IMG/VR virus record: IMGVR_UViG_3300042197_002946
Span: 62,001 to 126,000 of that record
Direction: 5' to 3' (one strand)
Length of the DNA: 64,000 bases
DNA from: a virus
How positions within the stretch are numbered: the first letter of the stretch is position 1; every line of letters begins with the position of its first letter. A program made the translations under genes and the position numbers. Shown here one piece after another: positions 1-64,000 of the stretch. The notes below the pieces were generated by a model. It was not told where the DNA came from. It ran no database searches and saw only the letters and a list, made by a program, of their open reading frames with translations.

Positions 1-3000
1 CAACAGGTTCGGGTAATGTAGTGCTTAGCTATAATACTGTAGCCTCAGGCACCCTGCTCAATACTACTGTTTATGGCGCCAATAATAGATTGGTAGATAA
101 TAGTAGTCATAGCTATACTAATATATTTGGACAAAATAATACCCTAGCCTCAGGAACATTACATAATTTAATTGTTGGTACCACTAATACAGTGACCAAT
201 AGATACAATTTTACGCTTACGCCTATAACATTTGCAATATCAGATAATGGTACAAAATTTACAAATATAGAAGCCGCTGCATTTATTAATAATTATAGAG
301 CCGGAGATAGTATAGTATATTCTAGTGAAAATGTTGTTGTTGGTTCTGGAGTTATTCAATCTGTTTATATTCCTAATAATGGTCCTTCGGTACTAATTAT
401 AGAACCGGCTACGGCATTTAATACGACTCTAACCAGCGTATCTATATTATCAACTACTAAACAGCAAGAAATTATTGAGACATATGCGCGCCCAGTATCC
501 GTTATCGGTAATGAAAATGAAGTTGTAGGGTTGTCTGGGGTAGTATTAGGACACAATAATGCTGTTAGTGGGTATAATAATACTATTATTGGTAGCGATA
601 ATATTTATGGCGGTAATAATGCTATTATTATAGGTCAGGGTTTTGCTGGTAGCGGATTTAATAATATTGTTAATGTAGGATTTAATAATGTGGGAGGATT
701 GTCTGGTTCTGTTATAGTCGGACAAAATAATTTAGGTACCGGTTTTGAAAATAATTTCATAGGCCGTAATAATATTGCAGCTGGCGATTCTGATGTTGTA
801 GGCAACAACAATAGATTGATAAATGGAGACGTATCAGCCTTAGGAAAAGATAACACAGTTACAGGAAAAGGTCAAAGAGCACTAGGTACCATCTCTGATA
901 TTTTTGATACCAACAACAGATTGGATTTTAGTGGGATAGGGTCACTACCAGTAGCTAGTGGTTATTATAGCGTCACTTATCAGTGTTTATTATTAGATAA
1001 TGAATTCTCATGGCAATTTGGTCAGAGAGACCAGGTTTCTGTACAATTATACAATAACGGCATTTTGTTGCCTACATATGTTGGTATGATTACTAACAAT
1101 CCTATTATTGTTAATGGATTTAGGGCTGTATTTTTAGACAACGTGATTAGAGATGGAGACAATGAAATATTAGCTAATCCCGTATCTATTAATGAATTCG
1201 TAGAAAACTATTTTCCCAACCAGATTCCTCCTTCTATTAGATTTAGTATACAACATAAAATAGATGGGGCTTCTTTAGTCGCTGGTAGTGGTAATTTAGT
1301 AATTGCTTCCCCGTATAGTACTGTGCTTGGCAATAAAAATCAAGTAGGTATCGACTGGAGTAATCCTACTCATGTAGTATCGTCCTCTGGCTTAGTAGTG
1401 GGTAATAATAATCAAATTTATCATCCTTTAAAGTTCACTAAAGATCAGAGAGGTAATATCACTAGCGTAGAGCCAGAATATCCAAATGCTACCGGATTAT
1501 TTCAAGCAGCAATAGGTTTTGATCTACGTAATGCAGATCCCAACTCTATTAAACTAGGGTTTGATCAGAACACCATAAAGATTTTTGATCTGGGCGGTAA
1601 AAAAGATGGAAGTGTTGTTTCTGTAGTTGACCCTAATGTTACTCCTCCTCAGACTAGTACTGTAGATGCTGAAAGAATTGGAGACGGTCTTTTTGAAAGA
1701 GGTATTGTAATTAATGCTGATAATATTAGCAATTCATTCCATGTATTGAATAATAATAAAAACAAACAGTCCGTACTATCGGTACTATCCAAAGATGCTG
1801 GTTTTGTTGGTGTTAATAAAACAGTTCCTCAATTCTCTCTAGATGTTTCAGGAACTATCAACGCTAATAGAGTACAAACCGGCTCAGCATCTATCAATAA
1901 TCTACAACTACAAAGCGGTGCCGCTCCAGGATACTTTTTATCATCATCAGATGGCATAGGCAATGCTGAGTGGGTAGCTGGTGTCAGGGTTGATGTTAGT
2001 GGCTTGCCAGGCACTCTTGTTTATTACAGCGGTACTCCGGCAACAGGAGGCAAGGTCCAGCCGATTAGCACCACAGCAGTAGTACAAAATCAAGAATGGT
2101 ATTTAAACACTTATTTCTATGAGCCATCAGGATGTAATGTTAGTAGAAGTGGCTTAGTGTTTGATCAATATATGAATGTTGATAAATATGCCGTTATGAC
2201 ATTGGACGAACATCGACGCACAGTTATGGGTTATCCAGTAGAAGAGGTAGAGAAACTGATTGCTGCTAATCCTGGTAAAATTGACTATATCCAGAAATTA
2301 GTGGATTTGGCTAAAGCTAAAAAGTTTTCTGATGAAAGCCATTTTATTCCTCGTCAATATAATGCTTTATATTTTATCCCAGAATCAACTGCATACAGCA
2401 CCCCATCGGCAGACATTGCTAATACTAGTAGCTCCATGGGTACTCATTTGGGTAAAGCAGGACAAGCGCAACAAGCAGTATTTGCTATCGGTCGCCGTAA
2501 AACAGACCTATCCCAACCTCTTAATCTAGAAAGAGGAGAGGATGTTGATCAGGACAATAAGCTGTTCCCAGGAGGATTATCTGCTCCACAAACTATTATT
2601 TCTACAATACCTAAAAAAGATCTAGCAGGACAAACTAGCTATCTCAGACCCAAGTATAAGTTTAATTATGATGAAATGACTTCGACTTACATGGCTCCAT
2701 ATAGCAGTGTAGACGACTCTCAACACCCGCAGTCTGCTTTATTTAATATGGTTAGACCCATGACGGGAACCACAGACACTACCGTTGAAGCTGGTGCTAG
2801 ACCAAAAACATATCAAAGTTGGTGGTATTTTGATCCTGCAGATAATACCGGAGGTCAAGGATCTAGACCTCCAGAGTTTAGATATTCCACAATTCAAAGA
2901 GCAGTTCCGACAGCTTTTAATTTAGGAAGAGAAGAAATTGACTTTGTAATCTACGGCACCGGATCCAAGTATCCACAAGAACAAGTATCTAAATTCTTAT

Positions 3001-5201
3001 TCGGGGATGTTAATCAATACATTACATGGAAGAAAACTGGTTTGGGTAGAGAGGATACAAACTTCCCATTCCTCACAACCGTACCAGCTTTTTATTTTAA
3101 TGCTTCTCTAGGCGCGTTCATGTTACATACAGACAAGCCTGCCTGGATACCAACAAAAGTAGCAACAGATTGTGAACCGTGCGATCCTGTACAGAGTGGT
3201 ATTAATTTTGCTGATCTTACAGTTAGAGGATGGATAGGAACCAGCGGTATTCGTATTGGCCAAGGATATCGCAGAGCATACACAACTAATAATCAAGGAG
3301 AGCTTGTAGAAGCAGTAGACGGTAAGGGTAAGCCGATTTTTGAACCTACAACTGGCATGGTACTAACATCGGATAGCTATGGGTTTGCTGTATGGACACC
3401 GCTTGGGGGAGCGGTAACAACCAATCAGGTATTAACTGCATCAACGGCAGGTGTTCTTTCAGATCAGAGTATAGTTTTAACTGAAGGATCTTTGGATCCT
3501 GTCAGTTCGGTGCCGAACATCGGACTAGAAAGCTTAGAGTCAGATAGTGCCCGATTGTTTAGGGATACAGTAGATGTGACTAATGAAACAACATTAGCAA
3601 ATCCTGTATTAAGATTGCGTGGCGTTACTCGTAATAGTTTATTATTCGCCAAGAATCCTTTACCAAACAGAAGCGATGAGTTTACCAATAAGTTTAACGA
3701 GTCATCTCTGCCAACTAATCCTAACGAGATGAATATCGACGGAACAGAGAATTTATTCTACTATGGTTATACTAATGCCCTTGCAGGTCTTTTATCTTAT
3801 AATTCAGAATCTCAAACAACAGAAATCCTAATCGACGGAGATGCTACAAGAAGATTTAATATTAATGATATTGTAAGAGTCTATTATAAATATATGACGG
3901 TAGTTCAAAATCAAAGCGTAGAAGTTTCTACTATTGAACGAGCTAGAGTCGTCGGTATATACACAGTCAGATTAACAGAAACTATCAATGGTAGATCATC
4001 TAGAACTAGCGTTGTATTAGACAAATCATTATCTAATGTTGCAGAGTCCACGTATTTGTTGGATTCAACAGCAGAACTACGTAGAGTAGCTGTTATTTCT
4101 CAAACTATAGGTGGTTATCTTACATTTAATTTCCCAGGCACAAATCCTGATATTGTTATAAGCAATAGAGAGCATATAGACACAGCTTTTAATAGTAATG
4201 GTAAATTTACTAATTTTGGTATATACGGCTCTCGTAGTGGTATGTTGACCCCAACTCTATTATATGGGGAAACGATTACTAATAGTATCCAGATTAAAGA
4301 CAAAACACCATTTGTATATGGCTATGAAACTAGATCGATTGATAATGTATCAACGTCTTTAGAAAAAGACATCAATAGTAATTTATATTATCATTATAAT
4401 TTAAATGGGTTATATATCCAGGGCACATACGATGAAGAATCAAGTACTCTCACAATGACTAGCGTTGATGATATTGTTACTGGAGACATTATTGAAATAG
4501 TTTATGATAATAATCAAGACACTAAAGCTTTAGTTAAAAATATTAATGATAAAACATTGACTATATCCTTTAAAGATATTAATTTGGGTATGCTAGAAAA
4601 CAAAATAGGAAACATTGCTCGCAATAATAATGGCGGCATATTAAATAATAATTTTAAAGTAAGAGTAATAAAGAGACAGCTATCCAAGACTGCTAGTGTT
4701 GTGAATGGGTCAATGGTTATTAAGGCTGAGGATCAAGTTCCACTATATGCTGATTTTGCTGTTAGAGGATTAACATATACAGATGGATTAATGCTGGGGC
4801 ATAACGACAACGGCAATAATCCTATTATTAAAGACCAGTCTATACTATACAGTAATCATGGCTTGGTATCCGGCAGTAATTTACGTTATGTTGATGTTAC
4901 AGCTCTTAATACTCATCAAACATATAAAACCTTAGTTTTTAATGAAGAACAACCAAGAGTATTGTCTCTGGATAAATATAGAGACAAACCATTAGAGCCT
5001 GTTAGTTCTAACAATCCAGAGAAAATTGCTCCGGTATTTGCTCATTTCAGCATGTACGGATCTGTGTATGCCGAACATATGAGTGTTGACACATTGAATA
5101 AATTTAATACTATTGATGGTGGAGTAGTTAAGTTTAGAGGATCTTGTGCTAATTTTAATAATGTTTGTATAGAGTCTGACCTTCCACCACCTCCAGGTTA
5201 A
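1..5201 (+). CDS. Tail fibre / adhesin with YadA-like beta-roll head (5' partial)
   Basis: The reading frame is open from the window edge (codons in phase from base 3), so the true start lies upstream and the GTG at base 21 is not a convincing start. The first ~290 visible residues repeat a short unit of type G-x-N-N-x-(I/V)-x-G, as in YadA-type trimeric adhesin heads, where each turn adds a coil to a left-handed beta-roll. Around residues 600-650 comes a segment seen in phage long fibres (VGVNKTVPQFSLDVSGTINA), usually a connector before the distal part. The remaining ~1050 residues are beta-rich and unrecognised, ending in a Pro-rich tail (DLPPPPG). It is probably a trimeric fibre or side-appendage protein of the virion. 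It lies 15 bases before the next gene in a co-directional late block. The fibre role is well supported; the exact fibre is not known. Confidence 0.7.
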   Translation, partial: TGSGNVVLSYNTVASGTLLNTTVYGANNRLVDNSSHSYTNIFGQNNTLASGTLHNLIVGTTNTVTNRYNFTLTPITFAISDNGTKFTNIEAAAFINNYRAGDSIVYSSENVVVGSGVIQSVYIPNNGPSVLIIEPATAFNTTLTSVSILSTTKQQEIIETYARPVSVIGNENEVVGLSGVVLGHNNAVSGYNNTIIGSDNIYGGNNAIIIGQGFAGSGFNNIVNVGFNNVGGLSGSVIVGQNNLGTGFENNFIGRNNIAAGDSDVVGNNNRLINGDVSALGKDNTVTGKGQRALGTISDIFDTNNRLDFSGIGSLPVASGYYSVTYQCLLLDNEFSWQFGQRDQVSVQLYNNGILLPTYVGMITNNPIIVNGFRAVFLDNVIRDGDNEILANPVSINEFVENYFPNQIPPSIRFSIQHKIDGASLVAGSGNLVIASPYSTVLGNKNQVGIDWSNPTHVVSSSGLVVGNNNQIYHPLKFTKDQRGNITSVEPEYPNATGLFQAAIGFDLRNADPNSIKLGFDQNTIKIFDLGGKKDGSVVSVVDPNVTPPQTSTVDAERIGDGLFERGIVINADNISNSFHVLNNNKNKQSVLSVLSKDAGFVGVNKTVPQFSLDVSGTINANRVQTGSASINNLQLQSGAAPGYFLSSSDGIGNAEWVAGVRVDVSGLPGTLVYYSGTPATGGKVQPISTTAVVQNQEWYLNTYFYEPSGCNVSRSGLVFDQYMNVDKYAVMTLDEHRRTVMGYPVEEVEKLIAANPGKIDYIQKLVDLAKAKKFSDESHFIPRQYNALYFIPESTAYSTPSADIANTSSSMGTHLGKAGQAQQAVFAIGRRKTDLSQPLNLERGEDVDQDNKLFPGGLSAPQTIISTIPKKDLAGQTSYLRPKYKFNYDEMTSTYMAPYSSVDDSQHPQSALFNMVRPMTGTTDTTVEAGARPKTYQSWWYFDPADNTGGQGSRPPEFRYSTIQRAVPTAFNLGREEIDFVIYGTGSKYPQEQVSKFLFGDVNQYITWKKTGLGREDTNFPFLTTVPAFYFNASLGAFMLHTDKPAWIPTKVATDCEPCDPVQSGINFADLTVRGWIGTSGIRIGQGYRRAYTTNNQGELVEAVDGKGKPIFEPTTGMVLTSDSYGFAVWTPLGGAVTTNQVLTASTAGVLSDQSIVLTEGSLDPVSSVPNIGLESLESDSARLFRDTVDVTNETTLANPVLRLRGVTRNSLLFAKNPLPNRSDEFTNKFNESSLPTNPNEMNIDGTENLFYYGYTNALAGLLSYNSESQTTEILIDGDATRRFNINDIVRVYYKYMTVVQNQSVEVSTIERARVVGIYTVRLTETINGRSSRTSVVLDKSLSNVAESTYLLDSTAELRRVAVISQTIGGYLTFNFPGTNPDIVISNREHIDTAFNSNGKFTNFGIYGSRSGMLTPTLLYGETITNSIQIKDKTPFVYGYETRSIDNVSTSLEKDINSNLYYHYNLNGLYIQGTYDEESSTLTMTSVDDIVTGDIIEIVYDNNQDTKALVKNINDKTLTISFKDINLGMLENKIGNIARNNNGGILNNNFKVRVIKRQLSKTASVVNGSMVIKAEDQVPLYADFAVRGLTYTDGLMLGHNDNGNNPIIKDQSILYSNHGLVSGSNLRYVDVTALNTHQTYKTLVFNEEQPRVLSLDKYRDKPLEPVSSNNPEKIAPVFAHFSMYGSVYAEHMSVDTLNKFNTIDGGVVKFRGSCANFNNVCIESDLPPPPG

Positions 5202-5216
5202 TCATAGGGTGTAAAT

Positions 5217-5867
5217 ATGCCATTTCCAAAAAACACTATCGTTCCAAAATTTGCTAATAGTAATAGAGATATTGTGGATACTAGTGTAGAAACAGAAATT
5301 CCTGACTATACTGCCAATATTAATGGTTTTGTTCCGTTTTCTAATCGCATTATCTTAAAAAGAGATGAAACTACTACTAATCATCCTTGTCCTGATGATC
5401 TTGCTGTTGGCGAATTAGTATTAAATGCAATTACAGGCAATTTATATACCAAATTAGTGTCTGGTCAGGTCGTTTATTATCCTGGCATACTAGTTTGTGT
5501 GGGCAAAGAGGGCGTGGGATCTAATACGTTTGGAACAGCTATCTCAGTCCCAGAAACATATGTCGAAGATACATTTACTGTATCTTTGTATGGAATAACT
5601 TTATCAACAGCTAAAGGCAATGAGATCAGATTCAATCCAGTGTCCGATATTACGCAGGGGTTCCCGTCCTCATTTTCTCTATTGTATTCAAGTGATAATA
5701 CTTCCTATTTTGAAATAGGTCGAATCACAGTAGTAGGAGATTATATCAATGCTAATTTTGAATTTGTGTATAAAGATAATGAGAACGCTAAACCCTTAAA
5801 AGGACAGTTTAAAATTGGTCTATATGATAATAAATCTTTGGGTTTCCTCAAAATAGAAGCTATTTAA
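5217..5867 (+). CDS. Small virion/tail fibre-associated protein
   Basis: A 216-residue protein. Residues ~45-90 hold a motif common near the N-terminus of phage fibre and baseplate proteins: a Leu-Ala-Val-Gly-Glu-Leu-Val core followed by a Gly-Asn-Leu-Tyr-Thr-Lys turn. This segment often forms a small triple-stranded attachment module. The rest looks like a beta-sandwich with no recognised family. The ATG has an AGGGTG ribosome binding site 7 bases upstream. It follows the fibre gene by 15 bases and precedes the next by 3, so it is very likely co-transcribed and virion-associated. There is no signal peptide or membrane segment. Function beyond 'structural' is inference. Confidence 0.6.
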   Translation: MPFPKNTIVPKFANSNRDIVDTSVETEIPDYTANINGFVPFSNRIILKRDETTTNHPCPDDLAVGELVLNAITGNLYTKLVSGQVVYYPGILVCVGKEGVGSNTFGTAISVPETYVEDTFTVSLYGITLSTAKGNEIRFNPVSDITQGFPSSFSLLYSSDNTSYFEIGRITVVGDYINANFEFVYKDNENAKPLKGQFKIGLYDNKSLGFLKIEAI

Positions 5868-5870
5868 AAT

Positions 5871-7409
5871 ATGCTAAATACACACCAAATTACTAAAAAG
5901 AGACTTATAACAACGTACAAGGGGGCTGAGCCCTTCAGATTAACAGCAGATTATGTACGTGAAGATAATGTTGATATAGCCAATCAGGATTTCTCGCTTT
6001 TTGCAGAGAATGACCTTGTTTTATTGGAAGGACAAGATAATCCAAATGAAAATGGCTTATATTTATTCACTGATGGCGCTCTGACCACATACTATCCAGA
6101 GTTCTTTGAGAAAATAGATAAAATTTATGCTATAGATGAAAAAGAAGGAATATCTTCCTATGTTGGCTTTTTTGGAGTAGGAGACCCCCTTAATCAACTG
6201 CACCATATACATCCTGGCCAGGGTTTAATTATTATCACCAAACTAGATGCCATATTACCATTTGATTGGTATACTTATGAAACCAATATTTTACCAGCTA
6301 TTAATATAGATCATAATATTACAAAAAGTAATTTTGCTAATTTATTGTTTTCTGCTAGCGACGGCATGGATGATGAGTATACGGTAGACTTAAGATTTCA
6401 TGACTATAGACCAGTAGTATTAACGTCTAGAATTTCCGGATCTTCAGACCAGCAACAATATTTATTGAGAGTTGATTTAGTAAGTTGTCCTGATCCTGAA
6501 TATATTAATGTTGTTAATAAAGTAGTATTAGATAGACATGAATTATCATTGAGTGGCAGTCCATCCAAGTTTGTAGTTAGTCCAGAAGTACTATCAAATA
6601 AATTCAGGGGATCCTTAAGACCCAATGATGTTGTATGGGTAACGAATAAAGATTTCGGAGTAGAAGGCTTGTATTTATATGATGGATATACTGATTTTCA
6701 TAAACTATCCAATTCAGACTATATTATTAGAACTAAAAAATATATTATAGAAGAATCTCAAAAAATTATTAATAGTATTCCAGAAGACTTTTATGTTAAT
6801 TATATTTTAAATATCGGATATCCAGGACATTATGATGTTTATCTGGTGTTGGAAAATGCGTCATCTGGAACTATAGTATCTGAAGACCATTATTGTTTTC
6901 ATGTAAAGCAAATTACTAATCTACCAACGCCAACTCCAACAGTGACTCCTACACTACCTATTCACTCAGTATCCTTTGATGATGGTAGTTATCTCAAAGT
7001 TGATAATTGCGAAAGTTGCGCCAAGATTTTTGTGGGAGCATCCGCTTTTGGTTTGCTCTCTGACGCCAACTACTATTATCAGTTTGAAGTATTTACTAAA
7101 GGAGAATCTTTGCCTCGTGATCTAGATACCGATACTGGCACATCGTTTGAGCCACGAGAAGGATTCTTATCAACGGGATTATCTTCTGAAAAATTTGGAA
7201 CTTATGTGACTACAGCAGACAAAACTCGCACAATTATTTCTGTAAAGCTAACTAATCTTGATACTGGAGTATCGGCTACGTCATATTTAACATTAGCAGT
7301 ATGTGATGAGAATTACTGTGCTCCAGAAGTTACTCCTACGGTAACTCCCACAACCACTAGAGTTCAATACGCTCCCAGACCCACTCCAACACCAAAAGTC
7401 GGATCATAA
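5871..7409 (+). CDS. Tail fibre-like protein with beta-sandwich and Thr/Pro linkers
   Basis: A 512-residue protein. Residues ~75-145 form a module (Ile-Asp-Lys-Ile-Tyr ... Leu-Asn-Gln-Leu ... Leu-Pro-Phe-Asp-Trp-Tyr) that recurs in the gene starting at 18580. A short Thr/Pro linker (~350-363) leads to a predicted beta-sandwich domain (~365-485) bounded by cysteines (CESCAK near its start, a Cys before the second linker). The C-terminus is another Thr/Pro stretch ([10 protein letters not shown], then PTPTPK). This layout, folded domain then PT linker, is shared with several genes downstream. It is probably a fibre or appendage subunit. The stop is followed after 2 bases by the next start. The specific receptor or partner is unknown. 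Confidence 0.6.
6921..6959 (+). repeat. Short Thr/Pro linker tract (gene 5871)
   Basis: Thirteen codons encode a TPTPTVTPT-type linker joining the N-terminal module to the Cys-bounded beta-sandwich. A second tract closes the gene at 7324-7398. Confidence 0.8.
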
Positions 7410-7411
7410 TT

Positions 7412-10400
7412 ATGAGCACAACAGCACAACAAAGACTTGATCTATTATTTAGCCCTGCTAATAATATAGATAGAACATCAGTTGGGACTGTATTGCCTAG
7501 ACATCCTTCTGTTGGTATTAATGTAGGCATTAAAGCACTTAATAGTTCGGTGAATATACAACCATCTAATATATTTTATTCTAATGGTCAAAAACCATAT
7601 TTAGTATATTCGGACAAAGTAGTTGATATAGATAGCAATAGACTACCATTGATCACCAAAGAATGGTATAAAACATTAGTGCTTCTGTACAAAGATATGA
7701 TTACAACCTATGTTAGGAATCTTATAAAAACAAGACAATCGCTCCCTACATCATTTGATATTATACACTCGCAGTTTAGAGCCAAAATTAACAATCTGGA
7801 TCCTTTATTAATTCCATCAATAGCTCTTAATACTCTAAATTTGACAGAAGGTGTTGATGTTATCCTAACTCCAAGACCTAGCTTATCTGCTCGTGAAAGA
7901 ATAGATTCTATCCTTAAATTAGGACAAGTTAGTCCAGAAGGAGGGTCTTTGATTGCAGAAACCTCTGGAGGAGTAGGCTTAAGAGTAGACTCGATTCAAT
8001 TTCATTCTAAGAATGTTACGTTTTTAGACATATTGACTCAAGAATATTTGCCCCTGCAACATCCAACATTGGGTAGGATATCATCAGGTACTTTAACCGA
8101 TGTCCTAACATTATTTATAAATGCCTTACATAACAGTATCAGATCTATGGATGTTATATATGATAATGATGTTTATCAGTGGATGTTAAACTATTCCAGA
8201 AGTCGTGGTATATCAAATATTTCTCCGGAGGCAAATTTAAAATGGATGGAGCCGAAAGAATTAGGTAAACTTCCTGTTAGATTAGGAGAAATAAAGGTAG
8301 ATTTAAATTATGACTTTTTGAAGAGCCGAACTACATCGACGTTGACCTCATCTGTGTCCACAGGACAAAGTTTACAAAACAATACTGTGAGAGGTATAGA
8401 TTCTACTGGTGCTATTTATATTACAAACTTAGCTTACGCGGAAAATCAACCTCAAACTAACGAATTTACAAATATATCTGGTTTAAACGCTATAAATATC
8501 AGGCCAGATAATTTTCGTGGACTAGGAGGTAGTGGACAAAGGGCTTTAATCAAAACTATCATTATTTATAGAGGATCTAGACAGGCAGCTGGCAATATTC
8601 CATTTATTACTGGATTGCAATCTGGGGCTGTGAGAACAGCCGGCCGCAACATTTCTTTCGGCGGGAGTGGTGTCCATTCTAATTGGAAAAATGGTAATGA
8701 TAATGCTTGTTATTTAAATATAGCTAGATTAGAGACAAATCCTACTAAATACATGTTCTACATTGATTTTTTCATTAATGCTAGCCAAGAATATGTATAC
8801 AACGGATGGGGCTTTAAGGGTATCCAGAGAGAGACCGTAGATTTTGTTCCTTTTGAGCCAATCAGATTATCTAACTTTGGCACCCATAAACTTATCGATC
8901 CCTCAACTAATAAGTGGACAGACATTAATCTAGATAGACTAACACTATATTTGCATTATATTACTCCTAGACTATTACGTCAGTCTGGAGCAAATCTCAT
9001 TAGCTACACTCCTGAGACAGCAGAAAATTATATGCACACGATGGTGTTGTCGGACCAGCCATTGGGTTTAGGGTCTATAGCGGGAGTTACCAAAGTTAAT
9101 GATTTGTCTAAGCCGAGAACGGTAGGTTTTGTCGTAGGTGCAGAAACAGCCACTATTTATGGATGCAATCCTTTCAGCGAAAAATCTTTTGCTACACAAC
9201 CGCAATTAAATTCTATAGCCAGATTTTTAGGTGCAGAAACTGGTTCTCAAGTGGAATTAATGATCTATCCTGTTGGTCTCGCCAATAGTGTACCTGCTAA
9301 TTTTGGCTTCAGATTATATCCATCAGACCCTCCGTCTCCAGCAGCAAATGATTTGATGGTCTATGTGCATATGAAAAAATATGTACCAGCTAGAAATGTA
9401 GTTATTTATACTACTTCACAACCGACACCAACTCCTACATCCACAACGCCTAGAAGAATAGTTCCTGTTAATCCTCCATCATCTACTACTGGCAGAGATC
9501 CTACACCTACTCGAACTCCTACACAGACTAATTTACCAGTTTTAACTCCTCTAGTATCTAATCCTTTTGGTAATATGCCAGCCAAATCAAGTAGCAGATT
9601 TTCTACTAGAAGAAATACTGTTAGATTTGATATTTCTGTTGGACCATTACCCCTGGGCACTTCTTATCCGTATACTTCATATTTTTATGATTTACAACCA
9701 GGAGAAAGTGATTATAATGGATATAGTGTTATCAAAAATAATACTGCTATATACCATCCTTTCGCAGATAGATTAACAAGGGTATCGACCGTGTCTACAA
9801 GCGGTAGAGTGATTCTATCTCGAATGACAGAAAATGGACAGACCTACTACAGAGCATCTTTAAATATTTCCTATAGCAATACCGGAATAGAGCCTTCAGC
9901 TACTAATCCAGTCAGTTTTAAACTTCTGCTATACAGGGCTGTAACGCAGCAGCTATCTACGGGCTCACAAATCGTAGTGGATAGCAGAACTCCTATTGCA
10001 ATAGGCGAAGCAACTATTGTTCCTGAAGGTGTCGATCTTAATAGTATTCCTCCCACCCCAACTCGTCCTAATGATCCTATATATGTTAATATAACAGTAA
10101 CTGAACCAGATAGTAAATATAGAAATATTCAAGCTGTTAGATCTGGTTTCTTTACAGAGAATAAATCTCTTAGTTTCTTATCCAGTAATATTCCTTATCT
10201 CAATAGTATCGCTAGATATTTGGGTGCTGAAACCGGAGACTCTGTAAGATTAATGATTCGTAGTAGTTCATTGTCTCCGTATATTATGGAAAGTATATCT
10301 CAGTCCCAAACTATCAATAAAGTAACAGCCCAAGCTACTTCTTTATATGGAGCTGAGCTTTTTTCTGTATCTATTAGTACAGAGGCTCAAGCCATAGCTC

Positions 10401-11437
10401 CTACACCCACCCCGACACCAACTATTACTCCATCTATTACTGCTACTAGCACTCAAACGCCAACCTCTACATATTCCCCCACTCCAACTACGACTATTAC
10501 TCTAACAGGCACTGCAACCAGTACTCCTACTCAGACTCCCACCAGTACTCCTACTCCAACGAATACCCAGACTCCGACATCTACTGTTTCGTTGACTCCT
10601 ACAAATACATCTACCCCCACCCCTACAATTACTCCTACTAATAGTCCATTTTATGAGGCAACGCAAACTCCTACTCCTACTAATACATCTACTATAACTG
10701 TGACTCCTACGACAACGCCTACTCAAACACCTAGCACATCTCCTACCAATACTCCGACACCATCGTTATCTGTTAGTCCTTCTCCGACAGTCACGCAAAC
10801 TCCTACCAATACTCCCACAGCATCCATAACAAGAACACCAACACCAACATCGACAATTACAGTTACTCCCACTAATACCTCAACTGTTACCCCAACAGCT
10901 ACTCCGACATTAACACTCACATCGACCTTAACAAGTACTCCCACATCTTCCCAAACACCAACAGCCACAACCACAGTATCTCTAAGTGTTTCATCAACAG
11001 TCACTCCTACTCCAACGACCACTATTACTGAAACTCCTTTATTGGCTATTTCCCCAACACCCACACAAACACCTACATCTACAATAACAACTACTCCAAC
11101 AACCACGCCTACTCTAACTGAGAGCCCAACACCCACAGCTACTCCTTCTCAAACACAAACGCTAACAAGCACACCAACCAATACCGTCACACCAACGCCG
11201 ACTATTACTGATAGTCCTACCCCCACACCAACCAATACCCTAACTGCTACAGTTACTCCCACAGTCACTAGAACGGCTACAGCAACTCCATCTATAACGC
11301 CAAGTCATTCACCCACACCGTCTACTAGTGCATCAAATATTGATACTGCTGTTCAGTGGGGTGTTGATTCATCAGCAGACATTATTGTTAATATTAATGC
11401 CAACAAGTCGTGTCAGTGCGACAATACAGGAATATAA
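7412..11437 (+). CDS. Giant virion protein with ~310-residue Thr/Pro-rich linker
   Basis: A 1341-residue protein. Residues 1-665 are an unrecognised, mostly beta region. A short Thr/Pro linker (~668-711) precedes a second globular region (~712-990). Two copies of one motif (LNSIAR-F/Y-LGAETG) sit near residues 597 and 927, showing an internal duplicated domain. Residues ~995-1308 are almost only Thr, Pro and Ser in TPTPT-type repeats, the longest such linker in the window. About 30 residues of ordinary sequence close the protein, with Cys-x-Cys near the end. Long TP tracts are typically extended, flexible and often O-glycosylated; here that is inference. Neighbours and composition point to a tail appendage or adhesin displayed on a stalk. 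Confidence 0.6.
10397..11335 (+). repeat. Long Thr/Pro-coding tract (gene 7412)
   Basis: About 313 codons encode nearly uninterrupted Thr, Pro and Ser with occasional Val, Ile, Asn or Ala, in period-2 to period-4 motifs such as TPTPT, TNTPT and SPTPT. Codons vary freely (act, aca, acc, acg; cct, cca, ccc, ccg), so the DNA is a degenerate and not an exact tandem repeat. The coding strand is strongly C-rich. A shorter tract at 9417-9544 lies in the same gene. Confidence 0.85.
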
Positions 11438-11439
11438 TT

Positions 11440-13329
11440 ATGTCTATACTAAATAATGTAGATTATTATTTAAACTATAATAAAATTGACGAATACCAAA
11501 ACATACTCAAAGATGCTGAAACACCACTATATGAATATACAGCCAATGATGTTTTACCAATTTCTTTATATCCCACATATTTAAATTCATCAAATAAATC
11601 GATTTTAGACAGCTCTTTGATCGATAATATTCGAAATAATTATAGTGAACAGTTTTTGGATATTGTTTTTCCAGAAATTACAGATATTGATGGTTCTATA
11701 GTTATAGGATTTAATTTTCTGATGCATTATACGGACTTTGGTGGGTTAGCTTCTCAAGATACGGGCGATCTTTCGTCATCTTTACAGTCCTTATGTGCAG
11801 ACAATAGTTATGTTTTTGGATGTTTTCCTTTTATGCCCAATATGAAACTACAATATCAATCATCGGATAATGGAGAATTTTTTGATTTACCGGGAGGAGA
11901 ATTGGTTACACCAGCCACTGTGGCCAGAGGAATCAATTCAGTCATAGGACTAAATAGAGAAAATTATTCTCAGTATATTAATGATGTAGTTGGAGAAGAT
12001 ATTTCACTCATGTTATTGAATAATCAAGAACTGCAAATTCCCAGCCTACCAGTATCAAATATGATTTTGGGTAAAAAAAAGAATATTATAGTATACCCGG
12101 ACCCCTTGTCAATTTATACTCAATCCTATAATAATACAACATCCAAAGTAGTAGTATACGATCCTAATACGGCTCTGTCTCTCAAGAGAATATCTAATAC
12201 TAATTTAAAGAGTATCAATAATATCATTATTAATATTTCAGAATATTTACGTGTAAAAACTCTAAGATTAAAAATTTCTGGTTATTATGGTTTTCAATGC
12301 AATATTGGTAGTTTTTATGTTCAAAATATAGCCTATGATCCTATAGTATACCAAACTTCCACTGGATATATTCAAACCAGAATACAAAAATTACAGGATA
12401 TTAATATTTTTACCAAACAAGAAGATTCTACGATGCTAGGCTTGTCGGACAGCAAGGTCGCAGTAGCTGCTGAATTATCATGGGTAGGTCCGGATGTTGC
12501 CAGTGACAATGATCGTTTAGCTTATGTTGTTGAGCCTGTAGTATCTAAGGGAATAGATTATAGCGAAATAGTTATACGAGGTTCTAATAATGAGAATCCT
12601 CTTACCGATACTGTTGACATAGACGGTGTGGCTACATCGCTACTATATATAGCAGATGAAAATGCTATTACCGACGATCCTTCTGTGAGAATACTTTATA
12701 TTCATAATATTATCGTAGATAAGTCTTACTTTATTGCTAATAACCTACCCACTCTGAGTTTTAATATAAAAGTATATAGCTTAAATTCTTTAAGGCCCGA
12801 ATATATAAAAACTATTAATTTTTCTATAGATAATTATGATGAGGCGGTGTCAGTTTATACCGTACCAGATGCTGTACATATTTCTGAGACATATAGCGAT
12901 GCTGAAAAAGAGCAAATTAAAACTTTATTAAATGGTTATATTAATCCTTTAACAAATTCTGAATTTAAAGCTGAGGACTTTGACTCTGAAAATTTATCTA
13001 GATTGCCTATTTGGATAACTAGTCAAATTTATGAATTTCCATCTTTGGATCCTGTGGCGCGAGATATTACCCTAGATTTGCCTAAAAATACCAATGAAGG
13101 ACAAACAATATCTTTAATACCCACGACCAATTTATGTTTGATAGGACTAGATAGTAGTCAATATTTTGACTCTGAAACATTAACTTTTTTACTAGAGAAT
13201 AGTGACGATAGTGTAAATACATTACAGGATAATACTGTTTATTGGTTTGTATTAAGGGCTGCGGAATCATCGGACTATCTGACCACATTATTTCTGCATA
13301 AAATTATAGTACAACAAAATAACGACTAG
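11440..13329 (+). CDS. Virion structural protein, unrecognised family
   Basis: Start chosen at the ATG two bases after the preceding stop; an upstream GTG at 11410 would overlap that gene by 28 bases and is less likely. The 629-residue product has no motif I recognise. It has few charged clusters, many Asn, Ser and Ile residues, no signal peptide, no membrane segment and no Thr/Pro linker, unlike both neighbours. Sequence texture is that of a beta-rich phage structural protein. It stands between two PT-linker proteins in the same transcription direction with almost no spacing, so a role in tail or appendage assembly, for example as an adaptor, is the simplest inference. Confidence 0.5.
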   Translation: MSILNNVDYYLNYNKIDEYQNILKDAETPLYEYTANDVLPISLYPTYLNSSNKSILDSSLIDNIRNNYSEQFLDIVFPEITDIDGSIVIGFNFLMHYTDFGGLASQDTGDLSSSLQSLCADNSYVFGCFPFMPNMKLQYQSSDNGEFFDLPGGELVTPATVARGINSVIGLNRENYSQYINDVVGEDISLMLLNNQELQIPSLPVSNMILGKKKNIIVYPDPLSIYTQSYNNTTSKVVVYDPNTALSLKRISNTNLKSINNIIINISEYLRVKTLRLKISGYYGFQCNIGSFYVQNIAYDPIVYQTSTGYIQTRIQKLQDINIFTKQEDSTMLGLSDSKVAVAAELSWVGPDVASDNDRLAYVVEPVVSKGIDYSEIVIRGSNNENPLTDTVDIDGVATSLLYIADENAITDDPSVRILYIHNIIVDKSYFIANNLPTLSFNIKVYSLNSLRPEYIKTINFSIDNYDEAVSVYTVPDAVHISETYSDAEKEQIKTLLNGYINPLTNSEFKAEDFDSENLSRLPIWITSQIYEFPSLDPVARDITLDLPKNTNEGQTISLIPTTNLCLIGLDSSQYFDSETLTFLLENSDDSVNTLQDNTVYWFVLRAAESSDYLTTLFLHKIIVQQNND

Positions 13330-13337
13330 GTTTATTT

Positions 13338-16300
13338 ATGTCATTAAGATTAATATTATCATTAACAGCTACTGAAATCAATGATCCTAATATTCCATTA
13401 GAAAAAAGGATTAATGGCGTTCTGTTGGACAAGATAACCAGGCCTAAGACTGGGTCCTTGACCTGGCGATTTGCTAGAGATAGAAGTAGTGATATTGCAA
13501 TCAGTCAAGGACAGAAAGATAGAATATGGTATGTTCCACGCCCACAATTCGATAAGGATTATAAAAATTTATTACTTTATGACGAGAGTTACCCAGGATC
13601 ACTGGATACAGACTTTAGAGATTTGATAAAGTTAGATTATTTTTATACTATTCGTTCAAATCCGATAATATATAGAAGTATCGATTTATCGACAGCTTCC
13701 ACGCAATATGGTAAAGATTTTGCTATTATCGTTACTACTTCGAAAGAACTTACGTACAGCCCGTTTTCAGGAGGACTGCTCACTAATTTACTTTATGCGC
13801 AGAGAGACCCTCCTGATTCTTACAATATTCTATCATATAAGCGTTTCAAATCCGAACAATTTACATCAGCTAACTTGTATCGTGGTTTGACAAATAGCTG
13901 GTACAATCCTAGCTTGCAGTCAAGCGGTGACTATTCTATGTTTGGTTTTGATGATCCAAGCCGAGTTACTCCTTTTGATCTAAAGGCTTGTTATAGCGCA
14001 CAGACCACCACCAGAAGAAGATTGTCTTTACACGCTCAGCATGTAGGAGTAGTGGATTCTCCTATTGCTAATGAACTCATATCCTATGATAGTTATCGTG
14101 GTCGGTCATATGTCAGAATAGATATTATACCTAGTATTTTCCCGTTTTTTGCATCTTTGAACTCTCTGGCAAAAGCCTATTTGAGAACGTGGCTCAATAA
14201 AATTATGGCAACTCATACATCCACTGTGGCTCAGAAGATCACCCCCGATACAAAATTAGTATTAGTCATTAAAAGACATTCATATCTCGATAGTTCTTTT
14301 TATGTTCCAAATACCAGCGATTTGCCCCTCCCCACAACACCACTACGCATACAGGAACTGAGTAAACCTAGCGACATTGCCGTGTATGGAAGCCGGCCAA
14401 TAATAAACTATTATGGTTACGAATTATATAACTCTCCATTCAATATTACTGAGAATCAAAAACAAATGTCTTTAATAGATTCTCGGACTAATAATTGTAT
14501 TGACCTTTCTATATTTGCCTTTGAAGATAGTGGTCCGTACACAGTACCTAGTATACCGATCTCTTCGTCTGTTCCTGTTACTAGAGTGGCCAACGCAACC
14601 CCTACCCCAACTCCCACGACCACAACTACCCCAACACGTACTCCTAATCCTACAAATACTAGAACAGCAACTCCTACTCCCACTAGTACCTTGCCTCCTA
14701 GCCCCACGCCTACCCGAACTCCAACTCAAACTCGAACACCAACAGCCACAGCAACGCCCACTGTCACGCCCACCAGAACTAGAATTCCTCCGTCTCCAAC
14801 TCCTTCTCCGTCGCCCAGCGCTATTCCTAGTCAACTTCCTGTTTTTAGTGTGCCTGGGCTAGCATCTAATAGTAGTGAGACACAGACTCTGTTTCAGACC
14901 AGAAGAACCTCGTCTACAAGTTACTATTTTGGTAATAGTTTGTATAACTATTTATATTCTGACAATTGGGCTTTTCCTATTACTGATTCAAAGATATCTA
15001 ATACGTCATTTATTGATCCATCATTGCCCACCACCAAGAAAAGATACAGTATGTCTTTTACTGTAACGGTTATGCCTAATAATGAACGATTTGATAGATC
15101 TTTAACTATGCTAGGAGGGTCCGGGCCGAGTGCAAGATTCTATAAAGAGTCAGTTGTGCGTGCGCGTAATGATAGTGTCAACGATGTTTTTGAAACAACA
15201 GAAACTGGTGGAGTATCAGCAAAATTTCATTTGTATGGAGGATGGATAGGGATTTATAGAACCATAACCGGATATCCTGGCAGGTTTGCATCTTTTCCCA
15301 ATCCCAATATAACCAGCTCTCCTGAGGCAATAGTAAGACAAGGATTTAATAATGTAGACTATAGATCACGAGCAGATTGGTATGCTATAGCAATAGCATT
15401 AGGAGCGAAAATTGGCGAAGTAGTATCTCTAGATATTGAATACGTACCATTCGATGTAGCAGCTTTTTATAGATCAGCAGCAGGAACAGTATTAAAAGAT
15501 CCAGTTTATCCACATGTACAATTTAACAAATATATACTAAAAGTTACCATGTACAAGGGAGGAGTAATTCCGCCATCAGGCTCAACTGCTCGTCCACAGA
15601 ATACTTTGGAATATTACAACAATAATAGAATATATATTCCTACAGTAATCGATGAGTTTGGCAATAATACGTATTTGCCCAATATTAAGCTAGAAGCTCC
15701 TAGCACTGTTGTGCCGGAAGACCCGTTATTTAGTGCAGAAAAAAATCAAGCGGTTATTCACTACAAACCATCTACAGATTACTCGATATCATACAAGAAT
15801 GTTTCTCCATCATCAGCCTTATATGGCGACCGCAATACTATCATTGTATTTAACAAATCTGGTAATATTAGCGTAAGGTATTCTATAGGCTCTAATACTA
15901 CAACAATATATTCTCAAACATTTAATGTTGCTCAGTATAAGCCTTATGTATCCAATAAGGATGCTAGGCTGTATTTTGCTTCATCTCCCACCATAGATAT
16001 GATGGGCTCCGACAGTTTGCAGAACACCAGTCCCGAGTTCGCCAAGTGGGCCAGAATATTGGATGAAGAGTATAGGTTAATCGGAGGTAGGGATCAAATG
16101 CAAATTGTAGCTGGAGGCAGTTTATCCGGTTTGATATTGGAATATGGGCGTTTTATTAACTTAAATCAGAGATTACCAGATACTTATGTTAGCACCATAG
16201 AAGAATTATTAACCAAATGGAGACCCCCAGATAACAGTACTCTGAATATTGCTCTGTACGCTGATAGTCGAAGTAAGGTGTTGATGCCTGGCCAAGGAAT

Positions 16301-18524
16301 GGCCTCTAATACTGGTAAGAATACTGTGATTAGTGGTAAATTGAACAATAAGGATATTAGTACCAATAATACTATTCCCATAACCTTTACAATTAGAAAA
16401 CTTAAGTCTGTCGGCAAAAAAAGAGTTACTCTAGTCTCTACAGCGTTGAAACTATTAAGTAGCGACGGCGTCCAAGACAAATACTCACTATCTTATGTTT
16501 ATACTCCCGACTATCAACTTAAATTTGTTATAGACGCATTAGACATGAATAGCAAGCCCGTACCCGCCCAAATCAAACTATTGCCCAATAATCGATATAA
16601 AGTTCTAGAAACCAAACAAGTATCTTCTTCTTCAGTAGAATATACTATAGCTATAGACCCCCAAAAATATACACTTCCTCCACAATCATCGGTTATTCCA
16701 GTTTCTCAGTCTTCTAAAAATAGCACCTCTATTCCTCTTATTCCATTAGCCAAAGGCTCTTTAATTATAAGCTATGAAATAGACTATGACAACTCTGTGA
16801 GTACTTTAGATACTATTCGTCCACAGATAGTTATAGACTGGACAGCGACTCCTAAACCCACTAAATTAACAATTCAGCCAATATCTAATATTGTTGCTAA
16901 ACGCAGTAATCAAGACAATATTTTTATTCCTGTAATGTTTGATAGTAATATAACTGGAACCGTTATATCTGTAAGTCCTAATAATAGTAATATAAGTATA
17001 CAAAATAATAATACCATTACTATTGATAAAAAATATTTTCAAACCCTAACAAAACCCACAACACTAACTGTTGATGTCTCCGTTCCAGCAACACAATTTG
17101 AACAAGCTGCTAAAGCATCAACAAAATTTACAATATCGCCACCATCTCCCAGAGCATTAACATCATCCAAAACTACTGATAAGTCTAGAATGTTTTATAT
17201 AACATCTGGTAAAGAGCACTTTTTTGGTATTGATGGTAATGGTAAATTATATGGTTGGGGCAAGAAAAATCATCCCAATTTATGGACAACTGACGCAAGA
17301 AATACTTTTGGTCCTATCAGAAGATCCAGTGATCCTGTCGCCAATCTTGTGCCTTACCACAATAAAGTTGAAATTAAACATCCGTTAGGCTCTCAGTGGA
17401 TCAAGGTAGAAACATATGGGTTTAATGTATTTGCTATAGATATTGATAATAGATTATATGCTTGGGGTGCTAATGTAAATGGGGCTTTGGGTATTGGTAG
17501 CGTCAACGCAACCTCTGTACCAACTTTAGTGGCAGGTAATTTATTATGGAAAGATATAGCTTGTGGATATGACCATGCTGTAGGAATTACAACTAGCGGA
17601 GATTTATATGGTTGGGGAGATGGTACTTATGGTGCCAATGGTTTGTTTAATAATAATGTTCCGTATTCTTCCAATGTTCCCGTGTTAATCTCTAGTGCTT
17701 CCGACGGTATTGTTCAGTCTGGCGCTTTTGGTATTCAGCCAGCCAAAGCTAATCAATCAAATATTTTAAACAATCAAACATTTAATGTTATTGCTTCAGA
17801 CTTGACTACCAGAGTAGCATCAGTCACCATCCCATCCCAGGGGCCATGGTCATTTGTTACTTGTAGCGGTCGTGCTACATGGGCTGTTCGATCTATTAAA
17901 GCCAATAATGAGTCATCTAATGTAGAAGATATTGTTTTACAAGCAGACAAAGATGGGGTGGTTTATTCTTTTGGTGACTTATCATACAAGGGCGCAGGGA
18001 ATCAGATTAGAGGTCTAAGTAGATATACTTTCCCTGTTAGGGTAGGAGTATGGAAACCCCATATACTCATTTATCAAGTATTGCCTAGATTATCTACTCC
18101 CAAATTAGACTATCTAACTGCTAATAATATTAGTTCTAGCGGATCTCATGTACTAGCCCTTAAGAGTGACGGTTCCTTATGGTCTTGGGGTCTCAATAGC
18201 TTCAACCAATGCTTGCACAGCACATACTGCGCAAGATGTAATGCCTTGGATAAAATTGATATTCCAGACCCCACTCTGGCATTGGACTTGGCACAAACTA
18301 AATTTAGAAATAATGATGCTCAATTTATCGCTGCTCCTAACAAAACTTTATTAATTGCTAATAATCGTAATCTTATTATAGCAGGAGATAATACTCAAGG
18401 ACAATTGGATATTGTAAGCGATTTACCTCCTGCCATAACTCCATTCCGTAATGTGGGCGGTAAATATGCTGTTGTTACTTTGAACGAAACCTCAGGCTTT
18501 GCAGAAATAGATACCGCGCCCTAA
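13338..18524 (+). CDS. Giant adhesin-like virion protein with PT linker and RCC1 propeller
   Basis: A 1728-residue protein. Residues 1-415 are unrecognised; ~417-497 are a Thr/Pro linker; ~500-900 contain a beta-rich domain with a Leu-Gly-Ala-Lys-x-Gly motif reminiscent of the duplicated domain of the gene at 7412. Residues ~900-1280 look like stacked beta-sandwich domains. From ~1285 to the end are RCC1-type repeats: KLYGWG, RLYAWG, DLYGWG, VVYSFG and SLWSWG mark successive blades, plus a degenerate blade ending in a GQLD turn, giving about six or seven, enough for one propeller. RCC1 propellers are protein-binding platforms; on a phage tail a receptor-binding or structural role is likely, but that is inference. 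It starts 8 bases after the previous stop. Confidence 0.65.
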   Translation: MSLRLILSLTATEINDPNIPLEKRINGVLLDKITRPKTGSLTWRFARDRSSDIAISQGQKDRIWYVPRPQFDKDYKNLLLYDESYPGSLDTDFRDLIKLDYFYTIRSNPIIYRSIDLSTASTQYGKDFAIIVTTSKELTYSPFSGGLLTNLLYAQRDPPDSYNILSYKRFKSEQFTSANLYRGLTNSWYNPSLQSSGDYSMFGFDDPSRVTPFDLKACYSAQTTTRRRLSLHAQHVGVVDSPIANELISYDSYRGRSYVRIDIIPSIFPFFASLNSLAKAYLRTWLNKIMATHTSTVAQKITPDTKLVLVIKRHSYLDSSFYVPNTSDLPLPTTPLRIQELSKPSDIAVYGSRPIINYYGYELYNSPFNITENQKQMSLIDSRTNNCIDLSIFAFEDSGPYTVPSIPISSSVPVTRVANATPTPTPTTTTTPTRTPNPTNTRTATPTPTSTLPPSPTPTRTPTQTRTPTATATPTVTPTRTRIPPSPTPSPSPSAIPSQLPVFSVPGLASNSSETQTLFQTRRTSSTSYYFGNSLYNYLYSDNWAFPITDSKISNTSFIDPSLPTTKKRYSMSFTVTVMPNNERFDRSLTMLGGSGPSARFYKESVVRARNDSVNDVFETTETGGVSAKFHLYGGWIGIYRTITGYPGRFASFPNPNITSSPEAIVRQGFNNVDYRSRADWYAIAIALGAKIGEVVSLDIEYVPFDVAAFYRSAAGTVLKDPVYPHVQFNKYILKVTMYKGGVIPPSGSTARPQNTLEYYNNNRIYIPTVIDEFGNNTYLPNIKLEAPSTVVPEDPLFSAEKNQAVIHYKPSTDYSISYKNVSPSSALYGDRNTIIVFNKSGNISVRYSIGSNTTTIYSQTFNVAQYKPYVSNKDARLYFASSPTIDMMGSDSLQNTSPEFAKWARILDEEYRLIGGRDQMQIVAGGSLSGLILEYGRFINLNQRLPDTYVSTIEELLTKWRPPDNSTLNIALYADSRSKVLMPGQGMASNTGKNTVISGKLNNKDISTNNTIPITFTIRKLKSVGKKRVTLVSTALKLLSSDGVQDKYSLSYVYTPDYQLKFVIDALDMNSKPVPAQIKLLPNNRYKVLETKQVSSSSVEYTIAIDPQKYTLPPQSSVIPVSQSSKNSTSIPLIPLAKGSLIISYEIDYDNSVSTLDTIRPQIVIDWTATPKPTKLTIQPISNIVAKRSNQDNIFIPVMFDSNITGTVISVSPNNSNISIQNNNTITIDKKYFQTLTKPTTLTVDVSVPATQFEQAAKASTKFTISPPSPRALTSSKTTDKSRMFYITSGKEHFFGIDGNGKLYGWGKKNHPNLWTTDARNTFGPIRRSSDPVANLVPYHNKVEIKHPLGSQWIKVETYGFNVFAIDIDNRLYAWGANVNGALGIGSVNATSVPTLVAGNLLWKDIACGYDHAVGITTSGDLYGWGDGTYGANGLFNNNVPYSSNVPVLISSASDGIVQSGAFGIQPAKANQSNILNNQTFNVIASDLTTRVASVTIPSQGPWSFVTCSGRATWAVRSIKANNESSNVEDIVLQADKDGVVYSFGDLSYKGAGNQIRGLSRYTFPVRVGVWKPHILIYQVLPRLSTPKLDYLTANNISSSGSHVLALKSDGSLWSWGLNSFNQCLHSTYCARCNALDKIDIPDPTLALDLAQTKFRNNDAQFIAAPNKTLLIANNRNLIIAGDNTQGQLDIVSDLPPAITPFRNVGGKYAVVTLNETSGFAEIDTAP
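14590..14830 (+). repeat. Thr/Pro-coding tract (gene 13338)
   Basis: Roughly 80 codons of TPTPT/TRTPT type with several Arg, linking the N-terminal region to the beta-rich middle of the RCC1-bearing protein. Confidence 0.85.
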
Positions 18525-18541
18525 TATTATGTAGGGTGTAT

Positions 18542-18589
18542 ATGTATATATTCCTTCACAAATTTATATGGACCACTTTATGTCATTAG
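18542..18589 (+). CDS. Possible 15-codon leader ORF before the gene at 18580
   Basis: An ATG 3 bases after an AGGGTG site (matching the arrangement upstream of the gene at 5217) opens a 15-codon frame that ends in TAG 7 bases after the ATG of the fibre-like gene. The overlap would allow translational coupling for a gene that has only a weak site of its own. No conserved peptide feature is visible, so this is a possibility only. Confidence 0.25.
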   Translation: MYIFLHKFIWTTLCH

Positions 18590-19749
18590 AAGAAATTATC
18601 TCAACAAGTGTACAAATTGTAGAATATAGTGGTGAGGATAGACCACTTAAATTTGCTTATATTCTGGATTCGTCGTCCACACCTTATGGATTAGACCAGT
18701 TTATTATTAAAGGTTTAGGAATATCATTATCTAACAATAATATTAAAATTAAAAGTGGTACGAAAACATATTCTAAAGCCCCCGACGTTGTTATTTCGGG
18801 TGGAGGAGGCATGGGGGCAACAGCAGGTGTCATACTAAATACCGATCAAACTATAAAGGCTATAGAAATTACCAAGGGAGGCGCAGGATACACTTCTGCA
18901 CCATCAATTAGCTTGTCCGGAGGCACTGTAGACAAGGATGGTACAGATACTACTATTGAGGTGTTGGTCGAAAAGCCCGATACTCAATTAGATCCCCCAA
19001 AAGTTTTAGACAGCAATTTATATGTCTGGATTCATGGAAAAGGAGCATATTTAACACAAGAAACTAATTGGATCTTTTTAGAAGATTTAACTAATTTATA
19101 TACTAAAATTGATAAAATTTATACTACTACAGATAATGGGGCTTATTTGACTAATAGTCACGATAAAATTAATGATAAGCTTAATCAAATTAGAAGCCTA
19201 GAGCGAGGAAATGGCTATATTGTGGTGGCTAAAACTGATCAAACATTACCTTTTGTGTGGTATAATAGTACTGTTGGTATACCATCTCAAAAAATAGAAA
19301 GAATAGTGTTTGATATTGAACAGTGTTATGATATTAATAAACAAAGCGTAGATTTTATAGACGCTAATGCCAAAGCTATTCGTCTAGATCAGAGGGTTGG
19401 GGTTTGTCGTAACGATTATTCAGCCACGGTCTCAGTAGTAATAAACCTAACTAATCTACGTAAAAACACTGATTATCATATTCATTTAGACTCATCTAAT
19501 AAGAATATTCTGTTTATTGATCAAGACTTTTATCTTAACAACAATCAATTATCTGATCATTCAGTTTATGCTAAGGTGAAATTTATTAACAATACAGTTA
19601 ATAGCATATTTAGTATAGATGCTTCTTTAAATATTGGAAATACTAATATTGATAGAGATGTACTTAGTATATATGTTGATTGTCCGCCTCCTCCAGCGCC
19701 CACGCCGACACCACGCCCTGCCCAACCCGTTGTTAGGATTGTGGAGTAA
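18580..19749 (+). CDS. Tail fibre-like protein with Gly-rich and beta-sandwich modules
   Basis: Two in-frame ATGs lie at 18568 and 18580. The second is preferred because a weak GGA lies 7 bases upstream and the product then begins Met-Ser-Leu like the preceding protein. Residues ~60-125 carry a Gly-rich motif (ITKGGAGYTSAPSISLSGG) familiar from tail and fibre proteins of T4-like phages. Residues ~155-235 repeat the Lys-Ile-Asp-Lys-Ile-Tyr ... Leu-Pro-Phe-x-Trp-Tyr module of the gene at 5871. A cysteine-bounded beta-sandwich (~240-370) and a short Pro-rich tail (PPPPAPTPTPRP) follow. The ~389-residue product is thus partly paralogous to the gene at 5871 and is probably another appendage subunit. 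Confidence 0.6.
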   Translation: MSLEEIISTSVQIVEYSGEDRPLKFAYILDSSSTPYGLDQFIIKGLGISLSNNNIKIKSGTKTYSKAPDVVISGGGGMGATAGVILNTDQTIKAIEITKGGAGYTSAPSISLSGGTVDKDGTDTTIEVLVEKPDTQLDPPKVLDSNLYVWIHGKGAYLTQETNWIFLEDLTNLYTKIDKIYTTTDNGAYLTNSHDKINDKLNQIRSLERGNGYIVVAKTDQTLPFVWYNSTVGIPSQKIERIVFDIEQCYDINKQSVDFIDANAKAIRLDQRVGVCRNDYSATVSVVINLTNLRKNTDYHIHLDSSNKNILFIDQDFYLNNNQLSDHSVYAKVKFINNTVNSIFSIDASLNIGNTNIDRDVLSIYVDCPPPPAPTPTPRPAQPVVRIVE

Positions 19750-19757
19750 ATTAGATT

Positions 19758-22292
19758 ATGAAATTAAATGCTACTTATACATTAACTACTGGTACGACTG
19801 TTGATCCGGCATACCTTACCCCGTCTTTTGCAACATTGTCTGATGATAGCGATGCTTTTACTAGCAGTACTAAGGTAAAAGCTTCTGCCACATCAGCAAC
19901 ATATAGCAGTCCAACAACAAGCCATGTGGCAACAGCAGACGCTGGTATTGTTATGGATTTGGGAGCGCTAAAGACTGTATCAACTTTACGAATAAAAGGG
20001 TCTGTTGGTATAGAGTATGGTTCGGGATCTTTAGCTACAAGCTCTGCTAATCCTATAGTGACATATATTAGTGGATCAAATACTAACTCTACATCAACAG
20101 TTAATACTAAAAATTTTGGAGCTAGTAATAAGTTTGTTTCTGGTCAGTCAGGTATTTTTACATCTGTGGGCGATTTAGAATATCTGTTTGTGGATGACAA
20201 CTATGATTGCTCATCAACTTTTCCTACTATTGTACCAAATAATGCTCCCAAGTTTTTTGATGCCAATCAAACTGCCAGATACAAAATTCAGTATAGTGTT
20301 ACTGGCAATGCTTATTTAGATTTTCAAGATAACATACTCACAGCACCAAATGGACAAGCACTAGACCTTACTGTCCAATTTCCATCCACTATAGGACAGA
20401 TAAGATATATCAAGCTAAGTTGTGTTGGATCATCGTCAAATCCTGTTAAACGTAAATTTGCTTATAAAAATTCATCAGCTATAAATGACGCATATACTGT
20501 ATTAGGACAAAGACCTAGCTCTAGTATAGATACCAATAGTACTTCTGTTCAGTACAATACCTCGACCAACGACTTCTATCCGTCTATTATCATCGATCTA
20601 GGATCTGCTCAAACTTTTGATGCTGTAGGAGTAAGGCTATACGGTATATCCGGTAATAGTGCTGTATTCATCGGAATCGGTCATTCTAACGATGGAACAA
20701 CTTTTTCAGATGCAACAACTAGTTTTGGTCAAAATATTAGCGGAGGGACTATATATCATATCAATAGCGTTACCGCACGATATATTCGTATTTCGGCAGT
20801 AGACTATTCGTCCTTTGGTGTTGGTCAATACCAATATTTTTACTACTATAGTTTATGGGTTGGTAAAAGAAAAACTTGTCCATTCATGACTTTTGGTTCA
20901 GCATCCAATATTAGTGTTACCGGCGGATCAATTATAGACAGCTTTTTGACTTTGTCGTCTTTTTATGCCGATGACGGGGTGGCCGCACCAACCATTACCT
21001 TGACTCAAGACCTACCATCAACAACCACAGTCTCTGGTGGCACAGCACAACTCAGTGTGTTGGGTACGGGGAGTGGAGGAGCAGCAGTAACTTATCAATG
21101 GCAAAAGAAAGAAGCTAATGGATCAGCATTTGTTAATATTCCTAATGCTACATCCAATACTTTAACTCTAAATAATCTAACGAATGCTGCTGATAATGGA
21201 GATCAGTATAGGGTCATATTATCTGCTACCGGAGCTGCTGATCAGACTACTAATATTACAACACTGAATGTTCCATTGCCATCAACAACATATGCATTAT
21301 CTTCTCTTATCAACGACACCCCATCAGTATTGTATAATGATACTATACAAGAAGGCCAAACGCTAAAAGTAAACATTACTGCTAGCAAGGCTCCAGAAAC
21401 TTTCAATACTAGTTCTGTAACAATATATTGGAGAAGATTAGGTTCTGGTCAAAGTGCTAGCGACGCTGATTTTAACAATGGTGTTCCTGGAGGATTAGTA
21501 ACACTAACAGGAACAGGAACAAATCCACAAACAGTTACAGGACAACTATTATTAGTAGTTAGTGCTGATTTATTAACTGAAGGCTCCGAAAATTTTCTAA
21601 TAGCATTTTATGACGACGCAGCTTATAGCAATGAGGTCTCTAGAACTTCAATATTTACTATATCTGATACTAGCGTAGGTAATACGTCAGTTCCTTCTCC
21701 CACACCAACTCCTCCACCGACAGCAACTCCAACACGACCCATACCGTCGTCTACAAGAGATTCTCAAGGTTGTTTTATTGTACCATTTAAAGGATTAATA
21801 ACCAAAACACCTACTGGAACATGCACCCCAACACCAACTACAACCATTACTACTACTCCTACTCGCACACCAACGAGAACAGCTTTTAGTACTCCAACAC
21901 CTACCAGAACTAGAACACCACTACCAACAGTTACTCCCACCAATCAGCCCACCAATACTCCGCGATTAAGCCAAACCCCTACCAATACTCCAACAAGTAC
22001 AGTAACTCCCACTAATACTCCAACAGGCACTTTTACTAGAACACCCACACCCACTAGTACTATCACAGCTAGTATCACCAAAACACCCACAAGCACTCCA
22101 CAACCATCACAAACTCCCACACGAACTCCTCTACCAACTCCAACAAGAATATGTCCGCAACAAGCTCCTCCTAGCTGTGGTGCTTGTTTCCAGGCGGTAG
22201 TAGTGGGCGAAACTGTGGGGCCTGACGGATGTTTAATATCTATTTATGAATGTTTGTATATTCCAAATTGCGGTCAAAATGTACAAGTATAG
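19758..22292 (+). CDS. Adhesin-like virion protein: discoidin-like, Ig-like and Calx-beta-like modules
   Basis: An 844-residue protein with recognisable extracellular-type modules. Two regions (about 15-240 and 245-375) share a hydrophobic-Asp-Leu-Gly-(Ala/Ser) motif followed by a VxxLRI-like strand and later an (R)YIK/RIS strand, as in F5/8 type C (discoidin-like) carbohydrate-binding domains. Residues ~410-510 match an Ig-like domain (YQWQKK ... DGDQYRV pattern). Residues ~515-640 look Calx-beta-like, with EGSENF-x-I-x-FYDD. Two Thr/Pro linkers (~645-663 and ~682-800) lead to a short Cys-rich end with at least six cysteines. Discoidin-like and Ig-like domains on phages generally bind glycans or weakly to surfaces, so host or matrix adhesion is likely. 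Domain calls come from motifs only. Confidence 0.65.
21802..22153 (+). repeat. Thr/Pro-coding tract (gene 19758)
   Basis: About 117 codons of TPT/TRTPT/TNTPT type between the Calx-beta-like domain and the Cys-rich C-terminus. A smaller tract at 21692-21748 precedes it, the two separated by a ~17-residue non-repetitive island. Confidence 0.85.
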
Positions 22293-22323
22293 TTGGGGTA
22301 TACTTAGATAAAGGATCTCTATA

Positions 22324-25300
22324 ATGCAAGAAATTATCGTCAATACATGTGAATGCCCGTTCGAAGTAGCGGCAATAATAGATTTAGCAGATCTGGTTCC
22401 TGGCACAGTTTATAAATATAAGCTAGGACTGATGAATACCGGAAATGCTATTTTTCACCCTCCAGAGGGAGAATTTCTGGCCGATAGCTCTACGGACACA
22501 CTTAATGTTACCATTTATCTAAAGGATAATCCTAATAACTATTATTTAGTTAATGTAGAATTATTTGATCCATTTTATGGTAATGTTCGTAGACAGGTGG
22601 TTTGTATTAAAAATTCTGGATCTCCTAATTGCTCGGCTATGCAATGTACTCCTACGCCGACCCCAACCCCCACAAGATACCCATATAAAATTGATAGACA
22701 TTTAGATATATCTAATTATAAGATTAGTTCATCAGATAATAAGTTATTCGGAGCATATCGATCTACTATTTCTGTCAGAGACTGGGTAGAATTCTTAAAT
22801 AGCGTAGCTCAGTATGATGATATTAATACTTTGTGGAAGCCACAAATGCAGGCCGATATTCAATGTGGTATCAAGCGCACATACGATGGCTTTTTTTATG
22901 TATACACTATAGATGGTTGTGACGTTGATGAATCTGGTTGCTATTCTAATGATTCAGAACATGCTAATAGAACCATAAGTTATGTGAGTTGGAGTGATCT
23001 TGCTCGTTATGCCAACTGGATACATAATGGTAAGCCTAAAGGACGGCAAGGACCAGAGACCACAGAAGACGGATCGTACCCACTATACGGTAATCGCTAT
23101 GCTGCCCCAGGGATTCCCTCTCATAAAGGTGCTCGCTTTTGGGTTGATACCCAAACTGTAGTACAGCAGTGTCCGGTAACTGCTACTCCTACAAATACTC
23201 CAACTCCGTCTGTCACCATTGGATTAACTCCTACTGCTACTCCTACCATGACGGCAACAAGAACACCAACACCCAGCATAACTCCGCCACCTCCTTCTGC
23301 AACCCCTACTACCACACTTACTGCAACTCCCACAACAACTACCACCTTAACTGCAACGCCTACGCCCACACCAACAAACTTACCAGTTGGTTTGAGTATC
23401 TCTTCACAGCCCGATCCTGATGTGTTTACAGCAATAGGTATTAATCAAACACTGTCTGTAACAGCAGTTGCTGTTCCTAATAATATTACAATATTGTATC
23501 AGTGGCAAAGAAGTACTGACGGCGGCTCATCATGGTCAAATATTGGAGGTGCTGTTAGTAGTTCATACACTATAAACAATCCTCAGTTAAGCAATAACGG
23601 TGATCAGTATAGGGTATTGGTTAGTGGTAGTGCTCCTGTAGGATTTAATAATCCCACGCCGATTACAAGTGAGGTTTCCGTTTTATCTGTTACACAATCT
23701 CAAATATTCATCACAACACAACCAGCTAATGTTACTACCGCTGGTACTACAGCATCTTTTACGGTAGAAGCCCAAATTGATCCTGACTATTGTTCTCTGT
23801 CTTATCAATGGCAAAGAAGTACTGATGCCGGATCGACATTTAATAATATAGCCGGGGCTACATCGTCATCTTTATCTTTAACAGATCTTACCACGGTTAA
23901 TAGTGGTTATGTTTACAGGGTGCTAGTTTCTGGTACTGGTGGAGCTGAGAATGTAACTAGCTCTACAGCAGTTTTAGTAGTCAATGCTCCAGAGATCTCC
24001 ATATTGTCTCATCCCACTCTAACTACTTCTGTTAATGCTTCGGCTTCGTTCAGTGTATCAGCTACCATTAATGATCTAGCGTCACCCTATACTTTAACTT
24101 ATTCTTGGGAAAGAAGCACAAATAATGGATTAACTTTTGAAAGTATTCCAAATTCTAATAGTTCGACTTATAATATCAATAATGTTACCAGAATTCTCAA
24201 TGGCTCTATCTATCGAGTAGTTATTAGCTCCAATGTCGGCTCTGCTCCAGTTACATCCAACGATGCTACTCTGGTTGTAAACGATAATTATGGAGGTTTG
24301 TTAGTATGGGGTTCCAATGGTAGCAATCAATTAAATTTTACAGGATCAACCACTACTCCCAGATTTACTGATAAGATTACTAACATATATCGCTCAGCAG
24401 CGCTGGGTCAAAATCATATGTTGTTGGTCAACGCTTCGGGAGTTTTAGAGGGTTATGGTGTTAATACACTAAGTCAATCTCTAGGAACCAACACCACAAA
24501 TATAGTTAAAGTTGCAACAAAATATAATCATAATTTAGCGATTAAAAAAGAAACAGTAGGATCTTCTACAATAGACAGGTTATATTCTTGGGGGGCCAAC
24601 TTATATGGTCAGTGCGGCCAAGGAACAACATCAGCATCAATAAATTCAGTAACAGCCATAACTAGCGATAGTAATTCTTATATTGATATTGCTACCGGAG
24701 AAAATCATAGTTTAGCTGTTAGATCCAATGGTATGATGGTAGCTTGTGGGAGAAATGACTTTGGTCAATTAGGCTTAGGCAATACTAATAATCAAACGTC
24801 TTTTGTTACTGTGAGTGGCAATATATCTAGTGTTGCTTGTGGGCAATCTCATTCTGCTGCTATTGCTACTGATGGTAAATTGTATACATGGGGCAATAAT
24901 GGGGTTGGCCAATTAGGTCGAGACCCATCAGTCAGTCCCACAGATACTAATCCAATTGCTGTAAGTGGTTCATCATGGGTCAAAGTTGTTTGTGGCCAGA
25001 ATTTCACAGCAGCATTAAACAATAGCAACGAGGTATACACATGGGGAGATAATACTGTAGGACAATTGGGTAGGAGCGCCTTGGGATCATCTGCTTATAC
25101 TCCAACTAAAATTAGTGGAGTATGGAATGATATTAGCGCTGGCAATTTGCATATGATAGGAATACAAACAGATGGCACTTTATGGGCTTGGGGATCTAAT
25201 GTACAATCTCAAGTAGGAGATGGTACCTCTGTTAATAAAACATCTCCGGTACAGATTGGAGCATATCCTGATAATCAGTGGGAAAGAGTGTTTGCTGGAG

Positions 25301-26874
25301 GAAATAGTTCGGCGGCCACTAGATCAGGAGCAGTTATTGTTATAACATCTCAACCAGCCAACATTGTTGAGTCCAATGATGGTTCTGCTTCTTTCACGAT
25401 TACTGCTACTATTACTGGTGGAGGATTATTATCATATCAGTGGCAAAGAAGCGTTGATGCTGGGCTAACGTTCTCTAATATTGCTGGAGCAACAAACTCA
25501 ACACTTAGTCTTACCGGACTTAATAATAGTTTTGATAACTATAGATATCGTTGTTTAATTACGGGTACCGAAGGTGCATATCCAGTAACATCATCTGCTG
25601 CCGTACTCATCGAAAAGAGTGCTTCAGTATACTTTAGGGGCTTCCAAGCTGCTGATGGGGCAATACCATATAGCATTGGTTCACCTTGGGTTGAGTGGAA
25701 CGTTGCTAATGACTCATGGAACTATAATTCCACCTCTGTGCGTAGATCCGGGAGCGCCTCTGATGTATTTGCTAAGAATAGCGGAACAACCTTAAAACAA
25801 GTAGTAAGATGTGGCCCTTCGACAGTCGCATTCTTATCTTCTGACGGGAGGGTTTGGGTCACAACAACTGGCAACCAATATAACATTTTAACCGCAAGCT
25901 ATAGTTTCGTAGCAACTATCAACAATCCAGCCGGGGAGACTATAGTAAAACTAATTGGTAACTATGGCATTTATAGCAGTGCTAGCATATTTGGTAGGGC
26001 TTTTTTATGGGGAATAAGCGCTAGTGGTAAACTATACGGAATTACCTCCCAATGGCCAGGATCGACTTCGGGATGGAACAGAATAGGTAATGATCTGGTA
26101 GTTACTGATGCTGCTGCTTGTCAATATAATGGAACGCATTATCCAACTGTATATGCTATTTCTGCTATTGATGGAACTTTGTGGGCATGGGGAGACAATA
26201 GGCTAATAAACAGCACAACAACGCCTTCTGCTATACAAAATGCTACAACTCAGCCAGTTAGAGTAAGTACTGATACATGGTCAGCTGTAGCGGGTAATAT
26301 TGGAGGCTTCTTTGGTATCAAGAGTGATGGTGCGGTGTATCGTATAGTAGGACAATGGGGTGGAGGAACAGTGAGCGGACGTAATGGTAGCAATACTACC
26401 TCTTTTAATAGCGGAACCCTTGGACTGACTAGCAATACTGTTGTGCCAGTATTAGTAGATAATAGTGTTGCTTATAGCAAGTTAGCTGCTAATAATAGTC
26501 TATTGATTGGCTATGATGTTAATAATAAATTACATATTAATCCTAATTTTAATGTTGCAAGAGATCTGCCAGTTGGTTGGAATAATATTAGCGATATTTT
26601 ATTAGGAACAAATACGGCTACCACTCAAGGAGCAGTTATATTAACAGACAATTATACCAGTAACACAAATATTGCCATGATGCTCACTATTGCAACCTTA
26701 ACATCTTCCGCCACATACTACCAGTATGGTGCCAATAATGCCAACATTTTATGGACCTCAAATACAACAACACCTTGGGGCAACGGAACAACAGCACCAG
26801 TAAATGTTAGAGCAGAATTTAAAAATGTAATTCCAGACTTTCCAGGTTACTGGCTAGCCATAAAGGATGACTAA
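22324..26874 (+). CDS. Giant virion protein: SUMF1/FGE-like fragment, four Ig-like domains, two RCC1 propellers
   Basis: A 1516-residue protein with an AAGGA site 8 bases before the ATG. Order of modules: an N-terminal Cys-bounded beta domain (1-105); a short PT linker; a SUMF1/FGE-like region (~120-275) with [27 protein letters not shown] and a TTEDGSYPL motif; a PT linker (~284-353); three Ig-like domains (~355-650), each with YQWQRS- or YSWERS-type and YRVL/V motifs; a seven-blade RCC1 propeller (~654-1000) with WG-x-N-x-x-GQLG repeats; a fourth Ig-like domain (~1004-1097); and a weaker RCC1-like region to the end (blades marked [19 protein letters not shown]). The FGE-like region stops early and no catalytic Cys pair is evident, so it is a ligand-binding fold, not an enzyme. 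It is probably a distal tail appendage. Confidence 0.7.
23175..23385 (+). repeat. Thr/Pro-coding tract (gene 22324)
   Basis: About 70 codons joining the truncated SUMF1/FGE-like region to the first Ig-like domain. Confidence 0.85.
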
Positions 26875-29800
26875 TGAGAATAGCAGTAAATTATAATGAT
26901 CTTATACAATATCCATTAACTATTTATAGAGTTGGTGGAGAATTTACACTAAGAAATGTATCTAATGGTACATTAATTACTCTACCTATAGGATACTCAG
27001 ATAATTTATCTATTTCTAGTCCTATACTGGTTGGTACCGTAGAAGACACATTTAATAATTTTACATATTCCTACGAAGATATTATTGAAAAAGCTCAATT
27101 TGAGCATCCTGGCTATACTCAATTAGTATATGCTAGCTTAGAGTTGGTAATGTTAGATGCTTACTATAAGGTTGTTGCTTATTTAACAACCAATAATACC
27201 GGAGCATATGCTCCCACACTTATAGGTCCAGGATATCGTGCAACCATCGAATTCGGTAACTTACCACAGATAGATAGCTGTTATGGTCCTGATGACTATT
27301 GGGTAATAGGAAAAAAAGATGACAGTAGTGTTTTTAATAATATTACGCCATATTCGGTTATAGAACCTGTTTTATTGGTTACGCCCACGCCCACTCCCAG
27401 TGCTACCCCCACACTAACGCCAACGATTACACAAACCACAACACCTACTTTAACTGCTACTAGTACTCAGACTCCTACGCGAACTCCGGGACCTACCAGA
27501 TCTCCTACAACAACACCGACAGCATCTATTACTCCAACTCGCACTCAAACCACAACGCCCACATCTACTAGTACAGTTACTCCCACCCCAACTACTACAA
27601 CTACATTAACTCAGTCCAGCACCCCGACTCTCACACCAACGCCAACATCCACAACCACACTTACTGCAACACAAACTACCACACCAACACCGACTACCAC
27701 ACCCACATTAACTCCTAGTTTAACTGCTACATCTACTCCTACTCCTAGTATTACCACTACTCACACACCCACACAAACTCGTACACCTACTGTTACTCCC
27801 ACTCCAACAGCATTAGAATCTAACGTACTAGTATGGGGAGATAATTCTTATAGTCAATTAGGTATGGGGTATTTGCTCAACGATAGGTTTATTGATCCTC
27901 CACGCTTAGGAGAACAAACTAATAATAGACTAGCCAACTATCAGAATATTTTGAATTATAGAGAAGACGGCACAGATAGTGTTGTTTATTTTAATGCAGT
28001 ATCCGCGGGTTCTAATTTTAGCGTAGGCATAGATGTCAGCGGTTCTTTGCATAGCGTTGGGGTTAATGCATGGGGGCAATTAGGATTAGGTAACTTTGAA
28101 AGCAAATCAATGTTTACTCGTATCTCCGACCCTTCACTTAATGGTGTAGTATTCAAACAAATTAGTTTAGGTAATATGCACGCCATAGCATTAGATTCTG
28201 ATGGTAATGCATGGTCATGGGGTCGTAATTCCGATGGTCAATTAGGTAATCATTATTTACCAAGACCAATTAACTCTATGACTACTATTGATTCGGATAT
28301 TAATTTGTATGATTTTGTAATCAGCTACGATGTAACAGATGAGTTTTCATTAAATGACGAAGTTCTGATTGATTATTATAGCGGATCCATACATAAAACT
28401 AGTGTTGGTAGAGTATGGACATCTCCTACCTTCAGCAATAATGAAACAACGATTAGAGTACAGTGGGAAAATTATGAATCTATAGATTTCAGTATAGTCC
28501 CTACATTATTATCAAAAACCAAAGTAGATATTGATCCTGGTTTATTGGCCAACCCTACTCCTAGAAAAATATATGCTTATAAAGAATACAGATATTGCAT
28601 AGATAATGATACTGTATTTTTTGCTACTCCAACACCCACACCCACCGTTAGTTACACTACAACAACCACCCCCACCATAACAGCAACGACTACTCCGTCC
28701 ACAACCACGACGCTTACAGCTACTCCTACCAATACTTCCACCAATACTCTAACTCCAACTCCTACAGTTAGTCAATCTCCTTCACCGTCGGCATCTCCTG
28801 GTCAAACACCCACACCAACGGCCACGCCTACTTCTACAACAACTTTGACAGCTACTCCTACAGCTACTTTGACTCTTAGTGCTACTCGTACACAAACCCC
28901 CACCAATAGTCCCACGCCGTCTACAACAGTCAGTGTTACTCCAACAAGCTCAGTAACTCCCACAAATACATCGACTGTTACTCCAACGATGACGGTTACT
29001 CCGACCAAGGAAGCTTTCCCTGTGTTAACAATATATGGAGACATTAGATCTATTTTAACTAATAGCAATAAATCTACTGTCATGTTGAATGTATACGATG
29101 AAAATTCTAGTCCTGCATTGTTATATAAAGCTAAAATTCTGGATGTTGAGTGGTTATCAAATTTTGGAATAACCAAAGTTCGTATCGATCATCCAATGAT
29201 ATCAACTATTGATCCCAAAAAGATGAAATATGTTTCTATTGTTCGCTTTAATAATGGATCCTCTTACGAATACGAATCTTTTGCTAGAGTACATGCCGGA
29301 GAGTCACACTCCATGGCTCTTGATACTAATGGCCGTTTGTTTGTATGCGGTAGTAACAAGTATGGGCAGCTGGGTCTTGGTTTAATTCAAGAGCTAGACG
29401 ACGCTAGAGAACTACGCCTAGTGAATGGCAAACCAGTAGTTCGTATTGGATTAACTACAACAATGAAATTAGTGAATCCTCCTCCTGGACGAGGCTATTG
29501 TTATAATAGAGGATTTAAATGGAAAAAGATATCCTTGGGTCGTTTTCATACGCTAGCTTTAGATGCTTTAGGTCAATTATGGGTCTGGGGAGACAATGAT
29601 TTCGGACAGCTAGGCTTGGGAGACTCTACAACACTATTAGCCAAGGCTATTGTGGTACAGGAAAATTATCCTTCTATTGGAAGCATAGGAGAAAGAGACT
29701 TGCCAGATAGAGCTAATGTTGTTATTCCATATTCTCCATTACCATTTAAAATTTATGTATTGCAAGACAACTATTCTGATGTACAAAACCAAAGCATTGA

Positions 29801-30398
29801 AACAGACTATTGGTTGGATATTGCTGCAGGAGCTTATCATAATCTAGCTATTAAGAAAGAATTTTCTAGTATAACATCTTACGGTTCATTATGGGCGTGG
29901 GGCGATAATACTTTTGGTCAATTAGCTAGAGTAAATACTTCTCCCAAGATTGTAGCTACCAACGCTAACGAAATAGATATATCTCAAGTAGATTTCGGTT
30001 TTGTTAACAACGATAATAGTCGTAACTATTGGAAGAGGGTTTATGCTGGTCGTATAACATCATTTGCTTTGAAATCAACTGATGGTAAACTATATTCTTG
30101 GGGCGAAAGTAATCTAGGTCAAACCGGTAATGTTACATCTAGAGCAGCTTTAGCTAGTTCTATACGTAATATTCCATCGGTTGTGAATCTGCCAAGAATA
30201 CCTTTTGAATTACCCACCAGCGCTAGCGGCCCATGGGGTATTATTAATGTAAGCAATGATGTGGATCAAATAGATAATATTGGTATAGGACATTTGGCTA
30301 ATCATATATTAGTGATACCAAATAGATTATTTCCCACGCCAACACCGACGCCTAGTGTGACGGCATCGATCACGCCCACGCCGTCATCTAGTGGATAG
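26874..30398 (+). CDS. Virion protein with RCC1 propeller interrupted by a PT-linker insertion
   Basis: An 1174-residue protein whose ATG overlaps the preceding TAA by one base (TAATG). Residues 1-165 are unrecognised; ~169-312 are a Thr/Pro linker. Three RCC1 blades follow (~315-460: VLVWGDN, a [11 protein letters not shown] blade, [12 protein letters not shown]). A ~350-residue insertion (~465-810) then contains two small beta regions flanking a second Thr/Pro linker (~583-712). Four more blades (~810-1110: [49 protein letters not shown]) complete seven. A third short PT tail ends the protein. The seven blades could close into one propeller with the insertion looping out. It is probably a tail appendage; ligand unknown. 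Confidence 0.65.
27379..27811 (+). repeat. Thr/Pro-coding tract 1 (gene 26874)
   Basis: About 144 codons of TPT/TTTPT type leading directly into the first RCC1 blade. Confidence 0.85.
28621..29010 (+). repeat. Thr/Pro-coding tract 2, inside the RCC1 propeller (gene 26874)
   Basis: About 130 codons of TPT type lying within the insertion between RCC1 blades 3 and 4 of the same protein. A third short tract ends the gene at 30329-30395. Confidence 0.85.
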
Positions 30399-30433
30399 TA
30401 TATAATTTACAAATTATTATATAGGATATAATT

Positions 30434-32500
30434 ATGGGAGTAAAGATATGGTATGATGGAGTAGATCTGAGTAAGTTCGGACCTACACCATTTATCAACA
30501 TGAGTAAAACAACCAATAGAGATAGTGCTAATGTACATATCTTATCAGAGACTATTAATATTACCATAGAGGGTAAAATCACTGCTTATAAAAAAGGAGT
30601 AAGTGAAGCGAGCCATAAGCCAGGAATAGATCGATTATTAGAAGATGAAAAACAATTACGTCATTTATTTAGTAGAGATGGGGTTTTGGTGGTCTCGTGC
30701 GCTCCTGATAATACAACTCAAACTTTTGCTACCGCTTTTTCTGCTGGAAAATTTGGATTTAATTGGGATGACCAAGTTCGTTCTGCTACTGGTGCTATTG
30801 GCAAAGGTTTAGTATGCAAGGTTACCAACTATCAAATATCTAAAACAGAAGACAATTGGGTACAGAGTATTGATTATTCTATTGAATTACAATGTAGTCA
30901 TTCTAAAAACGCCACTCTACCACATGCTCTCAGCTATACTATTAGTAGTTATAGTGACGAATGGACGATAGAGCCAATAGAAGACACTTCTTACTATCAT
31001 TTACAAGTACTCAACAATAACCCTAATACTGCCACATCCGCACCTAATTGGCCAGCAGGAGTTAATAAATTGGATAATTTAATTCAGTTTAGAATAAGTC
31101 ATAGATTAAGTGCTCAGGGCTTGTCTGCTCCTACTGGACAATATTCGGCCGGAAATGCTCCTGGTTCGACTAGCAACCACAACGAATCTGCCTGGTATAA
31201 TGCAAAAAGATTTATCGAAGAACATTTAAAAATGCCCCATAATAATATTAATCATGTATTTTTGGCATATAACAATGGAGGATTTGGTCAACATAGCTAT
31301 ACTACAGAGGGAAATGTTACAGGTGGCAAATCGCAAGCTGAAGAAATATATTTATATAATCATGTAAGAGCTGTAAATGTAAGCGAATCTAACGGAACTT
31401 ATGACTTAACAGATACGTGGTTAGCGCTAAGTAAGCCAACACACTATTTAGAAGATTATAGTGTTGAGGTTACGCAAGACACTAATTTTAATGTTACTGC
31501 TAGAATTAATGGTAGTGTACAAGGATTGGAAATTAAAAAAGCAGGATATCAACAGGGAGCACCTATGGGACAGACAACTAATCATAATGGCTATAATGGT
31601 AGCACTACATTAGGATTAGATTTTAGTAAAATTGATTTACAAAACATGAATGAGGGTGCTATCTATGCAACTAAATATACTAATGCTTTGGAAGCTTGGA
31701 GAAATTATGTGGAACCATTATTATATGCTAGAACTAATAGTTTAGCTATGTATATGGTTCAGGGGCATACTACGACTGTTCCTGCTGGTAGTAATGATAT
31801 AGGTAATACAAAGACCCCATTGGCAAGGAGCGTATGGAATGGAGCTACTGCTGCGGTGACTGATGGAGGTACCTTTCAGATTAGATATCCTCAGAATAAT
31901 GCTGGTACGTGTGATTATATAGACAAAAAAGAAAATATTATTCTAGATACGCGATTTGTTAATAAAACTATAGGTAGCGATCCTAGTCGAGGCACCATAA
32001 CATATAGTTGTGAATTTAATAATAGACGAGGAGCTAACCAGCTCAAAGGAGCTACTATTTTATCTATGAGTATCCAAGACAGTAAACCGGCTGATGTTGT
32101 GGCAGAAATGTTTGTGTTAGGACGCAAAAGAGGGCCAATATTACAAGATACAGGAAGTAAAACAGCCAAAACACGACAAGTAAGTATTGAAGTACAAACA
32201 CCAATACCAAGAAATATGGCAGAATTTGATATGAGATATAGTGCTTGTCCAATGTGGACAGGAGGTATTGTTTATAAAGATCTTATGAATATTATAGATA
32301 TGTTAAGACCAGTATTACCGGATACATGGACCCCTGTTAAATTAGAGGAACTAGCAGCAAAAGAGGCTGCTGCCGGTAGGTCTATTGCTTTGATTAATGG
32401 CTCGTATGCCGGACAGGTGTATATTAAATCAGACGATGAAACATGGAACCCAATTGAAGGACGTTTTTCCAAGAATATTACTTGGGTTTATGATGCTTAA
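30434..32500 (+). CDS. Virion structural protein, probably tail/baseplate
   Basis: A 688-residue protein beginning Met-Gly-Val-Lys-Ile-Trp-Tyr-Asp-Gly, with an AGGAT site 6 bases before the ATG. It has no Thr/Pro linker, Ig or RCC1 repeat, so it marks a change from the appendage genes to what looks like core tail or baseplate genes. Composition is mixed alpha/beta with no signal peptide or membrane segment. Alternating hydrophobic strands at ~40-160 (including TINITIEGKIT and VQSIDYSIELQC) suggest a beta-barrel or tail-tube-like fold, but I cannot assign it. It precedes the hub-like gene by 14 bases. Structural role is confident from context; the specific part is inference. Confidence 0.55.
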   Translation: MGVKIWYDGVDLSKFGPTPFINMSKTTNRDSANVHILSETINITIEGKITAYKKGVSEASHKPGIDRLLEDEKQLRHLFSRDGVLVVSCAPDNTTQTFATAFSAGKFGFNWDDQVRSATGAIGKGLVCKVTNYQISKTEDNWVQSIDYSIELQCSHSKNATLPHALSYTISSYSDEWTIEPIEDTSYYHLQVLNNNPNTATSAPNWPAGVNKLDNLIQFRISHRLSAQGLSAPTGQYSAGNAPGSTSNHNESAWYNAKRFIEEHLKMPHNNINHVFLAYNNGGFGQHSYTTEGNVTGGKSQAEEIYLYNHVRAVNVSESNGTYDLTDTWLALSKPTHYLEDYSVEVTQDTNFNVTARINGSVQGLEIKKAGYQQGAPMGQTTNHNGYNGSTTLGLDFSKIDLQNMNEGAIYATKYTNALEAWRNYVEPLLYARTNSLAMYMVQGHTTTVPAGSNDIGNTKTPLARSVWNGATAAVTDGGTFQIRYPQNNAGTCDYIDKKENIILDTRFVNKTIGSDPSRGTITYSCEFNNRRGANQLKGATILSMSIQDSKPADVVAEMFVLGRKRGPILQDTGSKTAKTRQVSIEVQTPIPRNMAEFDMRYSACPMWTGGIVYKDLMNIIDMLRPVLPDTWTPVKLEELAAKEAAAGRSIALINGSYAGQVYIKSDDETWNPIEGRFSKNITWVYDA

Positions 32501-32514
32501 TAAAAGGACAAGAC

Positions 32515-35500
32515 ATGACCTATGTGCCTCCGCCAGATCCTCAGTGTAGCCCTGTTCCTTTAGGGGTACAACAGCCAGGACCTAATAACAATTATAGAAC
32601 ACATATTAGTAATTTTATGGCACCAGAAGGTGTTGATCGGGTAACTCCTACGAAAACACCTGCCGTCCCCGCTCCTACGCCTACGCCAGGATCGCGCACT
32701 GCTCTAAATTTATGGGGTAATAATCCTAAACCACCTATTGTTACTAAAACAGCAACTCAGACAGCTACTGCTTCTAATCCTATTAATCCTGTTGATGATC
32801 CAGCATCTATTGTTCCGCGAGGCAATATTGATACTGGCTTAGCTCTACCTAGTAATATATATGGGCCATATCCTCAAACTTTATTTTTAGGATGCAGCGT
32901 GGCTAGTTTTAATGTGAGTTTAGGTTGGGGTAATCAACCATCCCAACTATCTGTAACACTGGTAGAAGACCCAAGTCCTCATTATACGATGACATACGAT
33001 GGTGGCATATACCGTACAGCAGCAATAGCTCAGCAGTCTTCCGTAAATCACTACTATCAAACACTAAAACCATTAAGAAATGCTCAAGGAGTAGTCATAG
33101 AAGATGCTAAGGCTTATAAAACTAGAATAGCTTCTTTTTTAGACACAAATGGAAATGTAATAATTCCTGGCAAATTATTTTATCATTATAATACTACTTT
33201 AGGAAAAATCGAACAAAAATATTGGTTAGGACCAGACCCAGGATTTATCGGTGGTCGTAATAAATTTCGTCGTGAAAACAGAGTAGTTACTGGTACAGAT
33301 CCTATCACTGGTCAAACAAATGTTGAACTTGGCGAAACTGTGGATATTATAGGATGTCCAGTATACTTTCAATTAGATGACTTCGTTTTTTGTGGCATTA
33401 TTAAATCATGGAAGAGTATTAATTCTGGAACAGGTGGACGATCTTATACCGTAGATATAGAAGGTGCTAATGATATTGTTAATCAAGCTCAATTAATACT
33501 TAGTAATTATGCTGGTGGAGTATTTGTAAAAAGCAATGATTCTCCACCTGCAGATGGAGATAGTAGACCCGCTATATCTGGACCATCTAACGATTTTTGG
33601 AATAGTGACGTAGATTTGGATACAGCTTTTCAGGGAAATGTGGGCTTGGATGGCAATATTCCTAATATTATAAATATATATGGCTTTTTGGAGGCTATGG
33701 CTCCAGGGGGTTTTGGAGGAGCAAATATTAATGATAGTGGAATTAAAACTAATAGTGTGATATATGCTTTAAATTATCTATTGGGTATACCCGTCACTTC
33801 GACCAATAAACCAGGAGAAACTACTCGCAGTGTGTTTAGTCCTTTTGGAGCTTTGGTTGGTCGTAGTCCAATGAGTGCTACGCCACGAGAAACTCCGGTT
33901 GATACTTTGCCCATGGTCATTTATACTACTAGCGGAGATGTGCCCAAGGCGAGAAACTCTATTCATCCCGTTAACCTTGGTCCTACTGGTAGCGCCCTAA
34001 GCTTTCCTCAAAGTAGAGTTAGAGAATCCTCTGCAACAGGCAAATCTGTAGCTGGTACAGTATCGGGCTTTTTAGAGATCGGAGATGATGGCACAGTTTA
34101 TAGAAACAGTGCTCCAGTTTCCGCAGACAATAGCGGTATAGAATATAACATTTTCGATTTTGGTCTTATACCGCCAGACGATATTAGTGCCACTATTCCT
34201 GTTGGCGGTAATAATGCTATTGTTAATCAGCAATATAAACAATTATATTATTTGGATCTAGGGGAGCTACCTGTTGTACCCACGCAATTACGTACCGATT
34301 GTTCTCAGTCAGTTATAGATTTGAACTCTTTTATTACTGAAATTTGTGATAAGTCTGGAGTGGACTTTTTTTATGAAATGTTATTTTTAAAGGTCTACAA
34401 CAATTATCCTGCAATTAAAATTATCAAGCTACGCACAGTATCTCGTAGGGTACAACCTTCGGATAGGAAGATATCTGATTATATAGCTAGACTAAGAGAG
34501 CAGAAGGTTGCTGTTAGTTCGGTGAGTTTAGGCAAAGAATACAATTCCTCCGCTAAGCCACGCACCATGTTAATAGGAGCTAAACAACAACGATTATTTC
34601 AAACCAAAAATTATGGATTGGCTTATAGAGCTAGTAATTATCTATATGACACTATCAACAAAAGATTTATCAGCTACTCTGATAATGTTCGCAGTCATCC
34701 TCATGGTAAATTGCGTAACTATTATAGGATACCCAATCCATCTTCTGTTCGAGATCCATTAGCCTTAAACAGAACCACAACAATCACTAGGTCTAATGAG
34801 AGACCAGTATCTAATTTTTATCTACAAGAGTCTTCTTGGAATTCTATTGATGGAGACAACGATATTTTTCCCGCTCGTGGCAATTATTATTTATCGAATT
34901 CTAATATTAGCACAACAACTACAGATACTTCAAATATACCAACTAAATTAACTCTATCCAGCATAAAATACTCTGATGTGTTTATAGAACACATAGCTAA
35001 AACACTATTCTCATGGGCGCACTCCTCTTTCGTAAGCTCCTCACAGGATCATACTCTGACCCGTACTCTTCATCAGGCCCTAGCTTTTTGGATTACCTCA
35101 TATACCGGAGCTAGTCCGTTCGAAACATCATCATCCAATAATAGTCGTAATGCTGGAACAGAAGCTACTATTTTATCTAACTTTGCTCGCGCCATAGCAG
35201 AAATAGGATATAATGTTTGGAATACTAGAAATAACAGTCATTATTTTAAAAATAGACTACAGTATTTAGTTAATAAAGATGTGCCATGGTTTAGAGATGA
35301 TGGATTTACCAGATTCTTCCCTATTATGTATAATAGTATTTGTCCATATTTTGGCACTGTGGATTATATCGATAAAACCAAAACCCAATACGTTACTGTT
35401 GATAAAACGCGCAAGCCTCGTCCAGTTTGGTTTGATACTTGGCTTAATGGATTAGTGATAGAATTTAATGTTAAAGAATTACCTATTACGCGATTAGAAC

Positions 35501-36624
35501 TACAAGGTATTTATAATGGTGGTACTTTTATAGTGCATGAAACTGAGATCAGGGCGGCAATGGCTGGTTATGATAATTGGATGGCTTATTTAAGTATGAG
35601 AATTCATGATCCTCATATAAAACAAATGGTAAAAAATGCCGTTTGTGGGAATGGAAACATTCCTCCTGTTCCCAAAAAAGAACGACAAGCAACTAGAAGG
35701 AATGAACCATCTGCTCCTGGAGCGGCAGATGTAGGGGACACTTCTACTAATTTTGGAGGACAAGGAGCAAACAAGCCACAGCAAAAAGATACTCGCTCAG
35801 ATTGGCAAACCACATCAGACAATGACTGGGATGCTTGTGCTATTTTTTGTGCATTATTTAATATACAAACATCTCTGAATAACAAAACTAAAAGTGCTAA
35901 TGCTGGAGCAGCTACTCCTAAGAATAGGAGATCTGGTTTACAAAGCGCTCTATATGACGACCTCAATACTCTTCATTCTTTTTTTAAGAAAATCGGTGAC
36001 GAGTACTATGGCAAAAAATTTATGGTAAGATTACCCATGATATTATCATATAGAGATAGAGACACTATGATTAATATGGATCCAAGACCAACGCCAACAC
36101 CCGCTCCTAATGCAGCTAATACCGGATCTACTACCCCTCCTTCTGGCGGCCCAAATCCGGGAACAAGTAATCCTGGCAGCGATCCATCATCTAATCCTAA
36201 TGCTGGTTCGATTCCATCTGCAAACTATACTTATATTAATATTGGATCATCGGAGAATCCAAGATATATCACAGAAGGTAGTGGCAAAGTGTACTCCAAT
36301 TATAACATTAGTCCAGAAGGAGCTTGGGAAGAGTATGGCAATAGTATAGACGATTGTATCATGGTTGGAGGATATGCCGCTTCTATTTTTACAGATGATA
36401 GTGGCAGAATAAAACCCATACTTGGCTATCCGGCTGATGATAAGTTTGATCACGAAGCATTTTGGTGTTGTGAATGGGTACGAGATAATGTATGCAAATT
36501 AGTAAATGGCCCAAATATGTTTTACTATTATGATATACTTAAAAGATCTAATGCTCTATCCAATGCTTCTAGATATACAGACTTTCCTGGAAATGATGAT
36601 AACAACTCTAATGCTTGCACTTAA
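32515..36624 (+). CDS. Large baseplate hub-like virion protein
   Basis: A 1369-residue protein with an AAAGGA-type site 7 bases before its ATG. Residues ~1-110 are Pro-rich with a short PT tract. Residues ~120-330 hold patterns reminiscent of hub proteins of the gpD/gp27 type: a strand pair SVASFNVSLGWGNQPSQLSV and later VYFQLDDFVFCGIIKSW followed by YTVDIEGA, matching the F-x-G-x-I-x-S ... Y-x-V-x-x-x-G-A strand order of that fold. The middle (~580-1120) is unrecognised. A second low-complexity Pro/Gly/Asn segment lies at ~1190-1235 before a ~130-residue C-terminal domain. I infer a central baseplate hub or hub-associated protein; a structural prediction would be needed to prove it. Confidence 0.5.
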   Translation: MTYVPPPDPQCSPVPLGVQQPGPNNNYRTHISNFMAPEGVDRVTPTKTPAVPAPTPTPGSRTALNLWGNNPKPPIVTKTATQTATASNPINPVDDPASIVPRGNIDTGLALPSNIYGPYPQTLFLGCSVASFNVSLGWGNQPSQLSVTLVEDPSPHYTMTYDGGIYRTAAIAQQSSVNHYYQTLKPLRNAQGVVIEDAKAYKTRIASFLDTNGNVIIPGKLFYHYNTTLGKIEQKYWLGPDPGFIGGRNKFRRENRVVTGTDPITGQTNVELGETVDIIGCPVYFQLDDFVFCGIIKSWKSINSGTGGRSYTVDIEGANDIVNQAQLILSNYAGGVFVKSNDSPPADGDSRPAISGPSNDFWNSDVDLDTAFQGNVGLDGNIPNIINIYGFLEAMAPGGFGGANINDSGIKTNSVIYALNYLLGIPVTSTNKPGETTRSVFSPFGALVGRSPMSATPRETPVDTLPMVIYTTSGDVPKARNSIHPVNLGPTGSALSFPQSRVRESSATGKSVAGTVSGFLEIGDDGTVYRNSAPVSADNSGIEYNIFDFGLIPPDDISATIPVGGNNAIVNQQYKQLYYLDLGELPVVPTQLRTDCSQSVIDLNSFITEICDKSGVDFFYEMLFLKVYNNYPAIKIIKLRTVSRRVQPSDRKISDYIARLREQKVAVSSVSLGKEYNSSAKPRTMLIGAKQQRLFQTKNYGLAYRASNYLYDTINKRFISYSDNVRSHPHGKLRNYYRIPNPSSVRDPLALNRTTTITRSNERPVSNFYLQESSWNSIDGDNDIFPARGNYYLSNSNISTTTTDTSNIPTKLTLSSIKYSDVFIEHIAKTLFSWAHSSFVSSSQDHTLTRTLHQALAFWITSYTGASPFETSSSNNSRNAGTEATILSNFARAIAEIGYNVWNTRNNSHYFKNRLQYLVNKDVPWFRDDGFTRFFPIMYNSICPYFGTVDYIDKTKTQYVTVDKTRKPRPVWFDTWLNGLVIEFNVKELPITRLELQGIYNGGTFIVHETEIRAAMAGYDNWMAYLSMRIHDPHIKQMVKNAVCGNGNIPPVPKKERQATRRNEPSAPGAADVGDTSTNFGGQGANKPQQKDTRSDWQTTSDNDWDACAIFCALFNIQTSLNNKTKSANAGAATPKNRRSGLQSALYDDLNTLHSFFKKIGDEYYGKKFMVRLPMILSYRDRDTMINMDPRPTPTPAPNAANTGSTTPPSGGPNPGTSNPGSDPSSNPNAGSIPSANYTYINIGSSENPRYITEGSGKVYSNYNISPEGAWEEYGNSIDDCIMVGGYAASIFTDDSGRIKPILGYPADDKFDHEAFWCCEWVRDNVCKLVNGPNMFYYYDILKRSNALSNASRYTDFPGNDDNNSNACT

Positions 36625-36640
36625 AAGGCGATAAAATATT

Positions 36641-39600
36641 ATGGCAGATCCTAGACCTACTGACGAAACAGGCGGCGCATCGGGAACAAATTCTCCGCCA
36701 CAAGATACTACTCCACCAACGCCAGATGCTGACACTCCGGTTGATGAAGCGTCTGGGTCATCAGCAAGCCCACAAGGAGACAAATCAAGTGAAGCCAATA
36801 CCCCTCCTCCGACTAATAGGAAAATTGCAAAAATAAAGTGCAACAAACAAGAGTTCTTTTATCCTGCTTTAAAATATCAATTTGGCCCCACAGAGGCTAT
36901 TCTTATTGAGACTCCGGACCAGTCTGCATATGTAGATGCTTTTGGTCTGGTAACCACGGATTATAACGAAGAGTCTAATAGTGGTAAAGTTATTAATAGA
37001 ATGCGTAAACTATTTGTTAATGCTGATGTTGAAGATGATATGGTTTATATGGATCCTGCTAATCTTGGAGATGCGAGAGCTATTTTATATATTAATAGTG
37101 TAGTAGCCCTGAATGACACGGGTAGTATGGGCGGAGATTCCAATACCAGCCCGTCTTCTAAACTAGTTCCTGTAGCTGCTGCTGAGGAATTTGCTTTATT
37201 TACACGAGCAGGAGCATATGGCACTGCTGCTGGACCAGCATCTGGACTATTAGACATTCTTCTAAAATTAATGTCTCCTCTACAACAGTCTTTTTTAAAA
37301 ATCGGAAATCAATATATACAAAATAATAGTAATAGTGCTCCTAATCTAGGTTCTACATCTAGTGTTTTTGATGCTGGTGGTAGAGTTACCCCATCCGATG
37401 AGCCCAAAACCCTTGCTGAACAAATTACTCAAAGTTTTCATACCTCTAAAAACTTATCTTTATCACCTAAGTCCGCTCTGCCAGGATTTGCAGCCGTACC
37501 ATTAGTATCAAATCAACACGTTTATGGTCCATGGATTAATTATCCAGACAAGCAAAAACAAACTATTTTTCCATTTTTGATTAATGATACTAATCGTAAT
37601 GTTGCTATAGAAAATATGATTGGTCCAATCAATATAGAAGTTGATAATGATTTAGCTCCTTGGAATTATGGTGGTATGTATGCTCTAGATGTTGCGGTAG
37701 AGTTAAAAATACAAGAAAAATCGACCTATCAGCAGTTTTTAGAAACTGGACAAATTAGTGTACCAGGATATCCTATATTTAGTTTGGGAGATGTATTAAC
37801 AGAAAGCACTAGTACTATTTTTAATTATCAACCACTCACCAATTCGTTGGGTGGGGTTAATAGCATCACTATCAATAGAAATCCTAATTTCCAATCACCA
37901 TCATCTAGTAATATTTCTAATATTCAAGTGAATATTGGTACACAAAGCGAAACTACATATACTTTTAGAACATATCAATCTAAATTATCGTTATTTAATA
38001 AAGACAATTCCGACAGGTTAAAGAAACTCATTGTAGAATCTAGAAAAAGACAAAAAGAACAACATCAATTAAGCATTGCTCTTTATGATAGGATGAAGAA
38101 AAAAAATGATTTAACTTTTAAAACTTCCTTTAGAGATTATTTATATGACAGCTTAACTGGTGGTAATAGTCCTGTAGAAATAATGGTAGGGTCTTTTGCT
38201 GCATTCGGCAAACAAATTAATACAGATGCATCATCTGGGAAAGTATCTCCATCAGCAGCGGGGTTGTCGGCCAAGGACAGAACCATAGAAGCTCATCGAG
38301 GACAGGTGGGTATTTTCGACGCTAAAGAAATATCGCGAGAACTAAATAATGCCTATTCGTCTAAATCTATGATGAGCCTGGACGGGTTCTTTTCTCCTGT
38401 TTCGTTCTACCCAACACCCCATTCATCAACCATCAGCTATGTCAAATATGATAGAAAATTCTGTCCTATTTGTAAAGGTAATGGAGTTTATGATAAAGAA
38501 GTTAGTCCTACCATGGGCTATCAAAATCAGGTATTTAAAATAAGATGTGAATACTGCGAAGACAAAAGTAAGCTCCCAGATCTTAAAAACTTCAGCATTG
38601 CTGAAAGTTCTCCTCCTTATATTCTTGCTTCTGGTCTTAGATTAGCGATTCGGGAGCCTACAGGAAATACCACCAATACAGATACTATTATATATGAATA
38701 TATTAGTGATAAAAGCTTAGTCAACAATCCTAAAAAATATTTAGAAGTTTTTGGCAAACGCAATATTAATCTATATAATTTAAATCCTATTATTGTTGCG
38801 TCCGGCGAGTTTAGAAATGTTAATGCTTTAGATAATGATATGAGTGGGCACGGTATAGAAGTTGTGGCCCGAGGAATGATTGCTCCCAAAAACGCCTTAG
38901 ATATTGTAGACAATATTGTAGCTGGAGAAGTTATTGTTAATAATGTTAATGGTAATGTGTTGCACGTATGGAATGATGCTCAAGGAAAGTATGTGCCCAA
39001 TACCTCGATATTTCCTAATAGGCTTTTAGCCAAAGACTTTTTGGATTTAGATTATGAGTTTCGTCGATCATATAATCAAAACGGAGGAGCTGCTGATGCC
39101 GGTAATCCTCAACTACCATTATTGAATCAAAGATTTATGAGTTTCAGAGGACCAATGGTTGTACATGGCTGGGGTTATGACACCGAAGGTTTCCCCGTAC
39201 CCAATGCTTCTGGCGAACCCAAGATGGTAGACAGCTTTGGTCGTCCACACAGAACAAAAGATTTAAAAACATATGGCTCTTTCGATCCTCAAAGTATTGA
39301 TGCTGGGGATATTATTATTGGTAGAAATCAAGTTTGGGACGCTGTCAAAAGAGAGTGGTCTAAGCCATACAAAGAAATGGCGTTTTTAGAAAAATGGGGC
39401 CAAACTCCGGAAAAATGGCCTGTTGGTCCTATTGATTTAAGATGGGATGCTGATAGAAGAGTATGGGTTGCTCCACAGCCCCCAAAAAATGTTTATGTTA
39501 TTCTAGAAGAAGATTTGGTCCTAGAACGCAATTCTAGATCAACCTATCCGGCCAGAGGCTTTTTGGACGATATACAATTTTCTAAAGATCCTTTACCAGT

Positions 39601-39928
39601 AGGCTTAAGGAGAGTGGTCTTTGTAAAGGATTACTCAGGATATACTGCTCCACGAGGAGCCAAGCTATATTGTAAATATAACGGAGACACTGGATTTTAT
39701 GAGCCCATTTCAAAGCCTCAAATTATTGCTTCCGGAGTTATCCAGCAAGGCTTTAATGCTACTATTTATTCGACATACGCAGTACCTAATAATACAAGAA
39801 CTCAGGACGTTACCAAAATTAATATACAGTTCGTTAATCATTTGAATTTAGAAGCCAAGCCCAATCATAGAGCCCTGTTTATCTATATGGAGGGAGCCTG
39901 GAGTTTAATGACTGTAGGAAGACCATGA
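36641..39928 (+). CDS. Virion protein with disordered N-terminus and zinc-knuckle-like motif
   Basis: A 1095-residue protein; AAGGCG precedes the ATG. Residues 1-62 are low-complexity Pro/Ser/Thr/Asp, probably disordered. At ~607-640 two Cys pairs (CPICKGNG ... RCEYCE) form a likely zinc site; the first resembles the CxxCxGxG repeats of DnaJ-type zinc domains, though no other DnaJ feature is present. The C-terminal third includes repeated Trp/Gly-rich strands (KWGQTPEKWP, RWDADRRVWVAP). Its last bases overlap the next gene (ATGA). Its place between the hub-like gene and a 2241-residue gene suggests a baseplate or tail component. No family was recognised. Confidence 0.5.
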   Translation: MADPRPTDETGGASGTNSPPQDTTPPTPDADTPVDEASGSSASPQGDKSSEANTPPPTNRKIAKIKCNKQEFFYPALKYQFGPTEAILIETPDQSAYVDAFGLVTTDYNEESNSGKVINRMRKLFVNADVEDDMVYMDPANLGDARAILYINSVVALNDTGSMGGDSNTSPSSKLVPVAAAEEFALFTRAGAYGTAAGPASGLLDILLKLMSPLQQSFLKIGNQYIQNNSNSAPNLGSTSSVFDAGGRVTPSDEPKTLAEQITQSFHTSKNLSLSPKSALPGFAAVPLVSNQHVYGPWINYPDKQKQTIFPFLINDTNRNVAIENMIGPINIEVDNDLAPWNYGGMYALDVAVELKIQEKSTYQQFLETGQISVPGYPIFSLGDVLTESTSTIFNYQPLTNSLGGVNSITINRNPNFQSPSSSNISNIQVNIGTQSETTYTFRTYQSKLSLFNKDNSDRLKKLIVESRKRQKEQHQLSIALYDRMKKKNDLTFKTSFRDYLYDSLTGGNSPVEIMVGSFAAFGKQINTDASSGKVSPSAAGLSAKDRTIEAHRGQVGIFDAKEISRELNNAYSSKSMMSLDGFFSPVSFYPTPHSSTISYVKYDRKFCPICKGNGVYDKEVSPTMGYQNQVFKIRCEYCEDKSKLPDLKNFSIAESSPPYILASGLRLAIREPTGNTTNTDTIIYEYISDKSLVNNPKKYLEVFGKRNINLYNLNPIIVASGEFRNVNALDNDMSGHGIEVVARGMIAPKNALDIVDNIVAGEVIVNNVNGNVLHVWNDAQGKYVPNTSIFPNRLLAKDFLDLDYEFRRSYNQNGGAADAGNPQLPLLNQRFMSFRGPMVVHGWGYDTEGFPVPNASGEPKMVDSFGRPHRTKDLKTYGSFDPQSIDAGDIIIGRNQVWDAVKREWSKPYKEMAFLEKWGQTPEKWPVGPIDLRWDADRRVWVAPQPPKNVYVILEEDLVLERNSRSTYPARGFLDDIQFSKDPLPVGLRRVVFVKDYSGYTAPRGAKLYCKYNGDTGFYEPISKPQIIASGVIQQGFNATIYSTYAVPNNTRTQDVTKINIQFVNHLNLEAKPNHRALFIYMEGAWSLMTVGRP

Positions 39929-40308
39929 TAGAGAATATAGAATCTATAGCTTATGATAATGTAGAACTATTAAATGATAGTGCTTTTATTATTGAAGCTC
40001 ATAGATTAATAGATAATCATATTGAAAATATCAAACAGCAACTTATTACTGCTATAGCAATTCAAACCAATAAAACTCAAAAATTAGAGTTCAGAGATTT
40101 GGTTATATCCGAAACAGAAAATTTCTTGGAACAATTTAAAAACGAATTCAAACAAGCCATAGCCGTGTTATCTCACTTATCTGATGTAGAGAATAAAGCT
40201 AATTTAGCGACTGCTATGGATTGGTATAAAAATATTAATGAAAAAATCACCAATGAATTGTATCAGGTGCTTACTATATTATTGAATAAAATAAATACGC
40301 TGGAATAA
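39925..40308 (+). CDS. Small helical protein, possible assembly factor
   Basis: A 127-residue protein starting in an ATGA overlap with the previous gene, so translation is probably coupled. The sequence is rich in Leu, Ile, Glu, Lys, Asn and Gln with few Gly or Pro, so it is predicted nearly all alpha-helical with coiled-coil-like stretches (~20-60 and ~65-125). It has no signal peptide, membrane segment or Cys motif. A small helical protein between large virion genes could be a chaperone, adaptor or structural spacer; this is inference from context and I do not recognise the family. Confidence 0.55.
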   Translation: MIENIESIAYDNVELLNDSAFIIEAHRLIDNHIENIKQQLITAIAIQTNKTQKLEFRDLVISETENFLEQFKNEFKQAIAVLSHLSDVENKANLATAMDWYKNINEKITNELYQVLTILLNKINTLE

Positions 40309-40310
40309 TT

Positions 40311-43300
40311 ATGGCTACTAACCCCGTCAGATTTGAAGCTACAGCATTTGTTGCTACCGCACAACAATTACTTTCTATAGCCGCACAAAATGTTTATAAC
40401 TCTTATCCACCATATAATTTAGACATATACAATAGCTATATTCAGCAAACCAGATTGCCAGCTCCTCCTAGGTTTATTCCTAGACCTATTCCATCTCCTT
40501 TATCAGCCGATCAGACTATCCCCATTTTGAAGCCCAATATTCAAAATAAAATTGAAGGAGATATGTTATCATATGGGAATCATCATTGTGATATTTTTGC
40601 ATCAGATTGGGACTATGATCTAGATTGGGATTCTTTACAAGAGAATCAAATTACTATTAATCAACTATTACAATCACAAATTACCCAATATAGTCCAGCT
40701 ATTAGCGGTATATGGAGACCATTCTTTTTATATGTTGATGCTCAAAATAAATCTATTAAAAATACTTTTGTAACCCGTTCGGCTTCTGCTCAGGAAGATA
40801 CCTATGAGGCTGGATTAAAATGGGAAAATTTTATTACTATACAAAATCCGACATTAAAAAACTGGTTATTAAGCGGAGGCACAACATTTAAGATAGACTG
40901 GAAAATAGATAAAGATAATTTTTTAACTGCACCAGTATTAGGGCTATTATTTTGGTATAGATATTATGATGTTAATAGAGAGACTAATATTAAAAAAACA
41001 TATGAAATTAAACCGTATACAGAAACAGTATCTCAGTTAGATCTACCAGGCATTAGATATAATAATATAGATTATGTAGCACAAACTGGTTTAACAGAAT
41101 ATGCGAATACAGCTTCTCATGTGAATGTAGAAAGATACGGTTTACATTCTGAACTAGTCAGCGGTGACAGAGTATTGATCAAAGAGGCTGGCAAAGATTA
41201 TATTTATGAAGTTAATGAGGGCTATTGGGAAAATTTAGGAGAAAAACGATTTATTAACGGGGTGGACATTTATGTTCCGGAAGATCAGTTTACTGTATAC
41301 TTTGAGAGCGTAGCCGATAAGGACGACTGGTTCGGAGGAAAACCTGATGAGATAAGTAGTTTTTCCTATCCTAAGACTAGTCTAAAAACAAAAGATATAG
41401 ATAAATACTCTAATATGCTTAATAAATTATTAAACTTTGAAGATAATATTGGTTTACAAAATTTATTTCAATTATCTCCAGCAGGCCCAGAAAATGATTC
41501 TACAAGCTCTGATGATGACGAAGATGAGGAAGAACCATCTTTTATTGCGGGTATTTATTTGGATAAACAACAACAAGCTGATTACATAGCAGTTAAAAAC
41601 TTAGCAAGATTTTTATGTACAGCACCTGTTGCTAACTCAGAATATATTAAAGCTACAACTATTAATCTTAGTAATCTAAATTTTAAAAACTTTGCCAATA
41701 TTTATGCTGTCAAAACCGACTTAGAAAATATTTTTGGATACAATATATCTCAACCTTCTGTTACTGTGGGTGATCGTATCACACAACCTATGCTGGGGAA
41801 TGTTCCCATGAAAGCAGGTAGTGCTGCCCCAAGCATTATGACCTCTGAATATACTGCAAATATCAAAGCCCAAAATGGATTATTGAAATCTTTTGATCAA
41901 AATTTCATCTATACAAAAAAAGACTTGCTAAGAGCATTATTCCAAAAGAATAAAAAGAATAGATTTATAGAATTTCCTAAAGGACAAAAAACCAAACTAG
42001 TATCTAAATTTAACATAAACGAGCCTCATTTGCGCATCGTAATGGATTTTCAGGATGTCAAAACATTAGGAGTAAGAAACTTCCAGACAGGTGACACGGT
42101 AGACGGTGATGGTCTTGGTGGGGTGTGGTACAAACAAAGAATCAATGTTGCTGGATTAGAATTATATACCAGATTAAAATTTCCTGACGAAAGCGCTCTT
42201 GGACCTAATGAAAAAGAAGCGTTGGTGCTGAAATATATAGACAAAAATAATCAGGATGACAATAAAACAGAAGTGCCGATTATTATGGCTAGCGATACTA
42301 TCAATAGCTCTAAAGAATATTATAATCAAGTTATTAATAGCGTATACGAAAAATTTGGTATAGCTAGACTATTTCAACAAAAATATAATTTGGAAAATAG
42401 CTTATTAATAAGCGATAATTCTGGTGAGTATTATGATGTATTGTTAACTAATAATAATGGTCAATCTCTCAAAATATTTAAAAATACCACTTACCAAGAA
42501 AACCAAACTTTTGATAATGCTGTTCGTTTTTTTAAATACACAATCGACGAATATGCTAAAAATGTTCCCAAATTTGAAGAGACGAATAGGCTGGTGGAGC
42601 AAAGATTCAACGAAAGAGCCACTGGATCCAAAGGCGGAATATTACCAAATATTAAAGAAGTATACATGCATAGGATTGGTGGGTTTTATTTACAAGATAT
42701 TTCTTTTTTAACTGTAGGAGTAAATAAATTTTGGAGGTCTAGGACAGCCCCTGCGCCCATAGGACAAGCACAATACTTTTTACCCAAAAGCATCAGAGCA
42801 GACATCGCTGCAAAACCTCTTGATAGTAAAAACATTACCATAGAATTTGAATGTGGTAAAGACACAACAATAGAATTATATGGAATTAATGTTACTAGCC
42901 TTAGGGACGACACCTTGGAAAGAGCCTCTTGCAGACCATTTCCTAATAAAATTCCAGTTTATGGTGATGAGATTAGCGTTTACAATGCTGCCATAGGTTT
43001 TGATTTTAATGAATCTAGTCATTTATTAAGCACACAATTTGCACCACCCATAGTAGCATACGGTGGACATAGATCGGAAGATATTGATGTGCTAGGATTA
43101 AATATACCAGGACATCCCAAACCAATTAGTGCCACTAACAGTAACTATTTGATCAAACAAGAAAATATTCTACCACAAGCCGCTAAAAATTCATCCTACT
43201 ATAATCGCAATCAAGATCAATTAACTACAGCGGCTAGATCTATTGGTAGAAGTGTTTTGAGAGATAAATCTTTAGTAAAATGTTTTTTAACACCAACCAA

Positions 43301-46300
43301 TTTTACTAACGAAATTACATTTAGAAAAGGTTTTTTTCATCCAAATAAAGGATGGATCGACTATACCGTACTTCCGCCTGATTTGCAAAATAAAACTGCA
43401 GCCAAGAGCATAAGCGATTCTCCTTGTAGGATATATACTGGCGCAGGAGCTTTGTTTAGAGAATTAACTCTGACCGTAGCAGACGACAATGCTAAACCAG
43501 ACATTCCTACGAAAGGTAAAGACTACAGTATTATTACTAGAGACCCTATGGAAATATACGGCGATGGAAATAGGGCTGCGAGAGCTTTTCCTAATATATT
43601 GACTATAGATCTTGATCCAAATACTAATTTTATTACACATATAAGCGCTACGCTTAAAAATTTAACACATCCTGTACCCAAAGAATTAAAAATTGCATTA
43701 TTTGATTCTCTGGAACAACGATGGATAGCTTTCAATTATATTAAGGCTGAGTTAGAAGCTAGAATGAATAATAAGGCTGCTCAAGAAGATCCAAACTTTC
43801 AGGCCAAAATACAAAAACAAATTGCCAGAGAAAAAAACGCATGGATCGGATCATGGGAAACTAAGCCTCGAACATCTCCTAGGCATTTATTATTTCATTC
43901 GTCTCTATTAAATTATAGTAGTAATTTTAATGCATTCTTTACTAATTTTTCACGCAAAAATATAGATTATGCTTTTAGTAATGATTTTATAGCCCCGGCA
44001 CAAAGTTTAGACTATTATATTGGTACTAGCGCTACATATACTGGTTTTTGGAATTATGATGGGCCAATCCCTGATGGAATTAACCCTGATGATATAGATG
44101 CAGGAACGCCGCCTCCTGAAGCCCCTCCATTTGTAGGAGAACCCTCCACAGAGGTAGGTAAAACATGGGGTATATCTGCATCCGATATGGGAGCCGAGGA
44201 CGAAGGCGGTTCGTGTTTGGACTTACAAGTATGTACCGGATGTCCTGTGGCTGGATATACTCAATCTTATATTTTTAATCGTTTTCATTACAATAATGAA
44301 ACATTTAATATGGGTTATCCTGCTGGATATAATTTTATTGCTAATTTTAGAAATAAAAAACATCTGTTACCACCCATCAATTTAGATGCTCCATACACTA
44401 CTATAAATCCAGAATACCCAAAACAGAATGTTGGATCTTCTTCAGCTTATGGAGTGCAATTAGGATGTATCCCACAACCGGATCCTCCTAGGCCACGAGA
44501 AACTGTTTTACCAGAATTTAAGCCAGAGCCTATTTTTGTACCTCCCTTTCATCCATCTATTGTTGGACTCTTAACCTATATGGGTATCGCAAATGCTCTA
44601 CAGGCTCAAGGCTATGGCTGGGATTTGGGTTTTTTAACTGGTGTATTTTTTCCAAGCCCATTTTATTTTGGTACTACCAGAAGAGAAAAATTGGGCAGAT
44701 ATATGGAGAATAAGGGATATCTTCAAATCGAAGGATCGACAGACGATGCTAAACAGCTTTTTGGCTTTCAGGTTCGTGATATAGGCTTGTACGACGATGC
44801 TCCATTTGGCCAAGCAGACAAAGTTCAGCTAGAAATCAAACATCCTAATGGATTATGGTATAATGTAGAAGCTGATATATTTAAGTATTCTTCTCATTGT
44901 TCCCCGGTATTGGAGAATACTAAATTCAATTATTTGAAACATAATAAATATTTAACAGAGGATGAGTCCGAAGACCAGAATTTTACCAAACCATTGAGTT
45001 ATCCAGGCTTTGATTTTCATGTTAATTCTATGCTTAATACTGACAGAATGAGTATAGATGGAGTAAGAGCATATTATAGTTTTATGAAGGGAGAGGTAGT
45101 GGAGCTGAACTACAAAACTATTTATACTGCTATTACATCGCAAGATCAAGGGAATTGTGTTGAATGTAAGAAAACCGAGAAGATAGAATCTCATAAAATT
45201 AATATTACTATTAAAGATATTTATATTGAAACTATTAATAATCCATGGTATAAGGAAACAGAGATTAAAGTACAAGACCCTTCTGTAATAGAAGTTAGCT
45301 TAAAACCACCAGAAATACTATATCCTGACGACTTCATTGATGAAACATCTAATGTTTCTAAAATTGTCAATCCTAGAGTTATTATTCAATTTGAACCACC
45401 TATAGATTTAACCAATAATGATCCTAATTCCGTTGGACCAAAAGCCTATTTAGAAGGGGTTATTCACAAAGCTGCTACAGGGAGTCAATGTACGTCCTTT
45501 TTATTATTTGACCCTATCGTGACAGATGGTAAAATTGCACCTAGTGGAAACATTAATTATAAAAGAGGAGAAAACGATACTTCTGAACCATTTATGTATG
45601 CTGGAGACAAAGAAATTGGAGGGCTAACATATAGCAATAATGCTGATATAGTCAACTTTGGTAAATGGTCAAATGTTAGGGACAGGAATTTGGGCACTTT
45701 TACATCATCATATATTTTTGATCAATTATATGCTGAGGGAGGACTAGGCTGGGGTACTAATTTAATCAAACCGGAGTCTTTACCAGTCATAGGGAATCAA
45801 GAAAAATATCCTACATTATTAGATTTAGATTATCACTATAGCAAAACAAATTATTGTGGTAGGGTTAAATTTACAAAAGGCTATGACCCAACAAAAACAC
45901 ATACAGGATATGTTAAATTTAATCCTAGATTAGTATACAACGGTATGGCTAAGCACCCATATACTCAAACCAGAGAAGATAATTTAATTTCATTTACTGG
46001 CTATCCTAGACCTCTGGATATTATTCCTAATAGAATTTATGCGCATAATGTTTTAAATATATCTGAACAAAATGCTTCTGTTTTAAATATAGATGCTGGA
46101 GAAATGCATCAAAGATATAAGTATAATCCAGAAACATTAGATTATTATCTACCTTTCTATGACTTAACTTTAGACAATCAGATTTTAGACGAGGATTTGG
46201 CATCTCAGAAACCAGCCAAACAAGGACAGATATCAGCATCTAGCGGTATTATACAAATAGAAAATATATTTAATAATAAAAAAGCTATAATTTATGATAA

Positions 46301-47036
46301 TAATTATTATTGGATTAGTATTCCTGCTGAAGCCACCGGAGTTATTAGTGGATCATCTAAAATACCAGTAGCTGTGATACAAAAATGTTTTCATTCTAAA
46401 GCCACATTCTCTTTCTGTTCAAATATGTGTAATACCGAAGGTCGTGGTCCTGTATGGCCTGATTTTGATAAAACAGATACCAATTCACATGAAAGTATTT
46501 ATAAACTTCCAAGCGAGTCCGTACCAAGAGCCACAGACGTTACATACGAAGAAAGACAAACCAAACAAACCTACTACGTTGGTTGTGGAGAGACATCTAA
46601 CGATTCTCTGGTTAGAATGGATGTTATACAGGTCTATGAGGTTCCTGTGCAGAGCCATACATATGTGCCGGTTTCTGAGCTATTAGCCGAACCCAATGAG
46701 ATCACTGTAAGATTTAAATATTTGCCACGTAAAATACCAACAGATTTTAAGGTTACATTAGGCAATAATATTGTTAATCAAAGCCAGCTATATTTATGGG
46801 AATGTCATAAAACTAATGTCAGACACTTGTATAATTCTACAACAATTACCAATACTCCTCCGTTCTATCAGATTCTTAATGAGATGATTTTTCGATCATG
46901 GTTTGGAGAAAGACAAAAAATATCATTACAAGAAACCTATGATAGACAAATTTTTATGACACAGAACCATTACAAATGGGTTCCTTACGATTATGATGAT
47001 AGTGGAAAGTTTACCAGTGAGAGAAATATTCAATGA
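40311..47036 (+). CDS. Very large virion/baseplate protein (2241 residues)
   Basis: The longest gene of the window, starting two bases after the previous stop. It has no Thr/Pro linker or recognisable repeat. An acidic patch (SSDDDEDEEEPS) occurs near residue 400. Cys clusters occur near ~1300 (SCLDLQVCTGCP) and ~1615 (CVECKK), which could bind zinc or form disulfides. Much of the sequence alternates short beta strands with Asn/Tyr/Pro-rich loops, the usual look of large phage baseplate or peripheral tail proteins. It ends in an ATGA overlap with a small zinc-finger gene. Function is not recognised. A single intact frame of this length under dense packing argues for a real, selected gene. Confidence 0.55.
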   Translation: MATNPVRFEATAFVATAQQLLSIAAQNVYNSYPPYNLDIYNSYIQQTRLPAPPRFIPRPIPSPLSADQTIPILKPNIQNKIEGDMLSYGNHHCDIFASDWDYDLDWDSLQENQITINQLLQSQITQYSPAISGIWRPFFLYVDAQNKSIKNTFVTRSASAQEDTYEAGLKWENFITIQNPTLKNWLLSGGTTFKIDWKIDKDNFLTAPVLGLLFWYRYYDVNRETNIKKTYEIKPYTETVSQLDLPGIRYNNIDYVAQTGLTEYANTASHVNVERYGLHSELVSGDRVLIKEAGKDYIYEVNEGYWENLGEKRFINGVDIYVPEDQFTVYFESVADKDDWFGGKPDEISSFSYPKTSLKTKDIDKYSNMLNKLLNFEDNIGLQNLFQLSPAGPENDSTSSDDDEDEEEPSFIAGIYLDKQQQADYIAVKNLARFLCTAPVANSEYIKATTINLSNLNFKNFANIYAVKTDLENIFGYNISQPSVTVGDRITQPMLGNVPMKAGSAAPSIMTSEYTANIKAQNGLLKSFDQNFIYTKKDLLRALFQKNKKNRFIEFPKGQKTKLVSKFNINEPHLRIVMDFQDVKTLGVRNFQTGDTVDGDGLGGVWYKQRINVAGLELYTRLKFPDESALGPNEKEALVLKYIDKNNQDDNKTEVPIIMASDTINSSKEYYNQVINSVYEKFGIARLFQQKYNLENSLLISDNSGEYYDVLLTNNNGQSLKIFKNTTYQENQTFDNAVRFFKYTIDEYAKNVPKFEETNRLVEQRFNERATGSKGGILPNIKEVYMHRIGGFYLQDISFLTVGVNKFWRSRTAPAPIGQAQYFLPKSIRADIAAKPLDSKNITIEFECGKDTTIELYGINVTSLRDDTLERASCRPFPNKIPVYGDEISVYNAAIGFDFNESSHLLSTQFAPPIVAYGGHRSEDIDVLGLNIPGHPKPISATNSNYLIKQENILPQAAKNSSYYNRNQDQLTTAARSIGRSVLRDKSLVKCFLTPTNFTNEITFRKGFFHPNKGWIDYTVLPPDLQNKTAAKSISDSPCRIYTGAGALFRELTLTVADDNAKPDIPTKGKDYSIITRDPMEIYGDGNRAARAFPNILTIDLDPNTNFITHISATLKNLTHPVPKELKIALFDSLEQRWIAFNYIKAELEARMNNKAAQEDPNFQAKIQKQIAREKNAWIGSWETKPRTSPRHLLFHSSLLNYSSNFNAFFTNFSRKNIDYAFSNDFIAPAQSLDYYIGTSATYTGFWNYDGPIPDGINPDDIDAGTPPPEAPPFVGEPSTEVGKTWGISASDMGAEDEGGSCLDLQVCTGCPVAGYTQSYIFNRFHYNNETFNMGYPAGYNFIANFRNKKHLLPPINLDAPYTTINPEYPKQNVGSSSAYGVQLGCIPQPDPPRPRETVLPEFKPEPIFVPPFHPSIVGLLTYMGIANALQAQGYGWDLGFLTGVFFPSPFYFGTTRREKLGRYMENKGYLQIEGSTDDAKQLFGFQVRDIGLYDDAPFGQADKVQLEIKHPNGLWYNVEADIFKYSSHCSPVLENTKFNYLKHNKYLTEDESEDQNFTKPLSYPGFDFHVNSMLNTDRMSIDGVRAYYSFMKGEVVELNYKTIYTAITSQDQGNCVECKKTEKIESHKINITIKDIYIETINNPWYKETEIKVQDPSVIEVSLKPPEILYPDDFIDETSNVSKIVNPRVIIQFEPPIDLTNNDPNSVGPKAYLEGVIHKAATGSQCTSFLLFDPIVTDGKIAPSGNINYKRGENDTSEPFMYAGDKEIGGLTYSNNADIVNFGKWSNVRDRNLGTFTSSYIFDQLYAEGGLGWGTNLIKPESLPVIGNQEKYPTLLDLDYHYSKTNYCGRVKFTKGYDPTKTHTGYVKFNPRLVYNGMAKHPYTQTREDNLISFTGYPRPLDIIPNRIYAHNVLNISEQNASVLNIDAGEMHQRYKYNPETLDYYLPFYDLTLDNQILDEDLASQKPAKQGQISASSGIIQIENIFNNKKAIIYDNNYYWISIPAEATGVISGSSKIPVAVIQKCFHSKATFSFCSNMCNTEGRGPVWPDFDKTDTNSHESIYKLPSESVPRATDVTYEERQTKQTYYVGCGETSNDSLVRMDVIQVYEVPVQSHTYVPVSELLAEPNEITVRFKYLPRKIPTDFKVTLGNNIVNQSQLYLWECHKTNVRHLYNSTTITNTPPFYQILNEMIFRSWFGERQKISLQETYDRQIFMTQNHYKWVPYDYDDSGKFTSERNIQ

Positions 47037-47446
47037 ATGTATATGATTTAATGTGTGAATTTATTAGAATAGAACAATTTAAATACAAGTGTAGACTATG
47101 CGGATCTGTTGCTATGAGTTTTGATCCTCTGGAGTATCCATCTATTATATGTTCAAAAAAAATAGAGCTATTTCCTCCTGATCAATATGGTATTCAATTC
47201 AAACCCATAGATCCCGAAATGAGTACAGAAACCCAAATAAAAGAGGATCAGGCTATAGATGATATAAAGAAATGTTTAACAGAAGAAATAGAACATAGAT
47301 TTACCATATGTTCTAGTTGTGAATATTATAAAAATAGTACTTGTGAAAAATGTGGATGCTATGCTGTTAGAGATAAAATATATATGAATAAACTTGCATG
47401 GAAAGATCAGGAGTGTCCCATTGGTAAGTGGAAAAAACTGATCTAA
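47033..47446 (+). CDS. Small zinc-ribbon phage protein
   Basis: A 137-residue protein starting in an ATGA overlap with the 2241-residue gene. An N-terminal pair (CRLCGS, residues ~20-25) and a C-terminal cluster (CSSCEYY, CEKCGC, then a CPIGKW end) give two likely zinc sites. The C-terminal pattern, CxxC ... CxxCGC ... Lys ... CP(I/L)GKW, is a recurring small phage domain of unknown function, often found beside tail or late genes. It is the last gene of the + block, and its stop codon overlaps by 4 bases the stop of the convergent GT25-like gene. Possible roles include nucleic-acid binding or assembly; none is shown. Confidence 0.6.
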   Translation: MNVYDLMCEFIRIEQFKYKCRLCGSVAMSFDPLEYPSIICSKKIELFPPDQYGIQFKPIDPEMSTETQIKEDQAIDDIKKCLTEEIEHRFTICSSCEYYKNSTCEKCGCYAVRDKIYMNKLAWKDQECPIGKWKKLI

Positions 47447-48144
47447 ATATATTTTGGATTTTGTTGTATTAGGGCTGGCATCAGCCAATATGATTTAATT
47501 TGAGGATATTTACTTAGCAAATAATTAAATTCCCAATCTATCGGCAAGCCTATTTTATGTTCAACTAGTTTGTCTTGTAAAAATTTAGCAGTATCTCTTT
47601 TAAGTAGGATGCAGTCTGTGTATCTTGATTTTTGAATATGGAAAAATCTAGTATTGACACACTCTAGTGGGGTGGGACTATCGTATCCACAAACATCACG
47701 ATAAGTACAATCTAGCGGTTTTTTTCCAGTAGACACCCATACGATATCAGCATCGTGCGGTATTTCATTAATCATAACAGCAAACTCTGTATCGAAGCTA
47801 TCTTTGTTTGGAATATAGATATCATCTTCACATATCAAAGACCAATTGTTGTCATTATTGTTTGAGATACGAGATAGACAAGATAAATGATTTAAGCATA
47901 AAGAAAATTGCTTTTTATTTATCATTATATTACCTTCATTCCAACCAGTTACGGATATTCTCTCATCTGGCCATGTCCAAAAAGAATAGTAGTGATCATC
48001 AGAGATGTTTTTTGTATGATATGGATATCTGTATCGTATTTTATCTGGGCTAGAAACAAAACGAGCTAGACAAGCTAGCTCGCTCTGTAAATCTTGATAT
48101 CTGTCTGACAATGTGTCAGCAATAATATAGATATTCTCTAACAT
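47443..48144 (-). CDS. Glycosyltransferase family 25-like protein
   Basis: A 233-residue protein whose ATG overlaps the upstream TAA by one base (TAATG). GT25 proteins (the LPS beta-galactosyltransferase family) transfer hexoses and are GT-A-like. Supporting motifs: an early segment with an invariant-looking Leu-x-His-Leu-Ser-Cys (~81), then WSLICEDD near 100, matching the hydrophobic-Glu-Asp-Asp metal-site motif; later DIVWVSTG, and the C-terminal PIDWEFNYLL followed by YWLMPALIQQ, as in phage GT25-like proteins. It belongs to the leftward block and is separated from the other sugar genes by the annealing and nuclease genes. Likely substrates are glycans on virion, host surface or DNA; the sequence does not decide which. 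Confidence 0.65.
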   Translation of the reverse strand: MLENIYIIADTLSDRYQDLQSELACLARFVSSPDKIRYRYPYHTKNISDDHYYSFWTWPDERISVTGWNEGNIMINKKQFSLCLNHLSCLSRISNNNDNNWSLICEDDIYIPNKDSFDTEFAVMINEIPHDADIVWVSTGKKPLDCTYRDVCGYDSPTPLECVNTRFFHIQKSRYTDCILLKRDTAKFLQDKLVEHKIGLPIDWEFNYLLSKYPQIKSYWLMPALIQQNPKYI

Positions 48145-48491
48145 TACTTTTTCTTGGTGTCTTTTTCAGACTTATCGTCCTTTGCCCACTTATGCCAACC
48201 TTTATTCGGCAAATAATTGCCGTCATCATCCTTACGCTTAGGAAATAGCGTTCCGCCCTTTTTGTGTTGTCCGAATGATAGTATTGCACCACAGTCGGCA
48301 CATCGGAGTTCGAAATAATCGTTACCATCCACATTACGTACTATAAACTTAATATTAGTACTTCCGCATAGTCCGCACTTTTCTTCACCGAAAATTTCTT
48401 GTATCGAAGCAAGTTCCTTAAAAACTTCCTTCTGACCAGCGCCCTCAACTTCAAACTCTAATCTATCGCCAACTTTATATCTTAATTTCAT
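48144..48491 (-). CDS. Zinc-ribbon protein of unknown function
   Basis: A 115-residue protein overlapping the upstream gene by 4 bases (ATGA) and the downstream gene by 1 (TAATG), so probably translationally coupled to both. It has a single zinc ribbon: CGLCGS near residue 39 and CADCGA near 64, flanked by strands (IKFIVRNVDGNDYFELRC). After it comes a basic GGTLFPKR segment and a Lys-rich tail. This small protein type is recurrent in phages beside single-strand annealing or ssDNA-binding genes. DNA-binding in recombination is a reasonable guess, but unproven. Confidence 0.55.
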   Translation of the reverse strand: MKLRYKVGDRLEFEVEGAGQKEVFKELASIQEIFGEEKCGLCGSTNIKFIVRNVDGNDYFELRCADCGAILSFGQHKKGGTLFPKRKDDDGNYLPNKGWHKWAKDDKSEKDTKKK

Positions 48492-49210
48492 GATTCACCT
48501 TTCCATGTATCGGAGTAGCCTTTTAGTTCTGACGGAATCGTGTCAAGGTTTTGTTGTAACTTTGACAACTCCCTAATAATAGAGATACCATGAGAATAGT
48601 CAATATTCTTGATATTCTTTTCCTCTATTCCCAAACTAGCCACCACCCTTAATGGATTAATATCTATTCTTTTAGCTATAACATCAATAAAATTAATCTG
48701 ATTAGAAGTAATCTTAGATACAGTATCTCCATCAGGATCGTCCTCAATAGTTGACGATATTTCCTCGGCTGCTACAACTTTACGTAGTTTTAGGGCTCGT
48801 CTTAGGGCTCGTCCTTCTGCCCGCGTTTCTGCAACAGCCACAGGATGATTACGATAAATCTTATCGCAGTTACCCCAATAAACGTCCGCAGAGCCATCCA
48901 CAGTCTGGATATTAAAACCTTCTGGGTCAGGCTTGTCTGGATTTAAACGATAGGTGAGAGAATGAACCACCGTGGCTCTTTTCTCATTGTCAGGACTAGG
49001 AGACTGAGCTACCGTGGAAGTTGATGACATTAATCTACAATTTAAAGCCACCTCGAAAATACGTCTTAAACCATCTGTGGTTGGATTGCCGGCTATTTTT
49101 TCATCATCAGATAGTAGAGTGAGTACATAATCTGTCCATTCCAAATCATGAGGACTTGGTACAGCCGTGCTTTCTGCAACAGTTTCTGTGGGCGCTTTAT
49201 TTTTAGCCAT
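48488..49210 (-). CDS. Candidate Rad52-like single-strand annealing protein
   Basis: A 240-residue protein with an AGGAG site 10 bases upstream, inside the end of the nuclease gene. The middle third has a YR-strand and YWGNCDK segment, then the helix VAVAETRAEGRALRRALKL (~125-143). A helix of type A-x-T-(R/K)-A-x-x-R-A-L-R is typical of the Rad52/Sak/DdrA-like annealing fold, where its basic residues contact ssDNA. The C-terminal ~70 residues look like a separate small helical domain. Such proteins anneal complementary strands during phage recombination. It sits with a zinc-ribbon protein and a nuclease in one operon. The motif match is good, but the fold needs a profile search. Confidence 0.5.
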   Translation of the reverse strand: MAKNKAPTETVAESTAVPSPHDLEWTDYVLTLLSDDEKIAGNPTTDGLRRIFEVALNCRLMSSTSTVAQSPSPDNEKRATVVHSLTYRLNPDKPDPEGFNIQTVDGSADVYWGNCDKIYRNHPVAVAETRAEGRALRRALKLRKVVAAEEISSTIEDDPDGDTVSKITSNQINFIDVIAKRIDINPLRVVASLGIEEKNIKNIDYSHGISIIRELSKLQQNLDTIPSELKGYSDTWKGES

Positions 49211-49215
49211 AAACT

Positions 49216-50004
49216 TTAATCTCCTATTTCTATAATATTGTCTTGGTTATTAGCTGTGTCCTGTATAATCTTAATTAGATTATTTACTATGATAGATGCT
49301 CTAGCTTTTGAAAAATCATGTTTCTGAGTAATCCTGATAAGCTTGATCCCTTTACCGATAAGTAATCCTGTTTTTTTGGAATCATAGGCTATATTCCTCT
49401 GTAAAGCATCATTTCCCCAAACCGGTTCAAAATGAGACGGACCGTCAACTTCTATAGCTATGTTATGCTGTGGCAGAAAGATGTCGAGCTGTAATTTTGT
49501 ATTTGACAAGAATTGTTCTTTGTGAAAGTCAACCTTGTATCCAGCATTTAATAGTCCTGACAGTATAAATTTTTCTAATTTGGAACCCTCCTTACTAGAT
49601 CTTCTTACGGCATCAATAGCCTTTTTTTGCATAGTATGTTTTTGATCTTCAGACAAATTTTCCCATTGCTGTTTAGCATTAGCTGATCTGGCCTGTTTTT
49701 CCTGCTTACTCAGATCCTCCCAACTCTGCATAACGCCTAATCCTATTTTCATAGCAGTATCAGCATCTCTTTTTGTTCCTTTGGTTGGATGCTTATGCTT
49801 CCCTGTTCTCAAAGCATTTTTTTGCGCTGTGCTTTTGTCCCTAAGAGGAATATTAAATTTTTTAGCATCCCTACGTACCTTATTGGGGTAGGTCTGAAGC
49901 TTTTCTGCCACATCTCCTAAACTCATATTTTTTTGAATATATAATTCTTTAATAATTTGTTTTTTTTGAGCTTCTGATAATTGACTATAGTTTAATGTGC
50001 TCAT
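49216..50004 (-). CDS. HTH plus Vsr-like PD-(D/E)XK endonuclease, possibly homing
   Basis: A 262-residue protein. Residues ~8-55 resemble a helix-turn-helix (MSLGDVAEKLQTYPNKVRRDAKKF). A basic, coil-like middle follows. The C-terminal domain (~135-255) has an EKF-helix, QLDIFLP, then IAIEVDGPSHFEPVWG and LLIGKGIKLIRI, the order of conserved strands in Vsr-like/DUF559-type nucleases. Asp in LDIFLP, and Glu, Asp and His of EVDGPSH, are candidate catalytic residues, as in the EDxHD homing nucleases. It may be a freestanding homing endonuclease or a phage recombination/repair nuclease beside the annealing protein. Its 3' end carries the ribosome binding site of the annealing gene. Confidence 0.6.
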   Translation of the reverse strand: MSTLNYSQLSEAQKKQIIKELYIQKNMSLGDVAEKLQTYPNKVRRDAKKFNIPLRDKSTAQKNALRTGKHKHPTKGTKRDADTAMKIGLGVMQSWEDLSKQEKQARSANAKQQWENLSEDQKHTMQKKAIDAVRRSSKEGSKLEKFILSGLLNAGYKVDFHKEQFLSNTKLQLDIFLPQHNIAIEVDGPSHFEPVWGNDALQRNIAYDSKKTGLLIGKGIKLIRITQKHDFSKARASIIVNNLIKIIQDTANNQDNIIEIGD

Positions 50005-50482
50005 ATATAGCCTCTGGGTGTTCTGATGATAATAAAACAGACGGTTTCCAACAAATATCCAACAAAGGCTTAAACTCTGGAATGGTAGTACATAATAGAT
50101 CGTTATTGTTGTTGTAATACCTGCTGAGTTCTTGGTATTTAGTAAGATTTAAACTTTGACGATCTGATGGTTGTTGATTGATAAAAGAAGTCCATTCATT
50201 TGTATTGCAAAGAAAGATTTTTTGTTTAGATATACAGCTAGATAAAAAAATCATATCCTGTAAAGAGAAACAAATAATTGGTCCTTTAAAATATTTAGCT
50301 TCATTAATGTGTAAGGTAGCAAAATAATTAAAAGATGTTATATTGCTAAAATAATAACTGTTAAATAGAATATGATCTAAAAAGGGAGCTGCTAGGCTTA
50401 GTCTATTTATGGTATCTAGCACCAATTTAGACTGTTCATTATTTTCTATATTAAGAGCTAAAAAGCCTACTGTTTTATTCAT
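49985..50482 (-). CDS. Unrecognised protein in the sugar-gene cluster
   Basis: A 165-residue protein overlapping the GT-like gene upstream by 4 bases (ATGA) and the nuclease gene downstream by 20 bases. Short beta-alpha units (VGFLALNI, GPIICFSLQDMIFL, KIFLCNT) suggest a Rossmann-like half-fold, as in the N-domain of a GT-B enzyme, but there is no sugar-nucleotide motif. It ends with SVLLSSEHPEAIYEHI. It could be a degenerate transferase or accessory subunit of its neighbours. I do not recognise a family. Confidence 0.5.
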   Translation of the reverse strand: MNKTVGFLALNIENNEQSKLVLDTINRLSLAAPFLDHILFNSYYFSNITSFNYFATLHINEAKYFKGPIICFSLQDMIFLSSCISKQKIFLCNTNEWTSFINQQPSDRQSLNLTKYQELSRYYNNNNDLLCTTIPEFKPLLDICWKPSVLLSSEHPEAIYEHIKL

Positions 50483-51279
50483 AGTAAGTGTTTTTCTATA
50501 AAGTTTTTGTATGAACTTTGTTTAATATCCTGAATACTGAGTGACGGTTTAGGTAATTGATCAATATTAGTTAATGTCTCCTTGGATATTGTGCTCTTTT
50601 TCATCCAATTGTTGCCTTCAACACACAACACAGGTTTTCCCAAAATAAGAGCATAGGGTACAAATGTATTGTTTAATGCTAATAGCATTTGACAGTTGTT
50701 GACCAACTCCATAAAAAAAGGATCGTCTATATAACCTATATTTTGAGGATGATCTATATACAGACCATCAAATAATTTGATATTAAGATTAGTATTGGGA
50801 TATAGTACATTGATTAATTCTACAGGCAGTTTTTCTACTCCACTAAGATGAGCTACAATGTCAATGTGGTCTATTTTCTTCTTTTTATCAAAAGAATTCA
50901 ACAGATATTCGCTATAATAGTTGTCCATCTTGATAGTAGAAGGTTTGATATTTTTTATTCCGATTAAGTCTTTGGCTTGGACTAGACAACGGATATTTCT
51001 TTTAGTAGCATCATTATATAGACTTTTGTTCATTCTATCAAAGTATAAAAAGATATTTTGTGGGTACTCTGTTTCTTGCATAAAACCAATAGTTTCAGAA
51101 TTGATAGAAGAAGCACAGAATATATACTTATGATTTTTTCTAGTATTGTCGTCGTCTTGATAATATTGATCAAATAAATAGCTAGCCATGTACGGTGCAA
51201 TTTCTCCATACGCAACCAGATCGTATGCTAGGTGCTGTATCGTTTTTGTTAGCGATGTAAATTCTAAAGTAAATTTCAT
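50479..51279 (-). CDS. GT-B-like glycosyltransferase, probable
   Basis: A 266-residue protein one base after the upstream stop. A Rossmann-like C-terminal half carries the stretch LLALNNTFVPYALILGKPVL (~205-225), matching the 'small residue ... pocket ... A-x-x-L-G-K-P' turn in the donor-binding domain of GT9 and related GT-B enzymes. The N-terminal half contains alternating strands and helices without a clear acceptor motif. It is short for a two-domain GT-B. Its sugar-cluster position supports the call, which remains a weak homology judgement. Confidence 0.4.
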   Translation of the reverse strand: MKFTLEFTSLTKTIQHLAYDLVAYGEIAPYMASYLFDQYYQDDDNTRKNHKYIFCASSINSETIGFMQETEYPQNIFLYFDRMNKSLYNDATKRNIRCLVQAKDLIGIKNIKPSTIKMDNYYSEYLLNSFDKKKKIDHIDIVAHLSGVEKLPVELINVLYPNTNLNIKLFDGLYIDHPQNIGYIDDPFFMELVNNCQMLLALNNTFVPYALILGKPVLCVEGNNWMKKSTISKETLTNIDQLPKPSLSIQDIKQSSYKNFIEKHLL

Positions 51280-51280
51280 A

Positions 51281-51958
51281 TTATTTATGGTTGACTGTAA
51301 TAAGTGAGTTATTATAAATATAATTATTTATTGTAGGAAATAGAGGCAGTAACATATTGATACTTTCAAAAAATAACATATTATTATTTGTATCTATGAT
51401 TGATTCTAATAATGTTTTACTGTTGGCTTGTAGCATAAAAATTTCTGACCATTTGGGAGTAAGTTCATAGCATAAGTATTCGACTTGTCCATCGTTGTGT
51501 GTGCATCCAATTTTAAAAAATTTATTCGTACAATTTTTGATACAGAAAATGTGGTTCGAGTTGTTGTTGCATTGTTGAAAAATATTTTTCCGTAGTATAG
51601 TATAATTACTAATTATAATCGTTGGATAGTTATTGTCAATTTGTTTAAGGGCTAAACCTATAGCATATGACTGCCCATAGTCTTCATAATGATCATTTTC
51701 TATAACTTTAACATCATTACCAAAATGAATTTTTTTCTTTAGCTTATCTCTGTCAAACCCTAAAACAACACTAATCGAAGCTATTTTCTTTACGTATTTA
51801 CGAATACTTGCTAGCTGATGTTTGATAACTGCGTCATTATGATTATCTATCTTTATAGACATCAAGCTCTTAGATCCTACCGATTTCATGCCTTTAGTAA
51901 TTTCGTATGCTAATAAAATTACATTATAATAATTATATGTAGACGACGTTCTTTTCAT
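51281..51958 (-). CDS. Sugar nucleotidyltransferase-like (GT-A fold) protein
   Basis: A 225-residue protein overlapping the upstream gene by 26 bases. Its start (YYNVILLAYEITKGMKSVGSKSLMSI) has the layout of nucleotidyltransferases that make sugar-NDPs: hydrophobic strand, Gly-rich loop, Met, then the Lys-Ser-Leu-x-x-Ile element. The middle, SISVVLGFDRDKLK then NDHYEDYGQSYAIGLAL, matches the 'VxGy ... N-x-x-Y ... S-x-x-x-x-x' order of the family. The signature loop (usually AAGxGxRM) is altered to AYEITKGM, so activity is doubtful. It may be inactive, divergent, or use another nucleotide. A role in donor supply for the adjacent transferases is the natural inference. Confidence 0.5.
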   Translation of the reverse strand: MKRTSSTYNYYNVILLAYEITKGMKSVGSKSLMSIKIDNHNDAVIKHQLASIRKYVKKIASISVVLGFDRDKLKKKIHFGNDVKVIENDHYEDYGQSYAIGLALKQIDNNYPTIIISNYTILRKNIFQQCNNNSNHIFCIKNCTNKFFKIGCTHNDGQVEYLCYELTPKWSEIFMLQANSKTLLESIIDTNNNMLFFESINMLLPLFPTINNYIYNNSLITVNHK

Positions 51959-52463
51959 TTTCTACTAATTTGTTAATAAGTGGTTCGTGATTGTTCTTAT
52001 TAAGAATCATATGTGTAGAAAAAGGTATAACTAGACCATTATAAGGATCATTCTGTTTCATAATAGCATCTACATTACGTACTGATTTAAAAATAGGATC
52101 TATTTGTGAGATGTAATTAGCGTGGCAATCTATTATGTTATCATAAACAATATAATGTGTTGTTTTATTTTTTCTAATGTTAGTATCCAAAACAATGTCA
52201 ATGCTCTCTGTCAACGGATAATGAGGCAATGTTATCTCGTGTAGCTTCCATTCATATTTTTTATCTAGCCCCTTAACATATGCAAGCAAATCAGTAAATG
52301 CATAACTGTATTCTGGCTTATATATCAAAGAACAAAATCCAATAGGTCCATCATGATTTAGTAGCTCATATATTTTGTCTTTATCAAATGTGTCTACAAA
52401 CACTATATAATAGTATTTATTGCTGTAATCTTTGGACTGTAAGCTTAGTGATGTTTCCGTCAT
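51933..52463 (-). CDS. Unrecognised protein, possibly GT-A-like
   Basis: A 176-residue protein with no ribosome binding site visible; its start lies 47 bases inside the upstream gene, and its end overlaps the next by 26, so expression probably depends on coupling. It is rich in Tyr, Asp and Asn. Strands YYYIVFVDTF and SIDIVLDTN, with HYIVYDNIID (~101-110), could represent a small nucleotide-binding fold with an Asp pair. No family is recognised. Overlapping frames without frameshift suggest a conserved arrangement and not decay. Confidence 0.45.
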   Translation of the reverse strand: MTETSLSLQSKDYSNKYYYIVFVDTFDKDKIYELLNHDGPIGFCSLIYKPEYSYAFTDLLAYVKGLDKKYEWKLHEITLPHYPLTESIDIVLDTNIRKNKTTHYIVYDNIIDCHANYISQIDPIFKSVRNVDAIMKQNDPYNGLVIPFSTHMILNKNNHEPLINKLVENEKNVVYI

Positions 52464-52833
52464 ATATAACCTGTTTAATAGAAATATTATGTTTACTGAT
52501 TATCTCACCAAGATCTTTATCAAAAAAATAACAAGACTTGTCGGCCAATGCATGGTTTAATTCGTTAATAGATATCTTATTATATGTTATATCGTTGTAT
52601 ATTTTATCAAAATTTAAAAACTCCAAGCACATCATACCAGAATTAAGTTTAATTTTTCTGCTCAGGCCCGTAATAATAGCCTCTAGCTGAGCATATGGAG
52701 CATTATTCAATTCGTTAAATGATAATACATCGCACGAGCCATTGGGAATGTGGTTGATTTGTTCTAGCTGAACATTATTAGCTCCTTGTATTTTTTTACT
52801 ATCGCTAATATATGCGTGGATATGTTTACTCAT
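52417..52833 (-). CDS. Short methyltransferase-like fragment
   Basis: A 138-residue protein starting in an ATGA overlap with the upstream gene. It resembles the C-terminal half of class I SAM-dependent methyltransferases of the small phage/surface type: CDVLSFNELNNAP (strand 4 region, where family members have a D/E-x-x-E-H motif), then a helix and a strand MMCLEFLNFD, then a C-terminal segment with ISIKQVIYDGNITKLTVQR like the final strands. The SAM-binding Gly-loop half is absent, so it may be truncated, inactive or a partner of a neighbour. The call is tentative. Confidence 0.4.
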   Translation of the reverse strand: MSKHIHAYISDSKKIQGANNVQLEQINHIPNGSCDVLSFNELNNAPYAQLEAIITGLSRKIKLNSGMMCLEFLNFDKIYNDITYNKISINELNHALADKSCYFFDKDLGEIISKHNISIKQVIYDGNITKLTVQRLQQ

Positions 52834-53747
52834 TTGATTGCTTTCTGTGTTACTATAGATATAATATTATGTAATTGTGATCGTGCCTGGGTAAAATTAT
52901 TATCCAATAACAATTTATTTTTTTCCATATTAAGCTTAGAAAAAACTTGTTGATAGTTAGACAATAGCGGCCCCACACCCTGTATAATTTGCTCTATATT
53001 AGAAACCTGATAAACCAACCCAGGATATTGTATCGTACGATTATCGCTAGTAAAAATCAAACAGCCAAAACACATAGCATATTTGGCTTCTATAATTGAA
53101 GCGGGCTCTGTTGTCAAAATAATTTTAGTTTGAGATAGGTAATTCTGAATGCTAGTATTATTTGCATCAGGTGGGATAATATTAGTAACTATATCTGGTA
53201 AAGATGTTTGTATAGTAGAAATAATTTGTTCAATTTTTGAGATATCGTTTGAGTTTTGCAAAATAGCTATATCTACTGTTTTTTGTTTCTCAGATATATT
53301 ACTAGAAATAAAGTTATCTTGTAATGCAGGACTAATTAGGTATGCTTTGGTAATACCTAGTTCTTTTGTGAGTCTCTCATGAGTAATAGCATCATAACAT
53401 ATAAACGTCATATGTCTACATTTTTGTAGTATCTGGGCATTCATGGTTAGTAAATTATCCACACTAATAATACCCGGCATATGCATTGGATCTAGATGTT
53501 GGGCAATAGCTGTGGACCCTATCCAGCAATCATAATACAATGGGGGTGATTCCATTTCTGGTATCACCATAACAGTATCTGGTCTAGACCCATTATCATT
53601 GGCTGGCATAACAGCAATAATATCTTCTTGATCTAAAAGATTAGTAAGAAAATTGTCTACAATACTGTTGTATGGCTGTAAAGCAATGTGTGTATTTTTT
53701 GATACTGATCGTTGTATAGTAGATCCTACATTATACCCAAAGAACAT
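52830..53747 (-). CDS. Probable GT-B glycosyltransferase, divergent
   Basis: A 305-residue protein with a clear AGGAG site 7 bases before its ATG, inside the end of the upstream transferase gene. The C-terminal domain shows TTEPASIIEAKYAMCFGCLIFTSDN (as E-x5-E followed by A-x-x-x-G-C-hydrophobic-x-x-T/S), which corresponds to the donor-site 'E ... EAMACG-x-P-V-V-x-S' stretch of GT4-type enzymes with shorter spacing than usual. The strand KTVDIAILQNSND (~165) fits the start of the second Rossmann domain. Overlap with the upstream GT gene (22 bases) supports a shared pathway. Confidence 0.5.
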   Translation of the reverse strand: MFFGYNVGSTIQRSVSKNTHIALQPYNSIVDNFLTNLLDQEDIIAVMPANDNGSRPDTVMVIPEMESPPLYYDCWIGSTAIAQHLDPMHMPGIISVDNLLTMNAQILQKCRHMTFICYDAITHERLTKELGITKAYLISPALQDNFISSNISEKQKTVDIAILQNSNDISKIEQIISTIQTSLPDIVTNIIPPDANNTSIQNYLSQTKIILTTEPASIIEAKYAMCFGCLIFTSDNRTIQYPGLVYQVSNIEQIIQGVGPLLSNYQQVFSKLNMEKNKLLLDNNFTQARSQLHNIISIVTQKAIK

Positions 53748-54892
53748 AGCTTGTCTCCTATATGCTCAATAGAAAATGTTATGCCATATGAACGTAACTT
53801 GTCAGACATGTCTTGTTTCTGTGTTAAAGATAAATTATTCTGTATATTATATGCTTTTCTTAAGGTAGCTCTAATATCTAATATAGTAGGTTCGGAAGAT
53901 ATCTCTAATTCGCATTCATGATCTAAACTATTATTAGCTGGATTTGGTTCTGACATCTCAAATCTGGATGGAATAATCAAACCTCCAACCGATTTATCAA
54001 TTAGCTCGGCAGCTCCTGTGTTTTGTACGGCTATGGGCATCTTCCCCATAACAATGGCTTCTGCCAGAGGTCTACAAAAAGCCTCTCCTTTAGATGGACA
54101 AACAAATACATCGCAAGCTTCGTGCAGTCTTAATAGGTTTTGTCTATCCAAAGAATCTGCGATAAAGACCAAATTTGGATTGAGGGTTTTATTGTATTTA
54201 TTCCTACCAATAGTCTCATTAATGTTTTGAATAATAGCTTCTCTTTTTTTATTATCCATTTTATCAGTTTTAATTATCAACATAGCGTTCTCTCTATGTT
54301 GAAATTCATAATGAAATGCCAAAATTAAATTAACAATATTTTTTCTAGGAATAAAAGAGCCAATAAAATAAAACTTAACATAGTCTTTATACTTAGATTT
54401 TAGATGTAAAAAATCAACGTCTTCTTTTTTAATAACGTCAGACAAAACAGATATCTCATTGGTATTAATGGGTTGAGAAATATTATGGATCGGAGTAGAT
54501 ATACCGCTATCAGTTAGTGTTTGTTTTTCTAACATAGAAGGTACACAGACATGATCCATGCGACCAAAAACCTGTTTGATATATGAAGAATGAGACAAGT
54601 TGCCCTGCTCAAAAACACACAAAGCAATATTTTTATATGGAAATACAGGACAAATAGCTTGAGGTAGAGCTTTCTGAATAATCACATCTATATTTGATAA
54701 ATTAGTTTCTTCATAAATTTTTAGGTCTTCATCTAGAGTACGATCTACGCTATTAGATAAAAAAATTGGCCTTGCTTGTATTTTATGCCCTAGTTTATCA
54801 GCAGCATATGCCAATGATCTTAGGTAGTCTTTGGAAGCGGCTCCCCACCCATCATTTTGTCTATATGGAGCAACATATAGAATATTACTCAT
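53726..54892 (-). CDS. Glycosyltransferase, GT4-type (GT-B)
   Basis: A 388-residue protein, normal length for the family. It starts in an ATGA overlap with the upstream GT gene. The N-terminal Rossmann domain opens ILYVAPYRQNDGWGAAS; the second domain starts near 170 with FIGSFIPRKNIVNLILAF (the 'G-x-x-x-x-R-K-N/G' loop); later DVFVCPSKGEAFCRPLAEAI contains the E-x7-E motif that binds the nucleotide-sugar, followed by GKMPIAVQNTGAAELI. These are standard GT4 retaining-transferase marks. It probably transfers a hexose from an NDP-sugar; the acceptor is unknown. Confidence 0.8.
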   Translation of the reverse strand: MSNILYVAPYRQNDGWGAASKDYLRSLAYAADKLGHKIQARPIFLSNSVDRTLDEDLKIYEETNLSNIDVIIQKALPQAICPVFPYKNIALCVFEQGNLSHSSYIKQVFGRMDHVCVPSMLEKQTLTDSGISTPIHNISQPINTNEISVLSDVIKKEDVDFLHLKSKYKDYVKFYFIGSFIPRKNIVNLILAFHYEFQHRENAMLIIKTDKMDNKKREAIIQNINETIGRNKYNKTLNPNLVFIADSLDRQNLLRLHEACDVFVCPSKGEAFCRPLAEAIVMGKMPIAVQNTGAAELIDKSVGGLIIPSRFEMSEPNPANNSLDHECELEISSEPTILDIRATLRKAYNIQNNLSLTQKQDMSDKLRSYGITFSIEHIGDKLCSLGIM

Positions 54893-56553
54893 GAGCGCTG
54901 CCTTTCATTAGCGTATCGGATATAGTCCTCATTGTTAAGTACTGTTCTGTTTGACATAGCATACTTAATTAGATTTTGATTTTCCATATACTTATTATAT
55001 ATGTCTACTACATTTTGAAAACCAAATTTTTTGATATTCATACCATTCATAGTATATCCATAATCGCTGTACTTTAGTAGATTAAGCGTCATCATATTAT
55101 TGAGTAGATCTTGACTACCTATTCTGTCTTCACAGATATATCTCATAGCCTCGTAAGATTTGTTGAACTTTTTGAATTCATTAATATCTAATTTATTGAG
55201 GTAATTTGACGATATCTGCGACCAGTGACGCCTGTTAGGATTGGCCAGCACCTCATCGAATACTCTCATCCATGTGTTGGCTGTAGCATCCCAATTGAAA
55301 TGTTTTTCTGTTAATTCTCTAACCTTAATTCTAAGCTTATGGTGCTCTTCTCTGTCTAAATGTAACAGGTTCCATAGGTGGAATATTAGCTGGTCGTTAT
55401 TGGGGTATACTCGATACGCTTCGGTCTCCATTTCTTTGAAGAATGTTTGCGGCTGTACAGGACAGCCATCCAAAAGATGTACAATATCAGACATAGCGCT
55501 ATAATTAACAGATACGATAGGTATACCACAAGCGCCAGCCTCTACTTGAGGCATACCAAAGCCTTCACATATAGCATATTGTACATATATATCAAACGTA
55601 TTATAAACACTATTAAGCTGATCTGTAGATATCCCATCAGAGACTGAAGGAAATGTTGCTGTTTTTTGACCGCAATGTGGACAATGTTTGACAGCATGAT
55701 TAAAAGTATGGGCATGAATTTGTGAACAGTTCTTGCAAAAATAGGTAAATAGAACTCTTTTACCCATATTGTTTTCTTTAAGAACATTTGGTAAATTCCA
55801 TCCAGCATCAGGATAGCTGGTGTGAAGATATAGATAGGTATTTTCACCTAGTTTTTTATCTTGTGTTTCTAGTTTGTCTAATAAAATTCTCATAGATTGT
55901 ATCAGTTCTGGTATGAGTTTTCTTTTTTGGTTTCTCATGACCGAACCGATAATTTTCATAGAATTGGGTAGGTTAAGTTTTTCTCTGGCCGCTTCTAACC
56001 CGATTGGTCTGAAGGTCGTCAAGTCTACTGCTGGGGAAGCAGAGCCTTTATGTCTGATACGATTGTTGGTTTGATCCATCAAAACCTTACCACCCCAATC
56101 AGAGTATGATAATACTGCATCGGCATTCATATAAACATCTAGCCATTCTTCTTGTTGAGGCTGAGAATCTACTGTCGGCATCACCACCCAACTGTAAAAA
56201 GGTCTTAATACAGAAAATCTTTGATATGCATTCATCCAAAAATCTCTGATATCGAACACTATATCTGGCATAAAATCCAATAATACTCTTTCAAATCTCC
56301 ATTTGCCAAATGCATTCTCTCCATTACTATTATATTCGTTAAATCTTGGATCAGTCTCTTTAACAGCATTAGGATAATATTTCCATGGAATGTTTTTATC
56401 TCTAGAGTCTCCTATGACTCCATAAGAGGCAAATTCGGCCAGTTCATACTTATCTGAAGCATATAGTCTGTTAAGAACTTCTTTAGCGTATGTGCTATAT
56501 CCAGAATGAAGAAAGCTAGCTTCTGAACACATTAGAATTTTTGGTTTTGGCAT
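54889..56553 (-). CDS. Glycosyltransferase, GT-B, with inserted zinc ribbon
   Basis: Start set at the ATG at 56553, preceded by GGACAGG; a TTG at 56577 would overlap the terminator of the SSB unit and is unlikely. The 554-residue product begins KILMCSEASFLHSGYSTYAKEV, a typical GT-B opening with a Gly-Tyr-Ser loop. A zinc ribbon (CKNC ... CPHCGQ, ~268-295) interrupts the start of the C-terminal domain, an uncommon insertion. Then FDIYVQYAICEGFGMPQVEA holds the E-x7-E motif (CEGFGMPQVE) and GIPIVSV. A long helical C-terminal extension (~400-554) follows. It is the first gene of the leftward sugar operon. Transferase identity is firm, acceptor unknown. Confidence 0.8.
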   Translation of the reverse strand: MPKPKILMCSEASFLHSGYSTYAKEVLNRLYASDKYELAEFASYGVIGDSRDKNIPWKYYPNAVKETDPRFNEYNSNGENAFGKWRFERVLLDFMPDIVFDIRDFWMNAYQRFSVLRPFYSWVVMPTVDSQPQQEEWLDVYMNADAVLSYSDWGGKVLMDQTNNRIRHKGSASPAVDLTTFRPIGLEAAREKLNLPNSMKIIGSVMRNQKRKLIPELIQSMRILLDKLETQDKKLGENTYLYLHTSYPDAGWNLPNVLKENNMGKRVLFTYFCKNCSQIHAHTFNHAVKHCPHCGQKTATFPSVSDGISTDQLNSVYNTFDIYVQYAICEGFGMPQVEAGACGIPIVSVNYSAMSDIVHLLDGCPVQPQTFFKEMETEAYRVYPNNDQLIFHLWNLLHLDREEHHKLRIKVRELTEKHFNWDATANTWMRVFDEVLANPNRRHWSQISSNYLNKLDINEFKKFNKSYEAMRYICEDRIGSQDLLNNMMTLNLLKYSDYGYTMNGMNIKKFGFQNVVDIYNKYMENQNLIKYAMSNRTVLNNEDYIRYANERQRS

Positions 56554-56568
56554 AAGACCTGTCCGTGA

Positions 56569-56606
56569 TAAAAACAAGCAGGAAAGGGGGACAAGCCCCC
56601 ATTCCT
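56569..56606 (-). terminator. Rho-independent terminator after SSB
   Basis: On the minus strand, 24 bases after the SSB stop, an imperfect inverted repeat AGGAATGGGGG / CCCCCTTTCCT with a 5-base loop (one internal mismatch) is followed by a T-rich tract (GCTTGTTTTTAT). This is the normal form of an intrinsic terminator. It should end or reduce transcription of SSB before the glycosyltransferase gene, whose ATG lies only 16 bases beyond the T-tract. Confidence 0.8.
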
Positions 56607-56629
56607 ACTTTATGAACTAAAACTAAAAA

Positions 56630-57010
56630 TCAGAACGCAACAGTTTCTTCTTCCTCAGAAGTTGACGCTGCTGCCTTCTTGGAAATCTTTGTGATCTTAG
56701 AAAAATTATTAACTCTAACCTTGAGTGTGCTATGCTTCACACCGTCCTTTTCCCAAGAATCATTGCGCAGAGTACCTTCCACTAATACCAGGTCACCCTT
56801 CTTGAATGATGAGGCAATTGTTTCTGCGCCGCTATCCCACGCTTCACAAGAGATGAAAGACGTAACTTTATCCTTGCTTCCATTGGCCCTGCTAAACTCT
56901 CTAGAAACAGCAACCGTAAAGTTGACAACAGCTGTCTTTTTATCCGACGCTGTGATATATCTTAGCTCGGGATCTCTTGTTAGATTTCCTCTCAAAATGA
57001 CAATATTCAT
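56630..57010 (-). CDS. ssb: Single-stranded DNA-binding protein
   Basis: A 126-residue OB-fold protein of bacterial SSB type. It opens MNIVILRGNLTRDPELRY, followed by VVNFTVAVSRE and ISCEAWDSGAETIASSFKKGDLVLVEGTL, which are the diagnostic strands of the family. The C-terminal ~15 residues are Glu-rich and end in Val-Ala-Phe, a short version of the acidic tail that recruits partner proteins, with a terminal Phe as in many SSBs. Start at the ATG with AGGAG 7 bases upstream; an earlier TTG is rejected. It coats ssDNA at the phage replication fork. It forms its own transcription unit with a consensus promoter and terminator. Confidence 0.92.
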   Translation of the reverse strand: MNIVILRGNLTRDPELRYITASDKKTAVVNFTVAVSREFSRANGSKDKVTSFISCEAWDSGAETIASSFKKGDLVLVEGTLRNDSWEKDGVKHSTLKVRVNNFSKITKISKKAAASTSEEEETVAF

Positions 57011-57017
57011 ATGCAAT

Positions 57018-57022
57018 CTCCT
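57018..57022 (-). promoter_or_regulatory. Strong ribosome binding site of ssb
   Basis: AGGAG lies 7 bases upstream of the ssb ATG on the minus strand. This is an optimal Shine-Dalgarno core and spacing, and it decides the start in favour of the ATG at 57010 over the TTG at 57016. Confidence 0.8.
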
Positions 57023-57053
57023 AAAGTCAAAAAGTTAAATCGACCACTGGCTT

Positions 57054-57081
57054 ATTATAAGAATGAGGCGTCGAGTGTCAA
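57054..57081 (-). promoter_or_regulatory. Consensus sigma70-type promoter for ssb
   Basis: On the minus strand, TTGACA (57076-57081) and TATAAT (57054-57059) are separated by 16 bases. Both hexamers are perfect matches to the bacterial sigma70 consensus. The -35 box overlaps the TGA stop codon of the polymerase C-terminal gene, so the promoter is embedded in the gene junction. Transcription should start near 57046, giving an ssb leader of about 35 bases. It implies use of the host housekeeping RNA polymerase for this gene. Confidence 0.85.
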
Positions 57082-58703
57082 GATTCTGGTATAAAACACT
57101 TTTCCACAATCAAACCGCTGCCAGCCTTTTTAGATTTGGTACCTATAAATACCAACACTTCGTTTTCTTTTAATAGATCTTTAAACTCACCATATTGTTC
57201 TGGAAACATTACTACAGAATCCAAACCTCCTGAGCTATCAAAAATCTCCAGAAAGGACATATTCGCCCCTTTATTTTTTCCTTGTTTGGTTTTGATCACA
57301 CTTAACCTACTAATCTCTCCCATGATAGCAACCTTTTTTCCTCCAGTTACTCCTTGAAAGTCTTTGCAAGATATCAAATTAGACTCATAATTTTGCATAT
57401 AACAATCTGTTTTAGTGCATGTCAAAGGAATACCTAATAATGCTGCTTCGGTCTCTGCTATCCACTGCATATTATCTTTTAATGAATATGGTGGATGGTC
57501 TATGCTATTGATAAATTCTTGTATTAGTACTTGTCTCTTTTTTGTTACTTTACATGTGGTTAATAGTTTGATAAAAACATCTTTAAATTTGATGCTTGTG
57601 ATATCTATATTATTAGTTGTGATTTGTTCTAATTCTTTTTTAGTTAGCTTATTAAGCATTTCTAAATAAAATAGTAGCTCTGTTCTAGGTATTTTATAGT
57701 CATCGAAAGCCCCTACGGAAACAATCGCCTTTGCTGCTGCACTATTAACATTGGTCAATAATCTACAAAACGTTGGTATTATTCCAGTTATATTTTTATT
57801 TATTAAATCCAAATGCAACTTTTCAATTGCTTCGTATACCGATTCCCCCACTCCTTTAATATTAGTAAGTCCAAAATAAATTTTATTATCAATAATAGTA
57901 AATTCTTTGTTCATAAATTTAAATTTAGGTAATAAAACCTCTATATTCATGGAACTAGCATTGTGTACCAACTCTTTAATTTCTTGATGTGGGTCTATTT
58001 TATCTTTAGCAAATCTTAGGTAGGAGACAAAAAAGATCTGTGGAAAATGTGCCTTAGCATATGCTGATAAATAACCATTGATAGCATAGCTAATAGCATG
58101 ACTTTTATTAAAAGAATATCTTTGGCTTTTTTCAATCCATCCGAAAATTTCTTCTGCCTCATGAGCATTAACGATACCCTTAGTATTACAGCCATTGATA
58201 AAAACTGTTTTCAACTTGGCCATCTCTTCTGGTTTTTTCTTACCAATGGCTTTTCTTAACATGTCGGCTTCTTGTAAATCAAACCCAGCCAACTCCTGTG
58301 CTATTTGCATACTTTGTTCTTGATAAACCATTTCTCCATATGTGGTTTCGAGAATATTTTTTAGACTGGGGTTATAATAGTCTATACTCTCTTGTCCATT
58401 TTTTCTATCAATGAAATGATTACTAACGCTCTTGCCTTCTCGAATAGCCTCTAGACATCCTGGTCTCATAATGCTAATCAAGCCAGCCAGTTGCTCTATA
58501 TTTTCTGGCTTTAGCTTTTTCGCCATGCTCTGACCTAGTCTAGACTCTAATTGAAAACATCCCTTAGTATTACCATCGGATATTAATTCCCAAGTTCTAG
58601 AACAGTCTAGAGGAATAGAGTTTACGTCAAACTCTAACAATTCTGTATTTTCGCTGTCTACAGGAAACTTACAGCCACAATCAAACTGATAATATTTTGT
58701 CAT
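57078..58703 (-). CDS. dnaE: DNA polymerase III alpha subunit, C-terminal half (split gene)
   Basis: A 541-residue protein covering fingers to OB-fold of the family C replicase. After a ~25-residue Cys-containing start (FDCGCKFPV) it aligns with DnaE from DVNSIPLD onward: GCFQLESRLGQS, the RPGCLEAI and NHFIDRKNG segment, VYQEQSMQIAQELAGF, EADMLRKAIGKKK, and SFNKSHAISYAINGY. The last ~110 residues (GEISRLSVIKTKQGKN, FIGTKSKKAG) look like the OB-fold. The catalytic palm is not here; it is encoded 3.4 kb upstream. Start in an ATGA overlap with the exonuclease gene. It must associate with the N-terminal half to make an active polymerase. No intein sequence is present. Confidence 0.88.
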   Translation of the reverse strand: MTKYYQFDCGCKFPVDSENTELLEFDVNSIPLDCSRTWELISDGNTKGCFQLESRLGQSMAKKLKPENIEQLAGLISIMRPGCLEAIREGKSVSNHFIDRKNGQESIDYYNPSLKNILETTYGEMVYQEQSMQIAQELAGFDLQEADMLRKAIGKKKPEEMAKLKTVFINGCNTKGIVNAHEAEEIFGWIEKSQRYSFNKSHAISYAINGYLSAYAKAHFPQIFFVSYLRFAKDKIDPHQEIKELVHNASSMNIEVLLPKFKFMNKEFTIIDNKIYFGLTNIKGVGESVYEAIEKLHLDLINKNITGIIPTFCRLLTNVNSAAAKAIVSVGAFDDYKIPRTELLFYLEMLNKLTKKELEQITTNNIDITSIKFKDVFIKLLTTCKVTKKRQVLIQEFINSIDHPPYSLKDNMQWIAETEAALLGIPLTCTKTDCYMQNYESNLISCKDFQGVTGGKKVAIMGEISRLSVIKTKQGKNKGANMSFLEIFDSSGGLDSVVMFPEQYGEFKDLLKENEVLVFIGTKSKKAGSGLIVEKCFIPES

Positions 58704-59389
58704 TGCGTTACAAAAGAGTCCCTAAATTTAATCTTCTTAGATAAGTTTCTGTGCAATCTCATGAATCGAATCAATAATTCTGCACAGTCTTGTACGTCTT
58801 TAAGAGCATCATGAGCGCCGGCTTTGCTAATGCCCATATAGTCTCTGATATTATCCAGAGATAGGTTCTTAATGTCTCCGTTGCTTTCAAACCAATAGAA
58901 TAATAGATTCATCATATCAAGAGTATCTCGTGGATAGAATAAGCTTGACCCATTCTCATTGTTTACGTATCCTAATTTTCTACTAAATCTCTCAACTATT
59001 TTCATATCAAACCGTATAATGTTATACCCAGAAGCAACAGGAGCAGAAAACATGCTTTTTTTGCTTCTATTCAGATGATATATTTCTAAATATTGTGCAA
59101 ACATTGACCACGCTTGTTGCTGGGACATGGAGTTCTTCCACGATTCCAGTATTTGCTCTTTAGTAGAGTTTCTGACCTTAGCATGAAACTCTAATATGTC
59201 CGAATCGCTGTATGTATGATTAGGGTCATTCTCCAGTTTTTCTGGCTTGACCTGAATATTAAACTCAGAATCTTTCACAATAGATAGATTGTATGGATCT
59301 ACTATAATAGCGGCTATTTGAACAGGACTACAGGTCTCTGTATCAATACCGTCTGTTTCAAAATCAAAAACGCATATTTTATTTTTCAT
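58700..59389 (-). CDS. dnaQ: DnaQ-like 3'-5' exonuclease (DEDDh)
   Basis: A 229-residue protein with the three exonuclease motifs: FDFETDG near residue 9 (Exo I, Asp and Glu metal ligands), GYNIIRFDMKI near 121 (Exo II Asp), and AHDALKDVQDC near 192 (Exo III, His and Asp, DEDDh class). It overlaps the upstream RCC1 protein gene by 4 bases and the polymerase C-terminal gene by ATGA, so its translation is coupled to the replicase. It probably supplies proofreading, as the epsilon subunit does in bacteria. No clamp-binding motif is obvious. Degradative or RNase T-like use is possible but less likely given its neighbours. Confidence 0.85.
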   Translation of the reverse strand: MKNKICVFDFETDGIDTETCSPVQIAAIIVDPYNLSIVKDSEFNIQVKPEKLENDPNHTYSDSDILEFHAKVRNSTKEQILESWKNSMSQQQAWSMFAQYLEIYHLNRSKKSMFSAPVASGYNIIRFDMKIVERFSRKLGYVNNENGSSLFYPRDTLDMMNLLFYWFESNGDIKNLSLDNIRDYMGISKAGAHDALKDVQDCAELLIRFMRLHRNLSKKIKFRDSFVTQ

Positions 59390-61935
59390 TGTAGGATACT
59401 AGTATCGTCCTGTAGGGCTTCCAGAATAGAGAATGTATTATTATAGTATATTTGTAAATCTAACTTAGGTCCGCATACTATCCCGGAATCTGTGCGAACC
59501 CTCACACATCCTATAAGATAGTTGGCAGACATGGGTCTGTCCAGAGTAATTTTTGTAATATTAAGTATTGGATCGTAGACTACTCTTGTCGCATTAAGAG
59601 TAGCTGTTTGTTGATAAATATTGTCTATTTCTTCTTTTGTAGGATCTGGATTAGCTGATCTGAGCCAATAACTAACTTTAACAGCACCAGGCAAAATTTT
59701 ACCCGTAACATTATATGGAACAATCAATGTTCGCCTATCTGGTTTGTATTCATATTTAAATTGATTATTTATAGTGGGAACCAATTCTCTACTAAAATAC
59801 GTATAGCACACTATCCTATCAATTGGAATATAAATATAATGACTACTATCAACTATAGTTACAGAACCGCCGCGATTAGACACATAATTGCGTATAGGAT
59901 TATACATTTTGATATAACTATCAGTAGATTTAGTGCTAGCAGAAGTTTTTAATAGAGGGGTGTTAGATTTAGCGTCAAAATATATTTTACCCTGTAGTTG
60001 AGTATTAAAAATATCTCTTAAAAAACGAAAAGAATCGCCGGTAACTTTTTCATATTTAACTGTTTGGGGAGCATTAGGTATATGACCAACACCATCTTCA
60101 TCAGGAATACCTGTGATAATGGCTTGATATAGCTCATCTAATTCTATTTTGGTAATGCCAAAAAATTGTTTAGTTAATTCTGGATTGGTTTTTTCTGCTA
60201 AAAAATATTCTATGAGCTGCTTAGCATAAGTACCGACATTATATGTGATATATCTACGACCACTCGCGGCAAAATCATCAACAACTACATAACATGCATA
60301 CAGCCATTCTGTTAAAGACGCATCAATCGGAGGCTCTTTATTCCACCCATTACAAGTTGGAATCGGATCTTCTGGCTGTTGGGCTCTGATACGAATATAA
60401 GGATCAACAAAATTTTGAGCAAATGCACTGCTACCTTGAGATAACTCGTATCTGATAAGATACGGCTCTGTTAAAAATAAATCTTCGATGATAACTCGGT
60501 TGTTTTCGTCTACTGGCCAATTAACAGTCTGGTAAACTATCTGTGGATCAGTGGCATCTTTAGGATTGGTCTTAGTATGAAAAAACCCTTTACCAGGAGC
60601 CATAAATAAATCAAAAATATTACTTTCTAAAGTATTAAATGACTCACACAAACCTTGATATAGCCAAAATTTATTAGCAGTACTATATTTGATAGGTTCT
60701 TGTTTGTCATTGACTCTGAAAAAGTATAACGGAGCACTTCTATCGTACGAATTGACAGGTGGAGGGTTATCGGGATATGTTATAGTACCGCCTCGACCTA
60801 GATCTATTCCATGCAAATTAAAAGCATCTCCAGGTAGCAATTTATATGCACTTATATCTTCAAAATATGATGGAAAAGAAGACTTAGAAAAAATTTCTCT
60901 AGCATTTATTTTTTCAACAGGAGTATCTAAGTGTAATTCGTCATCCTCATTGTCTGTAAAATGCAAGCCTCCGAACAAGATAATATCTAATAGATTTCTT
61001 TTATTTGTAGCCAACATCATACCTTTTAAGGTAAATGGGTCTAGCTTATTAGGATACGATGAACCCAAATAGTCTATACCTGCCAGAGCTGAATTAAAAG
61101 CAAAGCTTGTCCCATATTGCTCTTGAGCAGATAGTACGTTTGGCCTATTATCGGACAATAAGTCTCCTATAGTAAATGTATCTATAGAGGGATATGTGGC
61201 CTCTACCTCGCTTAAAAGTTCTTTATATTTTCTATGCATACACAATGCATTTACTGGACAACAACCAGGAGCTATTTGATATGTGTCTACTTTTTTATAA
61301 AGCAGCCTGTCTCTATTGAAGGGGTCGTAAAGGGTAAAGTAATCTCCTATTGCTAGTCTGCCAAAAGTAGTAAACTCTCTCGGCACTAAATCACCAGACC
61401 AATCGGTATAAACTTGCACACCGCTACTAATCCTGGCGATAATAGTTTTAGGCCCAGTATCGACTGTTAAAAAAAGCTCTCCTTCGGGGTCTTGATAAGA
61501 CAGAGGGGTGATTTGGCGATATGTTTCAACAAAGTCTGACCCCAAATTTTGAAAAGTTCCCACGCCGTATGTTTTTTCGCTAGTTTGTGATATTAATGTA
61601 AAATATAAACCAATATTAATATCTATATTTTTACTTGTATTTATTGGAAAATTTATTTGTGTCGGCATTGTTAAATATAGAGTTTCTGCTGGCATAGCCA
61701 TTTGGCCCTCTACATTAGACCCCCACATCCATATACTCTTATCTTGCTTAAGTGCTACTGAATGATTGGCACCAACCTTAGCTTCTATCCAAGGTATAGC
61801 ATCATATTGAGGGATACCAGTAATAACCTTATAAGTTTCTGCGGTGTCTTTAACATTTCCTATGCCCAACTGACCATACTGATTATCTCCAGACGAATAT
61901 AGAATACCTTCTTCTATATACAGAATATGTCCCAT
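59386..61935 (-). CDS. Virion-like protein with N-terminal RCC1 repeats, located inside the replication operon
   Basis: An 849-residue protein. Residues 1-160 contain RCC1-type blades: LYSSGDNQYGQLGIG, then ANHSVALKQDKSIWMWGSN, then a degenerate blade. That is too few for a closed propeller unless it oligomerises. Residues ~160-849 are an unrecognised beta-rich region with the look of phage structural proteins (many Tyr, Asn and Pro loops, Ile/Val strands) and no enzymatic motif. It lies between the two polymerase halves, 4 bases overlapping the exonuclease gene and 29 bases after the small gene. Its repeat type matches three genes of the late block. It is probably a virion or moron-like protein that moved here; function unproven. 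Confidence 0.55.
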   Translation of the reverse strand: MGHILYIEEGILYSSGDNQYGQLGIGNVKDTAETYKVITGIPQYDAIPWIEAKVGANHSVALKQDKSIWMWGSNVEGQMAMPAETLYLTMPTQINFPINTSKNIDINIGLYFTLISQTSEKTYGVGTFQNLGSDFVETYRQITPLSYQDPEGELFLTVDTGPKTIIARISSGVQVYTDWSGDLVPREFTTFGRLAIGDYFTLYDPFNRDRLLYKKVDTYQIAPGCCPVNALCMHRKYKELLSEVEATYPSIDTFTIGDLLSDNRPNVLSAQEQYGTSFAFNSALAGIDYLGSSYPNKLDPFTLKGMMLATNKRNLLDIILFGGLHFTDNEDDELHLDTPVEKINAREIFSKSSFPSYFEDISAYKLLPGDAFNLHGIDLGRGGTITYPDNPPPVNSYDRSAPLYFFRVNDKQEPIKYSTANKFWLYQGLCESFNTLESNIFDLFMAPGKGFFHTKTNPKDATDPQIVYQTVNWPVDENNRVIIEDLFLTEPYLIRYELSQGSSAFAQNFVDPYIRIRAQQPEDPIPTCNGWNKEPPIDASLTEWLYACYVVVDDFAASGRRYITYNVGTYAKQLIEYFLAEKTNPELTKQFFGITKIELDELYQAIITGIPDEDGVGHIPNAPQTVKYEKVTGDSFRFLRDIFNTQLQGKIYFDAKSNTPLLKTSASTKSTDSYIKMYNPIRNYVSNRGGSVTIVDSSHYIYIPIDRIVCYTYFSRELVPTINNQFKYEYKPDRRTLIVPYNVTGKILPGAVKVSYWLRSANPDPTKEEIDNIYQQTATLNATRVVYDPILNITKITLDRPMSANYLIGCVRVRTDSGIVCGPKLDLQIYYNNTFSILEALQDDTSILQ

Positions 61936-61964
61936 AAGCTGTCCTACTTACTAAATGCTACAAG

Positions 61965-62147
61965 CTATTTTATTGTGACAGTAGCATTGTCCGGAATAAA
62001 AGTCTTTTCTCCGCTACTCACAACAACAGCATTGAGCTTTCTACAACAAGATACTCTAACTTCTGGTGTTTTTCTGTATTCAGTATTGTTGTGAATAAAG
62101 ACGGTGTCTATAGTAATATTAGCAAATGTTGTTTGATGTTCCGACAT
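61965..62147 (-). CDS. Small conserved-looking phage protein (60 residues)
   Basis: A 60-residue protein with an AAGGGA site 7 bases before its ATG. Both the site and the first 29 bases of the gene lie inside the 3' end of the polymerase N-terminal gene. It contains a beta-strand pattern (ITIDTVFIHNNTEYRKTP) and an adjacent Cys pair (SCCRKLNAVVV) followed by EKTFIPDNATVTI. Small phage proteins with a similar Cys-Cys ... Asn-Ala core are common and unassigned. It forms the left edge of the segment that separates the polymerase halves. No function is claimed. Confidence 0.6.
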   Translation of the reverse strand: MSEHQTTFANITIDTVFIHNNTEYRKTPEVRVSCCRKLNAVVVSSGEKTFIPDNATVTIK

Positions 62148-63993
62148 AGTTATTTCCCTTTAATAAAGATTGAATACACATAATTTTATCTAACATACCA
62201 ATACCTAGAATGTCAAACTTTACTATACCAAGAGATTCTAAATCTTGCATTTCCATACCTGCAATACTATTTCCGGTCTTAGAATCATACACCATTGGAC
62301 ATATTCCATCTAGATTATGGGCTGATATCGCAATACCGGCTGCGTGTTTAGATTGATTTGATTTGGTTCCTTCTAATCTAATAGCTTGCTCAAAGCGTTT
62401 TGCAAACAAGCCCGATATTGAGCCGTCATCATTAATTTGGCACCAATCTTTAAATTTATCTGGAGTATTCTCTAAGGCCCATTGAATAATGGAAGATTCT
62501 CCTCTATCTTCTTTCATTTCTTGAAGATCATCCGCTATCTTCGCTTCGTCCGGAATGTTTTTAGTAATTTGATTCATTTCCTCATAAGATAAACCTCCAT
62601 ATACTCTCAACACCTCTTTTAAGGCGCCTCTTCCTTTCATAGTATTAAATGTAATCATCTGAGATACCTTATGAGTCCCATACTTATTTTTAATATAGCC
62701 AATAACATTATCTCTTGTTGTCATAGGCACATCGATATCAATATCTGGCATAGATATTCTATCAGTAGAATTTCTTCCAGCATTATAGAATCTCTCAAAA
62801 AGCAAATCATATTTAATAGGATCTATATTGGTAATTTCTAATAAATAAGATACCAAACAACCAGCAGCACTTCCTCGACCCGGACCAGGAAGCCAAGAAT
62901 TTGTTCTAATATAATTTACAATGTCTTGAACGATTAAAAAATATCCAGACAAGTTAGCCCCTTGTAATACAGATAGTTCCTGTTTGATCCTGTCTGCATA
63001 AATTTTTTGGTCTTCTTCGGATATTTTGGTAAAACCACGTTTTCTCCATCCATCTCTACATAATTGTCTTAAGTATTCATCCTCATTATCTATAAATTGT
63101 GGTAGTTGAGGTCTATTAAGAATATTGTATTCTTCACACATATCAGCTACTAAATTAGTATTACGCAATTCTTCTTCTGTGTGTAAATTTCTCATTTCCT
63201 CATCAGACAAAATATAGAAATTATCGGACTTAAAAAAGCAGCCAAGAGGCACATCTTCATTATTAATAATCTTTTTATTAATTTCTGGGAAAGTGGTTTT
63301 AAGAGTATTACAAAGCAGAACTCTTTGATCTATAGCGTCCTCTTTGTTGGCATAGTGGGCATCGGGAGTGGCTACTACTTTTAATTGGTGCTTTTTAGCT
63401 AAGCTGCGAATAATATCTGTCAGAGTAATTTGGAATGGTAAATGATCTTTATCCATTAATTGGGCTTCTAAAAATAATCCGTCAGACCCAAAAATAGACT
63501 TTAATTGATCTATTAATAAACTAGCTGGATTCAAATCTGATCCATTATTTATGATATCGGCCAAGTTAGAGCCCATGTGACCAGTAATACAGATCAGTCC
63601 GGACGTATCCAGGTCTTCGAGTTCGTTTATGCTGATCCTGGGCTTTCTATAAAATCTGCTTGGGTCGTTTGATGCAGAAACTAAACTGATAAGGTTTTTC
63701 CAGCCTTGGATGTTTTTTGCCAGCACCAACATGTGAGATAATTGACCGTTATCTTTGTGCTGATTTGTGGACTTGTCTTTACAAATATATAATTCGCACC
63801 CTAGAATAGGCTTAATTCCTTGCTTTTTCATAGCCTGATAAAATGACACAGCTCCAGAGATAGAGCCGTGATCTGTAATAGCACAGGCTGATGACCCTAT
63901 GTCAGCGCATCTTTTAGCGATCTGTTCGGGCTTACTGAGTCCGTCTAATAATGAGTAGTGGGAGTGTGTATGAAGAGAGATATATGATGACAT
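62119..63993 (-). CDS. dnaE: DNA polymerase III alpha subunit, N-terminal half (split gene)
   Basis: A 624-residue protein starting with the canonical PHP opening (YISLHTHSHYSLLDG), so the ATG is the true start. PHP motifs: His-x-His near residue 8, ITDHGSISG, GCELYI and PDAHYA near 213, all apparently retained, unlike the degenerate PHP of E. coli. The palm holds PGPGRGSAAG, PDIDIDV (two catalytic Asp) and, near the end, VKFDILG (third catalytic Asp). The frame ends a few residues after the palm, where DnaE normally continues into the fingers. The last ~13 residues are translated from the ribosome binding site and start of the downstream gene, so they are not DnaE-like. Together with the C-terminal half it makes ~1165 residues, the length of a full DnaE. 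Confidence 0.9.
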   Translation of the reverse strand: MSSYISLHTHSHYSLLDGLSKPEQIAKRCADIGSSACAITDHGSISGAVSFYQAMKKQGIKPILGCELYICKDKSTNQHKDNGQLSHMLVLAKNIQGWKNLISLVSASNDPSRFYRKPRISINELEDLDTSGLICITGHMGSNLADIINNGSDLNPASLLIDQLKSIFGSDGLFLEAQLMDKDHLPFQITLTDIIRSLAKKHQLKVVATPDAHYANKEDAIDQRVLLCNTLKTTFPEINKKIINNEDVPLGCFFKSDNFYILSDEEMRNLHTEEELRNTNLVADMCEEYNILNRPQLPQFIDNEDEYLRQLCRDGWRKRGFTKISEEDQKIYADRIKQELSVLQGANLSGYFLIVQDIVNYIRTNSWLPGPGRGSAAGCLVSYLLEITNIDPIKYDLLFERFYNAGRNSTDRISMPDIDIDVPMTTRDNVIGYIKNKYGTHKVSQMITFNTMKGRGALKEVLRVYGGLSYEEMNQITKNIPDEAKIADDLQEMKEDRGESSIIQWALENTPDKFKDWCQINDDGSISGLFAKRFEQAIRLEGTKSNQSKHAAGIAISAHNLDGICPMVYDSKTGNSIAGMEMQDLESLGIVKFDILGIGMLDKIMCIQSLLKGNNYVGTSNNIC

Positions 63994-64000
63994 AAAGTTC

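What the first reader, a model, noticed from the sequence alone, without database searches (positions are those of the whole stretch)
57078..63993. DNA polymerase III alpha split into two genes 3.4 kb apart
The N-terminal gene (62119-63993) carries PHP and palm with all three catalytic Asp motifs (PDIDIDV and VKFDILG); the C-terminal gene (57078-58703) resumes at DVNSIPLD ... FQLES and carries fingers and OB-fold. Together they equal a complete DnaE. The break is between palm and fingers, upstream of the cyanobacterial split-intein site, which here is intact (SFNKSHAISYA). No intein motif is seen at either end, so the halves should act by non-covalent assembly.
Basis: partly seen in the sequence, partly recalled or inferred. 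Interest (0 to 1): 0.75.

Follow-up and report, generated by a model that had tools for sequence, protein, structure and literature searches.

The report
Phage replicase encoded as two genes
A large, uncultured group of bacterial viruses makes its only recognised DNA-copying enzyme as two separate proteins, with the genes for a proofreading enzyme and a tiny new protein lodged between the two halves; this arrangement is constant across hundreds of viral genome fragments and suggests a replicase assembled from pieces.

Summary
dnaE-N (62119-63993, PHP, palm and thumb, 624 aa) and dnaE-C (57078-58703, fingers, HhH and OB, 541 aa) tile the TIGR00594 DnaE model as 1-575 and 578-1021. The break lies after the third catalytic Asp, in the palm/fingers linker. 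There is no other dnaE, PolA, PolB or bacterial beta clamp in the 150-kb record. It is not an artefact: 292 of 292 fetched loci carrying both halves (207 unique; IMG/VR plus a few MAG contigs) are split at this junction, none is fused, and a DEDDh (DnaQ-like) exonuclease always lies between. A small ORF also lies between: a 60-aa 'SCC' family in one subclade, an unrelated ~75-aa family in the other. Genes overlap by a few bases, leaving no room for an intron. Rfam finds no intron, and intein models that detect a real intein in a relative's dnaE-C find none here. The 3.4-kb gap is derived: only the window and three close relatives have an RCC1-repeat gene inserted; elsewhere it is about 0.87 kb. 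Best explanation: the halves reassemble non-covalently into one C-family replicase, probably with the nested exonuclease as proofreader. Cultured phage phiT1 is split at the same junction, apparently independently. New variant of a known kind.

The parts
62119..63993 (-). dnaE-N: PHP domain, palm and thumb of the C-family polymerase with all three catalytic Asp (624 aa)
   Evidence: conserved in relatives
61965..62147 (-). small ORF (60 aa, 'SCC' family); start overlaps the end of dnaE-N by 29 nt; AF2 predicts a five-stranded beta barrel
   Evidence: F17, C34 and C35 invariant in 60 aligned homologues
59386..61935 (-). RCC1-repeat protein (849 aa), late insertion between small ORF and exonuclease; present only in the window and L005-L007; resembles RCC1 regions of the window's own large + strand genes
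58700..59389 (-). DEDDh 3'-5' exonuclease, DnaQ/epsilon-like (229 aa); catalytic D9, E11, D128, H193, D198 conserved; overlaps the RCC1 gene and dnaE-C by 4 nt each
57078..58703 (-). dnaE-C: fingers, HhH and OB fold (541 aa) with an N-terminal CxC beta-hairpin extension
56630..57016 (-). single-strand DNA-binding protein, next gene downstream (128 aa)

Best explanation
The two genes encode the two halves of the phage's single replicative DNA polymerase, a C-family (DnaE-type) enzyme permanently split in the surface linker between palm and fingers. The N protein (PHP, palm, thumb) carries the catalytic Asp; the C protein (fingers, HhH, OB) carries most of the nucleotide- and template-binding surface. 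They are translated from one operon and associate non-covalently into a working polymerase. The nested DnaQ-like exonuclease is most likely its proofreading (epsilon-like) subunit, and the small ORF product may be a further subunit. SHOWN: the split, its position, its conservation, purifying selection on both halves, intact exonuclease catalytic residues, gene packing, no rival polymerase, no intein or intron signal. INFERRED: assembly of the halves, activity, recruitment of the exonuclease. SPECULATIVE: a role for the small protein at the seam.
For: Complementary tiling of the DnaE model, 1-575 plus 578-1021. Exactly one palm and one finger match, in different ORFs, in 15 records up to 244 kb. 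No PolA, PolB or beta clamp match in 9 records, with positive controls. 292/292 loci with both halves are split with the exonuclease between them; 207 unique by exonuclease sequence. The split family is monophyletic, 74/74 taxa, support 1.0 / 0.99 / 0.996. Gene spacing medians +1, -8 and -4 nt. dN/dS about 0.05-0.06 for N, 0.02 for C and 0.03 for the small ORF, with dS near saturation. AF2 of dnaE-C alone: mean pLDDT 90; best folds are DnaE structures. Replication-gene neighbourhood: RecA-like, DnaB, Toprim primase, dNMP kinase, PD-(D/E)XK nuclease, dnaE-N, dnaE-C, SSB. Intein negative with a positive control, L162.
Against: The small protein is not one conserved family across both subclades, so it cannot be an essential part of one common mechanism everywhere. 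The exonuclease is assigned by sequence family and position only. All members are metagenomic and none is cultured.
Confidence: 0.82

Rival explanations
1. The halves are rejoined covalently, by a split intein or by cis/trans splicing of an intron.
For: Split inteins interrupt DnaE in cyanobacteria, and phage polymerase genes often carry introns or inteins (PMC6892783, PMC12363816). One relative, L162, has a cis intein inside dnaE-C, and L061-type loci have a LAGLIDADG ORF inside dnaE-N.
Against: Only ~15-25 residues follow the last DnaE motif in N and ~24 precede the first in C, too short for intein halves and without intein motifs. Intein models find nothing in the window halves but do find the L162 intein. 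Rfam finds no intron in the window region or in seven relatives. The intervening genes overlap their neighbours and fill the gap.
Confidence: 0.04
2. The N protein (PHP and palm) and the C protein have separate functions and do not form one polymerase.
For: They are separate genes, and AF2 models the C half confidently alone.
Against: A C-family palm without fingers has no known activity (own knowledge); both halves are always present, single-copy and in the same operon, and no other polymerase was found.
Confidence: 0.06
3. The split is only the scar of a mobile insertion (e.g. an HNH cassette) that carried the exonuclease and small ORF in; the nesting has no functional meaning.
For: HNH-type ORFs sit between N and the small ORF in L048 and L154 and upstream of N in L007; phage KLEB27-3 has an HNH ORF between two DnaE parts; further insertions lie between exo and C in L155 and L172; the small ORF differs between subclades.
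Against: The exonuclease lies between the halves in every member, both halves keep precise termini, and tight gene packing is maintained over deep divergence (~40% identity). This rival concerns origin and is compatible with the best explanation of function.
Confidence: 0.3
4. Assembly or sequencing artefact, or a decayed gene.
For: A single metagenomic record in the first report.
Against: Same arrangement in 292 fetched loci from many metagenomes and strong purifying selection.
Confidence: 0.01

Closest known systems
Split minimal DNA polymerase III alpha of group 2.2 jumbo phages (Iyer et al. 2021, PMC7824862)
   Same: C-family polymerase of phages divided into two standalone proteins thought to reconstitute an enzyme.
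   Different: That version is a minimal core without PHP or other domains, is encoded by distantly located genes, is divided between an NTP-binding N part and an Mg/template-binding C part, and accompanies a family B polymerase. Here PHP-palm and fingers-HhH-OB are kept, all catalytic Asp are in the N part, the genes are in one operon with a nested exonuclease, and no PolB was found.
Rossellomorea phage phiT1 gp20/gp19/gp18 (PV767480)
   Same: dnaE split at the same junction, 573 + 469 aa, with a small ORF (49 aa) between the halves.
   Different: No exonuclease between; the small ORF looks unrelated; about 30-34% identical; falls outside the split clade with intact phage DnaEs nearby, so probably an independent split.
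Cyanobacterial split DnaE (split intein)
   Same: DnaE encoded by two genes.
   Different: There the break is in the fingers at the CFN site and an intein ligates the halves; here the break is at palm/fingers, that site is uninterrupted, and no intein is detectable.
Split phage family A and B polymerases (MEP401/402 PolA with a small ORF between, PMC10580990; MIJ3 PolB, PMC6892783)
   Same: Replicative polymerase divided over two ORFs with something between.
   Different: Other polymerase families; MIJ3 carries a putative split intein.
Intact phage and bacterial DnaE (e.g. Moorella phage MTATph1, Geobacillus phage GBK1, Salmonella dnaE)
   Same: Same domain order and motifs.
   Different: One continuous ORF across the palm/fingers linker.

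Membership tests
C-family DNA polymerase (DnaE/PolIII alpha) | PHP, palm, thumb, fingers, HhH and OB domains | tested here: met
   met only by the two proteins together
C-family DNA polymerase (DnaE/PolIII alpha) | three catalytic Asp in the palm | tested here: met
   PDIDID and VKFDILG aligned to Taq/E. coli DnaE
C-family DNA polymerase (DnaE/PolIII alpha) | single polypeptide (usual, not strictly defining) | tested here: not met
   two ORFs in 292/292 loci
C-family DNA polymerase (DnaE/PolIII alpha) | DNA synthesis activity | not testable with these tools
   needs purified proteins
DnaQ/epsilon DEDDh exonuclease | DEDDh catalytic residues | tested here: met
   FDFET, RFD, HDA..D conserved in the 28-member alignment; RNase_T Pfam E=7.5e-12; phrog_192
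DnaQ/epsilon DEDDh exonuclease | binds the polymerase alpha subunit | not testable with these tools
   inferred from nesting only
Cyanobacterial-type split-intein DnaE | N- and C-intein sequences at the two ends | tested here: not met
   no intein match in the halves, positive control detected in L162
Cyanobacterial-type split-intein DnaE | break at the (C/S)FNKSH site in the fingers | tested here: not met
   SFNKSHAISYA uninterrupted in dnaE-C
Split minimal PolIII alpha of jumbo phage group 2.2 | minimal core lacking PHP and other DnaE domains | tested here: not met
   PHP, HhH and OB present
Split minimal PolIII alpha of jumbo phage group 2.2 | co-occurs with a family B polymerase | tested here: not met
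   no PF00136 match in 9 records, controls positive; records may be incomplete

The most novel reading that the evidence does not exclude
The cassette encodes an obligate multi-subunit C-family replicase, alpha-N + small barrel protein + epsilon + alpha-C, in which the proofreader and/or the small protein bridge the palm/fingers seam and the nested gene order serves co-translational assembly.
Probability: 0.25. Interest if true: 0.8.

Novelty: new variant of a known kind. Interest (0 to 1): 0.62.

Why it matters
Replicative polymerases are among the most constrained enzymes. Here an entire phage clade keeps its only recognised replicase cut exactly between the catalytic palm and the fingers, with the proofreader gene inside the cut. 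It offers a natural split point for C-family polymerases (used a second time in phage phiT1), a test case for how fingers closure works without a covalent link, a candidate new polymerase-associated small protein, and a marker (exonuclease flanked by half-dnaEs) for an uncultured group of large phages. Annotation pipelines may record such genes as fragments or errors.

Tried and rejected
Intein: intein models on both halves were negative, with a positive control. Intron: Rfam at E<=1 on the window region and at gathering threshold on seven relatives; no intron. Assembly error: rejected by relatives. Second polymerase or clamp: none found. Idea that the CxC extension of dnaE-C and the SCC small protein form a shared metal site: the two co-occur (107 of 109 SCC+ loci have CxC, 0 of 98 SCC- loci do), but this is essentially one clade-level difference and two loci (L126, L129) keep SCC without CxC, so it is only a lead. 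An apparent SCC match in the L008 clade was spurious under a stricter test. The dN/dS value for dnaE-N of L007 is an alignment artefact (internal stop) and was not used. Placing the phage by terminase (PF17289) or tail sheath (PF04984) found no match.

Full report
OBSERVATION. The two ORFs lie where stated, on the - strand: 62119-63993 (624 aa) and 57078-58703 (541 aa), 3415 bp apart. Pfam places PHP and the PolIII-alpha palm domain in the first, and fingers, HhH and a weak OB match in the second. NCBIfam TIGR00594 aligns to model positions 1-575 in the first and 578-1021 in the second, so the proteins tile one DnaE with no missing piece; the C-terminal tau-binding domain of E. coli DnaE is absent. 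phmmer alignments to solved structures put the N gene's end just after the third catalytic Asp motif and the C gene's start at E. coli residue 584. In intact phage and Salmonella DnaE this is the short linker between the helix after the palm and the '(L/I)D...IPLDD' start of the fingers.

IS IT REAL. The window belongs to a 150,336-bp virus record. It has one palm match and one finger match. IMG/VR contigs L005, L006 and L007 (77-89% identical proteins) show the same order: N, small ORF, RCC1-like gene, exonuclease, C, SSB. Profile searches, a search with a distant member, and searches anchored on the exonuclease rather than on DnaE brought in more than 300 loci. In every one of the 292 loci with both halves the halves are in different ORFs and the exonuclease lies between them; none is fused. 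207 are unique by exonuclease sequence. These lists keep the best 80 hits per scan, so they are not a random sample, and some loci come from the same contig. A tree with intact phage and bacterial DnaE puts all 74 non-redundant split members in one clade with support 1.0 (concatenated), 0.99 (N) and 0.996 (C). Fifteen records, the largest 244 kb, have exactly one palm and one finger match each.

ANATOMY. The ancestral-looking arrangement is N, small ORF, exonuclease, C, with about 870 nt between the halves. Genes are packed: median spacing +1 nt (N to small), -8 (small to exo) and -4 (exo to C). The window, L005, L006 and L007 alone carry an extra ~2.5-kb RCC1-repeat gene between small ORF and exonuclease; they form a supported clade. 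This explains the 3.4-kb distance. Its N-terminal region resembles RCC1 regions of the window's own large + strand genes, and it evolves faster than its neighbours (47-71% identity against 77-89%). Other members have other insertions: HNH-type ORFs (L048, L154), and ThyX with a DUF1559 protein (L155; a similar set of ORFs in L172). Upstream on the same strand lie PD-(D/E)XK nuclease, dNMP kinase, Toprim primase, DnaB helicase and a RecA-like gene; SSB is downstream.

THE EXONUCLEASE AND SMALL ORF. The exonuclease matches RNase_T and the PHROG 'DNA polymerase exonuclease subunit' and keeps all DEDDh catalytic residues in 28 aligned members. Cultured phages hold only three weak relatives. The small ORF belongs to a family with invariant F17, C34 and C35, no Pfam or PDB sequence match of weight and weak PHROG matches of unknown function. 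AF2 gives a confident five-stranded barrel (pLDDT 91.6) whose best, weak fold matches are eIF5A/EF-P-type proteins (E=0.009). A second subclade (L008/L202 type) has a different ~75-aa ORF in the same place and lacks the CxC extension at the start of dnaE-C.

SPLICING. Neither end is long enough for an intein half, and intein models find nothing, whereas they do find an in-frame intein inside dnaE-C of L162. Rfam reports no intron in the window region at E<=1, nor in seven relatives at gathering threshold. With the genes overlapping, splicing would have to remove coding genes. Non-covalent assembly is the most economical reading.

MECHANISM. Shown: conserved split, conserved catalytic residues, purifying selection (dN/dS about 0.06 or less for N, C and the small ORF, with dS near saturation), no rival polymerase or bacterial clamp (the clamp may come from the host or be unrecognised). 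AF2 folds dnaE-C alone with mean pLDDT 90 and matches DnaE structures. Inferred: association of halves and activity; the exonuclease as proofreader. Speculative: a role of the small protein at the seam.

COMPARISON. The nearest published case is the split minimal PolIII alpha of group 2.2 jumbo phages (PMC7824862), which lacks PHP and other domains, is encoded at distant loci and accompanies a PolB. Family A and B polymerase splits are known in MEP401/402 (PMC10580990) and MIJ3 (PMC6892783). In cultured phage phiT1 dnaE is split at the same junction with a 49-aa ORF between; its tree position is unstable but always outside the split clade with intact relatives nearby, so the junction seems to have been cut at least twice. 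I found no paper describing the present arrangement in the open-access library searched; papers outside that library were not seen.

Noticed in passing
L007:2061-2860: An HNH-type ORF sits directly upstream of dnaE-N, and dnaE-N has a 9-nt in-frame insertion with a TAG stop inside the PHP motif (HVHS-stop-RSHYSLL), so the annotated ORF would begin downstream of it.
   Followed up: partly
L008:5525-7096 and relatives: In the second subclade the PHP domain is shortened and its first metal-binding motif is degenerate (INCKTHFSL instead of LHTHSHYSL), so PHP activity seems lost there.
   Followed up: partly
L061:5126-8119 (also L065, L067, L068, L070, L071, L199): dnaE-N is broken again just before the PDIDID motif, with a LAGLIDADG-type ORF between, so the polymerase is in three ORFs; the upstream PD-(D/E)XK gene looks intein-bearing.
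   Followed up: partly
L162:7707-10046: In-frame intein inside dnaE-C (MRPG/CISG...VVHN/CLEA), detected by Pfam Intein_splicing.
   Followed up: yes
L155:11740-14366 and L172:11740-15380: Between exonuclease and dnaE-C lie a ThyX gene and a DUF1559/N-methylation (prepilin-like) gene of a type common in Planctomycetes (own knowledge), a possible host clue.
   Followed up: partly
window 13338-30398, + strand: Very large genes (1174-1728 aa) with RCC1 repeats, homologous in part to the RCC1 gene inside the polymerase operon.
   Followed up: partly
window 49216-50004: HNH/homing endonuclease-like ORF (262 aa) among genes downstream of the replication cassette.
   Followed up: no
L174 (Bacillus phage Jayan), L175 (Bacillus phage KLEB27-3): Cultured phages whose dnaE is split at other positions (410/634 aa with a 76-aa ORF between; 691/428 aa with an HNH ORF between).
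   Followed up: partly
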